DNA of 64,000 nucleotides from a virus. A program made the translations under genes and the position numbers. Shown piece by piece: positions 1 to 64,000 of this stretch (positions within the stretch are counted from its first letter, which is position 1; each line of letters starts with the position of its first letter). The notes beneath the pieces are model-generated. The model was not told where the DNA came from, did no database searches, and saw only the letters and a list, made by a program, of their open reading frames with translations. Where the stretch lies: the IMG/VR virus record IMGVR_UViG_3300040758_000214, positions 79,061-143,060 of that record. The stretch is one strand, 5' to 3'.

Positions 1-85
1 CTTTTGACCTATCAAGAATACATTCCATTACAGAGTTATCAAGAATTGTCTTTAATGTGGTTGCTACTTTCTTAGTTTTACTCAT
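1..85 (-). CDS. Hypothetical protein, 3'-truncated by window edge
   Basis: The frame opens with ATG at 85 after a good ribosome binding site (AAAAGGAGAAT) and stays open to the window edge, so only the N-terminal 28 residues (start MSKTKKVATTLKT) are visible. The visible part is basic and probably helical. I recognise no family. It is the last gene seen in the downstream direction. Confidence 0.6.
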   Translation of the reverse strand, partial: MSKTKKVATTLKTILDNSVMECILDRSK

Positions 86-120
86 TGTAATTCTCCTTTT
101 TGATTTTTGTTTGATTTGTT

Positions 121-288
121 TTATCCTGCATCATACATTCTTATATAATATCCACAATTTGAACAACATACATCTCCATCATGCATTGCCATATCATAAT
201 TTCTAACTTCTGTTTGAATAGGCGAATCTCCACATTTAGGACATTTATCAGGAATTCCCCTTGAGTTTATTCCATGGTTTATTTCCAT
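121..288 (-). CDS. Small zinc-ribbon protein (55 aa)
   Basis: A 55-residue frame preceded by AAAGAGGATAAT. It has two CxxC knuckles about 22 residues apart (CPKC near residue 16, CSNC near residue 42), the classic layout of a one-zinc ribbon. The function is unknown. It is one of many tiny zinc-ribbon proteins in this window. Confidence 0.65.
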   Translation of the reverse strand: MEINHGINSRGIPDKCPKCGDSPIQTEVRNYDMAMHDGDVCCSNCGYYIRMYDAG

Positions 289-301
289 TAATTATCCTCT
301 T

Positions 302-583
302 TTAAAATGAATGGCCCCAACTTCTCCAACCAAGTTTGAAATACTTTAATAAAATATCTCTTACTTCCCCATTTGTAATTGATTTAAATTGAGAACAATC
401 TATATGTCTATGATTTTTATTTGTAGTTTCACACATTAGAAGTTTATTATTTAAATCTCTTAGAAAAACTATAGCTTTACTATCTTGATCCTGATCTGGA
501 TATATCCAAATTGGATTACAGACACGCTCAGAAAGTTGTTCCATAATCTCTTCTATTAATTTTTCATCTGTTGTTTCATACAT
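302..583 (-). CDS. Hypothetical protein (93 aa)
   Basis: A 93-residue acidic protein. It lies two bases from the PspA-like gene upstream in the transcript, so it is probably cotranscribed with it. There is no signal peptide or membrane segment, and the C-terminus is aromatic (GWRSWGHSF). I do not recognise a family. Confidence 0.6.
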   Translation of the reverse strand: MYETTDEKLIEEIMEQLSERVCNPIWIYPDQDQDSKAIVFLRDLNNKLLMCETTNKNHRHIDCSQFKSITNGEVRDILLKYFKLGWRSWGHSF

Positions 584-585
584 AT

Positions 586-1335
586 TTATCCTTTCAATGC
601 AGCTAATCTTGATGATACATCTTTTGGTTTTTCATTTTCACCAGATGCTTCTTTTAATGCAGCAGATATATTTTCATCTTCCTTTTCTATATCTGATTTA
701 GTTAAAGATTCAACTCTTAAATTAGCAGCTGCAGCTTCATTTCTATCTTTATTTGCTTTAGATTGAAAAGAATTTAATACAACATTTAAATCATTTTTAT
801 CTGAACTTAATCCTGCTTTTATTTCAGCCGCATCACTTTTTAATTGAGACCTTTCTTTTTCAATAGATGCTCTAACCATATCTTGTTTTGCTTTATCAAT
901 GGCCTTATGTGCAGCTTCCATCTTTACTGTAAACTCTTTTAAATACGACGCAACCTCATTATAGATTTCTTCAGCTTCTTGACAATCTTGTTTTTCACTA
1001 TCAACATCAGGTTTAAGTTCTTCAAGTTTATTTAATAATTCGTTTAAACTCTTTTCAACATTTGGATCTTGTGTTTCATTAAATTTCTTTTCTAAAATTT
1101 CAGCAGCTTTAATTCTTTGTTGATATGCTTTTTCTAAGTCATTGTATTTATCTTGTTCTTTTTGAAGGTTATTCCTTGCAGTTGCAACCTTTAAACTTAA
1201 TTCATCAAATTTCTGTTTAAATACTTCCATCTGAGCTTCACTGGCAGTTTCAGGATCGAACTTAACAAGAAAACTTGTAAATTCATTTACTCCATGTTTT
1301 ACTTCTTCACCAAAAAACTTTTTAAGAAATGACAT
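586..1335 (-). CDS. PspA/IM30-like coiled-coil protein
   Basis: This 249-residue protein is almost entirely charged coiled coil after a short amphipathic N-terminus (MSFLKKFFGEEV). That is the architecture of the PspA/IM30 family, which binds and stabilises membranes. In enterobacteria a PspA-like gene (yjfJ) sits next to a DUF2491 gene (yjfK), and a DUF2491 gene lies 0.8 kb upstream here, which supports the call. The C-terminal 40 residues are low-complexity and acidic. The family assignment rests on architecture and context, not on a diagnostic motif. A generic coiled-coil protein remains possible. Confidence 0.6.
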   Translation of the reverse strand: MSFLKKFFGEEVKHGVNEFTSFLVKFDPETASEAQMEVFKQKFDELSLKVATARNNLQKEQDKYNDLEKAYQQRIKAAEILEKKFNETQDPNVEKSLNELLNKLEELKPDVDSEKQDCQEAEEIYNEVASYLKEFTVKMEAAHKAIDKAKQDMVRASIEKERSQLKSDAAEIKAGLSSDKNDLNVVLNSFQSKANKDRNEAAAANLRVESLTKSDIEKEDENISAALKEASGENEKPKDVSSRLAALKG

Positions 1336-1339
1336 TTAA

Positions 1340-1663
1340 TTATTCTCCTTCATATTTTATTTGAATTTGTTTTAACTTTTTGATATTAATATTAATTATA
1401 TCATCATCTCCCATATCTTCAAATACAATTAAATCTAAATCCTCAATTATTTCTAAACAAATATCTGCTAATTCATCACCAATACATCCAACTTTAAGAG
1501 TATTTGTTTTTTCATTTAATAATAAAACAAATTTATTTATTATTTCTTCAAATTGTTTATCATTGAGACCATCAGAATATTCTTCTATTTCCAATTTTTT
1601 ACTTCGTAATATATTCTCAATATCATCAGGAATATAAACAATATAATTTGAAGGATAACTCAT
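1340..1663 (-). CDS. Paralogue of the YIPxxI family (107 aa)
   Basis: The N-terminus reads SNYIVYIPDDIENIL. It aligns by eye with the proteins at 26876-27262 (FIVYMPQNITQIL) and 27848-28171 (HICYVPEGLD). The downstream part also matches the former (an INDKIININTKELRQF-like segment near the end). This is therefore a dispersed member of the family clustered at 26-28 kb, lacking the FVTNSSST leader. It is acidic and of unknown function. Confidence 0.65.
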   Translation of the reverse strand: MSYPSNYIVYIPDDIENILRSKKLEIEEYSDGLNDKQFEEIINKFVLLLNEKTNTLKVGCIGDELADICLEIIEDLDLIVFEDMGDDDIININIKKLKQIQIKYEGE

Positions 1664-1675
1664 TTATTTCTCCTT

Positions 1676-1921
1676 TTATTTTGGGGCATCTCTATTTGGA
1701 CCACCAGGAACAGATACTTGAACACTAGAAGCTAATACTCCATCGCCAATAATTTCTATACGTCCTTCATCATAATATTGTCCATCTATACTTTTACCAT
1801 CTTTATCTATTTTTGGGACTAAACAATATTGGTCACAACCATATAAGTATTGAACTCTAGCTGTGATAATCCCTTCAAAATTTGTGATTTTATCTTTACC
1901 AAGTTTGCCCAATTCAATCAT
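1676..1921 (-). CDS. Conserved phage protein, KDKITNFEG type (81 aa)
   Basis: The start MIELGKLGKDKITNFEGI followed by an ARVQYLYGCDQY segment is a pattern I recognise from many phage genomes, where it is an uncharacterised small beta-rich protein. No catalytic motif is visible. It lies in the same tight gene string as the DUF2491 and PspA-like genes. Confidence 0.7.
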   Translation of the reverse strand: MIELGKLGKDKITNFEGIITARVQYLYGCDQYCLVPKIDKDGKSIDGQYYDEGRIEIIGDGVLASSVQVSVPGGPNRDAPK

Positions 1922-1922
1922 T

Positions 1923-2159
1923 TTATTTTTCCCCTTTAAATTTATATTCCCATTTATTTTTCCATTTTATTACCAAATTATGATAACTTGAATCATATTC
2001 TAAAAGTACAAGTATTTCATTTAAAAGACTTTCTAAATTCTTTACATAATTTAATTCTCTTTCTATTCTAATATTTTCTTTAGTCTTTATACATTCTTCA
2101 CAATACTCATCTTCTAAAATAAATTTATTATGATTTGAACAATAATATCCATATTCCAT
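1923..2159 (-). CDS. Small zinc-binding protein (78 aa)
   Basis: The N-terminal 25 residues carry C7, H10 and a CEEC knuckle at about 20-23, a likely B-box or zinc-ribbon-like site. A charged helical C-terminus follows. The function is unknown. It begins about 10 bases after the DUF2491 gene. Confidence 0.6.
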   Translation of the reverse strand: MEYGYYCSNHNKFILEDEYCEECIKTKENIRIERELNYVKNLESLLNEILVLLEYDSSYHNLVIKWKNKWEYKFKGEK

Positions 2160-2168
2160 AATATTTCC

Positions 2169-2876
2169 TCATATTACAGTAATGAAAGATGGGTCTAAAG
2201 GAATACCTATAAGAATTCTTATGTATTCACCTTCATCATCATTTTCTTGACTGACTATACAATACTCTGATACATCTTCATTTATTGCTCTACCATAAAA
2301 AACCATTTCATGATCAGTCTCCATTTCATTAGAATTAAATGGATCAATTGAAATATGTTCCTTCATGTAAATAGGATCAACTTTTTCTCCTCCATGTTCA
2401 GGTAAAGTCCTAAGATATGTAATTCCACCTGGAGTATTAAAATCTTTATATCCTAAAAGTCCATTTTCATCATTTATCCACATATCCCAATCATTAGAAT
2501 TTTCTGGATAAACTTCATCTATTACTTTTAAATATAAAATTTCAATTATATCACCATTAGCCTTATCTTGAACTAATTGAATCATTGCATCTTGGTCATT
2601 TTGATATTGTAAATAAAATCTATAAATCTTAAAATCTCCTCCTAGATTTATATCAATTTGACCAATAGACACAATCTTTCCTTCACCATTAGGAGTCATA
2701 ACTAAAAGATTATCTTCTCCAGCTAAGATAAAAGGAGTATTATCAATTAATACTCCCCTATCTAAAGCAAAATTTAAAGGAAGATTCAAATCAAATCTTT
2801 CTTTTTTCTCTACAAAGAATCCTTTTAATCTTTCCATCTTTCTTTTATTTGCAGCTTTTAATAATTGTAATATCAT
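2169..2876 (-). CDS. DUF2491 (YjfK-like) family protein
   Basis: This 235-residue protein shows the order of features I associate with DUF2491, the family of E. coli YjfK: a RGVLIDNTPF segment, an EGKIVSIGQIDI strand, an IYRFYL segment, a block of WDMWINDENGLLGY, then FNTPGGITYLR. The molecular function of the family is unknown, but its bacterial genes sit with PspA-like, DUF350 and exported-protein genes. A PspA-like gene lies 0.8 kb downstream and an exported protein 1.8 kb upstream in the same direction. The stop overlaps the start-stop junction of its upstream neighbour (ATGA-type, 4 bp). Confidence 0.75.
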   Translation of the reverse strand: MILQLLKAANKRKMERLKGFFVEKKERFDLNLPLNFALDRGVLIDNTPFILAGEDNLLVMTPNGEGKIVSIGQIDINLGGDFKIYRFYLQYQNDQDAMIQLVQDKANGDIIEILYLKVIDEVYPENSNDWDMWINDENGLLGYKDFNTPGGITYLRTLPEHGGEKVDPIYMKEHISIDPFNSNEMETDHEMVFYGRAINEDVSEYCIVSQENDDEGEYIRILIGIPLDPSFITVI

Positions 2877-3199
2877 ACAAGTCCTTTCAATCCATATAAA
2901 ATTTCAAAATTCCAATCTTTGTATTTATTAATTATACCTGTAAATTCTTCTTCTGATATATCAATAAACTTACTTTTATCATCAAAACACCAATCTATAG
3001 TAGGGTCTTCGCATATAGTCTCATATACTTGAAAATTTGAATTTTCATTATTACTATCATCATGGGCTGAATCATAAAAATTACCAGTCAAAATTATTCT
3101 TTTATTAGTATTATTAATAATATTAGTATCAGTTATAACTATTACATTTCCATGATATTTAATATTATTTTTTAATGCAGTTGCAATTATTTCACTCAT
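2873..3199 (-). CDS. Hypothetical protein (108 aa)
   Basis: This 108-residue acidic protein overlaps the genes on both sides by 4 bp, so its translation is probably coupled to the DUF2491 gene. No motif is recognisable. The isoleucine- and asparagine-rich N-terminal half reads as beta strands. Confidence 0.6.
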   Translation of the reverse strand: MSEIIATALKNNIKYHGNVIVITDTNIINNTNKRIILTGNFYDSAHDDSNNENSNFQVYETICEDPTIDWCFDDKSKFIDISEEEFTGIINKYKDWNFEILYGLKGLV

Positions 3200-3486
3200 A
3201 ATTTATCTCCATTGTAGGATCTTTTAATATAATAAGTTCCAAAAGGTGATATTTTATATTCTTCTCTAAATTTTGGTAACTCCCAATGAGATAATCTATG
3301 AACTTGCAGAATAAGTTTATTTTTAGATTCTTCTTTTGCAACCAGAACACAGATTAAATAATCACCAGTTTTAACTTTATTATTATATAAACTTATTCCA
3401 TGAAATTTATCTACATTATTAATATTAACATCCGGTTCATCATATAAACATGGATCACTAATGTCATTAATCTTTCTATTTTTCAT
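3196..3486 (-). CDS. Hypothetical protein (96 aa)
   Basis: A 96-residue protein whose end overlaps the next gene by 4 bp. The middle part (GDYLICVLVAKEE) suggests a small beta barrel. No family is recognised. It belongs to the same overlapping string as the DUF2491 gene. Confidence 0.6.
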   Translation of the reverse strand: MKNRKINDISDPCLYDEPDVNINNVDKFHGISLYNNKVKTGDYLICVLVAKEESKNKLILQVHRLSHWELPKFREEYKISPFGTYYIKRSYNGDKL

Positions 3487-3499
3487 CTATTCTCCTTTT

Positions 3500-3692
3500 T
3501 TATTTATAATAGTTTCCATAATATAAACATACGAATATTATTATTCCTTTTATTAATTGACCTAAAATTGCACCAAATTGATTTTCTGGTTTATTATGAT
3601 ATTCATTATGTTTATCCTTAATTATTGAATAAATCCCCCCCTATTAATAACCATATTAAGTAACATGTAAGAATAATTCTAAAATTAATCAT
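3500..3692 (-). pseudogene. Small membrane protein gene with a 7-G frameshift
   Basis: A start with a good ribosome binding site (AAGGAGTATAT) opens a frame of hydrophobic residues (MINFRIILTCYLIWLLIGG) that stops after 24 codons. Directly at the break is a run of seven G (minus strand). Removing one G joins the frame to a second open frame ending in a membrane segment (GQLIKGIIIFVCLYYG), giving 63 residues with two transmembrane helices and ending close to the next gene. I read this as one gene broken by an indel in the G run, by programmed slippage, or by a sequencing error. Confidence 0.5.
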
Positions 3693-3701
3693 ATATACTC
3701 C

Positions 3702-4682
3702 TTATTTTCCAAATCCTAATTTAGATCCATCATATGAATTTGGTATAGATTTCATCTTTTTCAATCTTTCAATAGTTTCATCATATTCTCTACCTAGACA
3801 AAATATTGCAATGACTAATTCTTTTAAATGGGCTACAGATAAATCATGTGTATCTATAACCCATTTTTCAAGATCTTCATCATTCATTTCATCTTGAGAT
3901 ACTCTTGTTCTTAAATAAAATCTTCTTGCTTCAATTGAAGGCATCCCAATTTTGATAACTTCATCAAAGCGACTGGGCCGATTTACTATCCTAGAATCCA
4001 ATCGTTCAGGGTAGTTCGTTGTCGCAAGATGAACTACATTATTAATTTGATTTTCTCCATCTAATAACGATAAAATTCCCGATTCACCATAATTATTGAT
4101 TAATTCATCAATATCTTCCTCAACAACGATCAAAGGTCGACTTGGCTCTATCAATCTGATAATTCTGAGAGCTTCAGATGCAATATTTGGATTCTTACAA
4201 ATTAAAACAATTCCTCCTCGTTTAATTATATTTTCGATTAAAAGCATCACAGTAACTGTCTTTCCGCTGCCCGGCGGCCCCCACAAAATTATCCCTCTTT
4301 TGTGTAATTGTTTTCTAGAAATAAATTTATCCCTAGCCGACCAGAATATATCAATCGAATTTAATACTTTTGCACTAGCAGAGTCAGGAAGTCTTAATAA
4401 TTCATCAGTAACCATTACAACTTTTTGAAGGTGAACTCTTCCATAATCATCTATGGCGGCACTATATGATCCAACTGGCAAATTATTAATTGTTCTCTGT
4501 GATGAAATATAAGTATCTCCAGCACTTATTAACCATTGAGAAAATCCTCCATCATTATGAGGGACTTTACCACATTTAAGAATAGATGAGCCAGCCTCAG
4601 TTTCAGGTCCATCACAATTAGAATCATCTTTTTTTATTTCAGAACCAATTTTTTCTATGAACTCATTTAGATCATCACTCAT
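3702..4682 (-). CDS. AAA+ ATPase (classic AAA type)
   Basis: This 326-residue protein has a disordered acidic N-terminus, a Walker A motif GPPGSGKT at residues 135-142, a Walker B-like segment (LIVVEEDID), and a sensor-1/arginine-finger region (ATTNYPERLDSRIVNRPSRFD, split over residues 215-240). These are features of the classic AAA clade (BCS1/CDC48/FtsH-like). No protease or transmembrane domain is attached, so it is probably a remodelling ATPase. It sits between the exported protein and the DUF2491 gene and may serve that cluster. Confidence 0.85.
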   Translation of the reverse strand: MSDDLNEFIEKIGSEIKKDDSNCDGPETEAGSSILKCGKVPHNDGGFSQWLISAGDTYISSQRTINNLPVGSYSAAIDDYGRVHLQKVVMVTDELLRLPDSASAKVLNSIDIFWSARDKFISRKQLHKRGIILWGPPGSGKTVTVMLLIENIIKRGGIVLICKNPNIASEALRIIRLIEPSRPLIVVEEDIDELINNYGESGILSLLDGENQINNVVHLATTNYPERLDSRIVNRPSRFDEVIKIGMPSIEARRFYLRTRVSQDEMNDEDLEKWVIDTHDLSVAHLKELVIAIFCLGREYDETIERLKKMKSIPNSYDGSKLGFGK

Positions 4683-4714
4683 TATTTATATCCTTTTTTT
4701 TGTTTAATTTTCAA

Positions 4715-5686
4715 TTACAATAACATCCAAACAACAACTATTGCTGCGGCAATACCAACTCCTACTCCAATATTTCTTAACAAATGACTTTCAGGTTTTG
4801 GTGTAGCCATTGGATCCATCTGAGTAGGAGGATTGGGTTGATTATTATTTGCATCTTCTACTGCTTTGGATGATAATGCAACATCTTTCATTGTTGGAGG
4901 AATATAATTAGGATCTTTTGGTTGACCACTCAATCCATTCGCTTGATTATCCATTTGATTCAATTTAGCTTTTAATTCAGCATTATCCTGTGCAAGACGA
5001 TTTGCTTCATTTCTCCATTGAATCATGTCTGGATCTTGTTGATGTGAATAATACATCATTGCATATTGACGATCATTAATGTGGTCTAACATGAACCATA
5101 ATGCCATACCATCCCACATTCCAAAATACGGATATGTATTATATGCATAATAAGGCGTTGCATAATGATATCCACCATAAAATGAATTTCTATGGACATA
5201 ATAAGTTCCAGGTGTTACATGATAAACATTTACAACTCTATATGCAGTTTGTCTTGAAGAATTTGAATAATGATAATTAGAAGGTGGAGTTTTAAATTTA
5301 CTTTGTTCTGCTTTATATGATGATAAAGCTTTTGATGATTCTGCTTTACTCACTCCAGTATTCATTCTTGATTGCATTGCAGTCTTTGGTACATTTGATG
5401 TTGGTTTAATTGCTGCTTTTGCTCCACCTGAATTTCCATACCCGGAAGGTTTGGAAGTTTGAACTGCAGATGGTTTAAATGCACTATTTGAATATGACCT
5501 TGATGGAGACGTTGGAGCAGAATATGAACGACTTGGACTGCTATTTGAATATGACCTGGATGAATATGAACTTCCTCTAGAATAAGATCTCCCGCCTCCT
5601 CCGCCACCAGAAAAACCTTTAGCGAAGGATAAATCCGAAATTGTTAAAGTTAATAAAATGGTTAAAAGTATACTAATGCGTTTCAT
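4715..5686 (-). CDS. Exported, C-terminally membrane-anchored Ser/Tyr/Gly-rich protein
   Basis: The N-terminus is a signal peptide (basic MKRIS, hydrophobic core, likely cut after SFA near residue 22). A Gly run and Ser-Tyr-Arg repeats follow (residues 24-80). The middle section is tyrosine-rich, then comes a short coiled coil (WRNEANRLAQDNAELKAKL) and a final transmembrane helix (residues 303-323). The DPDMIQWRNEANRLAQDN stretch reminds me of exported proteins encoded beside bacterial PspA/DUF2491 genes. This is recollection, not a search. It is probably a periplasmic or envelope protein made for the host membrane. Confidence 0.65.
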   Translation of the reverse strand: MKRISILLTILLTLTISDLSFAKGFSGGGGGGRSYSRGSSYSSRSYSNSSPSRSYSAPTSPSRSYSNSAFKPSAVQTSKPSGYGNSGGAKAAIKPTSNVPKTAMQSRMNTGVSKAESSKALSSYKAEQSKFKTPPSNYHYSNSSRQTAYRVVNVYHVTPGTYYVHRNSFYGGYHYATPYYAYNTYPYFGMWDGMALWFMLDHINDRQYAMMYYSHQQDPDMIQWRNEANRLAQDNAELKAKLNQMDNQANGLSGQPKDPNYIPPTMKDVALSSKAVEDANNNQPNPPTQMDPMATPKPESHLLRNIGVGVGIAAAIVVVWMLL

Positions 5687-5707
5687 TTGTTTCTCCTTGA
5701 ATTTAAT

Positions 5708-8700
5708 TTATTTTTGTATTCCAATTACTGTAAGATAATTATGTAAAAGTTTTACAGTTTCTGGACATCCATCTATGACTTTTGTTTCTTTATGATCAGA
5801 ATCAATCATTTGTTTAATCCATTGGTTCTTCTTATCAATGCAATCAGACTTTGTAGTTAAGATCTCTCTTAAATTTTCGGTTGCATCTTGCGCTATTAAG
5901 CAGGCGAGTTCCATTTCGCCCGCGCGTTGGCCACCAGGAGGCTTTAAACCCTTATTTAAAATTCCTTTTCGTTTTGTATTTCCACCTCCAATTGGTTGTA
6001 GAGTCTTTTTCATATACAGACCAATTCCTCTTGCAGTCATTTTGCTTTCAGCAATATGAAGCATACGAAAAAAGTACATCCAACCACATGCAATCATATT
6101 CTCAGTAAAACAATCAAATTCAGGGAGATAAACTTTTTGCTCATATTTACTTCCAGTGAATTCCATTGCAATTTTAAGCATTTCTTTAGTACATGATTCA
6201 AATGGGGGTTGAATTATTGTTAACTCTTCAATAAATTCTTTAGTTACAATTAAGGGGACTCTTTCTATAAATTGACTAGAATACCACTTTCCTTTTGTAT
6301 TATCTATCATGGAAATAAATGTAATTAAATAACTCTTTATATCATCTTGAGATTTATCAGAATCTATCATTTGAATTAATTGCTTCTTTAAATTTTCTAA
6401 GGCTAATCCTAAATGTAATTCAAATATTTGTCCGATATTCATTCTAGATGGCACACCTAGAGCATTTATACAAATATCAACATGTCTTCCATCTTCTAAT
6501 CTTGGCATTTTATCATGTGGAACAATTCTTGAAATTACTCCTTTATTTCCATGACGATTTCCTATTTTATCTCCTACTGCAATACTTCTTGTATATACTC
6601 CATACATTTCTACATACATTCCATTAATTTTCTCATTTTTACTTTTATATTTTCCGGTATGAGAAAATTTATCTAAATCATGATCTCTTATAAATTGTAA
6701 AGCTTCATCCTTTGGTAATGAATCATAAATAGGTTTTTGTAATTCTTTTTCATATTCAATTTGACTTTGAATTTTCTTTTCAACCCAATCATTAAATTCT
6801 GGTATTTCTTTATTCCATTCATTTGCATAAATATTAACTTCATTTACACCAACGACTTGTTTCTTAATTGTTAATGGAATAGCTTCTTCAAAGATTGATG
6901 AAAAGTCCATTGGTCCACTTGGTATTTCTTTTAAAATTGCATAAGGAGTTCCTGCTTTAAGAACTTCAAAATTTAAAGGAGATTTACTTTTTGTTGCTTT
7001 TGGATTTGGTAAAGGTTTATAAATCTTTTTCTTTGTTCTCCTTTCTTCTTCTAATTCATCTTTAGTTCTATAAGGAAGATTAAATAAAACTTTACTCGGT
7101 GATAATGTAAATGATAAATCTATAAAATGAATAGAAGTAAAGACGTCTTTTCCATTTATTAATCTATCAGATATTAAAATTCCATCTTCAAAATTATATC
7201 CATCATATGATGTAACTGCAGTTAATAAATTTTTACCAATATTTATTTTACCATTTTTACAAAAACTAGATTCAATTAAAATATCTCCGGCTTTAAATTT
7301 ATCTCCAACTTTAAAATAAATTGAATCAATTAAATCTAAATTTTCAACATATATTTTTCTATAAAAAGTATCAAAAATATCTACGGTTTTATCATCATAT
7401 ACTACAATCATATGATTAGAATCTAAAAATATTACTTCTCCATTTTGTTTAGCTCTTCTTACAAATTGAGTTTGATCTGTATATAATCCTTCACATCCAC
7501 TTTGAATCATTGGAATATCAAAATCTGTAAGACAAATTGATTGCCTCATTTGAGAAGATGCCATTTGTAATCTTGTTTGGTCATCATGTTCTAAAAATGG
7601 AACTAATGATACAGGAATTGAAATAGGTTGTAATTCTAAATATTCATCTGTAAATTTTAAATTTGAGTCAAGAATAGTATTTGGAATTAAATTTTGTAAT
7701 ACTCCACAATTTTCTCTATCTGGAGTATCTACAGGACATACTCTACCAAACATAGAAGGGGTAATATCTCTTAAATGTTTAGGTACATTTTCTCTATCAA
7801 ATCCTCCCGGTCCAACTAAACTTGTTCTTGATAATTTTGTTAATTCATCAATAGGATTAATTGAAAAGTCAAATTGGACTATATCAGACACATTACAATC
7901 TGATAATATCTGAGTTGAATTAATATTAAATTTAGGAGATTTGGCAGTTCTATTTGACATACAAAAATCAAATATCGTTTTAGAAACCTTAGCTAAAACG
8001 ATATATTCAAAACATCTAATTCTTTTATTAATATAATTTGTATCATCTATTTTTTCAGATTGTATTACATCAATCAATTCTTCTAAAATAGATTGAGTTC
8101 TAAAGAATTTAGAAGACATAATATCACACTTTAATATAATATCTAAAGCATATATCATATCTTGACCTTTTTGTGTTGGATCATATTTAGAACTAAATTT
8201 TCCTAGTTCTTTAATAAAATCATCTTGTGAATAATCTTCTGATGTATCATAATATCCTTTTAAATCATAAACTAATTTTTCAATCAATGTGTTTGGTGAT
8301 TCATATTCCATATCTTTTAAACCAAATTTTTGATCTAAATAATCTAATCCATAATATGATAATAATAGAAGAGAAAGAGGAACTATTTTATTTAAAAAAC
8401 TCACTCTAATAAAAGGTTCCTCTTTAAATTCAATCACTGTAAGAGTTGCACAATTAGTTCTAATCTTAATTGTTTTTCCCCTTGTTACAACAGGAATATC
8501 AAACAATTGAAATAATGGAATCTTTCTCTTTCCATTAATATAAAAGTAATTCCCATCTATTAATTTTGGAATAGACATTGATAAATTTATTTCTGCAGTA
8601 AGTTTTTTAAATTTAATAACAATATTCTTTTTTAATGTCCTATCCAATTCTCCTTCCATTGAAAATCTATGATCCCTTATCCCAAAATCAACAATTTCAA

Positions 8701-8830
8701 AACCAAGTTCTTCAGCTGGAACTAATATTTGTCTAATCTTATTTTCTAAATCCTGATATTCATCTTTTCTAATTGTAAATATATTTTTGTTTAAATTGTG
8801 CAATTTGTAAAAAGGATTTATTAAGTCCAT
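5708..8830 (-). CDS. RNA polymerase beta subunit, set 1
   Basis: A 1040-residue homologue of RpoB, shorter than the bacterial protein (about 1340). Diagnostic segments in the right order are the CPVDTPDRENCGV region, GYNFEDGILISDRL, GDKIGNRHGNKGVIS near residue 750 with the active-site lysine and histidine, and the C-terminal PPGGQRAGEMELACL. In phiKZ-like phages beta is split into two polypeptides. Here it is one chain. Its partner beta' lies upstream in the transcript with one small gene between. It would form the catalytic core of a phage RNA polymerase. No alpha subunit is seen. Confidence 0.95.
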   Translation of the reverse strand: MDLINPFYKLHNLNKNIFTIRKDEYQDLENKIRQILVPAEELGFEIVDFGIRDHRFSMEGELDRTLKKNIVIKFKKLTAEINLSMSIPKLIDGNYFYINGKRKIPLFQLFDIPVVTRGKTIKIRTNCATLTVIEFKEEPFIRVSFLNKIVPLSLLLLSYYGLDYLDQKFGLKDMEYESPNTLIEKLVYDLKGYYDTSEDYSQDDFIKELGKFSSKYDPTQKGQDMIYALDIILKCDIMSSKFFRTQSILEELIDVIQSEKIDDTNYINKRIRCFEYIVLAKVSKTIFDFCMSNRTAKSPKFNINSTQILSDCNVSDIVQFDFSINPIDELTKLSRTSLVGPGGFDRENVPKHLRDITPSMFGRVCPVDTPDRENCGVLQNLIPNTILDSNLKFTDEYLELQPISIPVSLVPFLEHDDQTRLQMASSQMRQSICLTDFDIPMIQSGCEGLYTDQTQFVRRAKQNGEVIFLDSNHMIVVYDDKTVDIFDTFYRKIYVENLDLIDSIYFKVGDKFKAGDILIESSFCKNGKINIGKNLLTAVTSYDGYNFEDGILISDRLINGKDVFTSIHFIDLSFTLSPSKVLFNLPYRTKDELEEERRTKKKIYKPLPNPKATKSKSPLNFEVLKAGTPYAILKEIPSGPMDFSSIFEEAIPLTIKKQVVGVNEVNIYANEWNKEIPEFNDWVEKKIQSQIEYEKELQKPIYDSLPKDEALQFIRDHDLDKFSHTGKYKSKNEKINGMYVEMYGVYTRSIAVGDKIGNRHGNKGVISRIVPHDKMPRLEDGRHVDICINALGVPSRMNIGQIFELHLGLALENLKKQLIQMIDSDKSQDDIKSYLITFISMIDNTKGKWYSSQFIERVPLIVTKEFIEELTIIQPPFESCTKEMLKIAMEFTGSKYEQKVYLPEFDCFTENMIACGWMYFFRMLHIAESKMTARGIGLYMKKTLQPIGGGNTKRKGILNKGLKPPGGQRAGEMELACLIAQDATENLREILTTKSDCIDKKNQWIKQMIDSDHKETKVIDGCPETVKLLHNYLTVIGIQK

Positions 8831-8878
8831 TCATGTCTCCTTTTGGTTTAGTTAAAGTATGGATTGTATGATTTTCAA

Positions 8879-9220
8879 TTAAATATGACGTTGTGAATAA
8901 TTGTTACAATAAACCATTATTGCCTCATATAATGCTAATTTAAAATCTCTATTAGAAGTAGTAACAATCAATGTATGTTCTTTAGTATAATATAACTTAA
9001 CATCAGTTATTTTATTTCCACAACAACAAATATTCTCACTAAAATTTATAGATAATCCGATTGAATTGATTCTTTGTATAGTGCTTTCAACTAAGATTGA
9101 GCTTCCTAAATAATTTGGAAGATATCCAAAGTTTCCCCAAGGATCACACCATCTATTTGCAGAATCCTTTATCATTCCAAAAACTTTTTCAGCAATTTCT
9201 TCATTTGTAATTTTATTCAT
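8879..9220 (-). CDS. Phage ABA-sandwich-like small protein (113 aa)
   Basis: A 113-residue protein placed between beta' and beta of set 1. Its layout (an N-terminal helix, a WCDPWGNFGYLPNYLGSS segment, an internal strand pair, and a C-terminal helix of the FKLALYEAIMVYC type) resembles the phage ABA-sandwich domain often encoded as tiny accessory proteins. It has no RNA polymerase motif, so I do not think it is a polymerase subunit. It ends one base before beta' starts. Confidence 0.5.
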   Translation of the reverse strand: MNKITNEEIAEKVFGMIKDSANRWCDPWGNFGYLPNYLGSSILVESTIQRINSIGLSINFSENICCCGNKITDVKLYYTKEHTLIVTTSNRDFKLALYEAIMVYCNNYSQRHI

Positions 9221-11920
9221 TTAAAACTCCCCTAATAATATTTTGTCAAAAATTCCCTCATAGTTTCCAGAATTTAAAAGTCCCTTAATTATTGCAGATT
9301 TGGGATTCGAAAAAGCAATAGCAAGTAACCATGACTCATTTGTTGGAGCACTTTGGATTGAAAGGAACTTCGGTGTAACTTTATCTCTATTTTTCATTAA
9401 TCTCCATTTATAATGTCCGACCCACATTAATTGCGATACAATAGATTCAAAATGAACATGAAGTATTCCTTTGCTATTATTATAAACATCGAATAAATCA
9501 GAAACTAAATCTTCAGCAGTTTGGTCTTTTTTAAATTTATGGAATAAATCAGACACAATTTTTAAATCACTAATTACATCTGATTGTTCCATATCAACAG
9601 ATCCTTCTTTAATATTTGCTACACCTGATAAGTGGAAGGTACGTAAGGTCAATTGTGTAGTGCACTCCCCCAAAGATTGCGCTCCAAGGATACCTATATA
9701 CTTACTATCATTTAATTTATGAGTATTTCCATAACATGTTAGACAAATTTCTGGTGATGTGCAATATATTGGGCTTCTCACTTTTAACATTTGACCAACT
9801 AATTCTGAGCATTTATTTAATGTAATTAATTCTAATTTATCATTATTTAAATAATATTTATTCACTAACATTTTTGCTTTATTTAAATTTTTAACATATA
9901 CATTTAAATAATCTTTAGTTTCGCAATCCTTTAAATTTTTATTTAATAAAAGATTAACTCCAGTGAATATTAATTTTCTTGATAAATATCCAGAAGTTCC
10001 AGTATTTAAAGCAACATCTAATAATCCTTTTCTACAACCATAAGTTGAATTGAAGAATTCTTCTTCTGTTAATCCATCAAGTAAATTATTTTTAATTGCT
10101 TTAGGATATATTTCTCCATTAAAATTAGATACATATCCTCTGGTTAAAATCATTTGTTTTGCCTGATCCCAATTTCCACGAGCTCCTGAGTCAATTAAGT
10201 ACGAATACTCAAAATTTTCTCTTAATGAATTTTCAATTTCAGGACTTGATAATTTATTAATTTGAGTCATTATATCATTAGACTCATAAATTGAATCTTT
10301 CAATTCTTGAACATTTGGAATTTCACAATGATTTAGAGAAATAGTAGGAGCAAAAATTGTTGCATATTTGAATCCAACTTCTTTAATTTTATCTAGAGTT
10401 TGAACTGTTATATTTTCTGGCCAATTATTTTTAATACCATTTAATATTTTTATCAGATTCTTTTTTATAACTATTTCATTTATTACCGGAAAATCTTCTG
10501 GCAAACATTCATTAAAGATTTTCATTCCTTCTGTAATTTCAATTCCTTTATATACAACTTTATTTAATAATGATGAAATTTTATTAGATGTAAGTGCATA
10601 TAATCCCAATATTATATCTTGAGAAGGAACTGTAGCTAAACTTTCATTTGCAGGACTTGTTAAATTTTTAGTAACTATTAATTTATCTAATGTTTCTTGT
10701 TTTGTCTTTTCTGTGATGGGAATATACACAGCCATCTGGTCTCCATCAAAATCTGCATTGAATCCTGAGCAAACTAATGGATGAATTTTAATAACATTAT
10801 CTAATGAAGTTTTAATTTTAAATCCACAAATACTAAGTCTATGAAGAGATGGTTGTCTATTTAACAAACATACTTCACCTTTAACAATTTCAGAGATATC
10901 ATTGAATAAATCTGGTTTTTTCAATTCGATACAATTATCTATAAAATCAATTGCATCATTTAATAATTTAAATTTACTATGTTCTATTAATCTTTTTGCT
11001 AATGGTAATTTGAATAACTCTAAAACCATAACATATGGAAGAACACATTCATCTAAATTTAATTTTGGATCAGGAATAATAACTGCTCTTCCTGAGAAAT
11101 CAATTCTTTTACCTAATATATTTCCTCTTATTAATCCTTCTTTTTTACTAAGTTTTGTAACTATATGCGCATATAATTCATTTACATCTTTTTGTAATTG
11201 CCTAAAATATTGATAATAGAATTGTTTACTATGTTCTATATCTACAATTGTATTTTGCATTGTTTCTTTTTTTGTTAAAATTTGCATATAATATCTATTT
11301 ATTTCATCTACAATTTGATTATTCTTTTCAGATCCTTTTGCAGCTGGTCTTAAATCAGGTGGTAAAACTATAATATTTCTTATTAATAATGTATCAATAT
11401 TATCTCTAATTAATTTCCATGCAGGAATATCATCTGCTAATGCTATTGAAATTCCATTAACCATTTCATAAATTGCTTCAGTTCTTTCCCATATTCTACA
11501 TCCTGCTTTTACATTTTCTAATTCCTTTACTACAACATAATCATCTCCATCTTTATATAAAATACTTTTTTCATCTTTTAATAATAAGTCTATAGAATTC
11601 ATTAAAGATGAGCCACCTAAAGTGGTAAGTAAATCATAAAATACTGGATTCATAACTTTAATTGGAATTACAATTTTGGCAAATCTTCTTCTTCTTTCAT
11701 AACTATTTACAATATCAACTTGACATACATTACATGCTCCACCATCTGCTCTAGATATACCAAAGTAAGTTCCACACTGACAAGTATAGTTTCTTAATGG
11801 TCCAAAAATCTGTTCAGAAAATAAACCATTAGGATGATAATTCTTTTTGTCCATCATTTTAATGGATGAAACTTCCTTTAAATTTTCACAGAAAGCATTG
11901 ATGTTTAGAAGAGTTGGCAT
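9221..11920 (-). CDS. RNA polymerase beta' subunit, set 1 (complete, compact)
   Basis: An 899-residue RpoC homologue with all landmarks in one chain. These are an N-terminal zinc finger (CQCG near 49 and CNVC near 64), a KRIDFSGRAVI segment, the catalytic NADFDGD at residues 388-394, and a second zinc-binding site (CTSPEICLTCYG). Then come the trigger-loop helix (AQSLGECTTQLTLRTFH) and a C-terminal ESWLLAIAFSNPKSA segment equivalent to the last bacterial beta' helices. The bacterial protein is about 1400 residues, so large internal parts are missing. Confidence 0.95.
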   Translation of the reverse strand: MPTLLNINAFCENLKEVSSIKMMDKKNYHPNGLFSEQIFGPLRNYTCQCGTYFGISRADGGACNVCQVDIVNSYERRRRFAKIVIPIKVMNPVFYDLLTTLGGSSLMNSIDLLLKDEKSILYKDGDDYVVVKELENVKAGCRIWERTEAIYEMVNGISIALADDIPAWKLIRDNIDTLLIRNIIVLPPDLRPAAKGSEKNNQIVDEINRYYMQILTKKETMQNTIVDIEHSKQFYYQYFRQLQKDVNELYAHIVTKLSKKEGLIRGNILGKRIDFSGRAVIIPDPKLNLDECVLPYVMVLELFKLPLAKRLIEHSKFKLLNDAIDFIDNCIELKKPDLFNDISEIVKGEVCLLNRQPSLHRLSICGFKIKTSLDNVIKIHPLVCSGFNADFDGDQMAVYIPITEKTKQETLDKLIVTKNLTSPANESLATVPSQDIILGLYALTSNKISSLLNKVVYKGIEITEGMKIFNECLPEDFPVINEIVIKKNLIKILNGIKNNWPENITVQTLDKIKEVGFKYATIFAPTISLNHCEIPNVQELKDSIYESNDIMTQINKLSSPEIENSLRENFEYSYLIDSGARGNWDQAKQMILTRGYVSNFNGEIYPKAIKNNLLDGLTEEEFFNSTYGCRKGLLDVALNTGTSGYLSRKLIFTGVNLLLNKNLKDCETKDYLNVYVKNLNKAKMLVNKYYLNNDKLELITLNKCSELVGQMLKVRSPIYCTSPEICLTCYGNTHKLNDSKYIGILGAQSLGECTTQLTLRTFHLSGVANIKEGSVDMEQSDVISDLKIVSDLFHKFKKDQTAEDLVSDLFDVYNNSKGILHVHFESIVSQLMWVGHYKWRLMKNRDKVTPKFLSIQSAPTNESWLLAIAFSNPKSAIIKGLLNSGNYEGIFDKILLGEF

Positions 11921-11948
11921 CTCTTAGCTCCTTTATTTAATTTTATTA

Positions 11949-12179
11949 TTAAAAATTTTCGATTATATATGTAGCTAATGCATTGAAGTGTTCTTTTACA
12001 ATTTGTGCTGTGATTTTATGTATCTCGGGAATAATTTCTTGAACTATTTCTTTTACTTCATCTCTTGTTAAAATTTCTCCTTTTTCTTCAAGAGCTATAT
12101 TTATTTTACTTTCAATTTCAGAATCTAATAATTCATAAAATGAATTTTTTGATTCTATTAATCCTTTATTTTTTTTCAT
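11949..12179 (-). CDS. Hypothetical helical protein (76 aa)
   Basis: I choose the ATG at 12179 (MKKNKGLIES) because it follows AAAGGAGTTTCTG. The frame is open further upstream, but that stretch overlaps the previous gene and has no binding site. The product is helical and acidic-basic mixed, possibly a small coiled coil. Function unknown. It directly precedes RNA polymerase beta' set 1 downstream. Confidence 0.55.
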   Translation of the reverse strand: MKKNKGLIESKNSFYELLDSEIESKINIALEEKGEILTRDEVKEIVQEIIPEIHKITAQIVKEHFNALATYIIENF

Positions 12180-12348
12180 CAGAAACTCCTTTAACCTGCT
12201 TTTCAATTAATTTTTTTGTACGAATCGAAAAAACATCTACCATCATTCCGAAAGACTTATTCACAAACTTTTTTAAACTATCAGAAATATCATCAATTAA
12301 TTCATGAGCTGTTGTTTCTAATTTACTTTTTTCTTTATTATCAGGCAT
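12166..12348 (-). CDS. Hypothetical helical protein (60 aa)
   Basis: The start ATG overlaps the stop of the previous gene (ATGCCTGA) and follows GAAAAGGAGAAAT. The product is an amphipathic helical protein with a Lys-rich end. No family is recognised. It is translationally coupled to the possible E2-like gene at 12341-12844. Confidence 0.55.
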   Translation of the reverse strand: MPDNKEKSKLETTAHELIDDISDSLKKFVNKSFGMMVDVFSIRTKKLIEKQVKGVSDEKK

Positions 12349-12844
12349 ATATCAATTTCTCCTTTTCTACATCATTTTCATCATAACCATTTATGTTCCA
12401 AATAAATCTTTTATTATTTTTTTGTTTTTCTTTATGAATTCTAAAACTAAAATTTTTTGGATCTGATATATTAATAAATTCAAAACAATTCCAATATGAT
12501 TTATAAAAGGTATTATAATTATAAGTTAAGAATTGATGTTCTATTATTTCTAAATCAGAATCTATTTCAAATAAATTTTGTTTAAAGAATTCTTGTATAC
12601 AAAATATATTGGTAACTGGATTTTTATTTGGGTGAGGATTTTTAAACATTATAGATTCCAAATATCCATTTTTTAATTTTATCTCATATTTATTAATAAT
12701 GAATTTATAAGGTATTTTTATTATTTCATATTTTTTTTCATTCTTAATTAATATTTTAGGAATAATGAAACAATTAACTTTTATATGAATGATATTGATC
12801 TTATTTTCAACACTTGCTTTAATCAATTCTATTTTGTTTAGCAT
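12341..12844 (-). CDS. Possible divergent E2-like (UBC-fold) protein
   Basis: A 167-residue protein, rich in Ile and Lys. In the middle it has a strand pair (KYEIKLKNGYLESIMF) leading into HPN at residues 71-73 and a cysteine at C82 (HPNKNPVTNIFCI). In E2 enzymes an HPN motif precedes the catalytic cysteine by a similar distance. The gene is 14 bp from a ThiF/E1-like gene, the natural partner of an E2. The rest is too divergent to place by eye. It could instead be an unrelated protein. Confidence 0.35.
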   Translation of the reverse strand: MLNKIELIKASVENKINIIHIKVNCFIIPKILIKNEKKYEIIKIPYKFIINKYEIKLKNGYLESIMFKNPHPNKNPVTNIFCIQEFFKQNLFEIDSDLEIIEHQFLTYNYNTFYKSYWNCFEFINISDPKNFSFRIHKEKQKNNKRFIWNINGYDENDVEKEKLIYA

Positions 12845-12858
12845 AAGTATATGTCTCC

Positions 12859-13731
12859 TTATGCCGAAATAGTTTGAGTAATAATTTTTACTAAATATTT
12901 ATTCTGTCTTGCTAAAGGCATACAAACTCTATAAGTCATATTTTTATCTATTAACATTGATAAAATCTGTTCTCTAACATCATCAACATCTTTTAATTGT
13001 GTCATTCTTATTTCTTTTATATTTTCTTTTTTTTCATCTTTTAGAGAAAATAATATTGGAAACTTTTTATTTCTTTCTATAATATCGGATACATGAAGAT
13101 CTAAATCTTCTAATATTTCATCACTATCATGACTTTCAAATATAACATTGACTCCATCATTATAATTTTTAAATTCATAAAAGTCAGATTTTGTTAAATC
13201 TAAATCAATTGAATATAATTTTTTTAAATCTACTAATTCTTTAATCATTCCACTTTCAAAATATTGAGTAGCCATTAATGCAGCCATTTCAATTTTAGAT
13301 TTACTAAGTTCTACAGAATATCTTGTATTTACTAATGGCTTATATGTAATATTTTTTCTACAATCTAAAACTAAAAAATCCGAATATTGAAAATACATTT
13401 TAACATCAACTCTATTATTTCTATTATTAAAATTATCAGTGCAATCTATAATTAAATCAATATTATTCGGGATTATAGTATGATCTATAAAATTTGTTTT
13501 AGAAACAATAACTTTAATATCTTTATAATCTCTAAGTATTTTATTTCTAATTGGATAAACTTTTCCTTGCCCGATATCATTTTGATTATATAATGAATTA
13601 ATCAAATTTTTCTCATTGACAATATCTGAATCATATAATAATAATTCTTTAACACAACCAGATTTAGCTAAATGATATGAAAAGAAACTCCCCAACGATC
13701 CAACTCCAGCAATTAAAATCCTATTAAACAT
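12859..13731 (-). CDS. ThiF/E1-like adenylating enzyme (second copy)
   Basis: A 290-residue protein with a Rossmann nucleotide loop GVGSLG (residues 9-14), an acidic pair D34/D36 followed by NLIN, and a strand-turn IIDCTDN at 94-100 followed by an arginine-containing NNR. These are hallmarks of the ThiF/MoeB/E1 family, which adenylates the C-terminus of ubiquitin-like proteins. The C-terminal 150 residues do not match the standard ThiF tail and no CxxC zinc site is visible. It sits upstream of the possible E2-like gene, and downstream of the main ubiquitin-like cluster. Confidence 0.8.
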   Translation of the reverse strand: MFNRILIAGVGSLGSFFSYHLAKSGCVKELLLYDSDIVNEKNLINSLYNQNDIGQGKVYPIRNKILRDYKDIKVIVSKTNFIDHTIIPNNIDLIIDCTDNFNNRNNRVDVKMYFQYSDFLVLDCRKNITYKPLVNTRYSVELSKSKIEMAALMATQYFESGMIKELVDLKKLYSIDLDLTKSDFYEFKNYNDGVNVIFESHDSDEILEDLDLHVSDIIERNKKFPILFSLKDEKKENIKEIRMTQLKDVDDVREQILSMLIDKNMTYRVCMPLARQNKYLVKIITQTISA

Positions 13732-13741
13732 AATACTCCTT

Positions 13742-13975
13742 CTACTGCTTGAAATTCTCCATCCGTTCTACAATATCATTAATTTCGCCTTGTAAAAACT
13801 TAACTTCTGACAAACTAAGTCTTCCTAGTTTTAAAAATTTTCCGTCATTTGATATTCTTGTCAATTGTAATTTAGGGGCTCCACCCTTATAAGAATAAAC
13901 TTCACCTTTAATATTAACATCATCTTCTAAAGGTTTAATTTCAAATAATAATTTGTCATCTTCTTGATTATACAT
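13742..13975 (-). CDS. PC4-like (transcriptional coactivator p15) protein
   Basis: A 77-residue protein with a GEVYSYKGGAPKLQLTRI segment, then DGKFLKLGRLSLSEVKFL and a terminal helix. This resembles PC4-family ssDNA-binding modules, where a curved sheet is followed by one helix. A role in phage transcription or ssDNA binding would fit. The assignment is by pattern only. It lies between the second E1-like gene and a terminator-like hairpin. Confidence 0.4.
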   Translation of the reverse strand: MYNQEDDKLLFEIKPLEDDVNIKGEVYSYKGGAPKLQLTRISNDGKFLKLGRLSLSEVKFLQGEINDIVERMENFKQ

Positions 13976-13995
13976 TTATATCTCCTATGTTTAAT

Positions 13996-14025
13996 GAAAA
14001 GGGATATTTTTACATATCCCTTTTC
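13996..14025 (-). terminator. Hairpin, likely transcription terminator
   Basis: A perfect 12-bp stem (GAAAAGGGATAT with its complement) and 6-nt loop lie between the genes at 13742 and 14046. The 3' arm ends in CCCTTTTC, so the U-tract is partly inside the stem. It could equally act as an RNA-stabilising hairpin. Confidence 0.5.
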
Positions 14026-14045
14026 AATTTTATTAAACAACTTTA

Positions 14046-14507
14046 TTATTCGGAATAGATATCTATATGATCAGGCATGTATTCACTTTTGAATTGAAAA
14101 TATTTTGCTGCTACTTTTATGGGATAACTCTTTGGAACATCTATTTTTATTCCAGATTTATCATTTTTCTTTGCTGGACAAAATAATAAATTATTTTGAA
14201 TGGCTTCTTGTGCAGCTCTTTCTAATTTTTCAGAATCTGAAATAATAATTTTTTCAATCCAAAATTCAACATTCCTATCAGGGATTATTTCATATGAATT
14301 TTCTCCGCTCATTAAAGCTTTCATTGCTCTTCCAAAAGCAATATTTCTAGATTTCTTTCTAATATGATTATCTAGAATTGAACAGATAGAAATTCCCCTT
14401 GCAATTAATTTTCTATCTGCATCTTCAATTTCACATACTGTAAATGCATTATTTAGTATGTCAGTTTTTTTATATGAATATCTTATTCTTAGATTACTCA
14501 CGTCCAT
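14046..14507 (-). CDS. Hypothetical protein (153 aa)
   Basis: A 153-residue protein flanked on both sides by strong hairpins, so it may form its own short transcript. A central segment (RNIAFGRAMKALMSGE) is probably helical, and the C-terminal part has several strands. I do not recognise a family. Its place beside the ubiquitin-like gene makes it a candidate substrate, adaptor or regulator, but this is context only. Confidence 0.55.
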   Translation of the reverse strand: MDVSNLRIRYSYKKTDILNNAFTVCEIEDADRKLIARGISICSILDNHIRKKSRNIAFGRAMKALMSGENSYEIIPDRNVEFWIEKIIISDSEKLERAAQEAIQNNLLFCPAKKNDKSGIKIDVPKSYPIKVAAKYFQFKSEYMPDHIDIYSE

Positions 14508-14532
14508 ATCTATCTCCAGACTATGTTTTTTA

Positions 14533-14562
14533 GGGATGCATTACTTTAATATAATGCATCCC
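14533..14562 (-). terminator. Strong hairpin after the ubiquitin-like gene
   Basis: An 11-bp perfect stem (GGGATGCATTA with its complement, 8-nt loop) lies 16 bp beyond the stop of the ubiquitin-like gene. There is no U-run on the minus strand, so it may be a processing or stability element, or a terminator for a phage polymerase that does not need a U-tract. Confidence 0.5.
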
Positions 14563-14578
14563 TTCCAATTAATAAAAA

Positions 14579-15223
14579 TTACCCTTTACGGCCACTAGTT
14601 TTCAGATATTCAAGATTATCATTTTCCTGAATAACATAATTCAATCCTACTTCTTTTCCACACGCAAGGGCACGAGGAATATTGCTACCAATATTCAGAA
14701 CTTCCTTAAGAAACTCTGCAACCTGTCCAACAGTTTTTCCGATTACATTAAAATTCCCAGAGGAAGCTCCACAAGAAACATGAATAGTGGATTTAATTCT
14801 ATCGGATGAAGAATTAGGATTAACAACAGTATTCTTCATTGTTATTTCCATCGTAGAAATACCACCAATTGACGGACCAGTAACTGTGGATCTTACAGGA
14901 GCACTAGCCACACCAATCTTAGAAAGAATAGCTGCAACTAATTCATCCTTAGGTTTTTTACTCATTCCAGAAATACTAAGTTCCTGACAAATTTCACGAA
15001 GATCAGAATTGGTCAACTCTAGAAGACCTTCTTTTGTATAACGAGGAGCTGTAGCAGAAGAAGTCTGATTGTTGGCGGTTGAACCAGCCTTGGATAAAAT
15101 TGCTTCCATGATAACATCTTTACGTGCTTTACTCATTCCAGTGATACCAAGACTCTGGCAAATTTCACGAAGCTCACCATTGGTTTTTTCAACTAATTCG
15201 CCATAATTATAAGTTCTTGCCAT
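14579..15223 (-). CDS. Ubiquitin-like protein with two SAP-like repeats
   Basis: A 214-residue modular protein. Residues about 8-45 and 64-98 are two similar helical repeats (LREICQSLGITGMSK and LREICQELSISGMSK, each followed by a helix) of the SAP/HeH DNA-binding type. After a Ser/Pro linker, residues about 130-214 look like a beta-grasp domain. The visible elements are a first strand, a helix (KTVGQVAEFLKEVL), then CGKEVGLNYVIQENDNLEYLK and the tail SGRKG. The NG-type turn, the L-x-x-x-D-x-L-E strand and the glycine terminus match ThiS/MoaD/ubiquitin-like proteins and recall PRTRC protein C, which I remember as ending in GTKG. It is encoded next to the E1, JAMM and E2 genes, so it is the likely conjugated modifier. 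The SAP repeats suggest it acts on DNA or nucleoid. Confidence 0.75.
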   Translation of the reverse strand: MARTYNYGELVEKTNGELREICQSLGITGMSKARKDVIMEAILSKAGSTANNQTSSATAPRYTKEGLLELTNSDLREICQELSISGMSKKPKDELVAAILSKIGVASAPVRSTVTGPSIGGISTMEITMKNTVVNPNSSSDRIKSTIHVSCGASSGNFNVIGKTVGQVAEFLKEVLNIGSNIPRALACGKEVGLNYVIQENDNLEYLKTSGRKG

Positions 15224-15316
15224 TTGTAATTCTCCTATTCATTTTTTGGTTTTTACTACAATTAAAGTTATCCTTGTATAGAAAGGATTCTTAATTTAAA
15301 ATTGTATAATTTGGTC

Positions 15317-16006
15317 TTACTTTTTCAATTCTCTAGACTTTGAATCTACTTTCATTGTTGTAATGTCAAAATATGCTTCTGAGTTTTTATAATTTTCCTG
15401 CAATACATTATAAAACGCACAGCACATTAGTGTTGCCGCAGCTAAATTGGTAAAATATAATTGAGGTTCACCAGCTGCAGATAATTCTTGGCAACTCATT
15501 TCATCTGGTGATTTATCATCAGGTTCATCAATTTCTGGATGATAATCAGTCAAACTTGGCGTTAAATCTTCACCTCCTTTTCTTACATATATTTGAACAT
15601 TACCATCTACATAATCATTCCCCCCGGAGATTAATGTAATGTTGTTCAAACTTTTTGAATAATCTGATACAAGTTTTCTAGTTTTATGATTATCAACCGC
15701 TAAAAATACAGTATCACCATCTTCAATCAAAGTATCAATTACATCTTTATTTACATAAAATGGAAATGATTTAAATTCAATATTATTAAATTTAGATTGA
15801 AGTTCAAATGATTTCACTTGTGCCTTATTTCCCATATTGGAAAAATCTTGTCTTTCAAAATTTTTGGTTTCATATTCATCACCATCAATTAAAGTCACAT
15901 TTGCTTTGGTATTTGAATAATTAATAAACCTTGAAATTTTTTCTGATAAAATAGATCCAATTCCTCCTAATCCAATAATTTTAATCGTATGGCCAGAGTG
16001 GTACAC
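15317..16006 (-). CDS. ThiF/E1-like ubiquitin-activating enzyme
   Basis: A 229-residue protein with the GLGGIG nucleotide loop (residues 12-17), D41-G-D43, the NFERQ segment (N49, R52) and a VDNHKTRK strand (D105). These are the standard E1/ThiF adenylation residues. C172 in MSCQELSAAGEPQLYFTN precedes a conserved N-x-A-A helix, matching the place of the catalytic cysteine in PRTRC-type ThiF proteins. Its start overlaps the JAMM gene by 26 bp, so both are probably translated together. It would adenylate the ubiquitin-like protein encoded 94 bp downstream. Confidence 0.85.
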   Translation of the reverse strand: MYHSGHTIKIIGLGGIGSILSEKISRFINYSNTKANVTLIDGDEYETKNFERQDFSNMGNKAQVKSFELQSKFNNIEFKSFPFYVNKDVIDTLIEDGDTVFLAVDNHKTRKLVSDYSKSLNNITLISGGNDYVDGNVQIYVRKGGEDLTPSLTDYHPEIDEPDDKSPDEMSCQELSAAGEPQLYFTNLAAATLMCCAFYNVLQENYKNSEAYFDITTMKVDSKSRELKK

Positions 16007-17168
16007 TTATAAGCTCCTCTGTTTCTATAATTTTACTACGATCATCTTTTTCTTTTTTGGTTATAAATGTATCATCTTTTTTGCATTTTTTAATCATACC
16101 TAATAATTCTTTTTCATCTTTAGCAAACTTTAAATTACATTTATAACATGGATTAAAATATTTAGATTGTTGTGATTTAATGGCAGATGATGATATAGTT
16201 TGAGGTAAATTAGGTGTATGAATAGTTTTCTTTTGATTATACTCATGATCATCTACACCACCATTAACTCTATTCATATACCTATAAAACCACATATCAT
16301 TTTCAAGGTCATCATTTATATTTCCACCATATCCACCATCACTATAAAAACTATATCCATTATTATGTTGTCCATATCCTCCAAAACTATAAGCTTTTCT
16401 GAAATTATATTTCTCAACATTTATTAACCATTTTGGATCACATTCTACACTTGATAAATGTTGTGAAATTATATATCCTGTTGTAGTTTTCATTTCCTTT
16501 TGATAAACTTTTTCTTTCCCAATTACTTCATATTTTGGTCTAAACATTGACTTAAAATATTTTGTATATTCAGTTTTATAAACTCCATCAATATAATCCA
16601 ATGGATCAACTTCAACTCTATAACCATTTGACGCTATGGATGCTACAATTTTATGAGTATCAGAATCAATTTCTCCAACAGTAATATGCAAACCATCAAA
16701 ATCTTCTTCATCATGAGTATCTGTTCCAGAGTGAAAGGCGCTGAATCCTGGATGACTATGAATTGAACATACTGGTTGATAATTTTTTATAGATATCTGA
16801 TAATTATCTTCCACATTAACACTTGCTCCTGAAACTGATTGCTCTGGAATATGCACCTTAAATGCCTTTTTCTTTGGATTATAATAAATAATTGCTAATC
16901 CTTCTGCTCTATGCCCATGATATACTTTTTTGAAAAAGTCAAATATTTGTGCATATATAATTCCAGGAATTTTTGGAATATCCATTGATGCATAACATCC
17001 AATATCTTCTAGAAATGATATATTTTTTACTGGAACTAAACTATCTATTAATCCCATTTTTTTCTTTAAATATACACCACCTTTAGCGATAATATAACAT
17101 ATATCGTCTTTTGGCATTCCTTGTTCTTTATCAAATGTATATACATTAAACATACTATTATTAGACAT
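15981..17168 (-). CDS. JAMM/JAB-domain isopeptidase (deubiquitinase-like)
   Basis: A 395-residue protein. It has a complete JAMM zinc-protease signature: E89 in HRAEGLAIIYYN, then H137-S-H139, S147 and D150 in SIHSHPGFSAFHSGTD (H-x-H-x7-S-x2-D). Such enzymes remove or mature ubiquitin-like proteins, and PRTRC protein A is of this class. The C-terminal half is not a known domain to me. It contains a Gly/Tyr-rich stretch (residues 255-285), a CYKC pair near 340 and a Lys-rich tail. The gene overlaps the E2-like gene by 8 bp and the E1 gene by 26 bp. Confidence 0.85.
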   Translation of the reverse strand: MSNNSMFNVYTFDKEQGMPKDDICYIIAKGGVYLKKKMGLIDSLVPVKNISFLEDIGCYASMDIPKIPGIIYAQIFDFFKKVYHGHRAEGLAIIYYNPKKKAFKVHIPEQSVSGASVNVEDNYQISIKNYQPVCSIHSHPGFSAFHSGTDTHDEEDFDGLHITVGEIDSDTHKIVASIASNGYRVEVDPLDYIDGVYKTEYTKYFKSMFRPKYEVIGKEKVYQKEMKTTTGYIISQHLSSVECDPKWLINVEKYNFRKAYSFGGYGQHNNGYSFYSDGGYGGNINDDLENDMWFYRYMNRVNGGVDDHEYNQKKTIHTPNLPQTISSSAIKSQQSKYFNPCYKCNLKFAKDEKELLGMIKKCKKDDTFITKKEKDDRSKIIETEELISVPLWPYD

Positions 17169-19707
17169 TGAAAAACCTCCAGTCCTTTCTATAAATTCTT
17201 GGTAAATAATCTATGGGAATAAATCCACTTAAGAAATTTGGTAAAACATAAGTATACGTAGATGGTGCTTTGGCATTGGATTCAATAAATCTTTGTGTAC
17301 ATATACCAGACAACTTTTTGGATGAAATATTTTGTGTAGCATAGGTATAAGAATCGCATAATGCTGATTGAATATCTATAGACTCTTGTTTTGTTAATAC
17401 CAATTCTCTAATATTATTTTTATCAATGATTATATCTCCCGGTTGAAATTTAATATGATCAGTATTTTCAAAAATTGTAACTTTTAATTTCTTATAAACT
17501 GGATCCTCCCTATTTACAAATTTAAAATTCTTTAGATTTTCTTCTTCCATCCAAATTGCAGAATAATTAGAAGTTAGAATTAAAGGATATTTATCTGTAT
17601 CAACTAATATTGCCATGACTAAATGTGTATCTTTCTTTAAGAATAATGGAATTTTATTTACAGTTACAATTTTGTCTCCAACTGAAATTCCATTTAGATT
17701 AGTTACACATTTCCTAACTTTCTCTACAGAAATTATCATAGATCTAAAATCAATGTATTCAATACTTTTTATATTACCTTTACAATCTACAGTATCAATA
17801 TACATTTTAAATGTTTCTTTACAGAAATTAAATCCTGTTATATTTCTATGAATAAACATTTCTGGTGGATTATCCCAATCAACATAAATAATATTATCTC
17901 CAATTTTAAAATCAATATTAAAACATAATCCTTTTAATTGTATAGAATTATTATCTTTTAAAATTTCAGATTTTACTATATCTAATCTTTGTTCCATTAT
18001 AATCGAATCATTATTTCTAGAATTTTTAATCATTAGAATAATATTATTATTAGTTATATATAATTTATGATCATTTGTAATTTGGCAAATACTTTCTTTC
18101 AAATCATTGATTATAATTGTATTTCCATATGAGAAAATTGAAAGATTTTCTCTTTCATTCTCAACATGAGGAGCTATTCTATTATCTATATCAGAATGCT
18201 TAATATGATATAAGTTTTCTCCTAATTTAAATTGTAAATAAAATATCCCCCTAATTATTTCTGCTTTTTCAAAAGTTATTATAGCATTTCCAAATATAAT
18301 TGATGCTCTAGTTCTTGATTTACCTTTATCTACATATAAGTTTCCTTTCTTAAAATTAATATTATTTATAGTTAAATCTTCTGGATTTATTATTTCTATA
18401 TTCTTTAATGATTCTAAAATATAATAATCAGTTCCAATTAAAAATTCTATTTTTCCTCTTCTATTACTTCTAATTTTCTCAATTTTCTTAAATTCTTTAA
18501 CTTCAGAATTTTTATCAATACAAATTATATCTCCTATTTTATAAATTATTCCATTCAATTCATACTCAGTTAAAATATTTTCTTTATTATATGTATTTTT
18601 TATTGCAGATAATAAAGAACTATCACTTATTTTATATTTAACAAATTCTCCTTTTGAATTCTCTAACATTACTCCACTTATAGTACTAGAATCTATAAAT
18701 GATTGTTTAGTTGCTGGATCTATTTTTATAGTCCCTAAAAATTCATAGATATAATGTTTTTCATCATTAATTACAATTTCATCTCCAATTCCTAATGCAT
18801 GTTCATCTGTGAAATAATGACTTTGACAATGTGATGTGACAGTTTTTGGATCTAATTTAACAGAAGGAATATTACATATCATATCTATAGTATCTTTAAA
18901 TAAATATGCTCCAGCATTATCAATATTACTTCTATCCCCACCATTAAAATTTCTAGTCAAATCTTGTATTTCTGAAATGATATTAAAATTAAATGTTTTC
19001 CATTTTGTAGAAAATATAAACATAGGATCAATTGATGTATTATATTCCCAATGTAAAAATGATGAAACTTCTGGTACATCATTATACATATTATAAACAT
19101 ATGTAATATCACCATTGAATTGATTAGCCCAAAATGCATTAATTAATTCTTCTACTTTTTCTCCTAATGATAGATTAGTATTTTTGGCATTATTTGGACC
19201 TAAACATACATGACCATTAGAGTCAAGATTTGTAAAATTTGCATGTAATAAATAATCATGAAATGATGACATTGGGTGTAATCTAAAAAATACTCTAAGT
19301 TCTTTAGGGCAATCATCCAAAAATGCAAGGAAGAAAACTACATATGGAAATGATAAATTAAAATAATAAGGAGGTTTATTTTTTAGAAAGTCGGAATAAC
19401 CATACTCTTTTAATCTTCCAGTTCGTCTTAAATTTTCTATAACAGTATCGAATTGTAAATCAACACAAATATTTCTTATAGCAGGAGGTTCTTCAATAAT
19501 TAAATATGTATAATTTTCAATTTGTTTGTAAAACCTACAGTTTCTAGGTAAAATATCAGATTGAATATTGTTTGAGGCATATAATCTATCATAAAAATCT
19601 TTAGTTTTAATATGTTTTACTTCTGAAAGAACATTAAATGTATCTGAATTTTCTGTTAATGGTTTTACTAAACGAACTTCATTTTGATTAATTAAAATAT
19701 GTTCCAT
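17161..19707 (-). CDS. E2-like conjugating protein with long beta-rich extension
   Basis: An 848-residue protein. The first 200 residues resemble the prokaryotic E2 family found in PRTRC protein B. The visible parts are YYFNLSFPYVVFFLAFL (110-130), then FRLHPMSSF (141-149) and the active-site-like loop LDSNGHVCLG with C168, followed by a helix (GEKVEELINAFWANQF). The remaining 650 residues hold at least five similar beta units with a G-D-x-I core (IGDEIVI, IGDIICI, IGDNIIYV, VGDKIVTV, PGDIII), suggesting tandem SH3- or KOW-like barrels. I know no E2 with such an extension. It is the first gene of the overlapping E2-JAMM-E1 trio. Confidence 0.7.
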   Translation of the reverse strand: MEHILINQNEVRLVKPLTENSDTFNVLSEVKHIKTKDFYDRLYASNNIQSDILPRNCRFYKQIENYTYLIIEEPPAIRNICVDLQFDTVIENLRRTGRLKEYGYSDFLKNKPPYYFNLSFPYVVFFLAFLDDCPKELRVFFRLHPMSSFHDYLLHANFTNLDSNGHVCLGPNNAKNTNLSLGEKVEELINAFWANQFNGDITYVYNMYNDVPEVSSFLHWEYNTSIDPMFIFSTKWKTFNFNIISEIQDLTRNFNGGDRSNIDNAGAYLFKDTIDMICNIPSVKLDPKTVTSHCQSHYFTDEHALGIGDEIVINDEKHYIYEFLGTIKIDPATKQSFIDSSTISGVMLENSKGEFVKYKISDSSLLSAIKNTYNKENILTEYELNGIIYKIGDIICIDKNSEVKEFKKIEKIRSNRRGKIEFLIGTDYYILESLKNIEIINPEDLTINNINFKKGNLYVDKGKSRTRASIIFGNAIITFEKAEIIRGIFYLQFKLGENLYHIKHSDIDNRIAPHVENERENLSIFSYGNTIIINDLKESICQITNDHKLYITNNNIILMIKNSRNNDSIIMEQRLDIVKSEILKDNNSIQLKGLCFNIDFKIGDNIIYVDWDNPPEMFIHRNITGFNFCKETFKMYIDTVDCKGNIKSIEYIDFRSMIISVEKVRKCVTNLNGISVGDKIVTVNKIPLFLKKDTHLVMAILVDTDKYPLILTSNYSAIWMEEENLKNFKFVNREDPVYKKLKVTIFENTDHIKFQPGDIIIDKNNIRELVLTKQESIDIQSALCDSYTYATQNISSKKLSGICTQRFIESNAKAPSTYTYVLPNFLSGFIPIDYLPRIYRKDWRFFNV

Positions 19708-19743
19708 AATGTATTCACCCTTTCACGATTCAATAATTTGGTT

Positions 19744-20046
19744 TTATTTTTTAATATAGAATCTTTCTTTTGTTGGTGTTTCTAAATATTCAACTCTATC
19801 ATATGGAATACTTCTCCATTCTTTCTTTTCTAAATCAAAAACTCTAAGGATATTTTGTTTTACTAAATTTAATATTGCTGCTAAATCAACTTTTTTAGGT
19901 TGTTTTATTTTTGGAATCAAATCAAATTGTAAAGTACATTTCATCATCCTTATTGTTTTATCTTTTTTAATAAATCTAATTATCACTTCTGGTTGTGTTC
20001 TTATAATCTTTAAAAAATCAATTGCATTATTTATTGGTTCATTCAT
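19744..20046 (-). CDS. SH3-barrel phage protein (DUF2693-like)
   Basis: A 100-residue protein with the pattern VIIRFIKKDKTIRMMKCTL, LIP, and a closing VFDLEKKEWRSIPYDRVEYL. I recognise this from the DUF2693/SH3-barrel family common in phages. The function is unknown. It lies between the radical SAM gene and the E2-like gene with short gaps and is probably cotranscribed. Confidence 0.6.
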   Translation of the reverse strand: MNEPINNAIDFLKIIRTQPEVIIRFIKKDKTIRMMKCTLQFDLIPKIKQPKKVDLAAILNLVKQNILRVFDLEKKEWRSIPYDRVEYLETPTKERFYIKK

Positions 20047-20052
20047 ATCATA

Positions 20053-21078
20053 TTAAACTCCTCTTTTTTCTGTATGAAGTATTTCATCTTTATTATCGGA
20101 CAAGTTCGTGTGGAGAACACAGGTCCAATTACATCTAAGACAAAGTTCTTTCTTATCCCTTTTAATTAAATCTAAGAATAAAGGATTTATTTTTCCATCG
20201 TAATCCAAGAAATTTGTAACTGAAGCAGATGTAGTATGTCTTCCACCAATCCTGAGGCATAATCTACATGCTCCATCCGCGTCAATTGTGATATTTGTTA
20301 AATTCTTTTCTAATTCACAATCATATTCACTTGGTAATATCTCAAATAATTTTGGTAATAATTTATCTGCCATATGAACATCTAATTTTTCATCTATTAT
20401 TCTTTTAAATATGTCAGATAATTCTTTTGTTGGTTTGACTAAAACATTTTCATCTGTAACATTTGCAAAATCATAATATGGAGATTTAGAAATATCTATA
20501 AATGTAATATCAGATGATATTCCATTATTTGAAAGTTCTTTAACTAATGGATAAAGATATTTAACATTGTCATTATCAACTGTTATTTCTGCAACCAAAT
20601 CTTTTATTTTTCCTTTTAAACTCTTAAGTCTATTAAACCCTGCAATGCATTTTTTGTATCTATCATTGTCTTTAGATATATTAGGATCAAATATTAAAGG
20701 ATCTACGGAACTTGATAAACCTTTCACCTCTACTTTTTCTAAAAGATCATTTAATGATTTCTGAACTGAATTTGAATTATTTGTGATAATTGTATAATAT
20801 ATATCATTTGAATTACAATATGCAATTATTTGTGGTAAATCATTTCTTAATAAGGGTTCTCCTCCATAGAAAATATGAAAGCAATCTGGGTTATGTTTTT
20901 TTAGTTTAGATAATCCCTCAAGTACTGTTTTGGTTGACATTTCATTCTTATAAAAATGCCCAATATCAGGATATTCTCTTGGTTTATTTTCATAGTCAGA
21001 TACTATTCTACAGTATGAACATTTTAAATTACAACGTCTTGTTAATAACCAATTTACTATTCTTATTTTATCTGCCAT
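20053..21078 (-). CDS. Radical SAM protein with SPASM-like C-terminus
   Basis: A 341-residue protein with the radical SAM cluster motif C16-x3-C20-x2-C23 (RRCNLKCSYC), the SAM-binding GGEP segment (IFYGGEPLLR), and a cysteine-rich C-terminus. That end has CRLC near 267 and CLRCNWTC near 313, the hallmark of an auxiliary iron-sulfur cluster (SPASM or twitch). Such proteins often modify peptides or proteins. It is not QueE, whose motif spacing differs. It lies directly upstream of the ubiquitin-like cluster. Whether it acts on those proteins is unknown. Confidence 0.85.
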   Translation of the reverse strand: MADKIRIVNWLLTRRCNLKCSYCRIVSDYENKPREYPDIGHFYKNEMSTKTVLEGLSKLKKHNPDCFHIFYGGEPLLRNDLPQIIAYCNSNDIYYTIITNNSNSVQKSLNDLLEKVEVKGLSSSVDPLIFDPNISKDNDRYKKCIAGFNRLKSLKGKIKDLVAEITVDNDNVKYLYPLVKELSNNGISSDITFIDISKSPYYDFANVTDENVLVKPTKELSDIFKRIIDEKLDVHMADKLLPKLFEILPSEYDCELEKNLTNITIDADGACRLCLRIGGRHTTSASVTNFLDYDGKINPLFLDLIKRDKKELCLRCNWTCVLHTNLSDNKDEILHTEKRGV

Positions 21079-21087
21079 TACACCTCC

Positions 21088-21300
21088 TTATACCATTACT
21101 AATTCTTCATTGCATGCCATACAAATAAAAGTTTGAATTGGTTGCATCTCTTCCTTACCTGTGGGTGAAATTAAAATAGAAATTTTCTTTATTCTTATTG
21201 CAGTTATAAAATAAATCCCTTCACATTTTGTACATTTAATATCCGGACATTCTGCTAAATTAATTTTTATAGACTGTTGTGGTTGCATTGCTTGCCCCAT
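21088..21300 (-). CDS. Zinc-ribbon phage protein (70 aa)
   Basis: A 70-residue protein with CTKC (23-26) and CMAC (61-64) knuckles. Between them is a KKISILISPTGKEEMQPI segment that I recognise from many phage zinc-ribbon proteins of unknown role. It starts 9 bp ahead of the radical SAM gene. Confidence 0.7.
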   Translation of the reverse strand: MGQAMQPQQSIKINLAECPDIKCTKCEGIYFITAIRIKKISILISPTGKEEMQPIQTFICMACNEELVMV

Positions 21301-21319
21301 TTTAACCTCTCTTTTATTT

Positions 21320-21547
21320 TTATGTTAATATTATTAAACTTATAACTCTAAAACAACAATATATTATTATAACCATATCCATAGCAATAATAATTCCTAA
21401 AAATATACCCGTTAAAATCATAAATTTTTTTACGAGTATATTTTCTTCATCTTTTAAATTTTTTAGTAGTGAAAATAAACATATAAATAATATCACTCCT
21501 ATTATAAAACCACCAAAACTACTTCCAACATAATCAATATTCCCCAT
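21320..21547 (-). CDS. Small membrane protein, two helices (75 aa)
   Basis: Two hydrophobic segments (about residues 12-26 and 44-70) are joined by a charged loop (KNLKDEENILVKKF). No family is recognised. It is probably in the host inner membrane. Confidence 0.6.
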   Translation of the reverse strand: MGNIDYVGSSFGGFIIGVILFICLFSLLKNLKDEENILVKKFMILTGIFLGIIIAMDMVIIIYCCFRVISLIILT

Positions 21548-21564
21548 AATTTATAAACCTCATA

Positions 21565-21828
21565 TTATTTCTCTTCCTCATCTCCACAACTATTACAAGA
21601 TATTAATTGTCTACCACATCTTGGGCATCTCTCCATATCACATCCAATATGATGAACACCACCAAATTTAATATTACAATCATGGCATCTTTGACTAGGC
21701 CCGCCATAATCCGGAGTATATGGAACTTGTGCCATTTTAACTCCATCAGGATATTCTATATCTTCAACTATACAACTTATTGTTTTTTCATCCATCATTT
21801 CTTGTTTACATGCTCCGCATATTGCCAT
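21565..21828 (-). CDS. Multi-knuckle zinc-ribbon phage protein (87 aa)
   Basis: An 87-residue protein with CGAC at the start and CHDC, HHIGCDMERCPRCG and CNSC later. The GGVHHIGCDMERCPRCGRQL pattern is common in phage zinc-ribbon proteins of unknown function. It may bind two zinc ions. It lies 12 bp after the gp46-like gene. Confidence 0.7.
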   Translation of the reverse strand: MAICGACKQEMMDEKTISCIVEDIEYPDGVKMAQVPYTPDYGGPSQRCHDCNIKFGGVHHIGCDMERCPRCGRQLISCNSCGDEEEK

Positions 21829-21840
21829 ATATTCACCTTT

Positions 21841-24039
21841 CTACTTTTTATTAAAGAAACTCAAAACTTCGTCAGCTTCTATAGAATCTATATGTCTATG
21901 ACTTATTAAAAATATAGATTTATCCTTTGCTAAATATCTTAATATCTTAGACACATAACCTATATTTTCATCATCTAATGCATCAAAGATTTCATCAAAT
22001 AACATTATGTTGAATTTAACATCTTGAACTAAACATTGTAAATCTGATAATGTTAAAATTGTTGCAATATCTACAACTCTTGTTTGCCCTCCAGATAATT
22101 TTTTTCTCATATTTGCTTTAGTTTGTGTGTCTAAAACATTTACAGAAATCTTATCTCTAAATTCTCCAGACTTAGTTTCTCTCATGGTATCGAAAGATAC
22201 AATATATCTTCCTCCACTAATTTTCTCAAGATATTCTGAAACCTTACTGTTCATAAAGGGAATAGATTCATCTATTAATATATTAGGAATACCAGAAGGA
22301 GAGAACCCAATCTTCCAAAATTCAACCATTGTGATTAATTCTGATTGTTCTATAATTGACTTTTTCAACTCTTCTAATTCTTTAGTCAATTCAACTTTTC
22401 TATGAGTTAAAGATTCTAAAATTTCTTCATCAAATTTATCACTTTCTTTACTATTTAATTGAGTTTTAATAGATTCAATTGTCAATTTAATTTTATTAAA
22501 ATTTTCTACTTTTTTTTTCTTTTCAGTATATTGAGTTAAATAATTTACTAATTCATTATTTAATTCTAAACCTTTTTGTTTTACTGAATATACATTTTGG
22601 GTATAAGTCTTTTCTATTGTTTCTTTACATTCAATTAATTTATTTGATAGTTTTCCATATGCTTCTTTTAATTTATCTCCAATCTCTTTTATTTTATTTT
22701 TAGCATCTTCTTCAATAATATTTAATTTTTCTTTTAAATCTCTTTCATGTTCTCTTATAAGAATATCTAAATCTTCAATATCATGTAATAAACATTTAAC
22801 ATCCATTGATAAATTAGATTTTTGATCTCTTAATACTTTAACTTCTTCATCTTTTTTATTAAGATGATCCTTTATATGTATTAACTTATCTTGCCCCACA
22901 ACTTGTTGGCATAATTCACAAACAACTTCATCCTTATTCAAAGTGTCTATTAAACTTTTTATCTCTTTTTCTAATTTACTAATCTCTAAATCTGTTCTTT
23001 GAATATTCCTTTTATTATTTTCTAATGATACATTCATATTACTTTTTAGTATTTTATATTTATTTACTACTTCTTGTTGAGTTGATAAATCTTTTATTTT
23101 ATTATTTGATTCTAATTCAATTTCAGATTTTTGACTTGTGGCCTGATTTTTAAATTCTGATTGTTTTAATTGAACTTTAGCTTCTATATCTTTTATTTGA
23201 TTTATTTTTTCTTGTTCAAACTTTTGTAATTGATTTTTCCAATTCTCTATCTCAATTTTTAAATTTGTAATCTTATTTTCAATATTATCTTTTTCTAAAT
23301 ATTTTAATTCTTTATCTAAATTTGAATATGTATCATTTTCCTGTTTTAATTTGATCTTTAGTTCTTCTATATCTAATTTTTTTCTTTTATTAAATTCTTC
23401 TTTTTGTGATATTACATTTTTAATTTGATTAGTAGTTTCTTGTATTAAATTATTTGTAACTTCTTGTTTAGTTTTAGATTTTTCAAATTCAATTTCTAAT
23501 CCTTTTAATTTCTTATCTGCTTTTTTATAATAATCTACATATTCTTCCAATTGAAGGATCATTCTGAATATAGCCTTTTGATCCGTATCACCTAAGTCTG
23601 TAAAAAACGTTTTGCATTTTTGTGAGAAATAAAGAACATTCATAAGTAATTTTTGAGGGAGAATTAATTTTTCAATTTCTTCTAAAAATTCTTTATGTCC
23701 ACGTTTTATATTTTCACCATTTTTTGTTAATATTACTGTATTACCAAATTTCTTATGTTCACAATATCTGTCAGCTCTATATTTATCATTTCCTTCGAAC
23801 CATGTCACCCATGTGTGACAATTACTTCCAATCTTATCATTAACACAATCACTTCCAACCAAATCTTTTGAGGTCCTATTGTATAATGTATATGGGAGAA
23901 TATCGAAAATTGTTGATTTGCCGCTTCCGTTTGGCCCCGTAATCAACGTAAGGGCCCCAGATCTTATGTCTAAAATAATAGGTGATATATAGTTACAAAA
24001 ATTTTCAGCTCCAAATTGGATAAAATTTATGCTTCGCAA
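21841..24039 (-). CDS. Rad50/SbcC-like recombination ATPase (T4 gp46-like)
   Basis: A 732-residue SMC-type protein. Walker A GPNGSGKS lies at residues 35-42, followed by a long coiled coil with a central zinc hook (CELCQQVV) and a second coiled coil. The ABC signature LSGGQTRVVDIA and Walker B IMLFDEIFDALDD come near the end. With the Mre11-like partner encoded upstream it forms the exonuclease complex for end resection and recombination-dependent replication. It has the length and order of a typical phage gp46 (T4 gp46 is shorter). A homing endonuclease gene separates the pair. Confidence 0.92.
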   Translation of the reverse strand: MRSINFIQFGAENFCNYISPIILDIRSGALTLITGPNGSGKSTIFDILPYTLYNRTSKDLVGSDCVNDKIGSNCHTWVTWFEGNDKYRADRYCEHKKFGNTVILTKNGENIKRGHKEFLEEIEKLILPQKLLMNVLYFSQKCKTFFTDLGDTDQKAIFRMILQLEEYVDYYKKADKKLKGLEIEFEKSKTKQEVTNNLIQETTNQIKNVISQKEEFNKRKKLDIEELKIKLKQENDTYSNLDKELKYLEKDNIENKITNLKIEIENWKNQLQKFEQEKINQIKDIEAKVQLKQSEFKNQATSQKSEIELESNNKIKDLSTQQEVVNKYKILKSNMNVSLENNKRNIQRTDLEISKLEKEIKSLIDTLNKDEVVCELCQQVVGQDKLIHIKDHLNKKDEEVKVLRDQKSNLSMDVKCLLHDIEDLDILIREHERDLKEKLNIIEEDAKNKIKEIGDKLKEAYGKLSNKLIECKETIEKTYTQNVYSVKQKGLELNNELVNYLTQYTEKKKKVENFNKIKLTIESIKTQLNSKESDKFDEEILESLTHRKVELTKELEELKKSIIEQSELITMVEFWKIGFSPSGIPNILIDESIPFMNSKVSEYLEKISGGRYIVSFDTMRETKSGEFRDKISVNVLDTQTKANMRKKLSGGQTRVVDIATILTLSDLQCLVQDVKFNIMLFDEIFDALDDENIGYVSKILRYLAKDKSIFLISHRHIDSIEADEVLSFFNKK

Positions 24040-24065
24040 TAGTCCTCCTTCACCTTGAACTTAAT

Positions 24066-24815
24066 TTATTTTACTTTAATTATTTTTCGTCCAAGAATCC
24101 ATTCTTCATTTAAATAATTATATACTAATTCTCTTTTAACCATTTTTGATTTATTTGTTTTAATATTTAAAATCCAACAAAATCCTGAAGTTGAAAATTT
24201 AGATTTATCATATAATTCTTTTGCATGGGCAGAAACATGGGAACTATTGGTCATTAATTCCAAATTTTCTATTCTATTATCATCTTTAATTCCATTTATA
24301 TGATGTACCACTTCATCTTTAGTTAAATATCTCCCTATATGTTGTTCCATTATAAAACGATGCTCCAGTATAAAATTTCCTCTAGAATAAGGGTGATTCT
24401 CAATATATATTAAAATATATCCATCACCATCAACAAATCTTCCACCTTTCCAATTGGGATTTTTATTTCCTTTATTTAATCCTTTTAATGATGCTTTATA
24501 TTCTTCTGATAATTTTTTATGAGGTTTATGTTTTCCACCTTTTCTACATTTAGAACATTTTGAACCAGCTAAATGATTATTTGGAAATTGTTCAAATATA
24601 CCATGAATCTTACATATTATTTTTACTTTAATTCCTTGATTAACATACACTGTTTCAGAATAATTAAATAAATCACCATGTATTTCTTTTGCTTTTTTAA
24701 TAAACAACTCAGTATTATATAATTTACTTGATATAACTGACACATGATGATTAAATAAAAATCTATTCTTTTCATTAGTTACTTCCCCACCACAACCACA
24801 TTCACATAATTTCAT
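24066..24815 (-). CDS. HNH homing endonuclease with DUF723-like repeat
   Basis: A 249-residue protein with three visible parts. The first is an N-terminal Cys-rich knuckle (CECGCGGEVTN). The second is a DUF723-like unit (AKEIHGDLFNYSETVYVN, then CKIHGIFEQFPNNHL and CSKCRKG). The third is an HNH nuclease domain (HRFIMEQHIGR, VVHHINGIKDDNRIENLEL, then HVSAHAKEL). It sits exactly between the gp46- and gp47-like genes, a typical place for a free-standing homing endonuclease in a conserved gene pair. Confidence 0.85.
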   Translation of the reverse strand: MKLCECGCGGEVTNEKNRFLFNHHVSVISSKLYNTELFIKKAKEIHGDLFNYSETVYVNQGIKVKIICKIHGIFEQFPNNHLAGSKCSKCRKGGKHKPHKKLSEEYKASLKGLNKGNKNPNWKGGRFVDGDGYILIYIENHPYSRGNFILEHRFIMEQHIGRYLTKDEVVHHINGIKDDNRIENLELMTNSSHVSAHAKELYDKSKFSTSGFCWILNIKTNKSKMVKRELVYNYLNEEWILGRKIIKVK

Positions 24816-24838
24816 CTACATTTAAATCTCCTTATCTT

Positions 24839-25849
24839 TTAACATGCATTAATTATATCCATTCCAACTTTTTTATATTTCTCTTGTAATTCTTTAGGTA
24901 TTTCCTTTATTCCCATGTACTTTTCTAATTTATCACTCATAGTCATACTTGAATTGATCCCGCGATTTGTAATATCATGATCAGTCTTGTCAATAATTAT
25001 AAAATCATTTTCAATATCCTTTGTATCTATATTTTCAGTCTTTTTAATTTTAATCAAATGTCCTTCTTTTTGTAATTTTCTACATTCTTCTATAACTTCA
25101 GTTCGATTAGCATTAGTCATAGAGAATTCAAAATGTTTTGTATATCCTTCTATTAATTTTGATTTAATCGTATATTTTTCAGTATCCACAATTAAAAATC
25201 TTTTTTCTTCTCCACATTCATTCCATGTATCTTGAACAATTGAACCGGGAATATAAACCTCAATATCTGGTCGTATTATTTCCTGCGGTAGGTGATAATG
25301 GGAAATTATAACTTTCTTATATTTTCCAATTAAGTCAGATAGTTTTATATCACTTACAAGACTTATACCACTTGATAAAATTGATTCTGATAAACCGAAG
25401 TGAGAAATCAAATAATCAGCAGAATTACTCTTTACTTTTTCAGCAACCTTAGTTGAATAAGGCATAAATAATACATTTTCAATTTGCAATTGAGAATCAA
25501 AGGGAACTCTTATAACATTTTTTTCTGTATCTAAACATCGTAAAGCAGATACAACATTCTCAGAACTTTTTGAAGAAAGGTCATGGTTTCCATCGATGCA
25601 TATTATCTGTAAATCAGAGAAGTCTCGAATAAATGATAATAAAACATCAAGAGCGATTGAATAGATGATGTTTTTATTATGAAGCACATCACCTGCAATA
25701 ATAATAATTTTAATTCCATTTTCTCTACAATATATCCCCATACTATAAAGGATATTTTTTTTCTGATACAAACGCTCAGGTAAATTTTCAACAATATTAT
25801 CGTTTAAATTTCCAGTTAAATGAATATCTCCAGTTATTAATGCTCGCAT
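24839..25849 (-). CDS. Mre11/SbcD-like nuclease (T4 gp47-like)
   Basis: A 336-residue metallophosphoesterase with the expected motifs GDIH (7-10), AGDVLH, DGNHD and a later SHYHLP. These bind the two metal ions of the Mre11 nuclease. It partners the Rad50-like protein encoded downstream for resection of DNA ends. The C-terminal 80 residues would be the capping and Rad50-binding part. The length is typical of phage gp47. Confidence 0.92.
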   Translation of the reverse strand: MRALITGDIHLTGNLNDNIVENLPERLYQKKNILYSMGIYCRENGIKIIIIAGDVLHNKNIIYSIALDVLLSFIRDFSDLQIICIDGNHDLSSKSSENVVSALRCLDTEKNVIRVPFDSQLQIENVLFMPYSTKVAEKVKSNSADYLISHFGLSESILSSGISLVSDIKLSDLIGKYKKVIISHYHLPQEIIRPDIEVYIPGSIVQDTWNECGEEKRFLIVDTEKYTIKSKLIEGYTKHFEFSMTNANRTEVIEECRKLQKEGHLIKIKKTENIDTKDIENDFIIIDKTDHDITNRGINSSMTMSDKLEKYMGIKEIPKELQEKYKKVGMDIINAC

Positions 25850-25852
25850 TGA

Positions 25853-26101
25853 TTATTTCTTTCCTTTCTTTCCATTTCCTTTCTTAGGTTCAACTTCTAA
25901 TTCTATTAAAAATCCTTTATGAACACATTCCATTTTGATGTCACTTTTTTCAACTTTACAAATAATTTTATATGTTGAAAAACAACTTCTACAAAATGCC
26001 TCCATATATAATATATCATCAACTATAGTAATAGTTTTAGGACCTGTCATATTAGATTTATTACATTCTGTACATATCCATGTTTTTGGTTGAATGTTCA
26101 T
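25853..26101 (-). CDS. Zinc-ribbon protein (82 aa)
   Basis: An 82-residue protein with CTEC (10-13) and CRSC (36-39) knuckles and a Lys/Gly-rich tail (GNGKKGKK). It starts 3 bp before the gp47-like gene. The basic tail suggests nucleic-acid binding, but the function is unknown. Confidence 0.65.
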   Translation of the reverse strand: MNIQPKTWICTECNKSNMTGPKTITIVDDILYMEAFCRSCFSTYKIICKVEKSDIKMECVHKGFLIELEVEPKKGNGKKGKK

Positions 26102-26112
26102 TTTTATTTTCC

Positions 26113-26550
26113 TTAAAAGTTAATATCTTCATGTTTAGGAAAATCTCTACTAATTTTGGAATCTTCAATATGAGAATTAAATAAGTTTTTCTGAATCGTT
26201 CTTACCATTTCTCCGTACGCGATATTTTTTATGAATACATCTTCATCTATACCACAAATATAAAATCCTAAAATTTCACATATTAATACTAATTCTTCTC
26301 CATCAAAATAATCAAAAGTATCATTATCTCTAATACACTCTAAGTCACTTAACAAGTAAGATTTTGCAATATGAATGTCTGTTTCATTTATTTGTAAACA
26401 TTTATCACAAGTATATCTCTCATTTAAAACTTTTTCATATATTTCATTCCATTTAGATTCAATTTTTTTCGCCATAATTTCACGTGTAATAGTTTTAGGT
26501 ATAAAAACTATAAATGAGCCACAAGATTTAATATCATTAAGTGTTAACAT
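26113..26550 (-). CDS. YIPxxI-family paralogue (145 aa)
   Basis: The N-terminus (SCGSFIVFIPKTITREIM) aligns with the shared S-x-x-F-I-V-Y-x-P-x-x-I pattern of the neighbouring paralogues. A CDKC pair lies near residue 48. The gene overlaps the next upstream gene by a few bases. Function unknown. It is one of at least five family members within 2 kb. Confidence 0.6.
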   Translation of the reverse strand: MLTLNDIKSCGSFIVFIPKTITREIMAKKIESKWNEIYEKVLNERYTCDKCLQINETDIHIAKSYLLSDLECIRDNDTFDYFDGEELVLICEILGFYICGIDEDVFIKNIAYGEMVRTIQKNLFNSHIEDSKISRDFPKHEDINF

Positions 26551-26870
26551 TCTTCACCTCGATATGCCATGTTTATAATCATACCATGATATTCACAAAA
26601 GTCATAATATACTTTCAATAGAAATCCAATCTCATCTAAAAAATCCATAGCAATATAATAATTATTACATTGTTCAACTCCATTTGCATCATAAGTATGA
26701 ATTAAATTACATTGAATGGTTCTAAGAATATTTATTATTTTATCTTTATTATATATTTCATAATGAGCTGAAACATGTTCAAATATATCCTTAAATTTTT
26801 CTACAAAAAGTTCCACATCACAATTTTCAGGTAAATTTACTACAGCAATAGACCCCATTTGTCCATTCAT
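26544..26870 (-). CDS. YIPxxI-family paralogue (108 aa)
   Basis: I start it at the ATG at 26870 (MNGQMGSIAVVNLP), which follows AGAGGTG. The frame is open to a GTG three codons earlier. The N-terminus fits the same strand-P-x-x pattern as the neighbours, and the middle (FVEKFKDIFEHV) is helical. Overlapping ends indicate translational coupling within the cluster. Confidence 0.55.
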   Translation of the reverse strand: MNGQMGSIAVVNLPENCDVELFVEKFKDIFEHVSAHYEIYNKDKIINILRTIQCNLIHTYDANGVEQCNNYYIAMDFLDEIGFLLKVYYDFCEYHGMIINMAYRGEEC

Positions 26871-26875
26871 ACATT

Positions 26876-27262
26876 TCACCTCTTTAATAAGAATAATGGA
26901 TCTGCTTTTTCTAATTCAATAAATTGTCTTAATTCTTTTGTATTTATATTAATTATTTTATCATTCCCTCCAGATCCACATTCAGTACTATTAATAACTA
27001 ATCCTAAATTTTCAAAAATTTCACGACATACTTCAAAAAGAATATGATTTTCATAACTATATATTTCATCATTTAGTTCAAATTCCGCAATTATTTTATA
27101 AATATCTGGCATATCTTCTTCGTCATAATCATTACTTACTATTTCTATAGCTTTATCTACAATATCTTTTTTACTTTCTAAAATCTGCGTAATATTTTGA
27201 GGCATGTACACAATAAAACAAGTAGAGGAAGAATTAGTCACGAAGCTTCTTCTAACCTTCAT
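26876..27262 (-). CDS. FVTNSSST-leader protein (128 aa)
   Basis: I start at the ATG at 27262, giving MKVRRSFVTNSSSTCFIVY. This matches the starts of the two upstream paralogues and follows GGAGGAGG. The rest aligns with the protein at 1340-1663. The leader (basic pair, F-V-T-N-S-S-S-T, then a hydrophobic strand) is a pattern I know from many phage and bacterial hypothetical proteins. Its role is unknown. Confidence 0.65.
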   Translation of the reverse strand: MKVRRSFVTNSSSTCFIVYMPQNITQILESKKDIVDKAIEIVSNDYDEEDMPDIYKIIAEFELNDEIYSYENHILFEVCREIFENLGLVINSTECGSGGNDKIININTKELRQFIELEKADPLFLLKR

Positions 27263-27473
27263 AACCTCCTCCATGTTCAAAGTTAATTTTGGTTATACCT
27301 TTTAATTTTGCTTCTTGTAATTCTTTAATTAGTTCATCAATATCCATAGATATACTTCCACAATGCTCACATGATTCGGGATATCCATCTATAAGAATTT
27401 CTTTATTTCCAAGTGATACAATTATAAAACTAGTGCTGGAAGAATTGGTTACAAAATCTAAACGTCTTTTCAT
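27252..27473 (-). CDS. FVTNSSST-leader zinc-type protein (73 aa)
   Basis: A 73-residue protein starting MKRRLDFVTNSSSTSFIIV, followed by CEHCGS and a helical segment ending GGGYEG. The leader is the same as in both neighbours, but the body differs and carries a CxxC pair. Function unknown. Confidence 0.65.
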   Translation of the reverse strand: MKRRLDFVTNSSSTSFIIVSLGNKEILIDGYPESCEHCGSISMDIDELIKELQEAKLKGITKINFEHGGGYEG

Positions 27474-27485
27474 AAAATTATCTCC

Positions 27486-27851
27486 TTAATTATATTCTAT
27501 GTCTAAAACTTTAATTTTTGAATTTCCTAACATTTCTCTAAACTTATTATCATCTTGTTCGCATTCTTCATATAGTAAATAATCAATAGGATCACCATCA
27601 CTATGAAATGAAATTCTAGAAATAGTATTTCCTTTTTTAATTCCATCTAATAATAACTCTTTTGTATTATCTGAAATATCATCAGATTCAACAAAATCTA
27701 AAATATCTTCTTCTGTTTTAAATTCGTCTGAAATATGTGTTGAAAGGTCAACTTCAATCATTAATTTAATTTTTAAGTCATTTTCTTTTCTATATGCAAT
27801 TATAAAACTGGTACTTGAGCTATTCGTTACAAAACTTTGTCTTCTTTTCAT
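27486..27851 (-). CDS. FVTNSSST-leader protein (121 aa)
   Basis: A 121-residue acidic protein starting MKRRQSFVTNSSSTSFIIA. The body has the ISDEFKTEEDILDFVESDD helix seen in similar leader proteins. Its first codon overlaps the stop of the upstream gene (4 bp). Function unknown. Confidence 0.65.
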   Translation of the reverse strand: MKRRQSFVTNSSSTSFIIAYRKENDLKIKLMIEVDLSTHISDEFKTEEDILDFVESDDISDNTKELLLDGIKKGNTISRISFHSDGDPIDYLLYEECEQDDNKFREMLGNSKIKVLDIEYN

Positions 27852-28171
27852 AATAAATTCCTTCTTTCTAATAATTCTTTTAATAATCCTAATTCTCCAT
27901 CTGTTATTATAAAAACAGAAATTTCAGGATCTAAAATTTTATCATAACATATAGTCAATCCTAACGCTTCAAATATCTCACTTGAAGTTACTCCATTCAT
28001 TAAATATCTCAATCTAGAAAAATCATTTATCTGAATATCTTTTAAATCTTCAATTATATTTTCAATTTCATTTTCTAATCCTAATTTTATTAATTCATCT
28101 TTTCTAGATTCAACTAATTTTATTATATCTAATCCTTCTGGTACATAACATATATGACAATGTGATGACAT
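27848..28171 (-). CDS. YIPxxI-family paralogue (107 aa)
   Basis: The ATG at 28171 (MSSHCHICYVPEGLDIIKL) has a GTGAGGAATAAT binding site, so I prefer it to the upstream in-frame codon. The C-YVP-x-x-x-D start and the later helix that ends with EIFEALGLTI match the paralogue at 26876 (EIFENLGLVI). It lacks the FVTNSSST leader. Confidence 0.6.
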   Translation of the reverse strand: MSSHCHICYVPEGLDIIKLVESRKDELIKLGLENEIENIIEDLKDIQINDFSRLRYLMNGVTSSEIFEALGLTICYDKILDPEISVFIITDGELGLLKELLERRNLL

Positions 28172-28172
28172 A

Positions 28173-29597
28173 TTATTCCTCACTTAATAATTTTATAACT
28201 TGCTCTTCTTCTAATTCATTTTTATTTCCATTAGAATCTACATATAAATATCTTATATTCCAATTTTTTAATTTATAAAATTCTAATCTTTTTAATAATG
28301 TCCTACTAATATCTACACAAGAAATATCTACAAGATCCATCACAAGTGGTTCTATTTTATCTTTAGAAATGCGCAAAATTCTGCCAGTCATTTGGTCTAC
28401 ATTATTTATCGGACTGCTCATGATCAATAAATTCTTTTCTGGACAATCAACGCCGTCTCTAAATCGACCAGGTGTAGTAAATATAATTTTTTTGCTAAGA
28501 ACTTCATTTCCCGCACCAGATATAAATTTAGTTTTATCTTCAGTATTAGTTTTATTGTATAATTCATCTATTAATTTTATTCGTTCTGCCATAAATATAA
28601 TATTTCGATCTTCTGATATAAATTTATTTAATAATCCTATTGCTATTTTCATAAAAGGTTTTGAATTTTTAATCATATTTAAATAACGTGAGCGTTGAAA
28701 TTTCCCAGCCCAATAAATATATCGTTTTCTAGATTGTACTATTTCATAATCAAAAAGTAAAACTACAACTCTTGCATCCATTGTAGATGATTTACCTTCT
28801 GGTATAATAATTGGGCCACAGTGCATTTGCATTATATCGTTCGTATTTTCATGAAAAGGTGTTGCCGACAACCCATAAACTCTTTTCACAGGTAAATGCA
28901 AACTACATTCTGAAAATGTAGGAGCGCCAACTGCAGTATGTAGTTCATCAACTATAAGTGTATGAATTCTTGCATGATTTAATTCAATTAAAAATTCTTG
29001 TCTATTTCTTTTCAATAACGATATAAATGTTTGGTCTGTGCATAATATAATCTTTTTCTTTAATACTTCTTTAAAATTAGAAGATGTAAGTTTTCCCATG
29101 TCATTTATATCTATATTAGTAAAATTCAAAAAGCCTTGTTTTTTTCCTTCAGTATTTACACCCATCCATTGGTCGATTAATGATGTTCTATGTGTAAGAA
29201 TTAATGTTTTTTTCTTTAAAGTTGCAATAATATAAATTGATAGTATCGTTTTCCCTGACCCTGGCGGGCACTGAATAATTCCCATATCATGACTTAACAT
29301 ATATTCAACAGTATTTCTTTGTAATTCATCACGTAAAATTATCGAGTGTTCTATTTCAATATCTTCACCATCATTAATTTTATCTTCAATCTTACATAAT
29401 AAATAATCATGAATAGGGAAAAATCTCGGAATCTTAAGAAATTTTTCCCCTTCAATATAGAATTTATAAACTGTATAAGTTGACGTATTATAATCCTTAA
29501 ACCTTCTTGTTAATTTCTTTTTAATAAATTGATACCATTTTTCATTTTTATATTCTGTAGGGATTATTATTCCTGATGTCCGTTTAAAAATCAACAT
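28173..29597 (-). CDS. SF2 DNA helicase (UvsW-like)
   Basis: A 474-residue helicase. I start at the ATG at 29597 (MLIFKRTSG), 11 bases after AGGAG, instead of the longer open frame that overlaps the upstream gene. Motif I is CPPGSGKT, motif Ia/Ib LILTHRTSLIDQW, motif II DELH, motif III GLSATPF, and the second domain has a MTGRILR motif VI. This order matches phage UvsW/ComF-type SF2 helicases that remodel branched DNA in recombination. Confidence 0.9.
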   Translation of the reverse strand: MLIFKRTSGIIIPTEYKNEKWYQFIKKKLTRRFKDYNTSTYTVYKFYIEGEKFLKIPRFFPIHDYLLCKIEDKINDGEDIEIEHSIILRDELQRNTVEYMLSHDMGIIQCPPGSGKTILSIYIIATLKKKTLILTHRTSLIDQWMGVNTEGKKQGFLNFTNIDINDMGKLTSSNFKEVLKKKIILCTDQTFISLLKRNRQEFLIELNHARIHTLIVDELHTAVGAPTFSECSLHLPVKRVYGLSATPFHENTNDIMQMHCGPIIIPEGKSSTMDARVVVLLFDYEIVQSRKRYIYWAGKFQRSRYLNMIKNSKPFMKIAIGLLNKFISEDRNIIFMAERIKLIDELYNKTNTEDKTKFISGAGNEVLSKKIIFTTPGRFRDGVDCPEKNLLIMSSPINNVDQMTGRILRISKDKIEPLVMDLVDISCVDISRTLLKRLEFYKLKNWNIRYLYVDSNGNKNELEEEQVIKLLSEE

Positions 29598-29826
29598 TGC
29601 ATATATTACTCCTCTTATTTTCATCAAAACATTCTGCCCATTCTGGCCTAGGTGAATCACATATAATATGAAATACTAATTCATCTGCTAATATACAATG
29701 AATACATCTTTGACATGTTTTAAATCTTCCATAATAATAAACTTCTATCCATAAATCAGATTCACCATCTTGCTCATATAAGAAAGGATAAGTTTTATTA
29801 TTTAAATAATCAAATGTTAATTTCAT
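29584..29826 (-). CDS. Cys-rich ADEL-family paralogue 1 (80 aa)
   Basis: It shares CQRCIHCILADELVFHIIC and a later W-x3-CF with the next two genes. The four cysteines (CxxC...C...C) could bind one zinc. The starts of all three paralogues are also alike (MKLTFDYL or MKITFDFL). It belongs to the same wider family as the eight genes at 61.9-63.8 kb. Confidence 0.7.
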   Translation of the reverse strand: MKLTFDYLNNKTYPFLYEQDGESDLWIEVYYYGRFKTCQRCIHCILADELVFHIICDSPRPEWAECFDENKRSNICNVDF

Positions 29827-29828
29827 AA

Positions 29829-30044
29829 TTAATCCTCAGTTCTTGGACTAAAGCATGTAGTCCACTCTGGATTTTTAGAATGACATATTATATGAAAAAT
29901 TAATTCATCTGCTAATACACAATTAATACATGTTGAACATTTTTTAAATCTATAATACCATTGATTGCCTTTCTTAAAATTAAGATCATCATATTCTATA
30001 GGCCAATCATCAGGATTATGTAAATAATCAAATGTTAATTTCAT
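29829..30044 (-). CDS. Cys-rich ADEL-family paralogue 2 (71 aa)
   Basis: It starts MKLTFDYL and carries CSTCINCVLADELIFHIIC, then EWTTCF. It is separated from paralogue 1 by two bases and is clearly a tandem duplicate. Function unknown. Confidence 0.7.
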   Translation of the reverse strand: MKLTFDYLHNPDDWPIEYDDLNFKKGNQWYYRFKKCSTCINCVLADELIFHIICHSKNPEWTTCFSPRTED

Positions 30045-30047
30045 AAG

Positions 30048-30251
30048 TTAATCCTTTATCTTTTTTTTAAAACAATCATGCCAATCTACATCATCTTTAT
30101 TGCATATTATATGAAAAATTAATTCATCTGCAAATTCACAATAAATACATTTTGAACATGTGTTAAATCTACTATAACATTCATTAACATCCATATTAAA
30201 TTCGTGTAGATATTTATCAGGAGTAATTAGAAAATCAAAAGTTATCTTCAT
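30048..30251 (-). CDS. Cys-rich ADEL-family paralogue 3 (67 aa)
   Basis: It starts MKITFDFL and carries CSKCIYCEFADELIFHIIC, then DWHDCF, the same spacing as in paralogues 1 and 2. The N-terminal segment differs most. Function unknown. Confidence 0.7.
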   Translation of the reverse strand: MKITFDFLITPDKYLHEFNMDVNECYSRFNTCSKCIYCEFADELIFHIICNKDDVDWHDCFKKKIKD

Positions 30252-30254
30252 ATA

Positions 30255-30683
30255 TTATTCCTCTGTATATGTAGCACACGAATCTTCATTTTCCCATATT
30301 TTAACTGAAACTAATCTCATATAATTATTATCATGAGATGGTTTGAATGATAATCTTAAATGCTCATAAATAAATTGTGATAAATATTCTGCAGTAGGAT
30401 CTTTAATTAATCTAAAACATCTGGATTTATCTAAAACTTCACTTGGAATAAATTCATCTTTTTCATTTATTAATAGACTATGATCTAAACTATCCATAAT
30501 TGCAGAATCAACTATTTTTTTAAGATCACCAAAATCAATCACCATATCTTGAGCATTAAGTTTTTCAGATTTTATTTTGATCTTCACGGTTAGGTTGTGG
30601 CCGTGGATGAATTGGCATCTTGCTGAATTTTTACTCAGACGATGGCCCACTGGAACTCTAAATGTCTTTTCTACATAATACAT
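30255..30683 (-). CDS. queD: 6-carboxy-tetrahydropterin synthase family (QueD)
   Basis: A 142-residue T-fold enzyme. The zinc ligands H14 (PVGHRL), H27 and H29 (HGHN) and the catalytic C23 with the C-x3-HGH spacing are present, followed by MVIDFGDLK, a LDH segment and a terminal glutamate strand (KIWENEDSCATY). This family makes the precursor of 7-deazaguanine bases used in queuosine and in modified phage DNA. No queC, queE, folE or DNA-modifying partner is visible in this window. Confidence 0.9.
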   Translation of the reverse strand: MYYVEKTFRVPVGHRLSKNSARCQFIHGHNLTVKIKIKSEKLNAQDMVIDFGDLKKIVDSAIMDSLDHSLLINEKDEFIPSEVLDKSRCFRLIKDPTAEYLSQFIYEHLRLSFKPSHDNNYMRLVSVKIWENEDSCATYTEE

Positions 30684-30686
30684 ATT

Positions 30687-31031
30687 TTATCTCCTTTCTT
30701 TATAATATCCTGACCTATTTCCATAGATATTCATTTCATTACTATAATAAGTTCTTGGATTTTGTCTAAACTCTATTTCAATTCCAATTTTATAACACTC
30801 ATTTCTTAATAATTCAGTCAATCGTTCAATATTTAATTGAGTTGCTTTTCTATCAGCACTTTCTAAAAATGGACCAAATGGATCTGGTTTTCCACAAATT
30901 TCATTGATCCAATAAATAATTCCATTTCCTTTGCATTTATCACAACATTTTAAAAGAGTATAAGTATAATATGGAGATACCCCTTCACCATTACAATCAG
31001 GACATTTTATTTTACCTTCTTGATCTATCAT
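30687..31031 (-). CDS. DnaJ-type zinc-finger protein 1 (114 aa)
   Basis: The N-terminus has CPDCNGEG (10-17) and CDKCKGNG about 20 residues later, the two half-sites of a DnaJ-like zinc finger. Then comes YWINEICG and a helical C-terminus. It has no J domain. It is one of three tandem relatives. Confidence 0.7.
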   Translation of the reverse strand: MIDQEGKIKCPDCNGEGVSPYYTYTLLKCCDKCKGNGIIYWINEICGKPDPFGPFLESADRKATQLNIERLTELLRNECYKIGIEIEFRQNPRTYYSNEMNIYGNRSGYYKERR

Positions 31032-31434
31032 ACGGATCTTTCCTTTTAACCGTCATTTCAAATTCTCCTAAATCTATTAATATAGAACTTTCACTTCTTC
31101 TATATAAAACAAATGGAGACATATATATTGAATTATAAAATAATTCCCTAGCCATTGCATATAATTCTTCTATATTTTTTTGTTTAACTTCTACATCTTT
31201 TTTAGATATTCCTCGAATATAATAATCATATTTTGATGCTATTGGATTTATACCTATATGCATAGAATCAAATTCTTCTGGATGGTGTTTTTGTTTATTC
31301 ATCAATTCATCGATCCAATACAATCGTGTGCCTTGACAACTCGGGCAAACCCTATGAATTGTATAAAGTGGAGTCATTCCTTCATTATTACAAGTATCAC
31401 ATTTAATTTCGCCATTCTCATTTATTTCAGTCAT
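31012..31434 (-). CDS. DnaJ-type zinc-finger protein 2 (140 aa)
   Basis: CDTCNNEG and CPSCQGTRLYWIDELM repeat the layout of its neighbours. The C-terminal part (EELYAMARELFYN) is helical and ends in a strand. It overlaps both neighbours, indicating a duplicated, coupled trio. Function unknown. Confidence 0.7.
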   Translation of the reverse strand: MTEINENGEIKCDTCNNEGMTPLYTIHRVCPSCQGTRLYWIDELMNKQKHHPEEFDSMHIGINPIASKYDYYIRGISKKDVEVKQKNIEELYAMARELFYNSIYMSPFVLYRRSESSILIDLGEFEMTVKRKDPYDRSRR

Positions 31435-31781
31435 AATTCTTCACCTGATCCATAAATCTTAGTTCTTAATTTTCTTTTAATAGTATACTCATATTCTTTA
31501 CCTATAAAATTAATAGAAGTTGCTCCCCTAAAAATGGACATTATATTATCAGATTCAAAAATTCTATTAAAGAAATATTCTAACACATAAGTATTTGAAT
31601 TTTCAACTAATCTTAATATTTCTGTATTAAATGCATTAGAAGAATTACCCATTAATTTATCGATCCAAAAAGATCTTCCTGCTCCATGACACTGAGAACA
31701 TACATGAAATGTGGAAAATTTTTCTAAAACATATCCTTCACTTTTACATAAATCACATGATTCTAATCCATCTTCATTCAT
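31431..31781 (-). CDS. DnaJ-type zinc-finger protein 3 (116 aa)
   Basis: CDLCKSEG and CSQCHGAGRSFWIDKLMG show the same two half-sites followed by W-I-D. The body after residue 50 matches the others only in predicted helices and strands. Function unknown. Confidence 0.7.
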   Translation of the reverse strand: MNEDGLESCDLCKSEGYVLEKFSTFHVCSQCHGAGRSFWIDKLMGNSSNAFNTEILRLVENSNTYVLEYFFNRIFESDNIMSIFRGATSINFIGKEYEYTIKRKLRTKIYGSGEEL

Positions 31782-31804
31782 AGAGATTCTCCTAAGTAAT
31801 TAAT

Positions 31805-32368
31805 TTAACCTAATTCTTCATCATTAATTGTCCAAACTCTATTTTCTTTAAGTAACATTTCAGGAGATAATAAAGGATCTTTTCCTTCTAATTGTCTTTT
31901 CAACAATCTATCATACAAAACAATATAAACTGCAGCTGCTAAATTTGTACAGTGATAAGTTGGAATTGAAATAAATCTATGACAATATCTTAAATAACTT
32001 GTTGAAATTTGTCCATCTTCAGGACCAAAGACATATACTGCATTATCTGGATGTTTAAATGTAGTTAATGATTCTGAACCAGGAACTAATTCTAATGCTA
32101 CGGGAACTGAATTTTCAAATTGATCGAAAGGATAATCATATTGTATTAATTCAACTTCTGAATATCCTCTCATTCTCTCTTCCCTTGGTAATCTTTGACC
32201 TTCATCTAATCTAATTCTGTTCCCAGAATACCAACATTGTTTAATTCCAAAGCATGATGCGGCTCTCACACAAGCACCCAAGTTTCTATCATACTTTGGA
32301 TTATTTAATATTATAGCTGGAGTTATTCCGTATTTCTTTCCATTTTTTCCTAGTAATTTTTTATCCAT
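31805..32368 (-). CDS. SpoU/TrmH-family RNA 2'-O-methyltransferase
   Basis: A 187-residue SPOUT enzyme. It has the three motifs of the family: NPKYDRNLGACVRAA (motif 1), VFGPEDGQIS (motif 2), and ISIPTYHCTNLAAAVYIVLYD (motif 3, where a knotted SAM site forms). Typical targets are tRNA or rRNA riboses. Motif 3 normally reads SLNVSVA, here CTNLAAA. The many tRNA genes in this genome are plausible substrates. Confidence 0.85.
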   Translation of the reverse strand: MDKKLLGKNGKKYGITPAIILNNPKYDRNLGACVRAASCFGIKQCWYSGNRIRLDEGQRLPREERMRGYSEVELIQYDYPFDQFENSVPVALELVPGSESLTTFKHPDNAVYVFGPEDGQISTSYLRYCHRFISIPTYHCTNLAAAVYIVLYDRLLKRQLEGKDPLLSPEMLLKENRVWTINDEELG

Positions 32369-32489
32369 TATCGGATCCTTTATTAATTAATTCTTTAATT
32401 CTATCTCTGCATAATTTTTTATCTCTTTCATAAACTAGATATTGATACCATTTAATTCTTTTTATTATTTCAAATATTTCTTTATTCAT
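32361..32489 (-). CDS. Small basic helical protein (42 aa)
   Basis: A 42-residue frame with the binding site AGAGGTAATAT. It starts MNKEIFEIIKRIKWYQYL and ends overlapping the SpoU-type gene by 8 bp. It is helical and basic. It is likely real because of its ribosome binding site and coupling. Confidence 0.5.
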   Translation of the reverse strand: MNKEIFEIIKRIKWYQYLVYERDKKLCRDRIKELINKGSDNG

Positions 32490-32498
32490 ATATTACCT

Positions 32499-33809
32499 CT
32501 ATACAATATTATGATAAGCACTTAACACAAATTCGTCAATATTTTTTAAATAATCATAGGTTTGATTTAATTTATTATTCAATTCTGTAACATCATCTTT
32601 AACAGTAAGTAATTTTCTTATATTATATTTTTGAAATAATTCTTTAATTATTTTATCATCAACTTTTAATTCTTCACTTATTTTTTTAGCTATTTCATCA
32701 ACAGGGGTATCTGTTTTTAAATATATAGATAAAATAGGTTTTATCTTACTCAATAATATATTTTCATCTATATTCTTTTTATATCTTTCAATCTCTGAAT
32801 TTAACATTATAATATTAGTGTTTTTATACATATTATAAGTATTTAATAACATTTCATCTACGGACATTATATAAGGATTTATCTTATTTTTATCTACTAC
32901 AATCATTTCAAATGGTACATTTCCAGATAAAACTTTGTCTAATTTATTTACAAAATTATTGAATATTTCGTCTCTATTTCTTTGTTTAATTACTTCAAAT
33001 ACTATTTCTGTTTTTCCTGCTGCAGATAAATTATTATATCCAATATCTTGATTATTTAATTCTTTTTCAAATTTAGATAATATGGTTTCAAATCTATTAT
33101 CAGGAGGCCATGAATTAACAGAAACTTTACACCTAATTTTATCAACTTTATATATTCCTTGAACTTTAATAGATGCTTTTCCTGTAGATAATAATGATTC
33201 TAATTCTTCATCTGACGCTAAAATTTTACATTCTGAAATTGGTTTAATTAATGGTTTTTCTTTATTTTTTCCTATTAAGAATAATAATCTTTTATTTAAA
33301 TCTTCAATTGTATAACATGGGATATATGTTTTATAACCAAAACCTATTCCTGTTGTATATCTGGTTCCTAATAAACAAAATGGGAACATTGTTGGTAAAT
33401 AATCAGGTTCTTTATCTAATTCTGATTCATTCCATGGAACATAATCAATCAATTTAAAAGCCATATCTAAAGTTCTTTTGGATAATTTACATTCAGTATA
33501 TCTCATTGCTGCTGGAGGTTTAGGTTCTATTCCCCAATATGTACCCATATTGCCTTGTTTTTCCAAAAATCCCATATGATACATTTGAACTATAGTTCCA
33601 TATACACTTGAATGAGGATGAAAATTTCCAAGTGTGAAGCCCTCAACCTTTGCACATTTTACTAAATGATCTTTTGCTATCATATAACAAGATAATAAAA
33701 CACGGCGTTCAACCGGGCGTAATCCATCATTTGATAATGGGAATTGTCTAAAATGATTTACATATTGTCCATATTCTGCATAGAATTCTGGTATTAATTT
33801 ATCCACCAA
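32499..33809 (-). CDS. Type IIA topoisomerase, subunit A (T4 gp52-like)
   Basis: A 436-residue cleavage subunit. It has the NDGLRPVERRVLLS segment, HPHSSVYGTIVQM, and the catalytic tyrosine Y104 in AAMRYTECKLS, followed by LPTMFPFCLLGTRYTTGIGFG. It lacks the C-terminal DNA-wrapping beta-propeller of bacterial GyrA, as in T4 gp52. Its ATPase partner is encoded 0.7 kb upstream at 34467. Confidence 0.93.
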   Translation of the reverse strand: MVDKLIPEFYAEYGQYVNHFRQFPLSNDGLRPVERRVLLSCYMIAKDHLVKCAKVEGFTLGNFHPHSSVYGTIVQMYHMGFLEKQGNMGTYWGIEPKPPAAMRYTECKLSKRTLDMAFKLIDYVPWNESELDKEPDYLPTMFPFCLLGTRYTTGIGFGYKTYIPCYTIEDLNKRLLFLIGKNKEKPLIKPISECKILASDEELESLLSTGKASIKVQGIYKVDKIRCKVSVNSWPPDNRFETILSKFEKELNNQDIGYNNLSAAGKTEIVFEVIKQRNRDEIFNNFVNKLDKVLSGNVPFEMIVVDKNKINPYIMSVDEMLLNTYNMYKNTNIIMLNSEIERYKKNIDENILLSKIKPILSIYLKTDTPVDEIAKKISEELKVDDKIIKELFQKYNIRKLLTVKDDVTELNNKLNQTYDYLKNIDEFVLSAYHNIV

Positions 33810-34196
33810 TTACCTCCTAACTTCATCTATCTTCTTTAAATCTAATTCTATATTATAACATCCATCTCCACCCATTTTATCTAATATTATAGTTCCTTCT
33901 TCTGGATTTCTAAAATAATCTGTTTTATCTAATAATGGATGCCAATCTTTTTCACCAATAATATAACATGGATCTGGCACAACAAGTTTCCCTGACCAAA
34001 TTATTAGTATTCCTTCGCCACTAACATTTCCATTCCATGTTTTTCTAATTCTCCATTTACAATTATAAGTTCCATTTTCAACATCTAAGATTGTATGGAG
34101 ATTTTCATTTCTTCTTTCATATTTATCATAATATTTATCATCTGATAATAAAATAGTTCCAGAATCAACTCCAATATCTTTAACTTTTAGTTTCAT
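33810..34196 (-). CDS. Conserved phage protein with VPDPCYI motif (128 aa)
   Basis: It has an SGKLVVPDPCYIIGEKDWHPLL segment (written here in two parts: SGKLVVPDPCYI and IGEKDWHPLL), which I recognise from small phage and bacterial proteins of unknown role. It sits between the two topoisomerase genes, overlapping the next by 4 bp. Confidence 0.6.
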   Translation of the reverse strand: MKLKVKDIGVDSGTILLSDDKYYDKYERRNENLHTILDVENGTYNCKWRIRKTWNGNVSGEGILIIWSGKLVVPDPCYIIGEKDWHPLLDKTDYFRNPEEGTIILDKMGGDGCYNIELDLKKIDEVRR

Positions 34197-34450
34197 TTTA
34201 CGTCACCATTCTCCTTCCTTTTTAGGTCCTCATATGGAGCAAGTATTCTTCTGTAAAATTCCAATTTACAACATTCTAATTCTGTAATTAAAGATGATGA
34301 AATTCTATAAGACATACCCAATTTTTTAATTAATCCTACCAATATTTTATAGATTACATAATTAAGCTCACCTGGCTCATTAATATTTTCAACTAATAAA
34401 TTTATTTCATTTTCAAACTTTTCTCTAGCTTCTTTCTTAATATACGGCAT
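34193..34450 (-). CDS. Hypothetical helical protein (85 aa)
   Basis: An 85-residue helical, acidic N-terminal and basic C-terminal protein. It overlaps the VPDPCYI protein by 4 bp. No family is recognised. Confidence 0.55.
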   Translation of the reverse strand: MPYIKKEAREKFENEINLLVENINEPGELNYVIYKILVGLIKKLGMSYRISSSLITELECCKLEFYRRILAPYEDLKRKENGDVK

Positions 34451-34466
34451 ATGGTTCCTTTCAATT

Positions 34467-36266
34467 TTATATTTTCCAAATTCCTTCTAATAACTCCCGT
34501 TTATGTTCAGATCCTTTAAACAACTCTAATATTTTTTCAAGATTAGATGTCCACTTTACTTGTATTAAATTTCTTGTTCCTTCATCTAATGTACATATTT
34601 TTAATTGTTCAGGATTGAATTCCCCTAGGCCTTTGTAGCGACGAAGAGTTATCCCTTTTTCTTTGGCTTTTAATACATCTTCATCTTTCCATAAAGGTAT
34701 AAAAGTATCACCTTTATGAATTGCATATAGTGGTGTTTGGGCCAAATAGAACTTTCCTTCTTTTATTATATCTGGAACTAATGTAGCTAATGTTATAGTC
34801 ATTAAACAAAATATATGATGACCATCTGCATCTGCATCTGTAGCACATATAATTTTATCATACTTTAATTTATTAATATCAAAATGTGGTCCTGTTCCTG
34901 TCCCTAATGCTTCTATTAATTCCTTAACTTCCTTATGTTCTAATATTTCTTTTTTATTTATTATTGATGGTATTTTTCCTTTAAGGGGCAATATGGCGTG
35001 TATTTTAGGATCTCTACATTCAGAAAAAGATCCTCCTGCTGAGTCACCTTCAACAATAAATAATTCTCCGTGATTAGATGAACAATCCTCTAATTTAGTA
35101 AACTTAATTGAAACTCTTCTTCCATTTAAATTATTATTTGTTTTCTTATGATTTAATTTTTTTCTATAATCATCAAAGAAATTTAAAATATTCTCTAATT
35201 GTTGAGGACTCTTATTAAATACACTTTCTAATTCTTGTTTTAATTTATTTGATAATGCAATAAAATCATCTTTTCTATTATTTAATTTTCCTTTAGATTG
35301 ACCAGAGAAATCAGGTTTCATTAACTTTAAACTTAAATAACACCTAAGCCCACAAAATACATCGCCTGGTTGGAAGTTTTTATTCAATTTTTTTGCTTTA
35401 CTAATAAAGAAGTCTCTTAATATATCATTAAATACTAATACATGAGATCCTCCTTCATCAACAGGTAAAAGATTCACAGATGATATATATTTAGGAGATA
35501 CAGATCCATTAAATGAATATGTAAATGTAGAATTAAATTCTTCTGGACCAATTTTTGAATTTAAATTAAATGTTTGTGATATTTCAGTATCAGTTTCATT
35601 TAGACATTGAAATTTAAAAAATTCATCTTTTGATGTTTTAATAATTTCTTTATTTCCGTCTACATTTAATACAAATGAACACTTAGGTAATTCTAAAGAA
35701 GCAACCAATAATCTTTTTCTTAATCTATCAATGTTTGGTATTAAACTTTGAAATATACTCTTAGCCGGCTTGAATTGTATTTTTGTTGAAAATGGGACTT
35801 GCACTGTAAAATCGTCTTCAATTTTTTGATGTAATTTTGCATTTTTGAATACTAATTTTACATGCTTTTGATCTCGATATATCTCTATTATATAAGTATC
35901 ACATAATGCATTTACCGCAACAAGTCCTATACCATGGAGGCCGCATGTAGTTTCATATGCTGTTTTCTTATGTTTAAACTTTCCGCCACTATGCAATTTA
36001 CTAGAGATGATAAATGGGACATTCCCATCAACAGGAATGCCCCGTCCATTATCGATCACGGAGTAAATATTTTCTTTCAAATCAATTAAAATAGCAATAA
36101 CATTGGCATGATTAGAAACTGCTTCATCTAATGAATTATCTAAAACTTCTTCTATAAGATGTGTGGGAGTTTCAGTCGAATCTATATACATCGACGGGTT
36201 TACCCTAATATGCTCAATTTCTTCTATTACATGAATATCCTTTGATGTATAATTATCATTAGCCAT
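34467..36266 (-). CDS. Type IIA topoisomerase, ATPase subunit (T4 gp39-like)
   Basis: A 599-residue GyrB-like protein. The GHKL ATPase domain shows EVLDNSLDEA, DNGRGIPV and GLHGIGLVAVNAL. The TOPRIM domain shows FIVEGDSAGGS, LPLKGKI and the metal-binding DADADGHH. The end has RYKGLGEFNPEQL. With the subunit A gene downstream it forms a complete phage type II topoisomerase. The length and domain order are normal. Confidence 0.94.
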   Translation of the reverse strand: MANDNYTSKDIHVIEEIEHIRVNPSMYIDSTETPTHLIEEVLDNSLDEAVSNHANVIAILIDLKENIYSVIDNGRGIPVDGNVPFIISSKLHSGGKFKHKKTAYETTCGLHGIGLVAVNALCDTYIIEIYRDQKHVKLVFKNAKLHQKIEDDFTVQVPFSTKIQFKPAKSIFQSLIPNIDRLRKRLLVASLELPKCSFVLNVDGNKEIIKTSKDEFFKFQCLNETDTEISQTFNLNSKIGPEEFNSTFTYSFNGSVSPKYISSVNLLPVDEGGSHVLVFNDILRDFFISKAKKLNKNFQPGDVFCGLRCYLSLKLMKPDFSGQSKGKLNNRKDDFIALSNKLKQELESVFNKSPQQLENILNFFDDYRKKLNHKKTNNNLNGRRVSIKFTKLEDCSSNHGELFIVEGDSAGGSFSECRDPKIHAILPLKGKIPSIINKKEILEHKEVKELIEALGTGTGPHFDINKLKYDKIICATDADADGHHIFCLMTITLATLVPDIIKEGKFYLAQTPLYAIHKGDTFIPLWKDEDVLKAKEKGITLRRYKGLGEFNPEQLKICTLDEGTRNLIQVKWTSNLEKILELFKGSEHKRELLEGIWKI

Positions 36267-36269
36267 TTA

Positions 36270-36470
36270 TTACTCCGATTTAAAATCATCACATTTTTCA
36301 ATTTCATCTGAGATAGTATTTAGTAAAACATGAATTGCAGTTAAAACATAAATTTCATTATGACCGCAACCTTTAGCAATTTCTCCTGCATAGTTATATG
36401 CTTCTTGTATTGACTCTCTTTTAGAAAATAAATTATTTTTTAACTCTTTTGATAATTCTCCCATTAACAT
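36270..36470 (-). CDS. Hypothetical helical protein (66 aa)
   Basis: A 66-residue all-helical protein with a central NYAGEIAKGCGHNEIYVLTA segment. It lies 3 bp from genes on both sides. No family is recognised. Confidence 0.55.
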   Translation of the reverse strand: MLMGELSKELKNNLFSKRESIQEAYNYAGEIAKGCGHNEIYVLTAIHVLLNTISDEIEKCDDFKSE

Positions 36471-36473
36471 TAT

Positions 36474-37772
36474 CTATTCCTCTTTATCTATGTGGATAAC
36501 CCAGCCAGTCTTATTTACCGCATCTTCTGATCCATTATTAATGATCCAAAGTAGCTTACGAGGAAGCTTTGCTCTACTAATTTCATTAAAATTCTCACAA
36601 TATCCATCAGTGAAACAAAGAACTATATCTGATCCTAGTTCTTTAGCCCTTTCAAAAGCAGGATATAAAATAGTTCCTCCTCTCCCTAAAACTTTTGGAT
36701 CAATATCATTAACTCTTTTTACAACATATTCTTTTTGTACGATTGTATCTACTTCTAAAACTATAGTTTTACAGTGCCTATCATTCTCAATAATATTCTT
36801 TATTCCACTTAATGCTTCCATTAATTGTTTAGTATTAACTGAGCCAGATGTATCAATAATAATTGTAATTGAGAATGTAAAGTCCCTCACACGTCCAGGA
36901 AAGGGAGAAATCTCTGGCACATTCAATGTATCAATTGCAAAGACCCAAGTTCTTTTTCTATTTATTCTTGTGGATGAATTTTGAAATTTACTAACTCTTG
37001 ACCCTTTTACTAATTTCCTAATAATTTGATAATAAGGAAGCTTTGGAGGACCTAAAACTTCATCAATTAATTGTTGAATGTGAGCCGGAAGTTTTCCCCT
37101 ATTTTTATTAAAAGTTTTAGCTGATTCTTTTACTAATTCTGTAGTGAAATTTTCAATTTTTCGTGCTATGGTATTTGCATCTGCAGCACTTATTTCACTC
37201 CAAGAAGAATGATCATCAATTGTTTGGTCTCCACTTTCACCATCTCCCTGACCTTCTCCAGATCCTTGTCCATTCCCACCACTTTTACTTCTTTTTTGCA
37301 TTAATTCATCATAATAATATTCTGTAGTATGTTTCGGTGGTAATTGAAATAGTTCTGGAAATAATAATGGCCATTCTTTATTACTAATTACTACAGTTTT
37401 AGGAGCTCCCATTTGTTCATTAACTGCGCAATCTGATACTACATTAAAAACCTTCATTATATCCATTTTTTGTTTTTCAGATGTAGAAAAGTTTATTAAT
37501 CTCAATAATCTAGGAATATGTTTATTTAGAAGATGTAATCCTTCATGTTCTAAAACAACTTGTAATGCTTCATCGCCAGTTCCATCAAAAAAGTTGGGGT
37601 TATATCTTAAAGATAAAACCCCATCAGGCTCAGGAGCAACTCCCATTATAGATGGAAGATTTTTGTCCTCGATCCTCAAAACTCTAGAGAATAGATATCC
37701 CCAATAAGAGCATTTTAGAATCATTTTCGCGATCAGCTCTTTGATTCTTTTATCACAATTCTCAGTTGTCAT
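36474..37772 (-). CDS. VWA-domain metallopeptidase-like protein (DUF2201 type)
   Basis: A 432-residue protein. The N-terminal part has an HExxH zinc motif (HEGLH at 76-80) typical of the putative metallopeptidase domain that accompanies DUF2201. A Gly/Ser/Asp-rich linker follows (residues 160-190). The C-terminal VWA domain has a MIDAS metal site (DTSGSVNT) and CFTDGY. Such proteins are partners of MoxR-type AAA+ ATPases, and one is encoded 0.4 kb upstream. The pair probably acts as a chaperone or remodeller of a protein complex. Confidence 0.85.
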   Translation of the reverse strand: MTTENCDKRIKELIAKMILKCSYWGYLFSRVLRIEDKNLPSIMGVAPEPDGVLSLRYNPNFFDGTGDEALQVVLEHEGLHLLNKHIPRLLRLINFSTSEKQKMDIMKVFNVVSDCAVNEQMGAPKTVVISNKEWPLLFPELFQLPPKHTTEYYYDELMQKRSKSGGNGQGSGEGQGDGESGDQTIDDHSSWSEISAADANTIARKIENFTTELVKESAKTFNKNRGKLPAHIQQLIDEVLGPPKLPYYQIIRKLVKGSRVSKFQNSSTRINRKRTWVFAIDTLNVPEISPFPGRVRDFTFSITIIIDTSGSVNTKQLMEALSGIKNIIENDRHCKTIVLEVDTIVQKEYVVKRVNDIDPKVLGRGGTILYPAFERAKELGSDIVLCFTDGYCENFNEISRAKLPRKLLWIINNGSEDAVNKTGWVIHIDKEE

Positions 37773-38148
37773 TTTGAAGTATCCTTTTTATTCCCTCGTG
37801 AAAATCTAATATAACCTGGTATACTTTTTCATTAAAATCTTTATCTTTTAGCATTTTTATCATAAAAGATACACAATATCTAAATTCATCAGAAACTCTT
37901 GGATATCCATCAACTTTTAAAACAAATAAATATTTAATATCAAATGGAACATCTATTAAAAAATTAATCATATTTCTAACTTCTTCATCATAATGTTCTG
38001 GTTTATTATTAAATAAAAAATCTAAAAATTCGTTCATTAGTTTCTCAAGACTTATATTATCTTCTTTTGTAATCATATCTAAAACTTTATCTCTAACTTC
38101 ATCGTAATTATAAAATATATCATTTGCATTAATTTCTAAATTTTTCAT
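37762..38148 (-). CDS. Stand-alone copy of the AAA+ partner's C-terminal domain
   Basis: A 128-residue protein that aligns along its full length with the last 125 residues of the AAA+ protein encoded just upstream. Matching blocks are DIFYNYDEVRDKVLDM with DIFYDYDKKVRNKILQM, and VDGYPRVSDEFRYC with IDGCDRTSDEFKYY. It has no ATPase part. It overlaps the VWA gene by 11 bp, so it is cotranslated between the two partners. Confidence 0.75.
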   Translation of the reverse strand: MKNLEINANDIFYNYDEVRDKVLDMITKEDNISLEKLMNEFLDFLFNNKPEHYDEEVRNMINFLIDVPFDIKYLFVLKVDGYPRVSDEFRYCVSFMIKMLKDKDFNEKVYQVILDFHEGIKRILQNDN

Positions 38149-38160
38149 AATTAATTTCCT

Positions 38161-39384
38161 CTATTTTGAAGTATCCTTTTTTCTTGTTTCAATAAGAATG
38201 TTATAAAATTTCTCAGTATAATTTTTATCTTTCATAAGATCAATCTGTAATTTTGTGTAATATTTAAATTCATCTGAAGTTCTATCACAACCATCAATTT
38301 GTAATACAAATATAGAAGCTGTATCTACAGGAACATCAGTTAAGAATTTAATAATATTTTTAAGTTCATCTTCTTTAACTTGAGGTTTACTTGTAACTAA
38401 AAATGTTGAAAAAGATACCATTATATCTCCAAGACTGGCATTATCTTTTTCTTCAACCATTTGTAGTATTTTATTTCTAACTTTTTTATCATAGTCATAG
38501 AAAATATCTTTTGGATTAATTCCCTTTTTCTCTTTAATGAAATCTACTAATAATCTTGTTTTATGAATATTTAATAATCCAGATAATAATATTTCTATAT
38601 CATCTAAATTTTCTTTAACTCCTCCATTCAATTCATAATTCCATAAAATATTAGAAGCTCTTTCATAAGATGCAGGATTTGCATACACTGATCCCAATTT
38701 TTGAACTTCATAATCATAGAGATAATTAGGATGAGTTTGAATAAACTCAATTATGTATGGATGGAAATTTGCAGAAATTCCATATTTTAAAAAATCTTCA
38801 ACTGATACTTCTGTATATATATGAAGCATTCTCCTTAAGCCAGCCGCATCTTCTATAGTATCAACACTATATTCTTGATCATCAGGGTTATCAAGAGCAA
38901 CAACAAACCAACCTTTTGGAAAATCCATTAAATGCAATTTATTTTCATTTTGGACTTGCCATAATAATTGCTGCAACGAATGATCTCCCCTATTACATTC
39001 ATCAATGACAAATAAACCAAAACTATTTGGATCTTTTGGAACAAAATCTGAATACAACATTTTGAATGATGTTTTTCCATTATCAATAATTGGGAATGGA
39101 ATAATAAAATCATCTCTTGAAAGGACCGGAGATTTTATTATCTTAGTTTCAAATTTAACTTTTAAAATTTCTGATAATTCATTAGCAATTTGACTACAAA
39201 TTTGTGTCTTACCTACACCTGCTGGGCCAATAATATGAAATGCTTGTTTTTCTATATCTCTTCCTTGTTCCCAAGATTTCATTGTATTTATAATATTTGT
39301 CTTTATAAGTGATTTAATTTTAGAAATTGTTGCAACTGAAATGTTCAATCTTTCAAAGTATTTTTGTTCGTTGGCCTTGCTCAC
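38161..39384 (-). CDS. MoxR-like AAA+ ATPase
   Basis: A 407-residue AAA+ protein with Walker A GPAGVGKT, Walker B LFVIDECNRGD, and a sensor region (WFVVALDNPDD). Residues from about 280 form a helical domain that recurs in the next gene downstream. MoxR proteins work with VWA partners, here at 36474. The genes are in one tight string downstream of a putative ssDNA-binding protein. Confidence 0.85.
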   Translation of the reverse strand: MSKANEQKYFERLNISVATISKIKSLIKTNIINTMKSWEQGRDIEKQAFHIIGPAGVGKTQICSQIANELSEILKVKFETKIIKSPVLSRDDFIIPFPIIDNGKTSFKMLYSDFVPKDPNSFGLFVIDECNRGDHSLQQLLWQVQNENKLHLMDFPKGWFVVALDNPDDQEYSVDTIEDAAGLRRMLHIYTEVSVEDFLKYGISANFHPYIIEFIQTHPNYLYDYEVQKLGSVYANPASYERASNILWNYELNGGVKENLDDIEILLSGLLNIHKTRLLVDFIKEKKGINPKDIFYDYDKKVRNKILQMVEEKDNASLGDIMVSFSTFLVTSKPQVKEDELKNIIKFLTDVPVDTASIFVLQIDGCDRTSDEFKYYTKLQIDLMKDKNYTEKFYNILIETRKKDTSK

Positions 39385-39408
39385 AATTCACTCTCCCTTT
39401 ATTTAGGC

Positions 39409-39432
39409 AAGGGGAGAATTTTATCTCCCCTT
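39409..39432 (-). terminator. Hairpin between the ssDNA-binding-like and MoxR genes
   Basis: A 9-bp perfect stem (AAGGGGAGA with its complement) and 6-nt loop lie between the two genes. There is no U-run on the minus strand. It may terminate partially or protect the upstream messenger. Confidence 0.45.
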
Positions 39433-39458
39433 TCGCCATTTGTTTAATTTAGTTGAAC

Positions 39459-40400
39459 TTAAAATTCTACATCTTCAAAGTTAAAGGATACCGGTGGTTC
39501 TTTGACTTCTTGTTTTAATGGTTCACTTGATGAAGTAGTTGTATCATTTCCCACTTCAAATTTATTGGATTCATCAACATGTTGATGATCTCCTTCCTCA
39601 TCACTTGTATATCCTGATGCCTGAGATGGAGCTCGTTTGCTATCATCGAATTTTTCGTTAAATTTTTCGATAGTTTTCTTTGCTAATTTTAATATAGATT
39701 GAACTTTATCTGCAGATAATTTAGTTCCTTCTTCAAGAGTAAAAACTGACTTTCTTCCATATTGTGAATCTGCTTCTCCAATTCCAATCTTTGTTACAAA
39801 TCTTTTATTATTAACAACATTCTTTTCAAATTTCTTTGTGTCTTCAGTTACTGGTGTAAAAATTGGATCTAAATCCATTTTGGAAAGTTTGTCTAAATAT
39901 CCTGAAATATTAGAATATTTCATACCTTTCCCTCTAATAAATACAAATACTGGTTTCTTATCTTCACTTAAAATAGGATTACCATTTGCATCACAATAAA
40001 TACCAGAAACAATTAATTGACTTTTACATGGGGCACAAAATTCACTATTGGATCTTTCAGATGCATTAGCTCCACATACTCTACCTTTAAAACCATACCA
40101 AGGCGGATTTCCAGTTTGATATGAAAAACATTCTGTCCTATCTTTTTGAGTCCTTGCATCTCTTATAGATTTAACTAAAACTCTTTTTACATGAGTTATA
40201 ATCATATGTACTTCATCTAAATTATATGCAACACCTCTAACTTGAAAATATCCAGGTTTTTCCTCAATTCCTATATGGTTTTTCCTTCTCTGTCCTGAAA
40301 TATATACTGAATGAAAAAATTCATCTTCAGGTGCTACAGTTTCAATTACATTATGCCCGGTTCCCATCAGTTCTGTGTATTCTTCAATCATCTTTGACAT
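39459..40400 (-). CDS. Putative ssDNA-binding protein
   Basis: A 313-residue protein. The core holds several strands, an aromatic and basic stretch, and a possible zinc site (C110 region CGANASERSNSEFCAPC). The C-terminal 60 residues are disordered and acidic and end FNFEDVEF, the kind of tail with which ssDNA-binding proteins recruit partners. Its position among replication genes agrees. I do not see a clear OB-fold signature, so this is an inference. Confidence 0.4.
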   Translation of the reverse strand: MSKMIEEYTELMGTGHNVIETVAPEDEFFHSVYISGQRRKNHIGIEEKPGYFQVRGVAYNLDEVHMIITHVKRVLVKSIRDARTQKDRTECFSYQTGNPPWYGFKGRVCGANASERSNSEFCAPCKSQLIVSGIYCDANGNPILSEDKKPVFVFIRGKGMKYSNISGYLDKLSKMDLDPIFTPVTEDTKKFEKNVVNNKRFVTKIGIGEADSQYGRKSVFTLEEGTKLSADKVQSILKLAKKTIEKFNEKFDDSKRAPSQASGYTSDEEGDHQHVDESNKFEVGNDTTTSSSEPLKQEVKEPPVSFNFEDVEF

Positions 40401-40422
40401 ACTCCTTATTACTTGACTAGAC

Positions 40423-40998
40423 TTAGTTGACTTGCTTTCGATTTGGTACTAAAGAATAATTTGAATAATTTCTGCCATTTGGTTGTGTTATTATTGAAAA
40501 TTCATCATTAAACCAGCATTGTAAGTGATGATTCAAAAGAAAAGTTGATAAAAATTCATGACGATTTTTAATTTCTGGAAAATCAATCTTTTCATTTACA
40601 ACTATTGTATTGAATTTTCTAATTTTTTCATCTGTTAAAGTTTCTGTTAATAGTTTCGGATGAGGACAATATATTATAGCTAATTTGTCTCCAATCATCC
40701 TAAAGATTTCATTTTTGTAGAAATAAACATTTGTATCTAAATCAAATGCTACATTATCACAATTCAAAACTCTTTGTATTGATGTATGTGCTCGGCATAA
40801 AAAACCAGATTCTTTTTTCGATTTACATGATTCACAATTCTCTATATTAATCTTAATACTTTCTCTGGTAACATCTTTTGTAGTTAAATTATTAAAATAT
40901 GTAAGAATTTTTTTCTTATTTAATAAAAATTTGATTATAGTAATTGGATAAACATCAGCTTTTAAATTTGCAATAAATCCCTCAGATGATATATTCAT
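40423..40998 (-). CDS. Hypothetical protein with CxxC site (191 aa)
   Basis: I place the start at 40998 (MNISSEGFIANLKADVYPI), which follows GTTGGGGGAATTC. The frame stays open to an ATG at 41082, but that codon has no binding site and lies inside an inverted repeat. The protein has CESCKSKKESGFLC near residue 68 (from this start about 50) and a later IYCPHP segment. Its function is unknown. The place next to the ssDNA-binding-like gene suggests replication. Confidence 0.55.
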   Translation of the reverse strand: MNISSEGFIANLKADVYPITIIKFLLNKKKILTYFNNLTTKDVTRESIKINIENCESCKSKKESGFLCRAHTSIQRVLNCDNVAFDLDTNVYFYKNEIFRMIGDKLAIIYCPHPKLLTETLTDEKIRKFNTIVVNEKIDFPEIKNRHEFLSTFLLNHHLQCWFNDEFSIITQPNGRNYSNYSLVPNRKQVN

Positions 40999-41051
40999 GA
41001 ATTCCCCCAACAATAATTTAAACCAAAAAACTGCTAATTTTTTTTCAGTTT

Positions 41052-41120
41052 GAGCACCGCTATATCTTAATAAATTAACCATTATAAAAATGATTAATTC
41101 ACTAGGATATAGCGGTGCTC
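41052..41120. repeat. 15-bp perfect inverted repeat around 41082
   Basis: GAGCACCGCTATATC at 41052-41066 is exactly complementary to 41106-41120, with 39 bases between. The only other part of the gap (41083-41426) that I can read is a short possible frame. It may be an operator, a terminator or a messenger hairpin that covers the first in-frame ATG of the gene at 40423. Confidence 0.6.
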
Positions 41121-41175
41121 ATAGTAATTTTTCACCATGTGCCGTGCTAATCACAATACTACGAATAACTTATAG

Positions 41176-41301
41176 TCATTCACTTGTAATTCCTAAAACT
41201 TTTGCAACCAATAAAATTTTCGATGCCGTTGTCTTGCGGAGATAATCTTCAATCTTCCTCCGTAGTTTTTTAATTTGGTCAGAATGTTTCTCTTCAGTCA
41301 T
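41176..41301 (-). CDS. Possible small protein (41 aa)
   Basis: An open frame of 41 codons (start MTEEKHSDQIKKLRRK) with a composition that looks protein-like and helical. It has no Shine-Dalgarno sequence. It lies in an otherwise unassigned 340-base gap. It may be real or chance. Confidence 0.3.
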   Translation of the reverse strand: MTEEKHSDQIKKLRRKIEDYLRKTTASKILLVAKVLGITSE

Positions 41302-41426
41302 ACGGAAAAATAATCATAAAATTGAAGACTTAATCAATCCACAATAAGTTGAATACCTTTTACCTCCTCCCTTCATTCCCTGATATTTTTTATTGAATAT
41401 TAATAATTTAATTATCACCCCCTTTT

Positions 41427-42167
41427 TTAGACCATTATTGAATTATAATGGTCATGAATTAGATTTATTGGTATTTCTAATTTGTATGTATTTCTTAGTC
41501 CTAAGACTAATTCTTTTGGAAGAGTATTCTTTTTCATAATATTTAAAAAATTATCATGGTTAAAAATAATACAACTCTTTTTAATCTCTTGATAATCATT
41601 AATTCTATGATATTGTTTCCTTCCTTTATCTATTGGATAATTGTATAAATGTTTTAATATATTGATGCAATCAATTTTTGTATGTTTTCCTATATGTTTT
41701 CTAAAAGATTTTTTATCTCCATTTAAAATATGAAAAGTATCAGTTCTTCCTAAGGAATGTGATATTAAATCTGATACTTTATTTCTATATTTTATAGATA
41801 TATTTTCTAAAGATTCTTCATCTCTTTCAAAAAGAAACTTTAAAATAATTCTTTTAGTTCTTGAGTTATTAATTCTTCTATTTTTCAAAATTAAAAGATT
41901 CTTTAAACTTTTTTCTATATCATCTTTTCTAAGAATTTCCATAATAATTCTCATCTCATATTCATCATTACTATGGTCAACTTTATTATGATTGTCTAAA
42001 AGTTTATAAATCATTATTCCCTTTAATGAACTATCTAAAGGAAGAAGCATTGATGATATAAAAGTAGATCTATTGTATAATAAAAATCGATCCAAAATAT
42101 CATCAATTTCATTGTTAATTCCAACCTCACATAATATTTTTACAAAATCAAAAGCATCACAATTCAT
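41427..42167 (-). CDS. Hypothetical helical protein (246 aa)
   Basis: I choose the ATG at 42167 (MNCDAFDFVKIL), preceded by TGGGAGCGGTT. An in-frame ATG 12 bases upstream lacks a binding site. The protein is strongly helical and basic in the second half. No family is recognised. It ends the gene-dense replication region as one moves towards the tRNA region. Confidence 0.6.
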   Translation of the reverse strand: MNCDAFDFVKILCEVGINNEIDDILDRFLLYNRSTFISSMLLPLDSSLKGIMIYKLLDNHNKVDHSNDEYEMRIIMEILRKDDIEKSLKNLLILKNRRINNSRTKRIILKFLFERDEESLENISIKYRNKVSDLISHSLGRTDTFHILNGDKKSFRKHIGKHTKIDCINILKHLYNYPIDKGRKQYHRINDYQEIKKSCIIFNHDNFLNIMKKNTLPKELVLGLRNTYKLEIPINLIHDHYNSIMV

Positions 42168-42240
42168 AACCGCTCCCATTTAAATTTATTTAATTCTATA
42201 TGGGAATCGAAAAAATAAATCACTTTTCCGACGGATCAGA

Positions 42241-42302
42241 GGAATAACCAATTTTTTTATTAAACGAATTACTAAACTTAGTAGCATTTATTGGTTATCC
42301 TA
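42241..42302. repeat. Imperfect inverted repeat
   Basis: ATAACCAAT near 42245 pairs with ATTGGTTAT near 42292, with flanking GG/CC extension and a smaller inner hairpin. It lies in the gene-free stretch 42180-42480. Confidence 0.45.
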
Positions 42303-42329
42303 TTGGAATTTATATTTATTTGTTCTATT

Positions 42330-42390
42330 ATTTTATGGATATTAGATTTGTAAATATCACAGTATATTACAAAAAGTATATCCATAAAAT
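42330..42390. repeat. 13-bp perfect inverted repeat
   Basis: ATTTTATGGATAT at 42330-42342 is exactly complementary to 42378-42390. It could form a long RNA hairpin in either direction. It is part of the gene-free stretch beside the abnormal tRNA locus. Confidence 0.55.
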
Positions 42391-42396
42391 TATAAT

Positions 42397-42465
42397 AAAG
42401 GAGTTTTGAAATGTAACTTTTATATCAATACTCTAATCTTAAAGTTCACATTTCAGTTTTCCTTT
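42397..42465. repeat. Long interrupted hairpin
   Basis: Three consecutive matched blocks (AAAGGA/TCCTTT, AAATGT/ACATTT, AACTTT/AAAGTT) make a nearly continuous 24-bp hairpin with small internal loops. It immediately follows the preceding inverted repeat. Confidence 0.5.
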
Positions 42466-42594
42466 TTATCCTAAAATTTTAAGGTGGAGGGAAGAGATAG
42501 CCTTCTCTTCCCCCCCGTTCGAGTAAATTTTCCATTATCTTTATCATAGATAATATCCAATAACGATTAGAAATCTTTCGTTGAATGTATAATC

Positions 42595-42690
42595 TCAAGA
42601 TAATAAGCCAACGCACTACCACTGTGCTACACCCCGATAAAATTTTTTTTGGCCGGGGCGAATGGACTCGAACCATCGTATTTGGGCAAC
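42595..42690 (-). tRNA. Possible circularly permuted tRNA gene
   Basis: In transcript order, a 3' half comes first: a T arm (GATGG TTCGAGT CCATT), acceptor strand CGCCCCG, G, CCA at 42677-42650. Then come 13 bases, AAAAAAATTTTAT, and then a 5' half. That half is acceptor CGGGGTG, TA, and a D arm with GCAC/GTGC stem at 42636-42612, followed by GTTGG. The two acceptor strands pair at all seven positions, with one G-T. TTGG can pair with CCAA just ahead of the T arm. The anticodon loop is interrupted, so the amino acid is unknown. No 5' half lies upstream and no matching 3' half lies downstream. Confidence 0.45.
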
Positions 42691-42839
42691 TTTTTTGGAT
42701 TAATACACCAGCTAATTAAAGTCTATTCTTTTCTGAATTTGTGGGTCGAAAGTCTGAATTTAAAGATAATCCCAAAGACTTATAACTACTGTATGCTGTG
42801 GGAGATTAAAGATAATGATAAGTTTGACCCAATCAAATC

Positions 42840-43589
42840 TTAAACACCATGAATATATGAAAATATCTTGGCACCAATTTCATCTTGAACTATTTCTTGA
42901 CAATTTGCTTGTTGCCTTGCTTTCTTGATAGACATGATTAGTTTATCAAGTCTTCCAATTATCAGAGATTTCTCAGCTGGAGTTAACATTCCACTATATT
43001 TGGTAGTTTGCCATTTTCCAGTCGCCACTTGTTCTTCCCATTTTTCAACCTGCGCTGGGTGTTTATCAGTGGGAGGAACTAAAACATGATGTTTGAAGGC
43101 TTTAGCCGTCTTTATAGTTTCTTCGGGATACTTTGTTTTATAAACTCCTTTTCCAATGGTTGTATCTTCTTCCCATGAAATACCAGGAGCCAGAGTTGGA
43201 ATAGCATCATACATCACTCTGAGCTCATTAAGTCTTGATTCCATGTTAAGCAAATATGTAGCAGGAGCATTATTGACTATAGCAATTCCATCAACAACAA
43301 CATCTGCCACAGCCTGCTGGTTTGTTTTTTCTTTTTGAAGTAATGCATCAAAATATCTTCCAACTGTTTCTGATACATAGTCCAGTTTAGCATGAACTGT
43401 AGTGACTATTTCTCGATGCTCAGCTCCAATTACTCCTTGTTGATCTTCATCTTTAAACATTATGAGTAGCTTGTCATATCCACTGAAATGTTCAGGTTTC
43501 TTAAAGGTAGATGTTGCTTCTGCAACTAACTTGTCAGAAACACCTTTCAAAGATCCTTCAACTGCAAGTAATTCATGTAATTTTCCCAT
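42840..43589 (-). CDS. Conserved phage protein, KLHELLAVEG type (249 aa)
   Basis: The start MGKLHELLAVEGSLKG, the middle PATYLLNMESRLNELR and AIPTLAPG, the HPAQVEKWEE block and the end SYIHGV form a pattern I recognise from a widespread but uncharacterised phage and bacterial family. I also associate it with homologues of the genes at 48046 and 48446. The base composition looks slightly less AT-rich than neighbours. Function unknown. Confidence 0.7.
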   Translation of the reverse strand: MGKLHELLAVEGSLKGVSDKLVAEATSTFKKPEHFSGYDKLLIMFKDEDQQGVIGAEHREIVTTVHAKLDYVSETVGRYFDALLQKEKTNQQAVADVVVDGIAIVNNAPATYLLNMESRLNELRVMYDAIPTLAPGISWEEDTTIGKGVYKTKYPEETIKTAKAFKHHVLVPPTDKHPAQVEKWEEQVATGKWQTTKYSGMLTPAEKSLIIGRLDKLIMSIKKARQQANCQEIVQDEIGAKIFSYIHGV

Positions 43590-43625
43590 TTCACAATTCT
43601 CCCATTTGTATTAAATTTGAAGTTC

Positions 43626-43769
43626 TTATTTTATTTCTATTATCGCAATTACTTTATCATCTACAATTTTTGTGTCAATAACTTTAATATCACGCGATGC
43701 ATCAGTATTAAAAAATAAATTCAACGCTTTAACATTTTCAGCATTTGTTATCTCACGTTCTTTAATCAT
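43626..43769 (-). CDS. Small hypothetical protein (47 aa)
   Basis: A 47-residue frame with a strong binding site (AAGGAGGAATC) and ATG at 43769. It starts MIKEREITNAENVKAL. No motif is recognised. The binding site and coding look support it. Confidence 0.6.
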   Translation of the reverse strand: MIKEREITNAENVKALNLFFNTDASRDIKVIDTKIVDDKVIAIIEIK

Positions 43770-43800
43770 GATTCCTCCTTCTTTATTTGTAAATCAAAAA

Positions 43801-43878
43801 TGGTCCGGGTTACTGGATTTGAACCAATGGCCCTCTGCGCCCAAGGCAGATGCGCTACCAGACTGCGCTAAACCCGGA
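43801..43878 (-). tRNA. tRNA-Pro (TGG)
   Basis: Full cloverleaf with encoded CCA. The acceptor TCCGGGT pairs with ACCCGGA, the D arm has GCGC, the anticodon stem TCTGC/GCAGA holds loop CTTGGGC with anticodon TGG, and the T loop is TTCAAAT. It directly follows the structured RNA at 43885-44310 in the transcript. Confidence 0.93.
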
Positions 43879-43884
43879 TAAATA

Positions 43885-44310
43885 CTTAATTTTATCCCCA
43901 CCCCTACCTTGGGAATTGGATCGTTTCATCAAAGTCCATGTGGGTATTCCAAGGACGGCTCCACCGAAATTGGCATCCCGGCTTCATTGCCTCCCCACTA
44001 TCCTATAATGGATCATTCTGATGATTAGGGTATAGAATATCAACCGGTCTCAATTTCTACTTTTCGACTAAGATGGTGGAGTCGAAATATTTACTACCCC
44101 GATTTGTCAACCCTTTTAGGTCGATGGCTGCCAATACCGGTCTATTGTCAAGGGTCTGACTTAGATCGACATTTGATCATGAGCTTTGCGCCGTTGTTAC
44201 AAGGCACGCTCTGACGATGGGGTGTAATTTAATCATACCCACACAAGGACAATGATATGATTATAGAAATGAATGTTGAATTCCATGATCTAAACTTTAA
44301 AACCCTTCAT
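43885..44310 (-). ncRNA. Large structured RNA with a pseudoknot, upstream of tRNA-Pro
   Basis: No open frame covers this stretch, yet it is full of matched stems: TTTCGACT/AGTCGAAA (8 bp), CAATA/TATTG and GAGC/GCTC. Two 6-bp pairings, GTCGAT/ATCGAC and ACCCTT/AAGGGT, occur in the order A-B-A'-B', which is a pseudoknot. Its base composition is richer in G and C than the region. A promoter-like motif lies just upstream (44319) and tRNA-Pro just downstream. GOLLD and ROOL RNAs, large ornate RNAs found near phage tRNA genes, are the nearest analogy. I cannot assign it to either. Confidence 0.6.
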
Positions 44311-44318
44311 TCTAAAAA

Positions 44319-44332
44319 TTAATATATATAGC
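44319..44332 (-). promoter_or_regulatory. Promoter-like motif 1
   Basis: The minus strand reads GCTATATATATTAA. The same core occurs at 53177, 53314 and 54692, always in a gap just after a gene end and ahead of an RNA or small gene. It resembles the AT-rich early promoters of phiKZ-like phages (TATATTAC core). Confidence 0.5.
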
Positions 44333-44353
44333 AACTCAAACTATAATGGATTT

Positions 44354-44641
44354 TTACATCCACTGTTTTTTCTTCTTTGTACGTTTCCATCCTTTAATTC
44401 TTCGTTTAGAAACAAGTTCATCATCCCAAGCATTAGGAAGATTAACATGTGATCTTCTCAATCTCAATTTAATTTTATATTCTTTACATTCTTCTAAAAC
44501 ATCAAACCATTTTTTTCTTTCTTGTGTAGTTTTAGGATGCCTCATGTAATGACAACAAGAATTATGATAATGACTAATTCCAGGGACTGGACCTCTTCTA
44601 AAGATAAACTTCAATCCTCTTCTTGTATAAAAAACTTTCAT
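44354..44641 (-). CDS. Conserved basic phage protein (95 aa)
   Basis: A strongly basic protein with MRHPKTTQERKKW, then LRLRRSHVNLPNAWDDE and a Lys-rich tail. The HPKTTQE-x-K and LPxxWDD elements recur in small phage proteins of unknown role. Its Shine-Dalgarno GGAGG overlaps the 3' arm of a hairpin (44651-44675). Confidence 0.7.
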   Translation of the reverse strand: MKVFYTRRGLKFIFRRGPVPGISHYHNSCCHYMRHPKTTQERKKWFDVLEECKEYKIKLRLRRSHVNLPNAWDDELVSKRRIKGWKRTKKKKQWM

Positions 44642-44650
44642 CTTTAACCT

Positions 44651-44675
44651 CCATTAAGTATAATGAACTTAATGG
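44651..44675 (-). promoter_or_regulatory. Hairpin overlapping a ribosome binding site
   Basis: CCATTAAG pairs with CTTAATGG, and the GG of the second arm is the start of TGGAGG, the binding site of the gene at 44354. It may modulate translation of that gene. Confidence 0.4.
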
Positions 44676-44740
44676 AAGAATGTTGGTTTATACATATTCA
44701 AATCTCCTATAGTTTATATTGTTCTAAAAATTTTTATTAT

Positions 44741-44974
44741 TTACTTATATAATGGAGTTCCATCATTACATCTCCAACTTCCATTTGCAATTAAAATTAA
44801 ATCTATAATTGTCCCGATAAAAAACCATCCGCATGTCAGAAGATAGATAACACCAGACCCAAGTTTTCCGGTATATAATCTATGCAATCCTGCTATTCCA
44901 AAAAATCCAATAAAACAAAATACAAGAGCTAACCAAAAAAGTTTCTTACTTTCTATTACAGGTTGAAGTTCCAT
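44741..44974 (-). CDS. TM2-domain membrane protein (77 aa)
   Basis: It has two transmembrane helices with the TM2 pattern: KLFWLALVFCFIGFFGIAG, LHRLYTGKLGSG, then a second helix with TCGWFFIGTIIDLILIANG. The function of TM2 proteins is unclear. It is probably in the host inner membrane. Confidence 0.85.
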   Translation of the reverse strand: MELQPVIESKKLFWLALVFCFIGFFGIAGLHRLYTGKLGSGVIYLLTCGWFFIGTIIDLILIANGSWRCNDGTPLYK

Positions 44975-45001
44975 TATTTAATTTCCTTTCTGTATAAAAT
45001 A

Positions 45002-45077
45002 TGGTAGGGGATGTCTGACTCGGACAGACGTATGCCAGATTCAAAATCTGGTGCGTTAACCACTTCGCCAATCCCCA
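45002..45077 (-). tRNA. tRNA-Gln (TTG)
   Basis: Cloverleaf with encoded CCA. The anticodon stem CCAGA/TCTGG holds loop TTTTGAA (anticodon TTG), the T stem is GTCTG/CAGAC with loop TCCGAGT, and the acceptor is TGGGGAT with ATCCCCT. The first acceptor pair is U-U, and T loop position 55 is C instead of T, both mildly atypical. Confidence 0.88.
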
Positions 45078-45086
45078 ATAAAAATT

Positions 45087-45205
45087 TTGGCGTATTCTTA
45101 TGTTCAGACTGAGAGCCGTTGTTGTCTATCCAAAGTACTGGAATCTTTATAAGACAGCTTCACCGCAATCTCTAGTAATAAGTAACCTGCATGTTTATAC
45201 ACCAA
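45087..45205 (-). ncRNA. Structured RNA element between tRNA-Asn and tRNA-Gln
   Basis: A 9-bp closing stem (TTGGTGTAT with ATACGCCAA, one G-T) encloses about 100 bases that contain smaller stems (TGTC/GACA, CCA/TGG). It has no T arm, so it is not a tRNA. There is no coding frame. Confidence 0.4.
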
Positions 45206-45211
45206 ATCATG

Positions 45212-45283
45212 CTCCGGAGGAAAGATTCGAACTTCCGACCTGAGAGTTAACAGCTCCCGGCTCCACCACTGAGCTACTCCGGA
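45212..45283 (-). tRNA. tRNA-Asn (GTT)
   Basis: Cloverleaf with acceptor TCCGGAG/CTCCGGA, a D arm GCTC/GAGC, anticodon stem GGGAG/CTCTC, loop CTGTTAA (anticodon GTT) and T loop TTCGAAT. CCA is not encoded after the discriminator G (it reads CAT). Confidence 0.9.
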
Positions 45284-45289
45284 ATAATC

Positions 45290-45625
45290 TTACAAATATT
45301 TCATTGCTAAAACTACGGCTTCTGATATATAACCAATAATTTTAGAAGCTAAACTTACATCTGAAATTATTACTTTAATGTTATCTTCTTCGATTTGAAG
45401 GGTTGACGCTTGTGCCTTTAAAGCAGCTGTAGCATTAACAAAATCAATATCATCTTGTATTGTCTGAGTATGTAAAAGTTGTGATAAATAGGAATCGAGT
45501 TGACTATATTCCATACTTATTTTCATTATAGCTACAGGATCTGTTGAATTTCTTCCTGCTTGAATCAATAAACTTTGAGCTGATCTTATTGGTTCAATTA
45601 TTTTTAATATATCTTGCTTTGCCAT
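45290..45625 (-). CDS. Hypothetical helical protein (111 aa)
   Basis: An all-helical 111-residue protein with evenly spaced hydrophobic residues. Its last helix (ASKIIGYISEAVVLAMKYL) is hydrophobic enough to be membrane-associated. It lies 13 bp after a lipoprotein gene and may work with it at the envelope. Confidence 0.6.
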   Translation of the reverse strand: MAKQDILKIIEPIRSAQSLLIQAGRNSTDPVAIMKISMEYSQLDSYLSQLLHTQTIQDDIDFVNATAALKAQASTLQIEEDNIKVIISDVSLASKIIGYISEAVVLAMKYL

Positions 45626-45638
45626 TTATTTGTTCCTT

Positions 45639-46550
45639 TCATTTAGATGGAGTTGTGGCTTTTAATGCATTTTTAGATATTGAAATTAAATTATTTATAC
45701 TAGGAAGTATATCTGCAGTATTTGCATTAGCAATTGCTTTATTTGCAACTAAAATTGCATCTAACGTATTATTCATTTGTTCTGCTGCATTGTCTGAAGT
45801 TGTTAAATCAAAATTTGTTTGGGATATTAATCTTTCTCCAAATGGATTTATTGATTGTAAAATTTTTCTTGATTGCATTATATCAAAGAAACTCATATTA
45901 CTTTTATTTTCATGACTCTTTGATATAATCCATCTTAGATTTATTTCAACTTTATCCATTTTACTATCAATATTTTGAGCAAGACTTGAGTTTTCACTTT
46001 TTAAATCTTTTACAATTGTTTCTAAATATGGTTGCATTGCAGTTGCAGAACTTTTAACTTCTGTAAATTTTTTATGGTCTAAAATCATATCTGTAATAGC
46101 AATCATTGCCACTTTAATTCCTGTTGTAATTTCAGAATTAAGAGTTTGCGTTTTATATGTTTTAATTGTATTACTTATATCACCTACCATTTCAGAATCT
46201 AAAGCTGTATCATCATTAGTTGCAAGGACTTTCATTTTGTCTGCATATAATGTTAAAGTATCCATTAAAGTCTGACGTATTTTTATTTGGTCATCTGTTA
46301 AAAGTATAGGATTACATTTTCCTGATATATCAAAAGTAGTTCCATTTCCATTTGAATATTCAAATGCTTGTGTATAAAATCCTGTAACACAATCCATTGT
46401 TTGTACTGCCTTAAAAAAATTCATCTCAGATGTTGCTAAAGAATGTACCCCAGTACTAAATTGAGCTATAGGGGACTGAATTTGCATAAGTCCGCATCCA
46501 TTTAAAATTACTGTTAATAAAAAAACATATACTAATTTATAACTTTTCAT
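45639..46550 (-). CDS. Lipoprotein (303 aa)
   Basis: An N-terminal lipoprotein signal with lipobox LNGC (C19). The mature part is helical, with one probable disulfide region (C54 to C79), and has no known domain to me. It would be anchored in the host membrane. Phage lipoproteins often protect against superinfection, but no such motif is visible here. Confidence 0.75.
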   Translation of the reverse strand: MKSYKLVYVFLLTVILNGCGLMQIQSPIAQFSTGVHSLATSEMNFFKAVQTMDCVTGFYTQAFEYSNGNGTTFDISGKCNPILLTDDQIKIRQTLMDTLTLYADKMKVLATNDDTALDSEMVGDISNTIKTYKTQTLNSEITTGIKVAMIAITDMILDHKKFTEVKSSATAMQPYLETIVKDLKSENSSLAQNIDSKMDKVEINLRWIISKSHENKSNMSFFDIMQSRKILQSINPFGERLISQTNFDLTTSDNAAEQMNNTLDAILVANKAIANANTADILPSINNLISISKNALKATTPSK

Positions 46551-46581
46551 TTTATTTGTCCTTTTTGTTTATTGATTCAAT

Positions 46582-46902
46582 TTACCAATAACCATTTAGA
46601 TGAGTGCGAATTTCTTTTTTTAAGTCATTCTCATCTGTTTCACGCCATTCACACCATCCCCAATCAGAAAATCTTATTGTATCTGAAAAACTACGATAGA
46701 ATTTACCATCTTTAAAAGAAAATCGGAGCATATTATGATAACCCCAATGATCATGTTTTATTTTATCTTTACAATTACAAGGTTCGTTGAAGTCAAGTAT
46801 TCCTTTTTCTTTTATCTCTTTTATAATATCTTTTACTTTAACGCCTCTAATTGCTTTTCGTTCATATGGAACTTCTTCAACCTCTTCTAATTCTTGTATC
46901 AT
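46582..46902 (-). CDS. Hypothetical Cys/Trp-rich protein (106 aa)
   Basis: An acidic N-terminus, a CNCKDKIKHDHWGYHN segment, then FSDWGWCEW. The Cys/His pattern could bind a metal. Function unknown. Confidence 0.55.
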   Translation of the reverse strand: MIQELEEVEEVPYERKAIRGVKVKDIIKEIKEKGILDFNEPCNCKDKIKHDHWGYHNMLRFSFKDGKFYRSFSDTIRFSDWGWCEWRETDENDLKKEIRTHLNGYW

Positions 46903-46917
46903 TTAAATACTCCTTAA

Positions 46918-47349
46918 TTATTGATAATCTTCTGTTTGAATTATACCAAACTTATGAAAATATCTTAAAGGTCTCCACTTGTGCCCCTGCACAAGAAATC
47001 CCCATTTTTGGTATGGTCTCCCACAAAATATAATTGTCCATGCACCTTCTTTAGGAATATCTAGATAATGCAATTGTGTAGCTTTCATTTTTCTTGGATG
47101 CCATGCAGTTGCTTCAAATGTTCCTTCTGGTGTTACATTTTTATATTTACCTTTTATAATTATTGAAATTAAATCACATGAGTGATCATGAAAATATCTT
47201 CTATCATCAGATTTTATCCAATGATGAAGTCGTATAGAATAACCAAATAAAATTAATGTCCATCTATAAAGATAAGGACATTCTTTATATCCTAATTTCT
47301 CTTTCCATCTTATTTGAAATATTGTTCCAAATTTATTATATGGTTTCAT
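46918..47349 (-). CDS. Cupin-like phage protein (143 aa)
   Basis: The core DDRRYFHDHSCDLISIIIKG, then HYLDIPKEGAWTIIFCG, has the two-motif layout of a cupin barrel, with H54/H56 as possible metal ligands. Similar small cupin-like proteins are common in phages with unknown substrate. It overlaps the coiled-coil gene upstream by 4 bp. Confidence 0.65.
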   Translation of the reverse strand: MKPYNKFGTIFQIRWKEKLGYKECPYLYRWTLILFGYSIRLHHWIKSDDRRYFHDHSCDLISIIIKGKYKNVTPEGTFEATAWHPRKMKATQLHYLDIPKEGAWTIIFCGRPYQKWGFLVQGHKWRPLRYFHKFGIIQTEDYQ

Positions 47350-47576
47350 TTTAATTCTTTCAATTTAATTTCATAAATCATTATATCAAATTCAATTAAT
47401 TCTTTTAGTCTATAATAGCCATCACACATTCTATGAGGACAACAATCTCCTTTTTCTTCGATAATCATTAATGTTGTTTTAAGATCTTTTATTTTTTCTT
47501 TAATACTTATAAATTTTTTATCAAGTCTTTTCATATCTTCTATCTTTTCTTTTTCACTTATAAATTCTTCATTCAT
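47346..47576 (-). CDS. Small coiled-coil protein (76 aa)
   Basis: A charged, helical protein with heptad-like spacing and a CCPHRMCDGYYRLKE segment that could bind zinc. Function unknown. It is translationally coupled to the cupin-like gene. Confidence 0.55.
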   Translation of the reverse strand: MNEEFISEKEKIEDMKRLDKKFISIKEKIKDLKTTLMIIEEKGDCCPHRMCDGYYRLKELIEFDIMIYEIKLKELK

Positions 47577-47594
47577 ATATTACCTCATATGATG

Positions 47595-47774
47595 TCAGTG
47601 CCCAAGGAATCGAACCTCGTACCTCCCACATGTGTTGGATAACGTCCAGCTCATTTTCAAAATAAATTTCTATCATTGGCCTAATGATCATCCTTCAAAT
47701 TTACTCACAAATCCTTTCATACATCCTCCCCGAAATTAATCGGATGGTCGCTCTCCCATCTGAGCTAGACACTG
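47595..47774 (-). tRNA. Interrupted tRNA-like gene (about 100 extra nt)
   Basis: The ends form a perfect 7-bp acceptor stem (CAGTGTC with GGCACTG, one G-T). The 5' part continues TA and a D arm GCTC/GAGC. The 3' part has a T arm CGAGG TTCGATT CCTTG. Between them lie about 105 extra bases with their own hairpins (ATCATT/AATGAT, CATCC/GGATG). No normal anticodon arm is obvious. CCA is not encoded. It may be a tRNA with a small intron, or a decayed tRNA. Confidence 0.5.
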
Positions 47775-47782
47775 ATAAAATA

Positions 47783-47852
47783 TTTCCTGAATGGATGTCT
47801 CCCAGGTCCTCGGGCCCCCAGTATATTTAATATACTCATCCATTCAGGAAAA
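47783..47852 (-). ncRNA. 15-bp stem RNA element
   Basis: TTTCCTGAATGGATG is exactly complementary to 47838-47852. Inside, AGTATATT/AATATACT and a CCC/GGG hairpin make a three-way junction. It lies immediately ahead of the interrupted tRNA in the transcript. Confidence 0.55.
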
Positions 47853-48042
47853 CTTAATATTTTAACTTCACCCCTGCTTTAGATTCCGCTAAAGCTTTAA
47901 CGGACTGGTCGTCCGAACCATTTGTCTCGCCAGAGTTATTTGTGAATTATTGTTCACAAAACATATCACTGGGTACTTGAACACCAGCTCCCTTCACACC
48001 AGTCCTCGGTTAACGACCGGGAATCGAACCCGTACTATCGAA
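47853..48042 (-). ncRNA. Structured RNA with a T-arm-like hairpin
   Basis: An 8-bp perfect stem (GGACTGGT at 48005-47998 with ACCAGTCC at 47909-47902) encloses further hairpins, including TTTGTGAA/TTCACAAA. Ahead of it is CGGG TTCGATT CCCG, which looks like a tRNA T arm but has no matching acceptor. Downstream there is CTTTAG/CTAAAG. There is no coding frame across it. Confidence 0.5.
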
Positions 48043-48045
48043 TAC

Positions 48046-48435
48046 CTATAGAGAATCTGCAAGTTTCTTAAGATCCTCAAGAGAAGATCCTGCAAGTTGT
48101 TCATTCTCCTTCTGTGCGATGATTGAAAGGATTTGTTGTTTCTTTTCTTTATTGGATCTTGCAAGAGCAGCAGCTTCATTTTCAACCAAACGAACTTCAA
48201 TGATATGTTTTACAATATCAAACTTCAATTGAATCATTGCGTCTGATTTATTTTCCTTGTTAACAAAGGATATATCATCTCCACTTTTTAATTGATGGTG
48301 AAGATCTATAGCAATTGCATCCAAATTAACTTTTCCTGTATTACTGGACAAAGGAATATCCCATAGATCTTCAATACTTAAAAGACCTTTTGGTGAATCG
48401 AAACGAACTTTAAGTCGTGAGGCTTTTTCAAACAT
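48046..48435 (-). CDS. Conserved phage protein, SPKGLLSIEDLWD type (129 aa)
   Basis: The start MFEKASRLKVRFDSPKGLLS, then IEDLWDIPL, the LKFDIVKHIIEVRL helix and a terminal NEQLAGSSLEDLKKLA segment match a widespread uncharacterised phage and bacterial family that I recognise. It is helical in its second half. I associate it with the large protein encoded just upstream at 48446. Confidence 0.75.
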   Translation of the reverse strand: MFEKASRLKVRFDSPKGLLSIEDLWDIPLSSNTGKVNLDAIAIDLHHQLKSGDDISFVNKENKSDAMIQLKFDIVKHIIEVRLVENEAAALARSNKEKKQQILSIIAQKENEQLAGSSLEDLKKLADSL

Positions 48436-48445
48436 GATTTTCTCC

Positions 48446-50470
48446 TTAGAAATTAATTTTTATGGTGCGGGTAAAGGCACCTTTAACTCTACATAATACA
48501 CTATTCCGTTGTGTTGATGAGAACCCGAGGCCACTTAATTGATCCTGTGATTCTTCTGTTTTCATCTTTGATCCTACTACTTCAAAAACCTTACGATGTT
48601 CATTTAGTTCCTCAGTAAGAAACTCATTGAAAAACCCTCGTGCTTTTCCATCATTTAGACACCCATTGATCATAAAAAAGTAATGTTTATTTCCCACAGC
48701 TTTTTCATCCCAATGGTTCGGAGAATTCATAATTACAGAGACTTTATTAAAGACATTCGTAGATATTCCCCATACTTCCTTTACAGCATTAGATGATGGA
48801 AGAGATTGAATAAATTCAATCCCCTTAGAATGTGAATATTTCAATTCTGCAACCACAACTATATCACCAGTCTTCATAGGTTTAGGATAAAAGAAATGAT
48901 GTATAGTACCCATAAAGTCAATCTCTACTTCGAATCCTACATCTGTAGTCTTACGTCGATTGTACTGGTGAACAAACAGTTTATATATACCTTCTTTCAT
49001 GATGTTTTTACTTGTATAGTATATATTTTCAACGGGATCTTTCATAATCCCATCCCCACCATTTGCATCTATATCCAGAATTCCTCCACATGGAGATTTC
49101 CTTCTTTTATTTCCAAATTCTATTTCGTATCTTCCTGGTTCAACCATATGGAAATCCAAGTCATCTTCATTATACCATGCCAATCTACAACAAAGATCTC
49201 CTGTTACATTCCCTCCCGCTTTTTTGACTCTCTCCTTAATAGAGTCTGTTAATTCACCATTATAAGACCAACTAAAAGAATTTGGCCACTTAAATAGTTT
49301 TTTAGCTGTTGGATCAACTGGAGCAATGAGACTCATTAAATTTCCAGTATGTTTATTTTCCATCATTATTTCAATAGAATCAGCTTTAGGTACTACATCT
49401 GAGATGAATTTATCAATAGTGATCTCTTCAATTTTATCAAGATTCTTGATTTTATCAGGAACCTGTGATACCATATCATCGAATATATCACCAGACATTC
49501 CCTTACGAGCTTCCCGATTTGCAAAAATAATATTATTGATTGTAATATCTTTAATAGTTGCAAATCTTCTCTCAAGTGCTGAAGTGAGACCAAGTTCTTC
49601 AATCTTCTTTCTGGCTTGCTCTATCATTCCCTTAGTAATCAGAGCTGTAGGTCTCTTGTAATTGGTTGGAGCAACTTTAGATTCAAATGATCCAACAGAT
49701 GGTTCCAAATCTTTACCTTCCGATAAATCAATAAGAAGGCTTCCAATTACAGTGTTTCGGATTTTAGACACTGATTCTGGCAATGTACTTATCTTTGACC
49801 AAACAAAAATATCCTTCTCTTCATTATTCTTGAATTTATCAAATTCTTTTTTCACCTTTTTGAATACTTTAACAACAAATGTGTGTTCTTCTCCACGATA
49901 TAGAGAGTTTTGACTTATCAACTCTAAAACCATATCTATAGATTCATTTGTAATCTCTACAAGACTACGAAAAAGAACATTATGTAAAGATCTTGACTCC
50001 GATAGTCTTCCGCCAATATCAATTTTACTACATACACACTCAGTTGGAATATTAACAAAAAAGTGTTCCCAAGTTTTAACACCTTCTATGAGTTGTTGAA
50101 AGTTCTTGTCTGTTCCTGCAGTTTTTTCAGTATGTAAAAAAACATTCTCTATTGGCCGAGATTTTACCAATTCTGATAATGCAGATGCTACGACTTTGTA
50201 TGCAGGATCATTGACTTGAACATCCCAGATACTTTCAATTTTTCCATCCACAATAGCAACCATATCTCCAATTGCACGAATAAATTGTTTACAACAATTA
50301 CAATCATGATTAGTTCTTTCCTTATATATTGGATTAGTCCCAGATGGAAAGCTATTTAGATATGTTTCCCATAATAGATTCTTATCAATCTGTACTCTGA
50401 AAAGCTCATATTTCTTTAGCCTATTTAATTGTTGTGCTACCGCTATTTTTAATTCTCTAAACATCATCAC
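48446..50470 (-). CDS. Large conserved phage/bacterial protein (674 aa)
   Basis: The N-terminal half is helical with a CNCCKQFIRA site near residue 56. The C-terminal half has a beta domain of the LAWYNEDDLDFHMVEPGRYE type. It is followed by CGGILDIDANGG, then PVENIYYTSK and EGIYKLFVHQYNRR. That block resembles a DUF2135-like fold. I know similar proteins as uncharacterised in phages and bacteria, often beside the family of the gene at 48046. Function unknown. Confidence 0.7.
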   Translation of the reverse strand: MMMFRELKIAVAQQLNRLKKYELFRVQIDKNLLWETYLNSFPSGTNPIYKERTNHDCNCCKQFIRAIGDMVAIVDGKIESIWDVQVNDPAYKVVASALSELVKSRPIENVFLHTEKTAGTDKNFQQLIEGVKTWEHFFVNIPTECVCSKIDIGGRLSESRSLHNVLFRSLVEITNESIDMVLELISQNSLYRGEEHTFVVKVFKKVKKEFDKFKNNEEKDIFVWSKISTLPESVSKIRNTVIGSLLIDLSEGKDLEPSVGSFESKVAPTNYKRPTALITKGMIEQARKKIEELGLTSALERRFATIKDITINNIIFANREARKGMSGDIFDDMVSQVPDKIKNLDKIEEITIDKFISDVVPKADSIEIMMENKHTGNLMSLIAPVDPTAKKLFKWPNSFSWSYNGELTDSIKERVKKAGGNVTGDLCCRLAWYNEDDLDFHMVEPGRYEIEFGNKRRKSPCGGILDIDANGGDGIMKDPVENIYYTSKNIMKEGIYKLFVHQYNRRKTTDVGFEVEIDFMGTIHHFFYPKPMKTGDIVVVAELKYSHSKGIEFIQSLPSSNAVKEVWGISTNVFNKVSVIMNSPNHWDEKAVGNKHYFFMINGCLNDGKARGFFNEFLTEELNEHRKVFEVVGSKMKTEESQDQLSGLGFSSTQRNSVLCRVKGAFTRTIKINF

Positions 50471-50499
50471 AATTCTCCTTTTTAAAATAATTGTACTAT

Positions 50500-50606
50500 T
50501 TGGTAATAATACATCCCCGTCTCTATCTTATCGCTGATTGAGTCAGCCCCAAGTCTGGTGGGTTAACGAGAATAACATAATCAACCTCTCACAGTTGATC
50601 TTACTA
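50500..50606 (-). ncRNA. Possible structured RNA between tRNA-Met and the gene at 48446
   Basis: It contains stems ATCAAC/GTTGAT and GCTGA/TCAGC and a CCC/GGG pairing, and no coding frame. The evidence is weaker than for the other elements. Confidence 0.3.
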
Positions 50607-50611
50607 TAAAA

Positions 50612-50690
50612 TGGTTGCTGAGGAATGATTTGAACATCCGACATGCGGGATTAATGGACCCGTTGCTCTACCTGACTGAGCTACTCAGCA
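50612..50690 (-). tRNA. tRNA-Met/Ile-like (CAT), atypical anticodon arm
   Basis: The acceptor TGCTGAG/CTCAGCA, the D arm GCTC/GAGC, T loop TTCAAAT and encoded CCA are normal. The anticodon region GGGTCCATTAATCCC gives a 4-bp stem CGGG/CCCG and a 9-nt loop. CAT is the best anticodon, but the base before it is C, not the usual U33. Confidence 0.75.
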
Positions 50691-50704
50691 ATAAATCTTA
50701 ATAT

Positions 50705-50746
50705 TCTAGATCAGGCTTTATGACTTCTATTTTGAATCGATCTAGA
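50705..50746 (-). repeat. 8-bp hairpin between tRNA genes
   Basis: TCTAGATC is complementary to GATCTAGA 26 bases later. It is probably a processing or spacer hairpin in the tRNA transcript. Confidence 0.45.
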
Positions 50747-50756
50747 AGGACTTTAA

Positions 50757-50832
50757 TGGCGATGGTGATGGGGATCAAACCCCCGACTTTTGGTTAGACA
50801 GACCAATACTCTATCAACTGAGTTACACCGCC
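50757..50832 (-). tRNA. tRNA-Asp (GTC)
   Basis: The anticodon stem TTGGT/ACCAA is perfect, and loop CTGTCTA gives anticodon GTC. The D arm is ACTC/GAGT, CCA is encoded and the T loop is TTTGATC. The acceptor GGCGGTG/CACCATC has one mismatch (C3-A70), and the outer T stem is imperfect. Confidence 0.85.
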
Positions 50833-50836
50833 AAAT

Positions 50837-51055
50837 TTATTTATTATAAATCATTTCTGCTATTTCTAATATACATCTAAGCTCTTTAAAAGATAAAGTA
50901 TCATCAATTACGATACATGTATCATAAAATACTATATATTTTTCAAGAAAAGGATAATCTGTGCATTCATTTGTATATGTAGCTTCTTTATCTAATTCAT
51001 ACTTTTTTATTATTTCTAAAGCTTTAATTTGAGTTTCATTATCTAATGCAAACAT
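50837..51055 (-). CDS. Hypothetical acidic protein (72 aa)
   Basis: The start is the ATG at 51055 (MFALDNETQIKALE) after AAAGAAAGGAGTTAAT. The open frame continues upstream through tRNA-Leu, which is an artefact. The product is acidic and helical at both ends. Function unknown. Confidence 0.65.
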   Translation of the reverse strand: MFALDNETQIKALEIIKKYELDKEATYTNECTDYPFLEKYIVFYDTCIVIDDTLSFKELRCILEIAEMIYNK

Positions 51056-51076
51056 ATTAACTCCTTTCTTTTTTAA

Positions 51077-51155
51077 TGGTACCCGGAGAGAGAGTTGAAC
51101 TCTCAGTTGTAGAGGGCTTAAACCTCTTGCGTCTGCCAGATTCCGCCACCCGGGC
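51077..51155 (-). tRNA. tRNA-Leu (TAA)
   Basis: The acceptor GCCCGGG begins the gene and the 3' end CTCCGGGTACCA includes CCA. The anticodon stem AGAGG/CCTCT holds loop TTTAAGC with anticodon TAA. The D loop carries GG and the T loop is TTCAACT. The variable arm is short for a leucine tRNA. Confidence 0.88.
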
Positions 51156-51161
51156 AAAAAT

Positions 51162-51371
51162 TTAACTATTCATTTTATTATATATTCCAACAAAACATCC
51201 TCCAGATTGTTGAAATTTAGGTCCTTCTTTTGTCATTTTCAAATTACTTCCACATCTGAAGTTTATATGATAATCACTTCTGTCTTCTTTTTCGTCATTG
51301 CCCATTGATGTTTTACATTTACACCCAATACATTCAGTGATATCATTAATTGAATTATATGATTTAGACAT
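51162..51371 (-). CDS. Cys-rich hypothetical protein (69 aa)
   Basis: It has CIGCKCKTSMG near residue 14, then CGSN and GGCF. Four to five cysteines suggest a small zinc fold. It lies between the tRNA-Leu gene and a Trp-rich protein. Function unknown. Confidence 0.6.
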   Translation of the reverse strand: MSKSYNSINDITECIGCKCKTSMGNDEKEDRSDYHINFRCGSNLKMTKEGPKFQQSGGCFVGIYNKMNS

Positions 51372-51381
51372 AATTTTTCCT

Positions 51382-51576
51382 TTAATAAAACCTTTCTGGA
51401 ATCCACTTTGGACAAAATGTACTTGTCATTCTAGTTCCACAAGGTGAATCCCACAAAACAGTTCTCCAACCTCTTACTTCAATTATTTTCATTGGCATAT
51501 TAGTGAATGAATCAATCATCCAATTATGCCAAACTTTACTAAAAATCCAAATTACAAATTTATTTTTAGTTCTCAT
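51382..51576 (-). CDS. Trp-rich small protein (64 aa)
   Basis: A basic protein with six tryptophans (WKVWHNWM-like start, later EVRGWRTVLWDSPCGT). The binding site is weak but the composition is coding-like. Its C-terminal TSTFCPKWIPERF is unusual. No family is recognised. Confidence 0.5.
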   Translation of the reverse strand: MRTKNKFVIWIFSKVWHNWMIDSFTNMPMKIIEVRGWRTVLWDSPCGTRMTSTFCPKWIPERFY

Positions 51577-51601
51577 ATTTAATTCCTTAAAAATATTTTA
51601 A

Positions 51602-51685
51602 TGGTGGGTAATCAAGGATTCGAACCTCGGTGCATTTCTGACCTGATCTACAGTCAGGCGCCTTCAACCACTCGGCCAATTACCC
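51602..51685 (-). tRNA. tRNA-Tyr (GTA)
   Basis: Type II tRNA with acceptor GGGTAAT/ATTACCC, encoded CCA, anticodon stem CCTGA/TCAGG, loop CTGTAGA (anticodon GTA), a variable arm and T loop TTCGAAT. It directly follows the long-stem RNA at 51690-52007 in the transcript. Confidence 0.93.
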
Positions 51686-51689
51686 AAAT

Positions 51690-52007
51690 ATTTATAGATT
51701 GAATATCCCATTCCGTTATCCGAGTCCCGTCCGAGAACATAGATGTATATAGGTCGGTCAATCTATACTTTTAATTTATTACCATTCAAGATTTTCTGAT
51801 TTCCGACCGAAGGTGTTTTCATTCGGATTTCTCTTGCCGGAGACGGTCGATTTGTCTAGGTATCAAGAAATCATATCGAGGGAATTCAATCCCGCAAATT
51901 GACATGAGTGCGCACTCTTCTTGATACATCTATAATCCTTGGCAAAATTATAGATTTTGTCGACCCTATAATCGTAGAAATCAGAAAATCTTGAATAGTA
52001 ATAAATT
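51690..52007 (-). ncRNA. Long-stem structured RNA upstream of tRNA-Tyr
   Basis: The arms 51977-52007 and 51773-51803 are complementary at 30 of 31 positions. Inside are nested stems GGTCGA/TCGACC, GTATCAAGAA/TTCTTGATAC (10 bp), hairpin ATCTATAAT/ATTATAGAT and GGGA/TCCC. A second domain (51693-51767) is closed by 10 bp TATAGATTGA/TCAATCTATA. There is no coding frame. The outer stem begins right at the stop codon of the gene at 52008. It is probably a discrete, stable RNA. No known class is recognised. Confidence 0.65.
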
Positions 52008-52199
52008 TTAAACTTTACTTTTCAATTCATTTAATTCTTTCATAATTAATTTATTCTTTTCTTTTTCTATTTTCAACTCAATACGATATTCATTACTAAT
52101 ATGTGCCCAATAATGAATTGCTTTAACAAGAAATTCTCTGGAAATTTTATATCCTTTTGGTCCAATAAATCTTTTCTTTCGTTTTAGAGGGTTATTCAT
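52008..52199 (-). CDS. Basic helical protein (63 aa)
   Basis: A basic N-terminus (PLKRKKRFIGPKGYK) is followed by helices with many Lys and Glu. It follows GGAGGAAT. Function unknown. It is preceded by a leader hairpin and followed directly by the long-stem RNA. Confidence 0.6.
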   Translation of the reverse strand: MNNPLKRKKRFIGPKGYKISREFLVKAIHYWAHISNEYRIELKIEKEKNKLIMKELNELKSKV

Positions 52200-52220
52200 A
52201 ATTCCTCCAATTTTAATTAA

Positions 52221-52286
52221 TCCTTGGATTCACCTAACCTGTTATCCAGAACTATCCCACCAGATAATCAGTGATGAATCCAAGGA
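52221..52286 (-). promoter_or_regulatory. Leader hairpin ahead of the gene at 52008
   Basis: A perfect 12-bp stem (TCCTTGGATTCA with its complement) encloses a 42-nt region with an inner stem (GATAA/TTATC). It lies in the 5' untranslated leader, 15 bases before the ribosome binding site. It could be a regulatory leader or a processed RNA. Confidence 0.45.
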
Positions 52287-52294
52287 CTTTCAAA

Positions 52295-52378
52295 TCATGA
52301 TTCAACATTTCTCCATTTCCAAGTCAGATCTTTACATGAAGAAATGCAAAGATATTTCCACTTACATTCTTTACACAT
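52295..52378 (-). CDS. Tiny Cys-rich protein (27 aa)
   Basis: A 27-residue frame with a strong binding site (AAGGAGAATTTT). It starts MCKECKWKYLCISSC, and its four cysteines could hold one zinc ion. The cysteine spacing (CxxC, then C-x3-C) and binding site make chance less likely. Confidence 0.5.
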   Translation of the reverse strand: MCKECKWKYLCISSCKDLTWKWRNVES

Positions 52379-52422
52379 AAAATTCTCCTTTATTTAAACT
52401 GAAATTATCAGCTAACTTACTT

Positions 52423-52461
52423 AAAGAAAGGGCCGGCCCCGTGAAAAGTCGACCCTTCTTT
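52423..52461 (-). repeat. Hairpin in the 52.4-kb gap
   Basis: AAAGAAAGGG pairs with CCCTTCTTT with one bulged base, enclosing a GC-rich loop (GGCCGGCCCC). The rest of the gap 52379-52524 holds only a strong binding site followed by ATG CGA TAA. Confidence 0.4.
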
Positions 52462-52524
52462 CCTGGGTAGAGTTCCTCGTTTTTGTGTATTTATTTTATC
52501 GCATCCTCACCTCCTAAAAATTAT

Positions 52525-52640
52525 TTTGCTTTGGGTTTAGCGGTGCTTCCATCCTATTAAGACCGGCAGCGTGACCTATGGACCCATAGCCCATATCCGC
52601 AGCGCGTACAAAATAGTGCCCTTCCAAAACCCAAAGCAAA
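52525..52640 (-). ncRNA. 14-bp stem RNA element
   Basis: TTTGCTTTGGGTTT (52525-52538) is exactly complementary to 52627-52640. Inside are CTATG/CATAG and GC-rich segments. It begins two bases after the stop of the gene at 52643. It shares the sequence CCCAAAGCAAAC with the area after the next element. Confidence 0.5.
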
Positions 52641-52642
52641 CT

Positions 52643-53023
52643 TTATAATTGAGAATCCCAACCATAATGACCAAATCCATCTTTCTGATCTTTATGTGCT
52701 GGGTAATCTTTTATTGCGGCAGAATATATTGTTGCAAACTTTTTTGAATCACATATTATTCCTTCATATACATCCGCTGCTATATCATCAATTTCTTTAT
52801 ATCCTTCTTCCTGTAACTTATGGATTAAGAAATTATAAACTGTATCATCTTCAAGTAATCCTTCTTGATTATTTGCTTCCGTTATAAATTTTCTTAAATC
52901 ATTTCTCCATTCAGCTGTAGTTCTTTCATGGATGAAATACATAATTCCGTAACCTTTCAAAGAAAGTACAAATATTCTAATTCCTAACTTTCCTAGAAAT
53001 TTACTTAATTCATGATAATTCAT
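52643..53023 (-). CDS. Hypothetical protein (126 aa)
   Basis: A 126-residue protein with a hydrophobic N-terminal part (LGIRIFVLSLKGYGIMYF), a helical acidic middle (YKEIDDIAADVYEGII) and an aromatic C-terminus. It is probably soluble. No family is recognised. Structured RNA elements flank it on both sides. Confidence 0.55.
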   Translation of the reverse strand: MNYHELSKFLGKLGIRIFVLSLKGYGIMYFIHERTTAEWRNDLRKFITEANNQEGLLEDDTVYNFLIHKLQEEGYKEIDDIAADVYEGIICDSKKFATIYSAAIKDYPAHKDQKDGFGHYGWDSQL

Positions 53024-53042
53024 ATACTCTCCTTAAAAATTA

Positions 53043-53136
53043 TTTGGGTGTGAACATTGAACAACCTCTTATTGCCGCCTATGATTTAACATACGCCGTA
53101 GGTTTATCAACATCGCGAGTTCAAGTCACACCCAAA
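53043..53136 (-). ncRNA. Extended hairpin RNA element
   Basis: An 11-bp perfect stem TTTGGGTGTGA/TCACACCCAAA continues, after a small internal loop, as TTGAAC/GTTCAA and AACCT/AGGTT. It sits in the leader of the gene at 52643. Its ends look like a tRNA acceptor, but the inner part cannot form a T arm. Confidence 0.5.
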
Positions 53137-53176
53137 CCAAAGCAAACCATAAACTTTATAAATATACCACTCATGG

Positions 53177-53193
53177 TAATTAATATATATAGC
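53177..53193 (-). promoter_or_regulatory. Promoter-like motif 2
   Basis: The minus strand reads GCTATATATATTAATTA. It lies just after a terminator (53216-53265) and before the hairpin RNA and gene at 52643, as expected of a promoter. Confidence 0.5.
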
Positions 53194-53215
53194 AATTAAA
53201 TTTAAAACATATTTA

Positions 53216-53265
53216 ATTTAAAAAATGGGACTCATCTAAAATATTGCTATTTTAAAATGAGTCCC
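53216..53265 (-). terminator. Intrinsic terminator
   Basis: A 9-bp stem GGGACTCAT/ATGAGTCCC with an extended A/T inner helix is followed on the minus strand by ATTTTTTAAAT. It ends the short unit that starts at promoter-like motif 3. Confidence 0.75.
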
Positions 53266-53310
53266 CAAAGGAAGGAGCTAATATGAAATGATTACAAAAC
53301 CCTTTCACAT
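53227..53310 (-). ncRNA. Candidate small RNA with anti-Shine-Dalgarno stretch
   Basis: Between promoter-like motif 3 and an intrinsic terminator lie about 90 bases with no minus-strand frame. They contain AGCTCCTTCCTTT, which is complementary to AAGGAAGGAGCT and resembles the 3' end of 16S rRNA. The whole could be a small RNA that pairs with ribosome binding sites. Confidence 0.4.
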
Positions 53311-53313
53311 TAG

Positions 53314-53330
53314 TTATTAATATATATGGC
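53314..53330 (-). promoter_or_regulatory. Promoter-like motif 3
   Basis: The minus strand reads GCCATATATATTAATAA. It lies 20 bases after the stop of the gene at 53351 and 50 bases ahead of the terminator arms at 53265. Confidence 0.5.
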
Positions 53331-53350
53331 AGATTTAAGAATCCAATATT

Positions 53351-53611
53351 TTAGGATAACGATAATGAGGCGGGTTTTGAATAATTATTCAAATCAAAAA
53401 CTATATTCCCATTTGCAAAAGAGTCTGCATTTTTGACTAATTGTTTTGTAGTTGTAGGCATATTATTATCCACCACATTAATCATTAATCCATCTTTAAA
53501 ATTAAAAACAACACCATCATAAGTTTCTTCAACTTTGAGTAAATTTGTTCTATCAAGTTTAAATTCCATTGTCCCACGTTTAATAATTACACTAAATTGA
53601 CCATGTTCCAT
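53351..53611 (-). CDS. Hypothetical beta-rich protein (86 aa)
   Basis: An 86-residue protein with alternating strands (QFSVIIKRGTMEFKLDRTN, then DGVVFNFKDGLMINVVDN). No family is recognised. It starts 2 bp after the upstream gene ends. Confidence 0.6.
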   Translation of the reverse strand: MEHGQFSVIIKRGTMEFKLDRTNLLKVEETYDGVVFNFKDGLMINVVDNNMPTTTKQLVKNADSFANGNIVFDLNNYSKPASLSLS

Positions 53612-53612
53612 T

Positions 53613-54227
53613 TTATATTTCTCCTTTCAAAATTTGTACTTCTAATTCAACCAACATTTTAGATTTGTTAGTTTTCTCTATTATGAATTTAATCATATCA
53701 ACCTTTTTATTTGTTCTTAAATATTCAGTTATCATCAAAGGGTAATTATTCTCTTTTATTTTCTCATCAATTAATAAACAAAATTCATTTATATGTTCAT
53801 TACAAAATTGTTCAACATCTATTTTTCTTAAATCAATATTGAAATGTGTCCATAAATTAGATAAAAAAATAATTGGACTATCTAAAAATCTAATTAAATT
53901 ATATACTTCATTTATTTGATATTGATCATTTAATGAATGTTTTAATGGTGGAATATAATTATATATCTCTTCAATCTTATCTAAAATTTTAGTACAAAAT
54001 ACTCTTTGATTTTCAATTGTTTCATTTCTTATTTTGTTTATAACTATATTATAATGTTCTTTAAATTCTTCTGATTCAATTGAATCTAAACAATTCAATA
54101 AGTCATATTGTAATGACGCATTATCCTCCATATCACCATCATCATCTTCTTCAACTTCTAATAATGGCAAACTTGATCCTAATAAAATCTTTTCATTATC
54201 TATCATTTTATTTTCCTTTTTATTCAA
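53613..54227 (-). CDS. Hypothetical acidic helical protein (204 aa)
   Basis: A 204-residue acidic protein. The N-terminus has a run of acidic residues (EVEEDDDGDMEDN) and the rest is helical with evenly spaced Leu/Ile. No motif is recognised. The gene is preceded by an AT-rich gap with a terminator. Confidence 0.6.
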   Translation of the reverse strand: MNKKENKMIDNEKILLGSSLPLLEVEEDDDGDMEDNASLQYDLLNCLDSIESEEFKEHYNIVINKIRNETIENQRVFCTKILDKIEEIYNYIPPLKHSLNDQYQINEVYNLIRFLDSPIIFLSNLWTHFNIDLRKIDVEQFCNEHINEFCLLIDEKIKENNYPLMITEYLRTNKKVDMIKFIIEKTNKSKMLVELEVQILKGEI

Positions 54228-54358
54228 TTTACCATAGGTGTTTCATGATTTTTTAAAAATATTTTTAAAATTGGTTTATAATAATCTTTATAAGTAATTT
54301 TTATCGTCTATGTAGAGTGATAAAATGACATAGATTTTATAATTATATATCAGTTCCT

Positions 54359-54383
54359 TTAAAAAAATGGGATTTCTCCCATT
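54359..54383 (-). terminator. Intrinsic terminator
   Basis: The stem AATGGGA/TCCCATT with a GAAA loop is followed by seven U on the minus strand. It lies two bases beyond the stop of the small gene at 54386. Confidence 0.85.
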
Positions 54384-54385
54384 AG

Positions 54386-54511
54386 TTATTTGATTGGATC
54401 AAATGCATCACAATAATAATCAACGCACATACCTTGCCCAGTACATGTTATTCTCCTGGTACAACTTTCACATTCCTCTACTCTGCTCATTCCAATTTCA
54501 TATTCTTCCAT
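54386..54511 (-). CDS. Small Cys-rich protein (41 aa)
   Basis: A 41-residue frame with the binding site GAGAAGGGGTGA. It contains CESC, C, C and C (CESCTRRITCTGQGMC) and resembles, loosely, the C-x2-C-x-C zinc families nearby. It lies between a promoter-like motif and a clear terminator, so it forms a mini operon with the broken gene upstream. Confidence 0.6.
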   Translation of the reverse strand: MEEYEIGMSRVEECESCTRRITCTGQGMCVDYYCDAFDPIK

Positions 54512-54514
54512 AAG

Positions 54515-54648
54515 TCACCCCTTCTCAATTTTGTCATATACATTTTGAACAGAATCATAATCCAGTTCGTTTGAACAACCACTCGATCCATCATATAACA
54601 CCATACTGAAATTTTAATTACCTTTAATTCTTCTTCGGTGAATTCCAT
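54515..54648 (-). pseudogene. Small gene with an apparent one-base deletion
   Basis: The start (MEFTEEELKVIKISV), with an AAAGGAG-type binding site, resembles small phage proteins of the T-E-E-E-L-x-x-I kind. The matching C-terminal part (YDGSSGCSNELDYDSVQN) continues in another frame and ends just before the next gene. One extra base near codon 15 would restore a 44-residue protein. It is either a genuine frameshift or a sequence error. Confidence 0.45.
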
Positions 54649-54691
54649 AATTCACTCCTTTCAAAAATAATTAAATACAACTCCTATTTAG

Positions 54692-54707
54692 TAATTAATA
54701 TATATAG
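54692..54707 (-). promoter_or_regulatory. Promoter-like motif 4
   Basis: The minus strand reads CTATATATATTAATTA, 12 bases after the stop of RNA polymerase beta set 2. It precedes the mini operon of two small genes that ends at the terminator at 54359-54383. Confidence 0.5.
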
Positions 54708-54718
54708 AATATGAATCC

Positions 54719-57700
54719 TTATCTACCAGTAAGCATTAATGCAATGAAATAACTTTTTATTAAATCTTGAACTGGAGCTGATTTTGCATCTCTATATTTA
54801 GTGGATCCATGATGAATAATATCATTAATCATTTCATTTTTAGTCATATGATCATCAGATAAAGGACCTAACATTTCTGAAAGTAATATTGGAGTATTAT
54901 ATGATATTAAAGAATATGTGTCCATTTCTCCTAGTTTTTGTCCACCTTCTCTTCTTTTACCTGATGTAGGTTGTAATGTCTTTCCTGTAACTGGGCCTGT
55001 AGATCTTGAATAAATTTTCATTTCTCCAATCTGTTCCAATTTCTGTATATACATATAACCAATAGGAACATCATTAGTTGTATATATATTATACTCAGGA
55101 ATTTTTAATTTATATCCACTTTTCAATCCTAATAAATCCATAGCCTGTTTTATTTGGACATGAGTAGGAGCTTGAAATGGTGGAACTATAATTGGAAAAA
55201 ATCCAGTATTTTTAATTTGACTAACCAATTGTTGATAATTAGAATGTGGCATTTTTTCTATTGCTAAAATTAATCTTGTACTATACATTTTATTTTTAGT
55301 ATTATCTAACAATGGTAATATTTTTCTTAATCCATCTGCAACCTTTTTCTGATCATTTGTTTGTACCATTTTAACAGCTAAATTTTTAGCTATTAATCCA
55401 ATATAGATTTCATATAATTGTCCTAAGTTCATTCTTCCTATTATACCAACAGGATTCAAAATCATATCAATTGAATCACCCCAAGGTGTTTTAGGCATAT
55501 CTCCATCTTTTTCAATTAAAGAGATAATTCCTTTATTACCATGTCTATTTGCTAATTTATCTCCTAGTCCGACTCTTAATTCTTGTTGAATTTTAAATTT
55601 AACTAAAACTCCAGCTATACTTTTATGTCGAACTGTAAATTTTTCTTCACTAATTCTTTCATGTTTTTTATTAGTTCGATCTATTAATTCTTTTAACATT
55701 GGAAATTTAGAAGATGGAAGATTACTATAAACTTGTATATCTACAATTATTCCACCTGGACTTTTTAGATCAACTTGTCCACCATGTATTTCTTCATATT
55801 CATCTTCATCCCCTTCTGAGTATCCTAATAATTGCTCTAATTCTCCAGCAGTTTTTCTTAATAAAGGTTCTCCTTTATGTGTCATTGTTCCCATTCTAGA
55901 AATATATAAAAGTCTATCTTTTTCAGAAATCAACATTTCAACTTCTATTCCATGAACAGATGTTAATTTATCCTCATTGATTAATCTTTCATTTATAACA
56001 ACACCATCCTCAAAATTATACCCTTTATAAGGCATTACAGCCACACATAGAGTTCTTCCCATAGAGATGGTACCTTGGGATACAGCACTACCTTCCGCTA
56101 AAATAGACCCTTGTTTAACTACCTGACCAAATCTAACTCTTGGAATAAAAATACTTAATGTATCTTTTCCGCTTCCTGATTTAAGATATACAGGTTCTAA
56201 ACTTATTTTAACTTCTCTATCTTTTCCTTTTACAATAATTAAATCATTTGATAAGAAACTAATTTTTCCATCAAAAGGAGCTTTCTTTATAAAATTGTCA
56301 GATAATACATTTGTTAATAATGATTCATATCCTGATTGAACAACTGGTGGTTCAGGATTTTTTAAAGGTAATGCTTGTCTAGCTTGATTAACTGCCATCA
56401 TTACTCTTGCCCCATCATTATTTTCAACGAAGGGAATTAATACTGAAGATGTAGATAATAATCCAGACTTTTCATCATCATTAATTGGTTTAGTATGAAT
56501 TAATCCTCTGGATGAAGTCAATGCAGCATTAACAGATAAATGTTGAACAATACCAATATTTTCCCCTTCTGGTGTATCAAGAGGATCTATATTTCCAAAA
56601 TAAGAATCATGAACATTTCTTGCACTAACTTGAATAGCTTCTTTTCCAGGAATACCCCCCACTGATTTACCAACTGGAGATAATCTTGTCATTGTAGACA
56701 TTTCTTCGATTGGATTAGCATATTCTATATCTGTAACAATTTCTGAATTAATAAATTCACTTAATATTTTTCCTTGTGGAATATTAAATTTAGCATTTTT
56801 ATTTCCAGATAAAACTTGCCCTTTATATTCTGTATATGCAGCATGAACTTGTTTTTGAACTAAATGTATTAATACTTCTGAATTTCTTATTCTTTGATGG
56901 TCTAAACTATTTCTATCAGTTGCATATCCTTCAACAACTTTAGTTGCCATATATTTCATTATCTCATTTAACTTATGAGGTAATTGTTCATTTGCTAAAA
57001 CTTGCTCAACAATTGGATCAATTAAATTTTCTTGATTTGATAATATCATATATGTTGACTGTGTTCTTCCTGTCAATTTAATAATAAAATCATTAAAAAA
57101 TTCTCTTGTTCCAAATTTCTTTTGAATATTATATGAGTATACATTAGCATGAACAAAGGATTCACAAATTTCCTCTTTAAGGGGTGTATTTATATCTGTG
57201 AATACTATATACTGTGTTTCATTTAAACGACAGGCATATGGAGTTTTTGCTTGTATTTTGTCAACTATTTGGTGACCTATCCCATACTCTCTTAACGTTT
57301 CATCAAATCCAAATAAAAAAAATAAACATATTGAAAATGGAATTGTATAATTTCCCATATATATTTCTAGATATTTTAATTTCCTAGTTCTCTTACTCCA
57401 TATATGAAAACTAGAATAAGAACTTGTAAATCTTGAATCATATGGTTCAGGAAATGTTATAGGATTTAAAACTATTTGATTAATTAAACATTTTCTTTGC
57501 CCATTAACTTTAAATGTACCATATGCATCTATTTTAGGTAAATCAATATTGATATGATGTATATTACCAAATTCATCTTTTAATGTAGCTTTTAATACTA
57601 TTTCATCACTCTTATCAAGTTCCGTATTTTTTCCAAGTTTTTCAACCATTTCAACTTTTTCAACTTTTAATGGAATATTAGCTTTAGATAAAACATTAAA

Positions 57701-58843
57701 TGCATTCTCTGAATCCTTCTTTAAATTAACGTCAAAATCTATTTGTCTTTTCTTAAATAAATGAGTAGGAACATTATTTCCAACCATATTTTTTACATCT
57801 GAATTTTTAATAGTATCTTCTTCTGATGTACTTTGAACTGGTTCTGGATGTAATAATTCATCCTTATACTTTTTATCAATATGTAATAAAGCCTTATTTA
57901 ATTTTACAAGAGGAATTGATTTTGATGTCTTTTTAGATTTATTAAAATTTCCACTAACCTTATATAATATAGAAGCAATTGCTATTTTCTTAGCCTCATC
58001 ATTATCAGTCTCTTTAGTTTGAACTCTATCCAATTCAACTTTATCCTTTGATAAATATCTTGCAATTGCAGATTTAATTCTAGGAGTTTTTATCTCAGGA
58101 TTATCTATACTTATTTTATTAACAACTTCATCAGATGCATTTTGTACTTCCTCAGAATGTTCATCCTCAATATTTTCTATTTCATCTGGATGTCTTGAAA
58201 CTCTTACATTCTTAAGTAAATTATATAAAAGGTTAAATCTAAATACTTTATCCTTAATTAATAATCTATATCTTGTACTTCTATCCCCTACAAATGCCAA
58301 TAACATATTATCATATGGTAAAGATTCATCAGGATTTTTAATTTTTTGTATAAATGGAAATATCTTTCGATTAGCAAATACTGGAATTCCCTTATCAACA
58401 TCTATTGAATATAAAAAAATTTTCCTATAATTAGAGGGAAATTGTGAAAATATAGAGTCAATTATACTTGTTAAAAATACTCCATACCTTGACCTGAAAT
58501 TTGAAGGTTTAAATTTTAAATTTAACGCTTGAATAAAATTAGATATATCAACAATAATATTTTGTCCACTTGGAACCTTTTGTTGTGTAGAATATGCATT
58601 TAATTTAAATTTATCCCTATATAATTTCTTAATCTCGGATTTCCAAAATGTTCTCGGAACTTTAGTTATAGGAACAACCACAGTCTTAAAGTCCATATAC
58701 CTTATATTCAACTTTGGGTAGTCTTCTAAGAATGTAGAATTCTCAGAAAAATATAAAATTACAAAGGGCCTTTTAGGATCTATCTGATATCTTATTCCAT
58801 CCACTTGTTGATTATATAATCTTAATACTTCGAACTTTACCAT
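54719..58843 (-). CDS. RNA polymerase beta subunit, set 2
   Basis: A 1374-residue RpoB homologue in one chain, slightly longer than the bacterial protein. It has FGNIDPLDTPEGENIGI, GYNFEDGVVINERL, GDKLANRHGNKGIIS near residue 1090 with the active-site lysine and histidine, and the C-terminal REGGQKLGEMDTYSL. The first 330 residues include a charged, disordered linker (about 225-330) with no bacterial match that I can see. It lies directly downstream of the two beta' pieces. One of the two phage polymerases may be packaged in the virion for early transcription, but sequence alone does not say which. Confidence 0.95.
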   Translation of the reverse strand: MVKFEVLRLYNQQVDGIRYQIDPKRPFVILYFSENSTFLEDYPKLNIRYMDFKTVVVPITKVPRTFWKSEIKKLYRDKFKLNAYSTQQKVPSGQNIIVDISNFIQALNLKFKPSNFRSRYGVFLTSIIDSIFSQFPSNYRKIFLYSIDVDKGIPVFANRKIFPFIQKIKNPDESLPYDNMLLAFVGDRSTRYRLLIKDKVFRFNLLYNLLKNVRVSRHPDEIENIEDEHSEEVQNASDEVVNKISIDNPEIKTPRIKSAIARYLSKDKVELDRVQTKETDNDEAKKIAIASILYKVSGNFNKSKKTSKSIPLVKLNKALLHIDKKYKDELLHPEPVQSTSEEDTIKNSDVKNMVGNNVPTHLFKKRQIDFDVNLKKDSENAFNVLSKANIPLKVEKVEMVEKLGKNTELDKSDEIVLKATLKDEFGNIHHINIDLPKIDAYGTFKVNGQRKCLINQIVLNPITFPEPYDSRFTSSYSSFHIWSKRTRKLKYLEIYMGNYTIPFSICLFFLFGFDETLREYGIGHQIVDKIQAKTPYACRLNETQYIVFTDINTPLKEEICESFVHANVYSYNIQKKFGTREFFNDFIIKLTGRTQSTYMILSNQENLIDPIVEQVLANEQLPHKLNEIMKYMATKVVEGYATDRNSLDHQRIRNSEVLIHLVQKQVHAAYTEYKGQVLSGNKNAKFNIPQGKILSEFINSEIVTDIEYANPIEEMSTMTRLSPVGKSVGGIPGKEAIQVSARNVHDSYFGNIDPLDTPEGENIGIVQHLSVNAALTSSRGLIHTKPINDDEKSGLLSTSSVLIPFVENNDGARVMMAVNQARQALPLKNPEPPVVQSGYESLLTNVLSDNFIKKAPFDGKISFLSNDLIIVKGKDREVKISLEPVYLKSGSGKDTLSIFIPRVRFGQVVKQGSILAEGSAVSQGTISMGRTLCVAVMPYKGYNFEDGVVINERLINEDKLTSVHGIEVEMLISEKDRLLYISRMGTMTHKGEPLLRKTAGELEQLLGYSEGDEDEYEEIHGGQVDLKSPGGIIVDIQVYSNLPSSKFPMLKELIDRTNKKHERISEEKFTVRHKSIAGVLVKFKIQQELRVGLGDKLANRHGNKGIISLIEKDGDMPKTPWGDSIDMILNPVGIIGRMNLGQLYEIYIGLIAKNLAVKMVQTNDQKKVADGLRKILPLLDNTKNKMYSTRLILAIEKMPHSNYQQLVSQIKNTGFFPIIVPPFQAPTHVQIKQAMDLLGLKSGYKLKIPEYNIYTTNDVPIGYMYIQKLEQIGEMKIYSRSTGPVTGKTLQPTSGKRREGGQKLGEMDTYSLISYNTPILLSEMLGPLSDDHMTKNEMINDIIHHGSTKYRDAKSAPVQDLIKSYFIALMLTGR

Positions 58844-58846
58844 AGT

Positions 58847-59530
58847 TTAATGATCCTCTTTCTTTTTAACAAGCGTGCCACTCATAATCTTTTCAATAAT
58901 TGATGGTTCAAGATCTGTCTCACTTATTAATCCGGTTTTTATTACTTCATTGACGTTCTCAAATCCAAGTCCTTGAAGGAATCCGCTTGAAAATATATTT
59001 TTCTTAATATTAACCATTATTGGGTCCCAAGGATGTCCTAACCTCGCCGGTAACGAAGGATTACTTCGATCACGTAAACATTGAGAAAGTAAAACTTCCA
59101 TATGTATTGCATCCATATTTGAAGTACCATATATTGCATATAATTTTCTAAATAAATGTTCTGGTGATTTTGAAATTTCACGTCCCCCAATTAATCTTTC
59201 TATATATGCAACTTGTTGTTTAATTTCAACAGCTTCCAATGGAGCTTCCAAAACAATTGAATCTTTTTTATAATCTAATTCTATAGATTCTTTCCCATGT
59301 TGAATTATATGAATAATATTTAATTTAATTGGATAATCCAAAATTAAATTAAATATTACATCTTCAAATTCGATTTGTGAAACAAGACTCTTACACCAAA
59401 CATCTTGATCAGTAATAATTATATTATCACCTATTTTGTAATATGAGAGATCAATAGTTATTTTACAATCTTTCAAACAAGCTAATATATTACCTTGTTG
59501 TGAGAAATAATGAGATATTTTATTAGGCAC
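58847..59530 (-). CDS. RNA polymerase beta' subunit, C-terminal part, set 2
   Basis: A 227-residue protein whose last 100 residues match the end of bacterial beta': SNMDAIHMEVLLSQCL (like the DKHIEVIVRQM helix), then FSSGFLQGLGFENVNEVI (like the ESFISAASFQETTRVL helix). The catalytic and trigger-loop parts are in the preceding gene, so beta' is split into two polypeptides here. The N-terminal 100 residues are beta-rich and may be a sandwich-barrel insertion. It is 5 bp from beta' N and 3 bp from beta. Confidence 0.8.
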   Translation of the reverse strand: MPNKISHYFSQQGNILACLKDCKITIDLSYYKIGDNIIITDQDVWCKSLVSQIEFEDVIFNLILDYPIKLNIIHIIQHGKESIELDYKKDSIVLEAPLEAVEIKQQVAYIERLIGGREISKSPEHLFRKLYAIYGTSNMDAIHMEVLLSQCLRDRSNPSLPARLGHPWDPIMVNIKKNIFSSGFLQGLGFENVNEVIKTGLISETDLEPSIIEKIMSGTLVKKKEDH

Positions 59531-59535
59531 TTTAA

Positions 59536-61878
59536 TTATTCCTCCATTAGTGGATCATTCATTACAATATCATTAAGCATGTTTCTTACAGATAGTTTAA
59601 TGCTACCTCCGACGTGAAATTCTTTCATAATTCCCTGCGTGCTCCTCTCACCCAAGATTTGTCCTGCAATTACTCCTATATATGGTGTTTTATGCCTCAT
59701 CAATAATTTTCCATAACATATATGACAAATCTTAGGTGACTCACAATATATTGGCGAACGTAAATGAATTAATTGTCCGACTTTAAATTTTTTAGGATCA
59801 AATTCTTCAACTTCACCATTGACTACAACATACCGACCTGTTATTTTTTTCATTAAATCAGATTCTAATTTAATATCTAGAGTTCTAGAAGTTTTACAAT
59901 CTGTTAAATATGGGTCGGCTTCAACCGAATTTAAAAGATAAACAAGTTTTCTTGAGAGGTAGCCAGTATCTGCTGTCGAAAGTACTCTCGAAATGATACC
60001 TTTTCGAGCACCTGAAGAAGCCAAAAAATACTCAGTAGGTTTAAGTCCTTCAGTATAAGATCCTTTAATAGTAGGTAAAATTTTTCCAGTCGCATCTGCA
60101 ACAATTCCTTTAGATACAAGTATCTGAAAAGGCTGATCGACTCCTTTCGTGGCACCACTATCTAATAAGTCATAAAAACCACTGCCCTCTTTTTTAAGAT
60201 ATTCAACTAATATTTTTCTCATTTGTTGTAATAATTCATTATCTTTTTCAGTATCAGTTCCAGTTAATTTCTTTTTTAAATCATATATTTCTTTAGGCAA
60301 TATTAAATTTTCTAAAGTAAATGTAGGGGAAAGAATAGTTGCAAATTTAAATCCAACTTTTCCTAATTTAGATGTAGTTTTTATTGCTTCTTCATCTCCA
60401 TATTTATCTACTATATCTGAAATTAAATTATTCACCATTTTCTTATCAACTAATTCATTAATAAATATATGATCTTTTGGTAGACAATTATTAAAAATTG
60501 CCTTACCCATTGTAGTATTTCTTCCATTATATACTACTGGATTATATGGATTTTTTGCTTCTTCTAGATCTTTTTCAGTTACATGTATTGCAGGTTTATT
60601 AATCTTAATGTCTTTAGTGATCACATATAATCCCGTACATATTTCTTTAGATAATTCAAATGCTAAACTTTTAGATGAATCTCCAGAAACTGCAGTCATC
60701 ATTTTTTGTATAGCTTCTGCCTGCGCTTCCTCCGAAATTGGAAGATAAATAGCCATTTGGTCGCCATCAAAATCAGCATTCCAACCAGAACATTGGGCTC
60801 CGCATATTTGAATTGTCTCACCGTTAATTAATATTGGTTTAACAGCTCTTAGTGACTCACGATGAAGATCCGGGTCCCGCTTTGCAAGTACTACTCTTCC
60901 CATCATTGCCACTTCAGTAGCTTCAAAAAACATATCATAAAGAGCAGGCGGAATTTTATCACCATTTTTTATACTTTTGATTACACGCTCAACTGAATCT
61001 ACAGACAAATCAGACTTTGTAAATGCTTTGACTTCTCTTTCAAGTTTCTTTTGATCAACTCTTCCCGCATATAATAACTGATGTAAAACAAATGGTTTAA
61101 ATATATTTACGGCTATTTTCAATGGAAGTCCAATTTCATTAACTTTTAGATTTGGGCCTGGGGTAATGACTGCCCGTCCAGAAAAGTCTACACGTTTGGA
61201 TAATAATTGATCTCGAATGACTCCGAATTTTTTACCAATTTTAGTTCTAATAAAATCATCATGTGCAATGACAGCTTTTTGTAATCCATAATTTAATAAG
61301 TCGAATAGTGGACCTTTATGTCCTGCACTTTTAACTTGGAAAGATCTTCTTATTATAGTTACATAATAATCATTTAATGGATCTGCCATTATGGTTCCAT
61401 CTACATCTTTTGTAATAGGTCTTAAATCTGGTGGAATTACTGGAACTTTATCTAGGAATAGAGTTTTATCTTCGTATGCTTTTTGTAGAACACCAATAAA
61501 TTTATCACGATCAGAAGATCCTCCTCTAAAATTAATTTTTGGAAAGATCTTTATGAATTCATTTATGCCTGTAATTCCATTATCAACTTCAATTAGTTGA
61601 CCTTCTTTATCTAAAGAGAATTGACTTTCAGTTGAAATAAATTTAATTATTCTTCTATCTAATTGAATTAATACTTTATATGCAGAAGGATGAATTACAA
61701 ATGCATTTAGATTAATAAATGAGTATTTATTTCTTCTATCAGATGAACCTTCAATTCCAAATATTTTTTCTGAAAGTAATCCATCTTGTTGAAATTCTCC
61801 GGTTCTTGTATAAAATTCAGTGGATGTTACTGGAGTTAAACCTTTAACGAATTGCTCTAGATTTAAGAATTTAATCAT
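59536..61878 (-). CDS. RNA polymerase beta' subunit, N-terminal part, set 2
   Basis: A 780-residue RpoC homologue. Landmarks are KRVDFSGRAVITPG, the catalytic NADFDGD at residues 367-373, a zinc site CESPKICHICYGK, and the trigger-loop helix GQILGERSTQGIMKEFHVGG near the end. The N-terminal zinc finger of bacterial beta' is missing here, unlike in set 1. The rest of beta' is encoded by the following gene. The order is beta'N, beta'C, beta, the reverse of the bacterial rpoBC operon. Confidence 0.94.
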   Translation of the reverse strand: MIKFLNLEQFVKGLTPVTSTEFYTRTGEFQQDGLLSEKIFGIEGSSDRRNKYSFINLNAFVIHPSAYKVLIQLDRRIIKFISTESQFSLDKEGQLIEVDNGITGINEFIKIFPKINFRGGSSDRDKFIGVLQKAYEDKTLFLDKVPVIPPDLRPITKDVDGTIMADPLNDYYVTIIRRSFQVKSAGHKGPLFDLLNYGLQKAVIAHDDFIRTKIGKKFGVIRDQLLSKRVDFSGRAVITPGPNLKVNEIGLPLKIAVNIFKPFVLHQLLYAGRVDQKKLEREVKAFTKSDLSVDSVERVIKSIKNGDKIPPALYDMFFEATEVAMMGRVVLAKRDPDLHRESLRAVKPILINGETIQICGAQCSGWNADFDGDQMAIYLPISEEAQAEAIQKMMTAVSGDSSKSLAFELSKEICTGLYVITKDIKINKPAIHVTEKDLEEAKNPYNPVVYNGRNTTMGKAIFNNCLPKDHIFINELVDKKMVNNLISDIVDKYGDEEAIKTTSKLGKVGFKFATILSPTFTLENLILPKEIYDLKKKLTGTDTEKDNELLQQMRKILVEYLKKEGSGFYDLLDSGATKGVDQPFQILVSKGIVADATGKILPTIKGSYTEGLKPTEYFLASSGARKGIISRVLSTADTGYLSRKLVYLLNSVEADPYLTDCKTSRTLDIKLESDLMKKITGRYVVVNGEVEEFDPKKFKVGQLIHLRSPIYCESPKICHICYGKLLMRHKTPYIGVIAGQILGERSTQGIMKEFHVGGSIKLSVRNMLNDIVMNDPLMEE

Positions 61879-61880
61879 AG

Positions 61881-62105
61881 TTAATATCCTTTAGAATGTC
61901 TAAAATTATTACATTTTGCATTTATTGGTTTTAACTCATCAGAACAAGTAATTATATCTGGGATTAATTCATTAATAGTACATTTCAAACAATTATTACA
62001 TGGATAATATATCCATCTATTTGCACGAAATGACCAACCATGAGTAGTATAATTATATGGAGTATTTAATGTATTATTGTACAATAATGGAGAATCATCA
62101 TTCAT
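61881..62105 (-). CDS. Cys-rich INELI-family paralogue A (74 aa)
   Basis: It contains CNNCLKCTINELIPDIITC and a later C in KPINAKC. The pattern C-x2-C-x6-[ND]-x-L-I-x4-C-x8-C is shared by eight genes in a row here and three at 29.6-30.3 kb. It starts MNDDSPLLY, like paralogue E. Function unknown. Confidence 0.7.
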   Translation of the reverse strand: MNDDSPLLYNNTLNTPYNYTTHGWSFRANRWIYYPCNNCLKCTINELIPDIITCSDELKPINAKCNNFRHSKGY

Positions 62106-62355
62106 AATTAAGCACCTTTAAATCTTCAATATATTTTTCACAACGTTTATCTTGATCAGGTTTAATATTATATTTACAAGTTATCATTCCAGTAATTAAT
62201 TTATTAATAATTTTATTTTCACAAAACCAACAAGTTCTATAAATAAAACATCCAAATTCAGGACTATAGTAATGCCTATCATTAAAAGCATTTAGTACAA
62301 GTCTGTTAGTTTTATATTCATCATATAAAAAGTTTATCTCATTATTCATATTCAA
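62098..62355 (-). CDS. Cys-rich INELI-family paralogue B (85 aa)
   Basis: It has CWFCENKIINKLITGMITC and KPDQDKRC. The N-terminus (NEINFLYDEYKTN) is nearly the same as in paralogue D. It overlaps both neighbours by a few bases. Confidence 0.7.
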   Translation of the reverse strand: MNMNNEINFLYDEYKTNRLVLNAFNDRHYYSPEFGCFIYRTCWFCENKIINKLITGMITCKYNIKPDQDKRCEKYIEDLKVLNYE

Positions 62356-62558
62356 TCCTTTTTATAATTATAACAAGTTATTTCCATTAATTTTCCTCTT
62401 ATATTTAATTTATAATATCTTGGTATATTTTTTATAGTTCCCCAATTTAAACATATTTTATGTTGTAATAGATCATTTATAAATAAATTTTTGCATGTAT
62501 TACAAATTTCAAAAGGCTCACCATTAAAACAATGTATTTCATCATTCATTTTTTTCAC
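62352..62558 (-). CDS. Cys-rich INELI-family paralogue C (68 aa)
   Basis: It has CNTCKNLFINDLLQHKIC with a more distant last cysteine (EITCYNYKKD). It is the most divergent of the central members. It overlaps paralogues B and D. Confidence 0.65.
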   Translation of the reverse strand: MKKMNDEIHCFNGEPFEICNTCKNLFINDLLQHKICLNWGTIKNIPRYYKLNIRGKLMEITCYNYKKD

Positions 62559-62802
62559 TTATCCTTTTAAATTTTTCACAATGGCATCTAGTATTAATAT
62601 TTGGTTTTATATTATATATACAAGTAACATTTCCACTTATTAATTTATCTATTCTAATATTTTTACAAGTAGTACATTTAGTATAGATATAACATTTTCC
62701 TTCTTCAATATATCTATGTGTAGCCCAAAACTCAAAAGACCTTGCAAAATCATAAACTGAAGTCTTATATTCATCATACAAAAAATTTATCTCATCATTC
62801 AT
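62542..62802 (-). CDS. Cys-rich INELI-family paralogue D (86 aa)
   Basis: It has CTTCKNIRIDKLISGNVTC and KPNINTRCHC. The N-terminus NEINFLYDEYKTS is close to that of paralogue B. Function unknown. Confidence 0.7.
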   Translation of the reverse strand: MNDEINFLYDEYKTSVYDFARSFEFWATHRYIEEGKCYIYTKCTTCKNIRIDKLISGNVTCIYNIKPNINTRCHCEKFKRISEKNE

Positions 62803-62803
62803 A

Positions 62804-63040
62804 TTACATTCCTTTATACCAAAATGTCCATCCTTTACATAGTCCTTTAAAAGGTTTTAATTCTTTAGAACATGTAACCATCCCTTTTATTAATTCATTA
62901 TATTTTATATGTTTACAACTTTGACATGGGATATAAACTAAACAATTAGTCCTTTTGTAAAATAAATGAAAATCTGAGGTAATAAACATAAAATGTCTTT
63001 CAACATATTCATCATACAATAATGGTGATTTATCATTCAT
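62804..63040 (-). CDS. Cys-rich INELI-family paralogue E (78 aa)
   Basis: It has CQSCKHIKYNELIKGMVTC and LKPFKGLC. It starts MNDKSPLLYDEY, similar to paralogue A. Function unknown. Confidence 0.7.
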   Translation of the reverse strand: MNDKSPLLYDEYVERHFMFITSDFHLFYKRTNCLVYIPCQSCKHIKYNELIKGMVTCSKELKPFKGLCKGWTFWYKGM

Positions 63041-63042
63041 AA

Positions 63043-63291
63043 TTATCTCGCTTTAATAAATTTTATATCTTCTGACTTTCTTAGTTTAAAATTTAATTTA
63101 TGCCCAGTACATATAATACTTCCGCTTATACTTTTAAGATGTTCTGGACATGTACAAATTGCTACATATTGTAATTCATCTATTAACAAATTTTTACAAA
63201 AGTCACAAATATTTGGAATTGACTCTACTTTAAGATCCCATATGCTTTTAAAATTCAAAAAATTATTTATTCCCCAATATTTATCGCTCAT
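63043..63291 (-). CDS. Cys-rich INELI-family paralogue F (82 aa)
   Basis: It has CDFCKNLLIDELQYVAIC followed by LKSISGSIIC. The third cysteine position carries a CTC pair. The gene overlaps the next upstream gene by 4 bp. Function unknown. Confidence 0.65.
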   Translation of the reverse strand: MSDKYWGINNFLNFKSIWDLKVESIPNICDFCKNLLIDELQYVAICTCPEHLKSISGSIICTGHKLNFKLRKSEDIKFIKAR

Positions 63292-63470
63292 AATTCACTT
63301 CCTTTAAATTCTTTACAAATAAACATCCACTCTTTAACATTAAAATGTAAATTTTGAGTATCTTCTTTTAAACATTCTGTATAAAATAATAATTCATCTA
63401 TATGCCTATATTTACATTTTCTACATAATGGAAAAACACTTAAAGTCCTAAATATATCATATTCGTCCAT
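63288..63470 (-). CDS. Cys-rich INELI-family paralogue G (60 aa)
   Basis: It has CRKCKYRHIDELLFYT and a last cysteine in MFICKEFKGS. It is the shortest of the group and starts MDEYDIF. Function unknown. Confidence 0.65.
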   Translation of the reverse strand: MDEYDIFRTLSVFPLCRKCKYRHIDELLFYTECLKEDTQNLHFNVKEWMFICKEFKGSEL

Positions 63471-63471
63471 T

Positions 63472-63849
63472 TCACTTCCTTCTAGAAATTATAAAGTCAC
63501 TTGGTTTATATTTTGAACAATGTCCTTTTTTATTTATGGTTGAATTTTCTAAACATACAACTGGACTTTCTATTAATTGATTGTAAAATCTATTTCTACA
63601 TTTTTTACATAGATTATATCTTAAATAATATTCTTGACGTTCTTCAGTTGTCATAAGCCATTTAGGATGAAGGTGTTTTATTGAATATGTTTGTGTTGCC
63701 ATAGATTGAACTGAAACTAAACTTTTAGATATTAATTTTGGATAATAATATCTATATACTGGTTCTAATAATAATGGTGACATTACAGTTTTATAAATAT
63801 CATTTTGATCCTTCTTTTTACTTTTTCTTGACATACTAAAACCTTTCAC
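63472..63849 (-). CDS. Cys-rich INELI-family paralogue H, extended (125 aa)
   Basis: The C-terminal half carries CKKCRNRFYNQLIESPVVC and KKGHCSKY. The N-terminal 60 residues are an extra basic segment (MKGFSMSRKSKKKD). It is the first gene of the tandem array. An internal ATG (MSRKSKKKD) is an alternative start. Confidence 0.65.
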   Translation of the reverse strand: MKGFSMSRKSKKKDQNDIYKTVMSPLLLEPVYRYYYPKLISKSLVSVQSMATQTYSIKHLHPKWLMTTEERQEYYLRYNLCKKCRNRFYNQLIESPVVCLENSTINKKGHCSKYKPSDFIISRRK

Positions 63850-63852
63850 AAT

Positions 63853-64000
63853 TTAGATCATAATTTTATTCAATGTTTTTGTTATATTTCCTTTTTTAGC
63901 GGCTATATCTTCGGGTTTAGGAATATCATTAGAAAATTTTTTACGGAGCATAGTCAATCTTATAATTACTTTTTTAATTTGATCTTGATCTGCATTTTCA
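63853..64000 (-). CDS. Hypothetical protein, 5' end beyond the window
   Basis: The frame is open from the window edge and stops at 63853. The visible 48 residues are basic and helical (IKKVIIRLTMLRKKFSND). No family is recognised. Confidence 0.55.
   Translation of the reverse strand, partial: ENADQDQIKKVIIRLTMLRKKFSNDIPKPEDIAAKKGNITKTLNKIMI

Follow-up and report, generated by a model that had tools for sequence, protein, structure and literature searches.

A phage gene block beside RNA polymerase genes encodes the parts of a probable ubiquitin-like modification cycle

A ubiquitin-like gene block in a viral genome

The stretch of 64,000 nucleotides analysed here (the window) corresponds to bases 79,061-143,060 of a 143,060-base IMG/VR virus record. 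It carries six tRNAs, gyrase-like genes, an SbcC-like ATPase and two RNA polymerase beta/beta' sets (5708-8830 with 9221-11920, and 54719-58843 with 59536-61878), a content typical of a large phage that makes multi-subunit RNA polymerases of its own; the names of these protein genes, except for beta', were assigned from reading translations. On the minus strand, where all the genes detailed below lie, we found genes for an E2-like conjugating enzyme (17161..19707, 848 aa), a JAMM/JAB metalloprotease (15981..17168, 395 aa), an E1/ThiF-like activating enzyme, E1a (15317..16006, 229 aa, GTG start), and a modifier (14579..15223, 214 aa). An original prediction, made from the sequence alone, had proposed these four open reading frames as a conjugation system, with overlaps of 8 bp between E2 and JAMM (17161-17168) and of 26 bp between JAMM and E1 (15981-16006), and the coordinates and both overlaps held; support for the four-component observation is far above chance level. 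The prediction had set the limits of the block at 12341-19707 and overlooked four genes: inside this span, a second ThiF/E1-like protein, E1b (12859..13731, 290 aa), and a small protein with an E2-like HPN-x(n)-Cys motif (12341..12844, 167 aa); and, further upstream, a small WYL_2 protein (19744..20046, 100 aa) and a radical SAM protein (20053..21078, 341 aa), so that the block reaches to 21078. Also absent from that account were the genes that come after the block, an RNA polymerase beta'-like gene (9221..11920) and, next to it, a beta-like gene (5708..8830). Promoter-like sites at the block were no more frequent than expected by chance.

Starting from two close IMG/VR relatives of the window, we assembled a clade of 54 loci, deduplicated by contig, 46 of which carry every component. 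The 46 complete loci all share one order, namely radical SAM, WYL_2, E2, JAMM, E1a, modifier, E1b, HPN/Cys protein and RNA polymerase beta', and in most of the incomplete ones the missing genes are confined to one end of the series; the beta' gene follows the block in all 54. Most loci have an SbcC-like gene and a metallophosphoesterase on the upstream side. The E1a of 16 relatives is 50-69% identical to that of the window and their beta' is 51-72% identical, suggesting that block and polymerase are conserved to about the same degree. Since the record comes from IMG/VR, the window holds two polymerase sets and the same block recurs in about 50 other viral contigs, we conclude that the tagging block is phage-borne. 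One contig of the same phage type (L052) had been binned into a Thermoplasmatales MAG.

Catalytic components of the block

The JAMM protease matched Prok-JAB (2.9e-5) and PRTRC_A (7.2e-7), and its metal site is complete, the five residues E89, H137, H139, S147 and D150 being invariant both in the clade (17/17 members) and among full-length distant homologues (22/22). E1a matched ThiF (1.5e-18) and PRTRC_ThiF (4.7e-9); it also scores with ThiF/MoeB profiles and, judging from its sequence, has none of the CxxC pairs that MoeB/ThiF proteins typically carry. Residues R52, Q53, K61, D105 and C172 are invariant in all 17 clade members examined, and C172, the candidate thioester cysteine, is kept in 20 of 24 distant homologues. 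Part of the E1 motif DGDxxExKN served to fetch the loci, so the columns concerned are biased, a bias from which C172, R52, Q53 and K61 are free.

In the E2-like enzyme, about residues 31-270 form a Prok-E2 family D domain at the N-terminus, followed by a C-terminal region of about 600 aa in which no known family was matched. In 14 of the 17 clade members the N-terminal domain has a Pfam Prok-E2_D match, at best with E 3.5e-7, the window's own protein alone giving a weak score (0.061); PRTRC_B matches 6 of the 17, again weakly for the window's single sequence. C168 and N160 are invariant in the clade alignment, and N160 sits eight residues before C168, the spacing of the HPN asparagine in classical E2s, although the HP of that motif is missing. 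The identity of the domain rests on the sequence level only. A search for relatives with the whole E2 found none, the peptide patterns being too divergent, and relatives were reached via synteny.

The modifier and its precursors

The modifier consists of two N-terminal Rho_N/SAP-like domains (Pfam Rho_N, 3.4e-15), an addition to the original account, followed by a linker and a C-terminal beta-grasp domain ending in GRKG. Among the 17 clade members, the C-terminal domain matches TGS in 12, ThiS in 10 and Ub-Mut7C in 7. The AF2 model of the modifier is of low confidence (mean pLDDT 65), and its best Foldseek matches are of MoaD, SUMO, ubiquitin, SAMP1 and TGS types, with probability up to 0.98 but none reaching E 0.001. 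Profile-profile comparison (hhalign) aligned the modifier with those of other phages up to the GxKG end (95%, E 3e-8), and some other phage modifiers of this kind match Pfam Prok_Ub. Direct tblastn of the modifier in named phages gave no match; distant modifiers were located by gene position and their GxKG tails.

With these results, the residues that had been predicted are upheld: the JAMM set is conserved in relatives, C172 of E1a is invariant in close relatives and C168 of the E2 in the clade, and the protein expected to be beta-grasp-like and to end in SGRKG has this tail, with its fold backed by profiles and model. The prediction would have been weakened by an N-terminus of 17161-19707 unrelated to E2 folds and the absence of a beta-grasp fold in 14579-15223; neither occurred, given the Prok-E2_D match and the support for a C-terminal beta-grasp from profile searches, profile-profile alignment and fold matches.

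The GxKG tail is present in nearly all modifiers, mostly as GRKG or GKKG. While that of the window already ends at GRKG, with no residues after the terminal glycine, about 20 others end with an extra cysteine or a longer tail (GKKGC, GRKGC, GSKGC and, in one case, GRKGVILTK), and longer C-terminal tails are also found on some bacterial modifiers. In Bacillus phage KLEB27-3, which carries E2, JAB and E1 genes nearby, a single modifier gene comprises four tandem Prok_Ub units with AGVKG|M joints, the layout of a polyubiquitin gene, which needs a processing protease. The units of KLEB27-3 differ from one another by 18-31 synonymous and only 0-6 nonsynonymous codon differences, and are therefore under purifying selection. 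Taken together, the tailed precursors and the four-copy gene imply maturation by a protease. In one contig (L111) the modifier runs into E1b and its tail is missing, which could be an assembly error or real.

Additional genes of the block

E1b, found in all 54 clade loci, matches ThiF over residues 4-104 (1.7e-15) and lacks the R-Q pair of E1a. Its PDB matches are MoeB, MccB and Cap2 structures, and it scores with the PADLOC E1-E2 models. The C-terminal tail of E1b is conserved (mostly TGAA or GGA in relatives, TISA in the window). The idea, raised by the TGAA-type tail, of a ubiquitin domain fused at this end was discarded for lack of a convincing Pfam match, comparison with the modifier profile giving 0.1%.

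In the small protein, the HPN motif (H71, P72, N73) and cysteine C82 are invariant in 15 of 15 sequences and present in 47 of 52 in a larger set. Its AF2 model (mean pLDDT 79) has an E2-like order of strands and helices, Foldseek finds no E2 match for it in PDB or BFVD, two E2s came top in the PDB profile search without reaching significance (E 0.21 and 0.8), and hhalign gave a probability of 8.5%. In the absence of a fold match we do not accept this protein as a canonical E2.

The radical SAM protein (Radical_SAM 5.5e-10, rSAM_PapB 6.7e-14) has nine cysteines that are invariant in 45 of 45 sequences, comprising CX3CX2C and further SPASM-like C-terminal cysteines. The WYL_2 protein, a predicted Sm-like SH3 barrel (1.4e-8), is present in 48 of the 54 loci. 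A minority of the clade also has an accessory protein of 153 aa (14046..14507), found at the same position in L008, L011, L014, L015, L020, L023, L024 and others, for which profile searches gave no convincing family match.

Relatives in other phages and in bacteria

Wider relatives of the system occur in cultured phages of Bacillus, Salmonella, Acinetobacter and Vibrio, and relatives of E1 turned up in a genome scan, in eleven MAGs of Methylomirabilota and several of candidate phyla. The bacterial loci mostly read E2-JAB-E1-modifier, the same order as in the phage block but in simpler four-gene cassettes. On four contigs the translations flanking these cassettes read as thiolase, DnaK, DnaJ, DNA polymerase I and valyl-tRNA synthetase, and the cassettes appear chromosomal because such flanks look like housekeeping genes. 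The tree of E1 proteins joins the phage clade to these bacterial sequences and separates it from the plasmid forms and from the majority of the other phage forms, with the direction of transfer unresolved.

Comparison with known systems

One of the closest layouts is that of the bacterial type 6d operons, which have separate genes for a ubiquitin-like protein with a conserved C-terminal glycine, a JAB, an E1-like and an E2-like protein, and whose E2 has the cysteine, lacks the upstream histidine and has an absolutely conserved downstream histidine (PMC1779556). Like them, the phage block has separate ubiquitin-like, JAB, E1 and E2 genes and an E2 with the cysteine and without the upstream histidine. 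Unlike them, the E2s of the phage clade have no invariant histidine after the cysteine in their alignment, the block is phage-borne, the modifier is fused to Rho_N, the E2 has an extension of about 600 aa, and E1b, HPN/Cys, radical SAM and WYL_2 genes are added. The alpha-helical fifth protein of type 6d was not identified in the phage block.

With the PRTRC cassettes (TIGR03735, TIGR03736, TIGR03737; Prok_Ub PF14454; Prok-E2_D PF14460) the block shares the E2 family and, by weak but clear matches, the E1 and JAB families, while its modifier architecture differs. The PRTRC sets to which the original prediction had pointed are thus the right kind of relative, without the block being a PRTRC system as such. 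Strict membership was rejected, since all scores fall far below the NCBIfam curated cut-offs (PRTRC_ThiF 35.9 against 144.75 bits, PRTRC_A 28.9 against 101.8, PRTRC_B 13.6 against 131.45) and no ParB_N match was found in the 143-kb record, which may itself be incomplete.

The logic of E1, E2 and JAMM is shared with Bil (BilABCD) and with CBASS Cap2/Cap3, and E1b resembles Cap2-type E1 domains; these systems, however, are carried by the host and not by a phage, no CD-NTase was seen in the block, and, unlike in Cap2, its E1 and E2 are separate polypeptides. Tandem ubiquitin-like units, of which KLEB27-3 has four, recall the type 6e polyubiquitin-like operons (Iyer 2006), but in type 6e the polyubiquitin accompanies an inactive E2 and a fused JAB-E1, whereas the Prok_Ub units of KLEB27-3 lie near a cysteine-containing E2, a JAB and an E1. 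Phage lambda also encodes a JAB (TAPK) and a beta-grasp, ubiquitin-like protein (TAPI), but these are tail assembly genes without an E1 or E2.

The 2006 survey (PMC1779556) sets out types 6a-6e in bacteria; in the relevant passages its only phage examples are lambda/T1-type TAPI/TAPK. A comparison of 224 jumbo phages (PMC7824862) makes no mention of ThiF, JAB, E1-like, E2-like or ubiquitin-like genes. In the open-access literature searched we found nothing joining PRTRC, phage and ubiquitin-like; an earlier description is not excluded, subscription papers and preprints being mostly outside the search. We conclude that the set of parts is real and complete and of a known kind (bacterial type 6d/PRTRC-like operons), and that what is new is its viral and genomic setting as a core phage module with extra partners.

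A proposed cycle of modification and removal

The domain identities, the invariant catalytic residues, the fixed gene order and the precursor tails in relatives are established by the comparisons above. They support a cycle, run by the phage, of ubiquitin-like activation, conjugation and removal, which we regard as the probable function, conjugation itself being unproven. In such a cycle, modifier precursors with residues beyond the terminal glycine would be trimmed by the JAMM protease; E1a would adenylate the modifier C-terminus and hold it as a thioester on Cys172; transfer of the modifier to the family D E2, at Cys168, would follow, the long C-terminal region of this enzyme being a probable substrate-binding part; and the E2 would link the modifier to target lysines, so that the target would gain nucleic-acid-binding domains of Rho_N/SAP type, until the tag is taken off by JAMM. 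The full modification cycle claimed by the original prediction is thus confirmed in its parts, and its operation and targets remain inference: for the phage system, thioester transfer, conjugation and targets are all inferred, without biochemical data. No E3 was identified in the phage system.

As to the targets, our leading guess, an inference, is phage or host proteins of transcription or DNA handling. Two observations alone underlie this choice: the constant place of the block ahead of the beta' gene, and the Rho_N domains fused to the tag. E1b, the HPN/Cys protein and the radical SAM enzyme could possibly form a second activation arm, or modify the tag.

Alternative explanations

ThiF, beta-grasp and JAMM proteins are also found together in sulfur-carrier pathways, a point against the conjugation reading. 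Under such an alternative, E1a would make a beta-grasp thiocarboxylate and JAMM would release the tail residues (QbsD/QbsE, ThiS/MoaD-like), the product being a sulfur-containing metabolite or modified nucleoside, with the radical SAM enzyme as partner. In its favour, among general profiles the modifier matches TGS, ThiS and Ub-Mut7C best, E1a scores with ThiF/MoeB too, and all complete loci have the radical SAM gene in the block. Nevertheless, all complete loci also have a family D E2 with an invariant cysteine, there is no sulfurtransferase or rhodanese among the clustered genes, E1a is without the MoeB/ThiF-type CxxC pairs, and a carrier fused to Rho_N makes little sense for small-molecule sulfur transfer; we therefore judge it unlikely. 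Also improbable in our view is counter-defence, in which the phage would act on host immune proteins (Cap2-primed CD-NTases or Bil-tagged phage proteins, for example), either tagging them or removing modifiers from them. E1-E2-JAMM systems do serve bacteria against phages (PMC10097602; reviewed in PMC12355090), and the PADLOC and Cap2 scores of E1b point the same way, but a complete modifier cassette of its own, the fixed polymerase-side position and the presence in all clade members speak more for a core function than for a variable arms-race gene. Anti-defence genes are for the most part patchy in distribution.

A role in virion structure or assembly, with the system tagging structural or tail proteins as a parallel to TAPK/TAPI in lambda tail assembly, likewise seems unlikely, yet it stays alive because the E2 (gp248c) and E1 (gp246c) homologues of Salmonella phage Arash are annotated 'structural protein', a label also given in that record to genes close to those for capsid and tail. 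Whether mass spectrometry or something else lies behind this label is unverified, and in the window clade the neighbours of the block are SbcC-like and RNA polymerase genes and not those of the tail.

Returning to the conjugation reading, a bolder form of it can be hypothesised, which we hold to be less likely than not: a two-armed core infection pathway in which transcription proteins of phage or host would receive the nucleic-acid-binding modifier, employing two E1-like enzymes, the family D E2, the HPN/Cys protein as a possible minimal E2, JAMM and a radical SAM tailoring enzyme. In bacteria, antiphage defence is the main known role of ubiquitin-like conjugation; if the conjugation reading is true, bacterial viruses use a full ubiquitin-like cycle for their own program, from core genes placed beside the polymerase in about 50 phages. 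The idea is made testable by the four-gene cassettes of Methylomirabilota and by cultured phages such as KLEB27-3, in which, as in phage ME3, single components are already annotated in GenBank.

Tandem and standalone modifiers in related loci

In Bacillus phage vB_BauM_KLEB27-3 (OM634661), a gene recorded as encoding a hypothetical protein (L004:2736-3443, L-numbers denoting the loci of relatives collected for comparison) comprises four near-identical 57-aa Prok_Ub units in tandem, each ending in AGVKG with the Met of the next unit directly after, and we identify it as the gene for a polyubiquitin-like precursor, carried here by a phage that has been cultured. At L033:6466-6903, close to E1 and JAB genes, a protein with two tandem beta-grasp-like repeats is encoded, with SQKAA at the end of each. 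Salmonella phage Arash has a modifier-like ORF of 66 aa (L005:107-307) with the C-terminus TGTKG, which was probably overlooked in the record because the annotated gene gp251c overlaps it in a different frame; the Arash E1 and E2 homologues are labelled there as structural proteins.

E2-JAMM-E1-modifier cassettes, apparently chromosomal, were found in Methylomirabilota and candidate-phylum bacteria (L055, L057, L067 and L070). Their modifier is standalone and ends in AGEKG, AGDKG or SGRKG, and one of the four cassettes lies close to DnaK/DnaJ genes. A variant layout, with a tandem pair of E2-type proteins ahead of the JAMM gene, was seen in L018, L105 and L111.

E1b and an intergenic hairpin

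The second E1-like protein, E1b (window 12859-13731), has a C-terminal tail that is kept across its clade, mostly as TGAA or GGA and in the window as TISA, and this remains unexplained. In crAss-like phages, such as crAss001 (MH675552), ThiF/E1-like genes are similar to E1b across the nucleotide-binding region. The block's widest gap, which separates E1b from the accessory gene whose boundary is at 14046, contains a 13-bp hairpin (window 13995-14026) that could be a terminator or a processing site.
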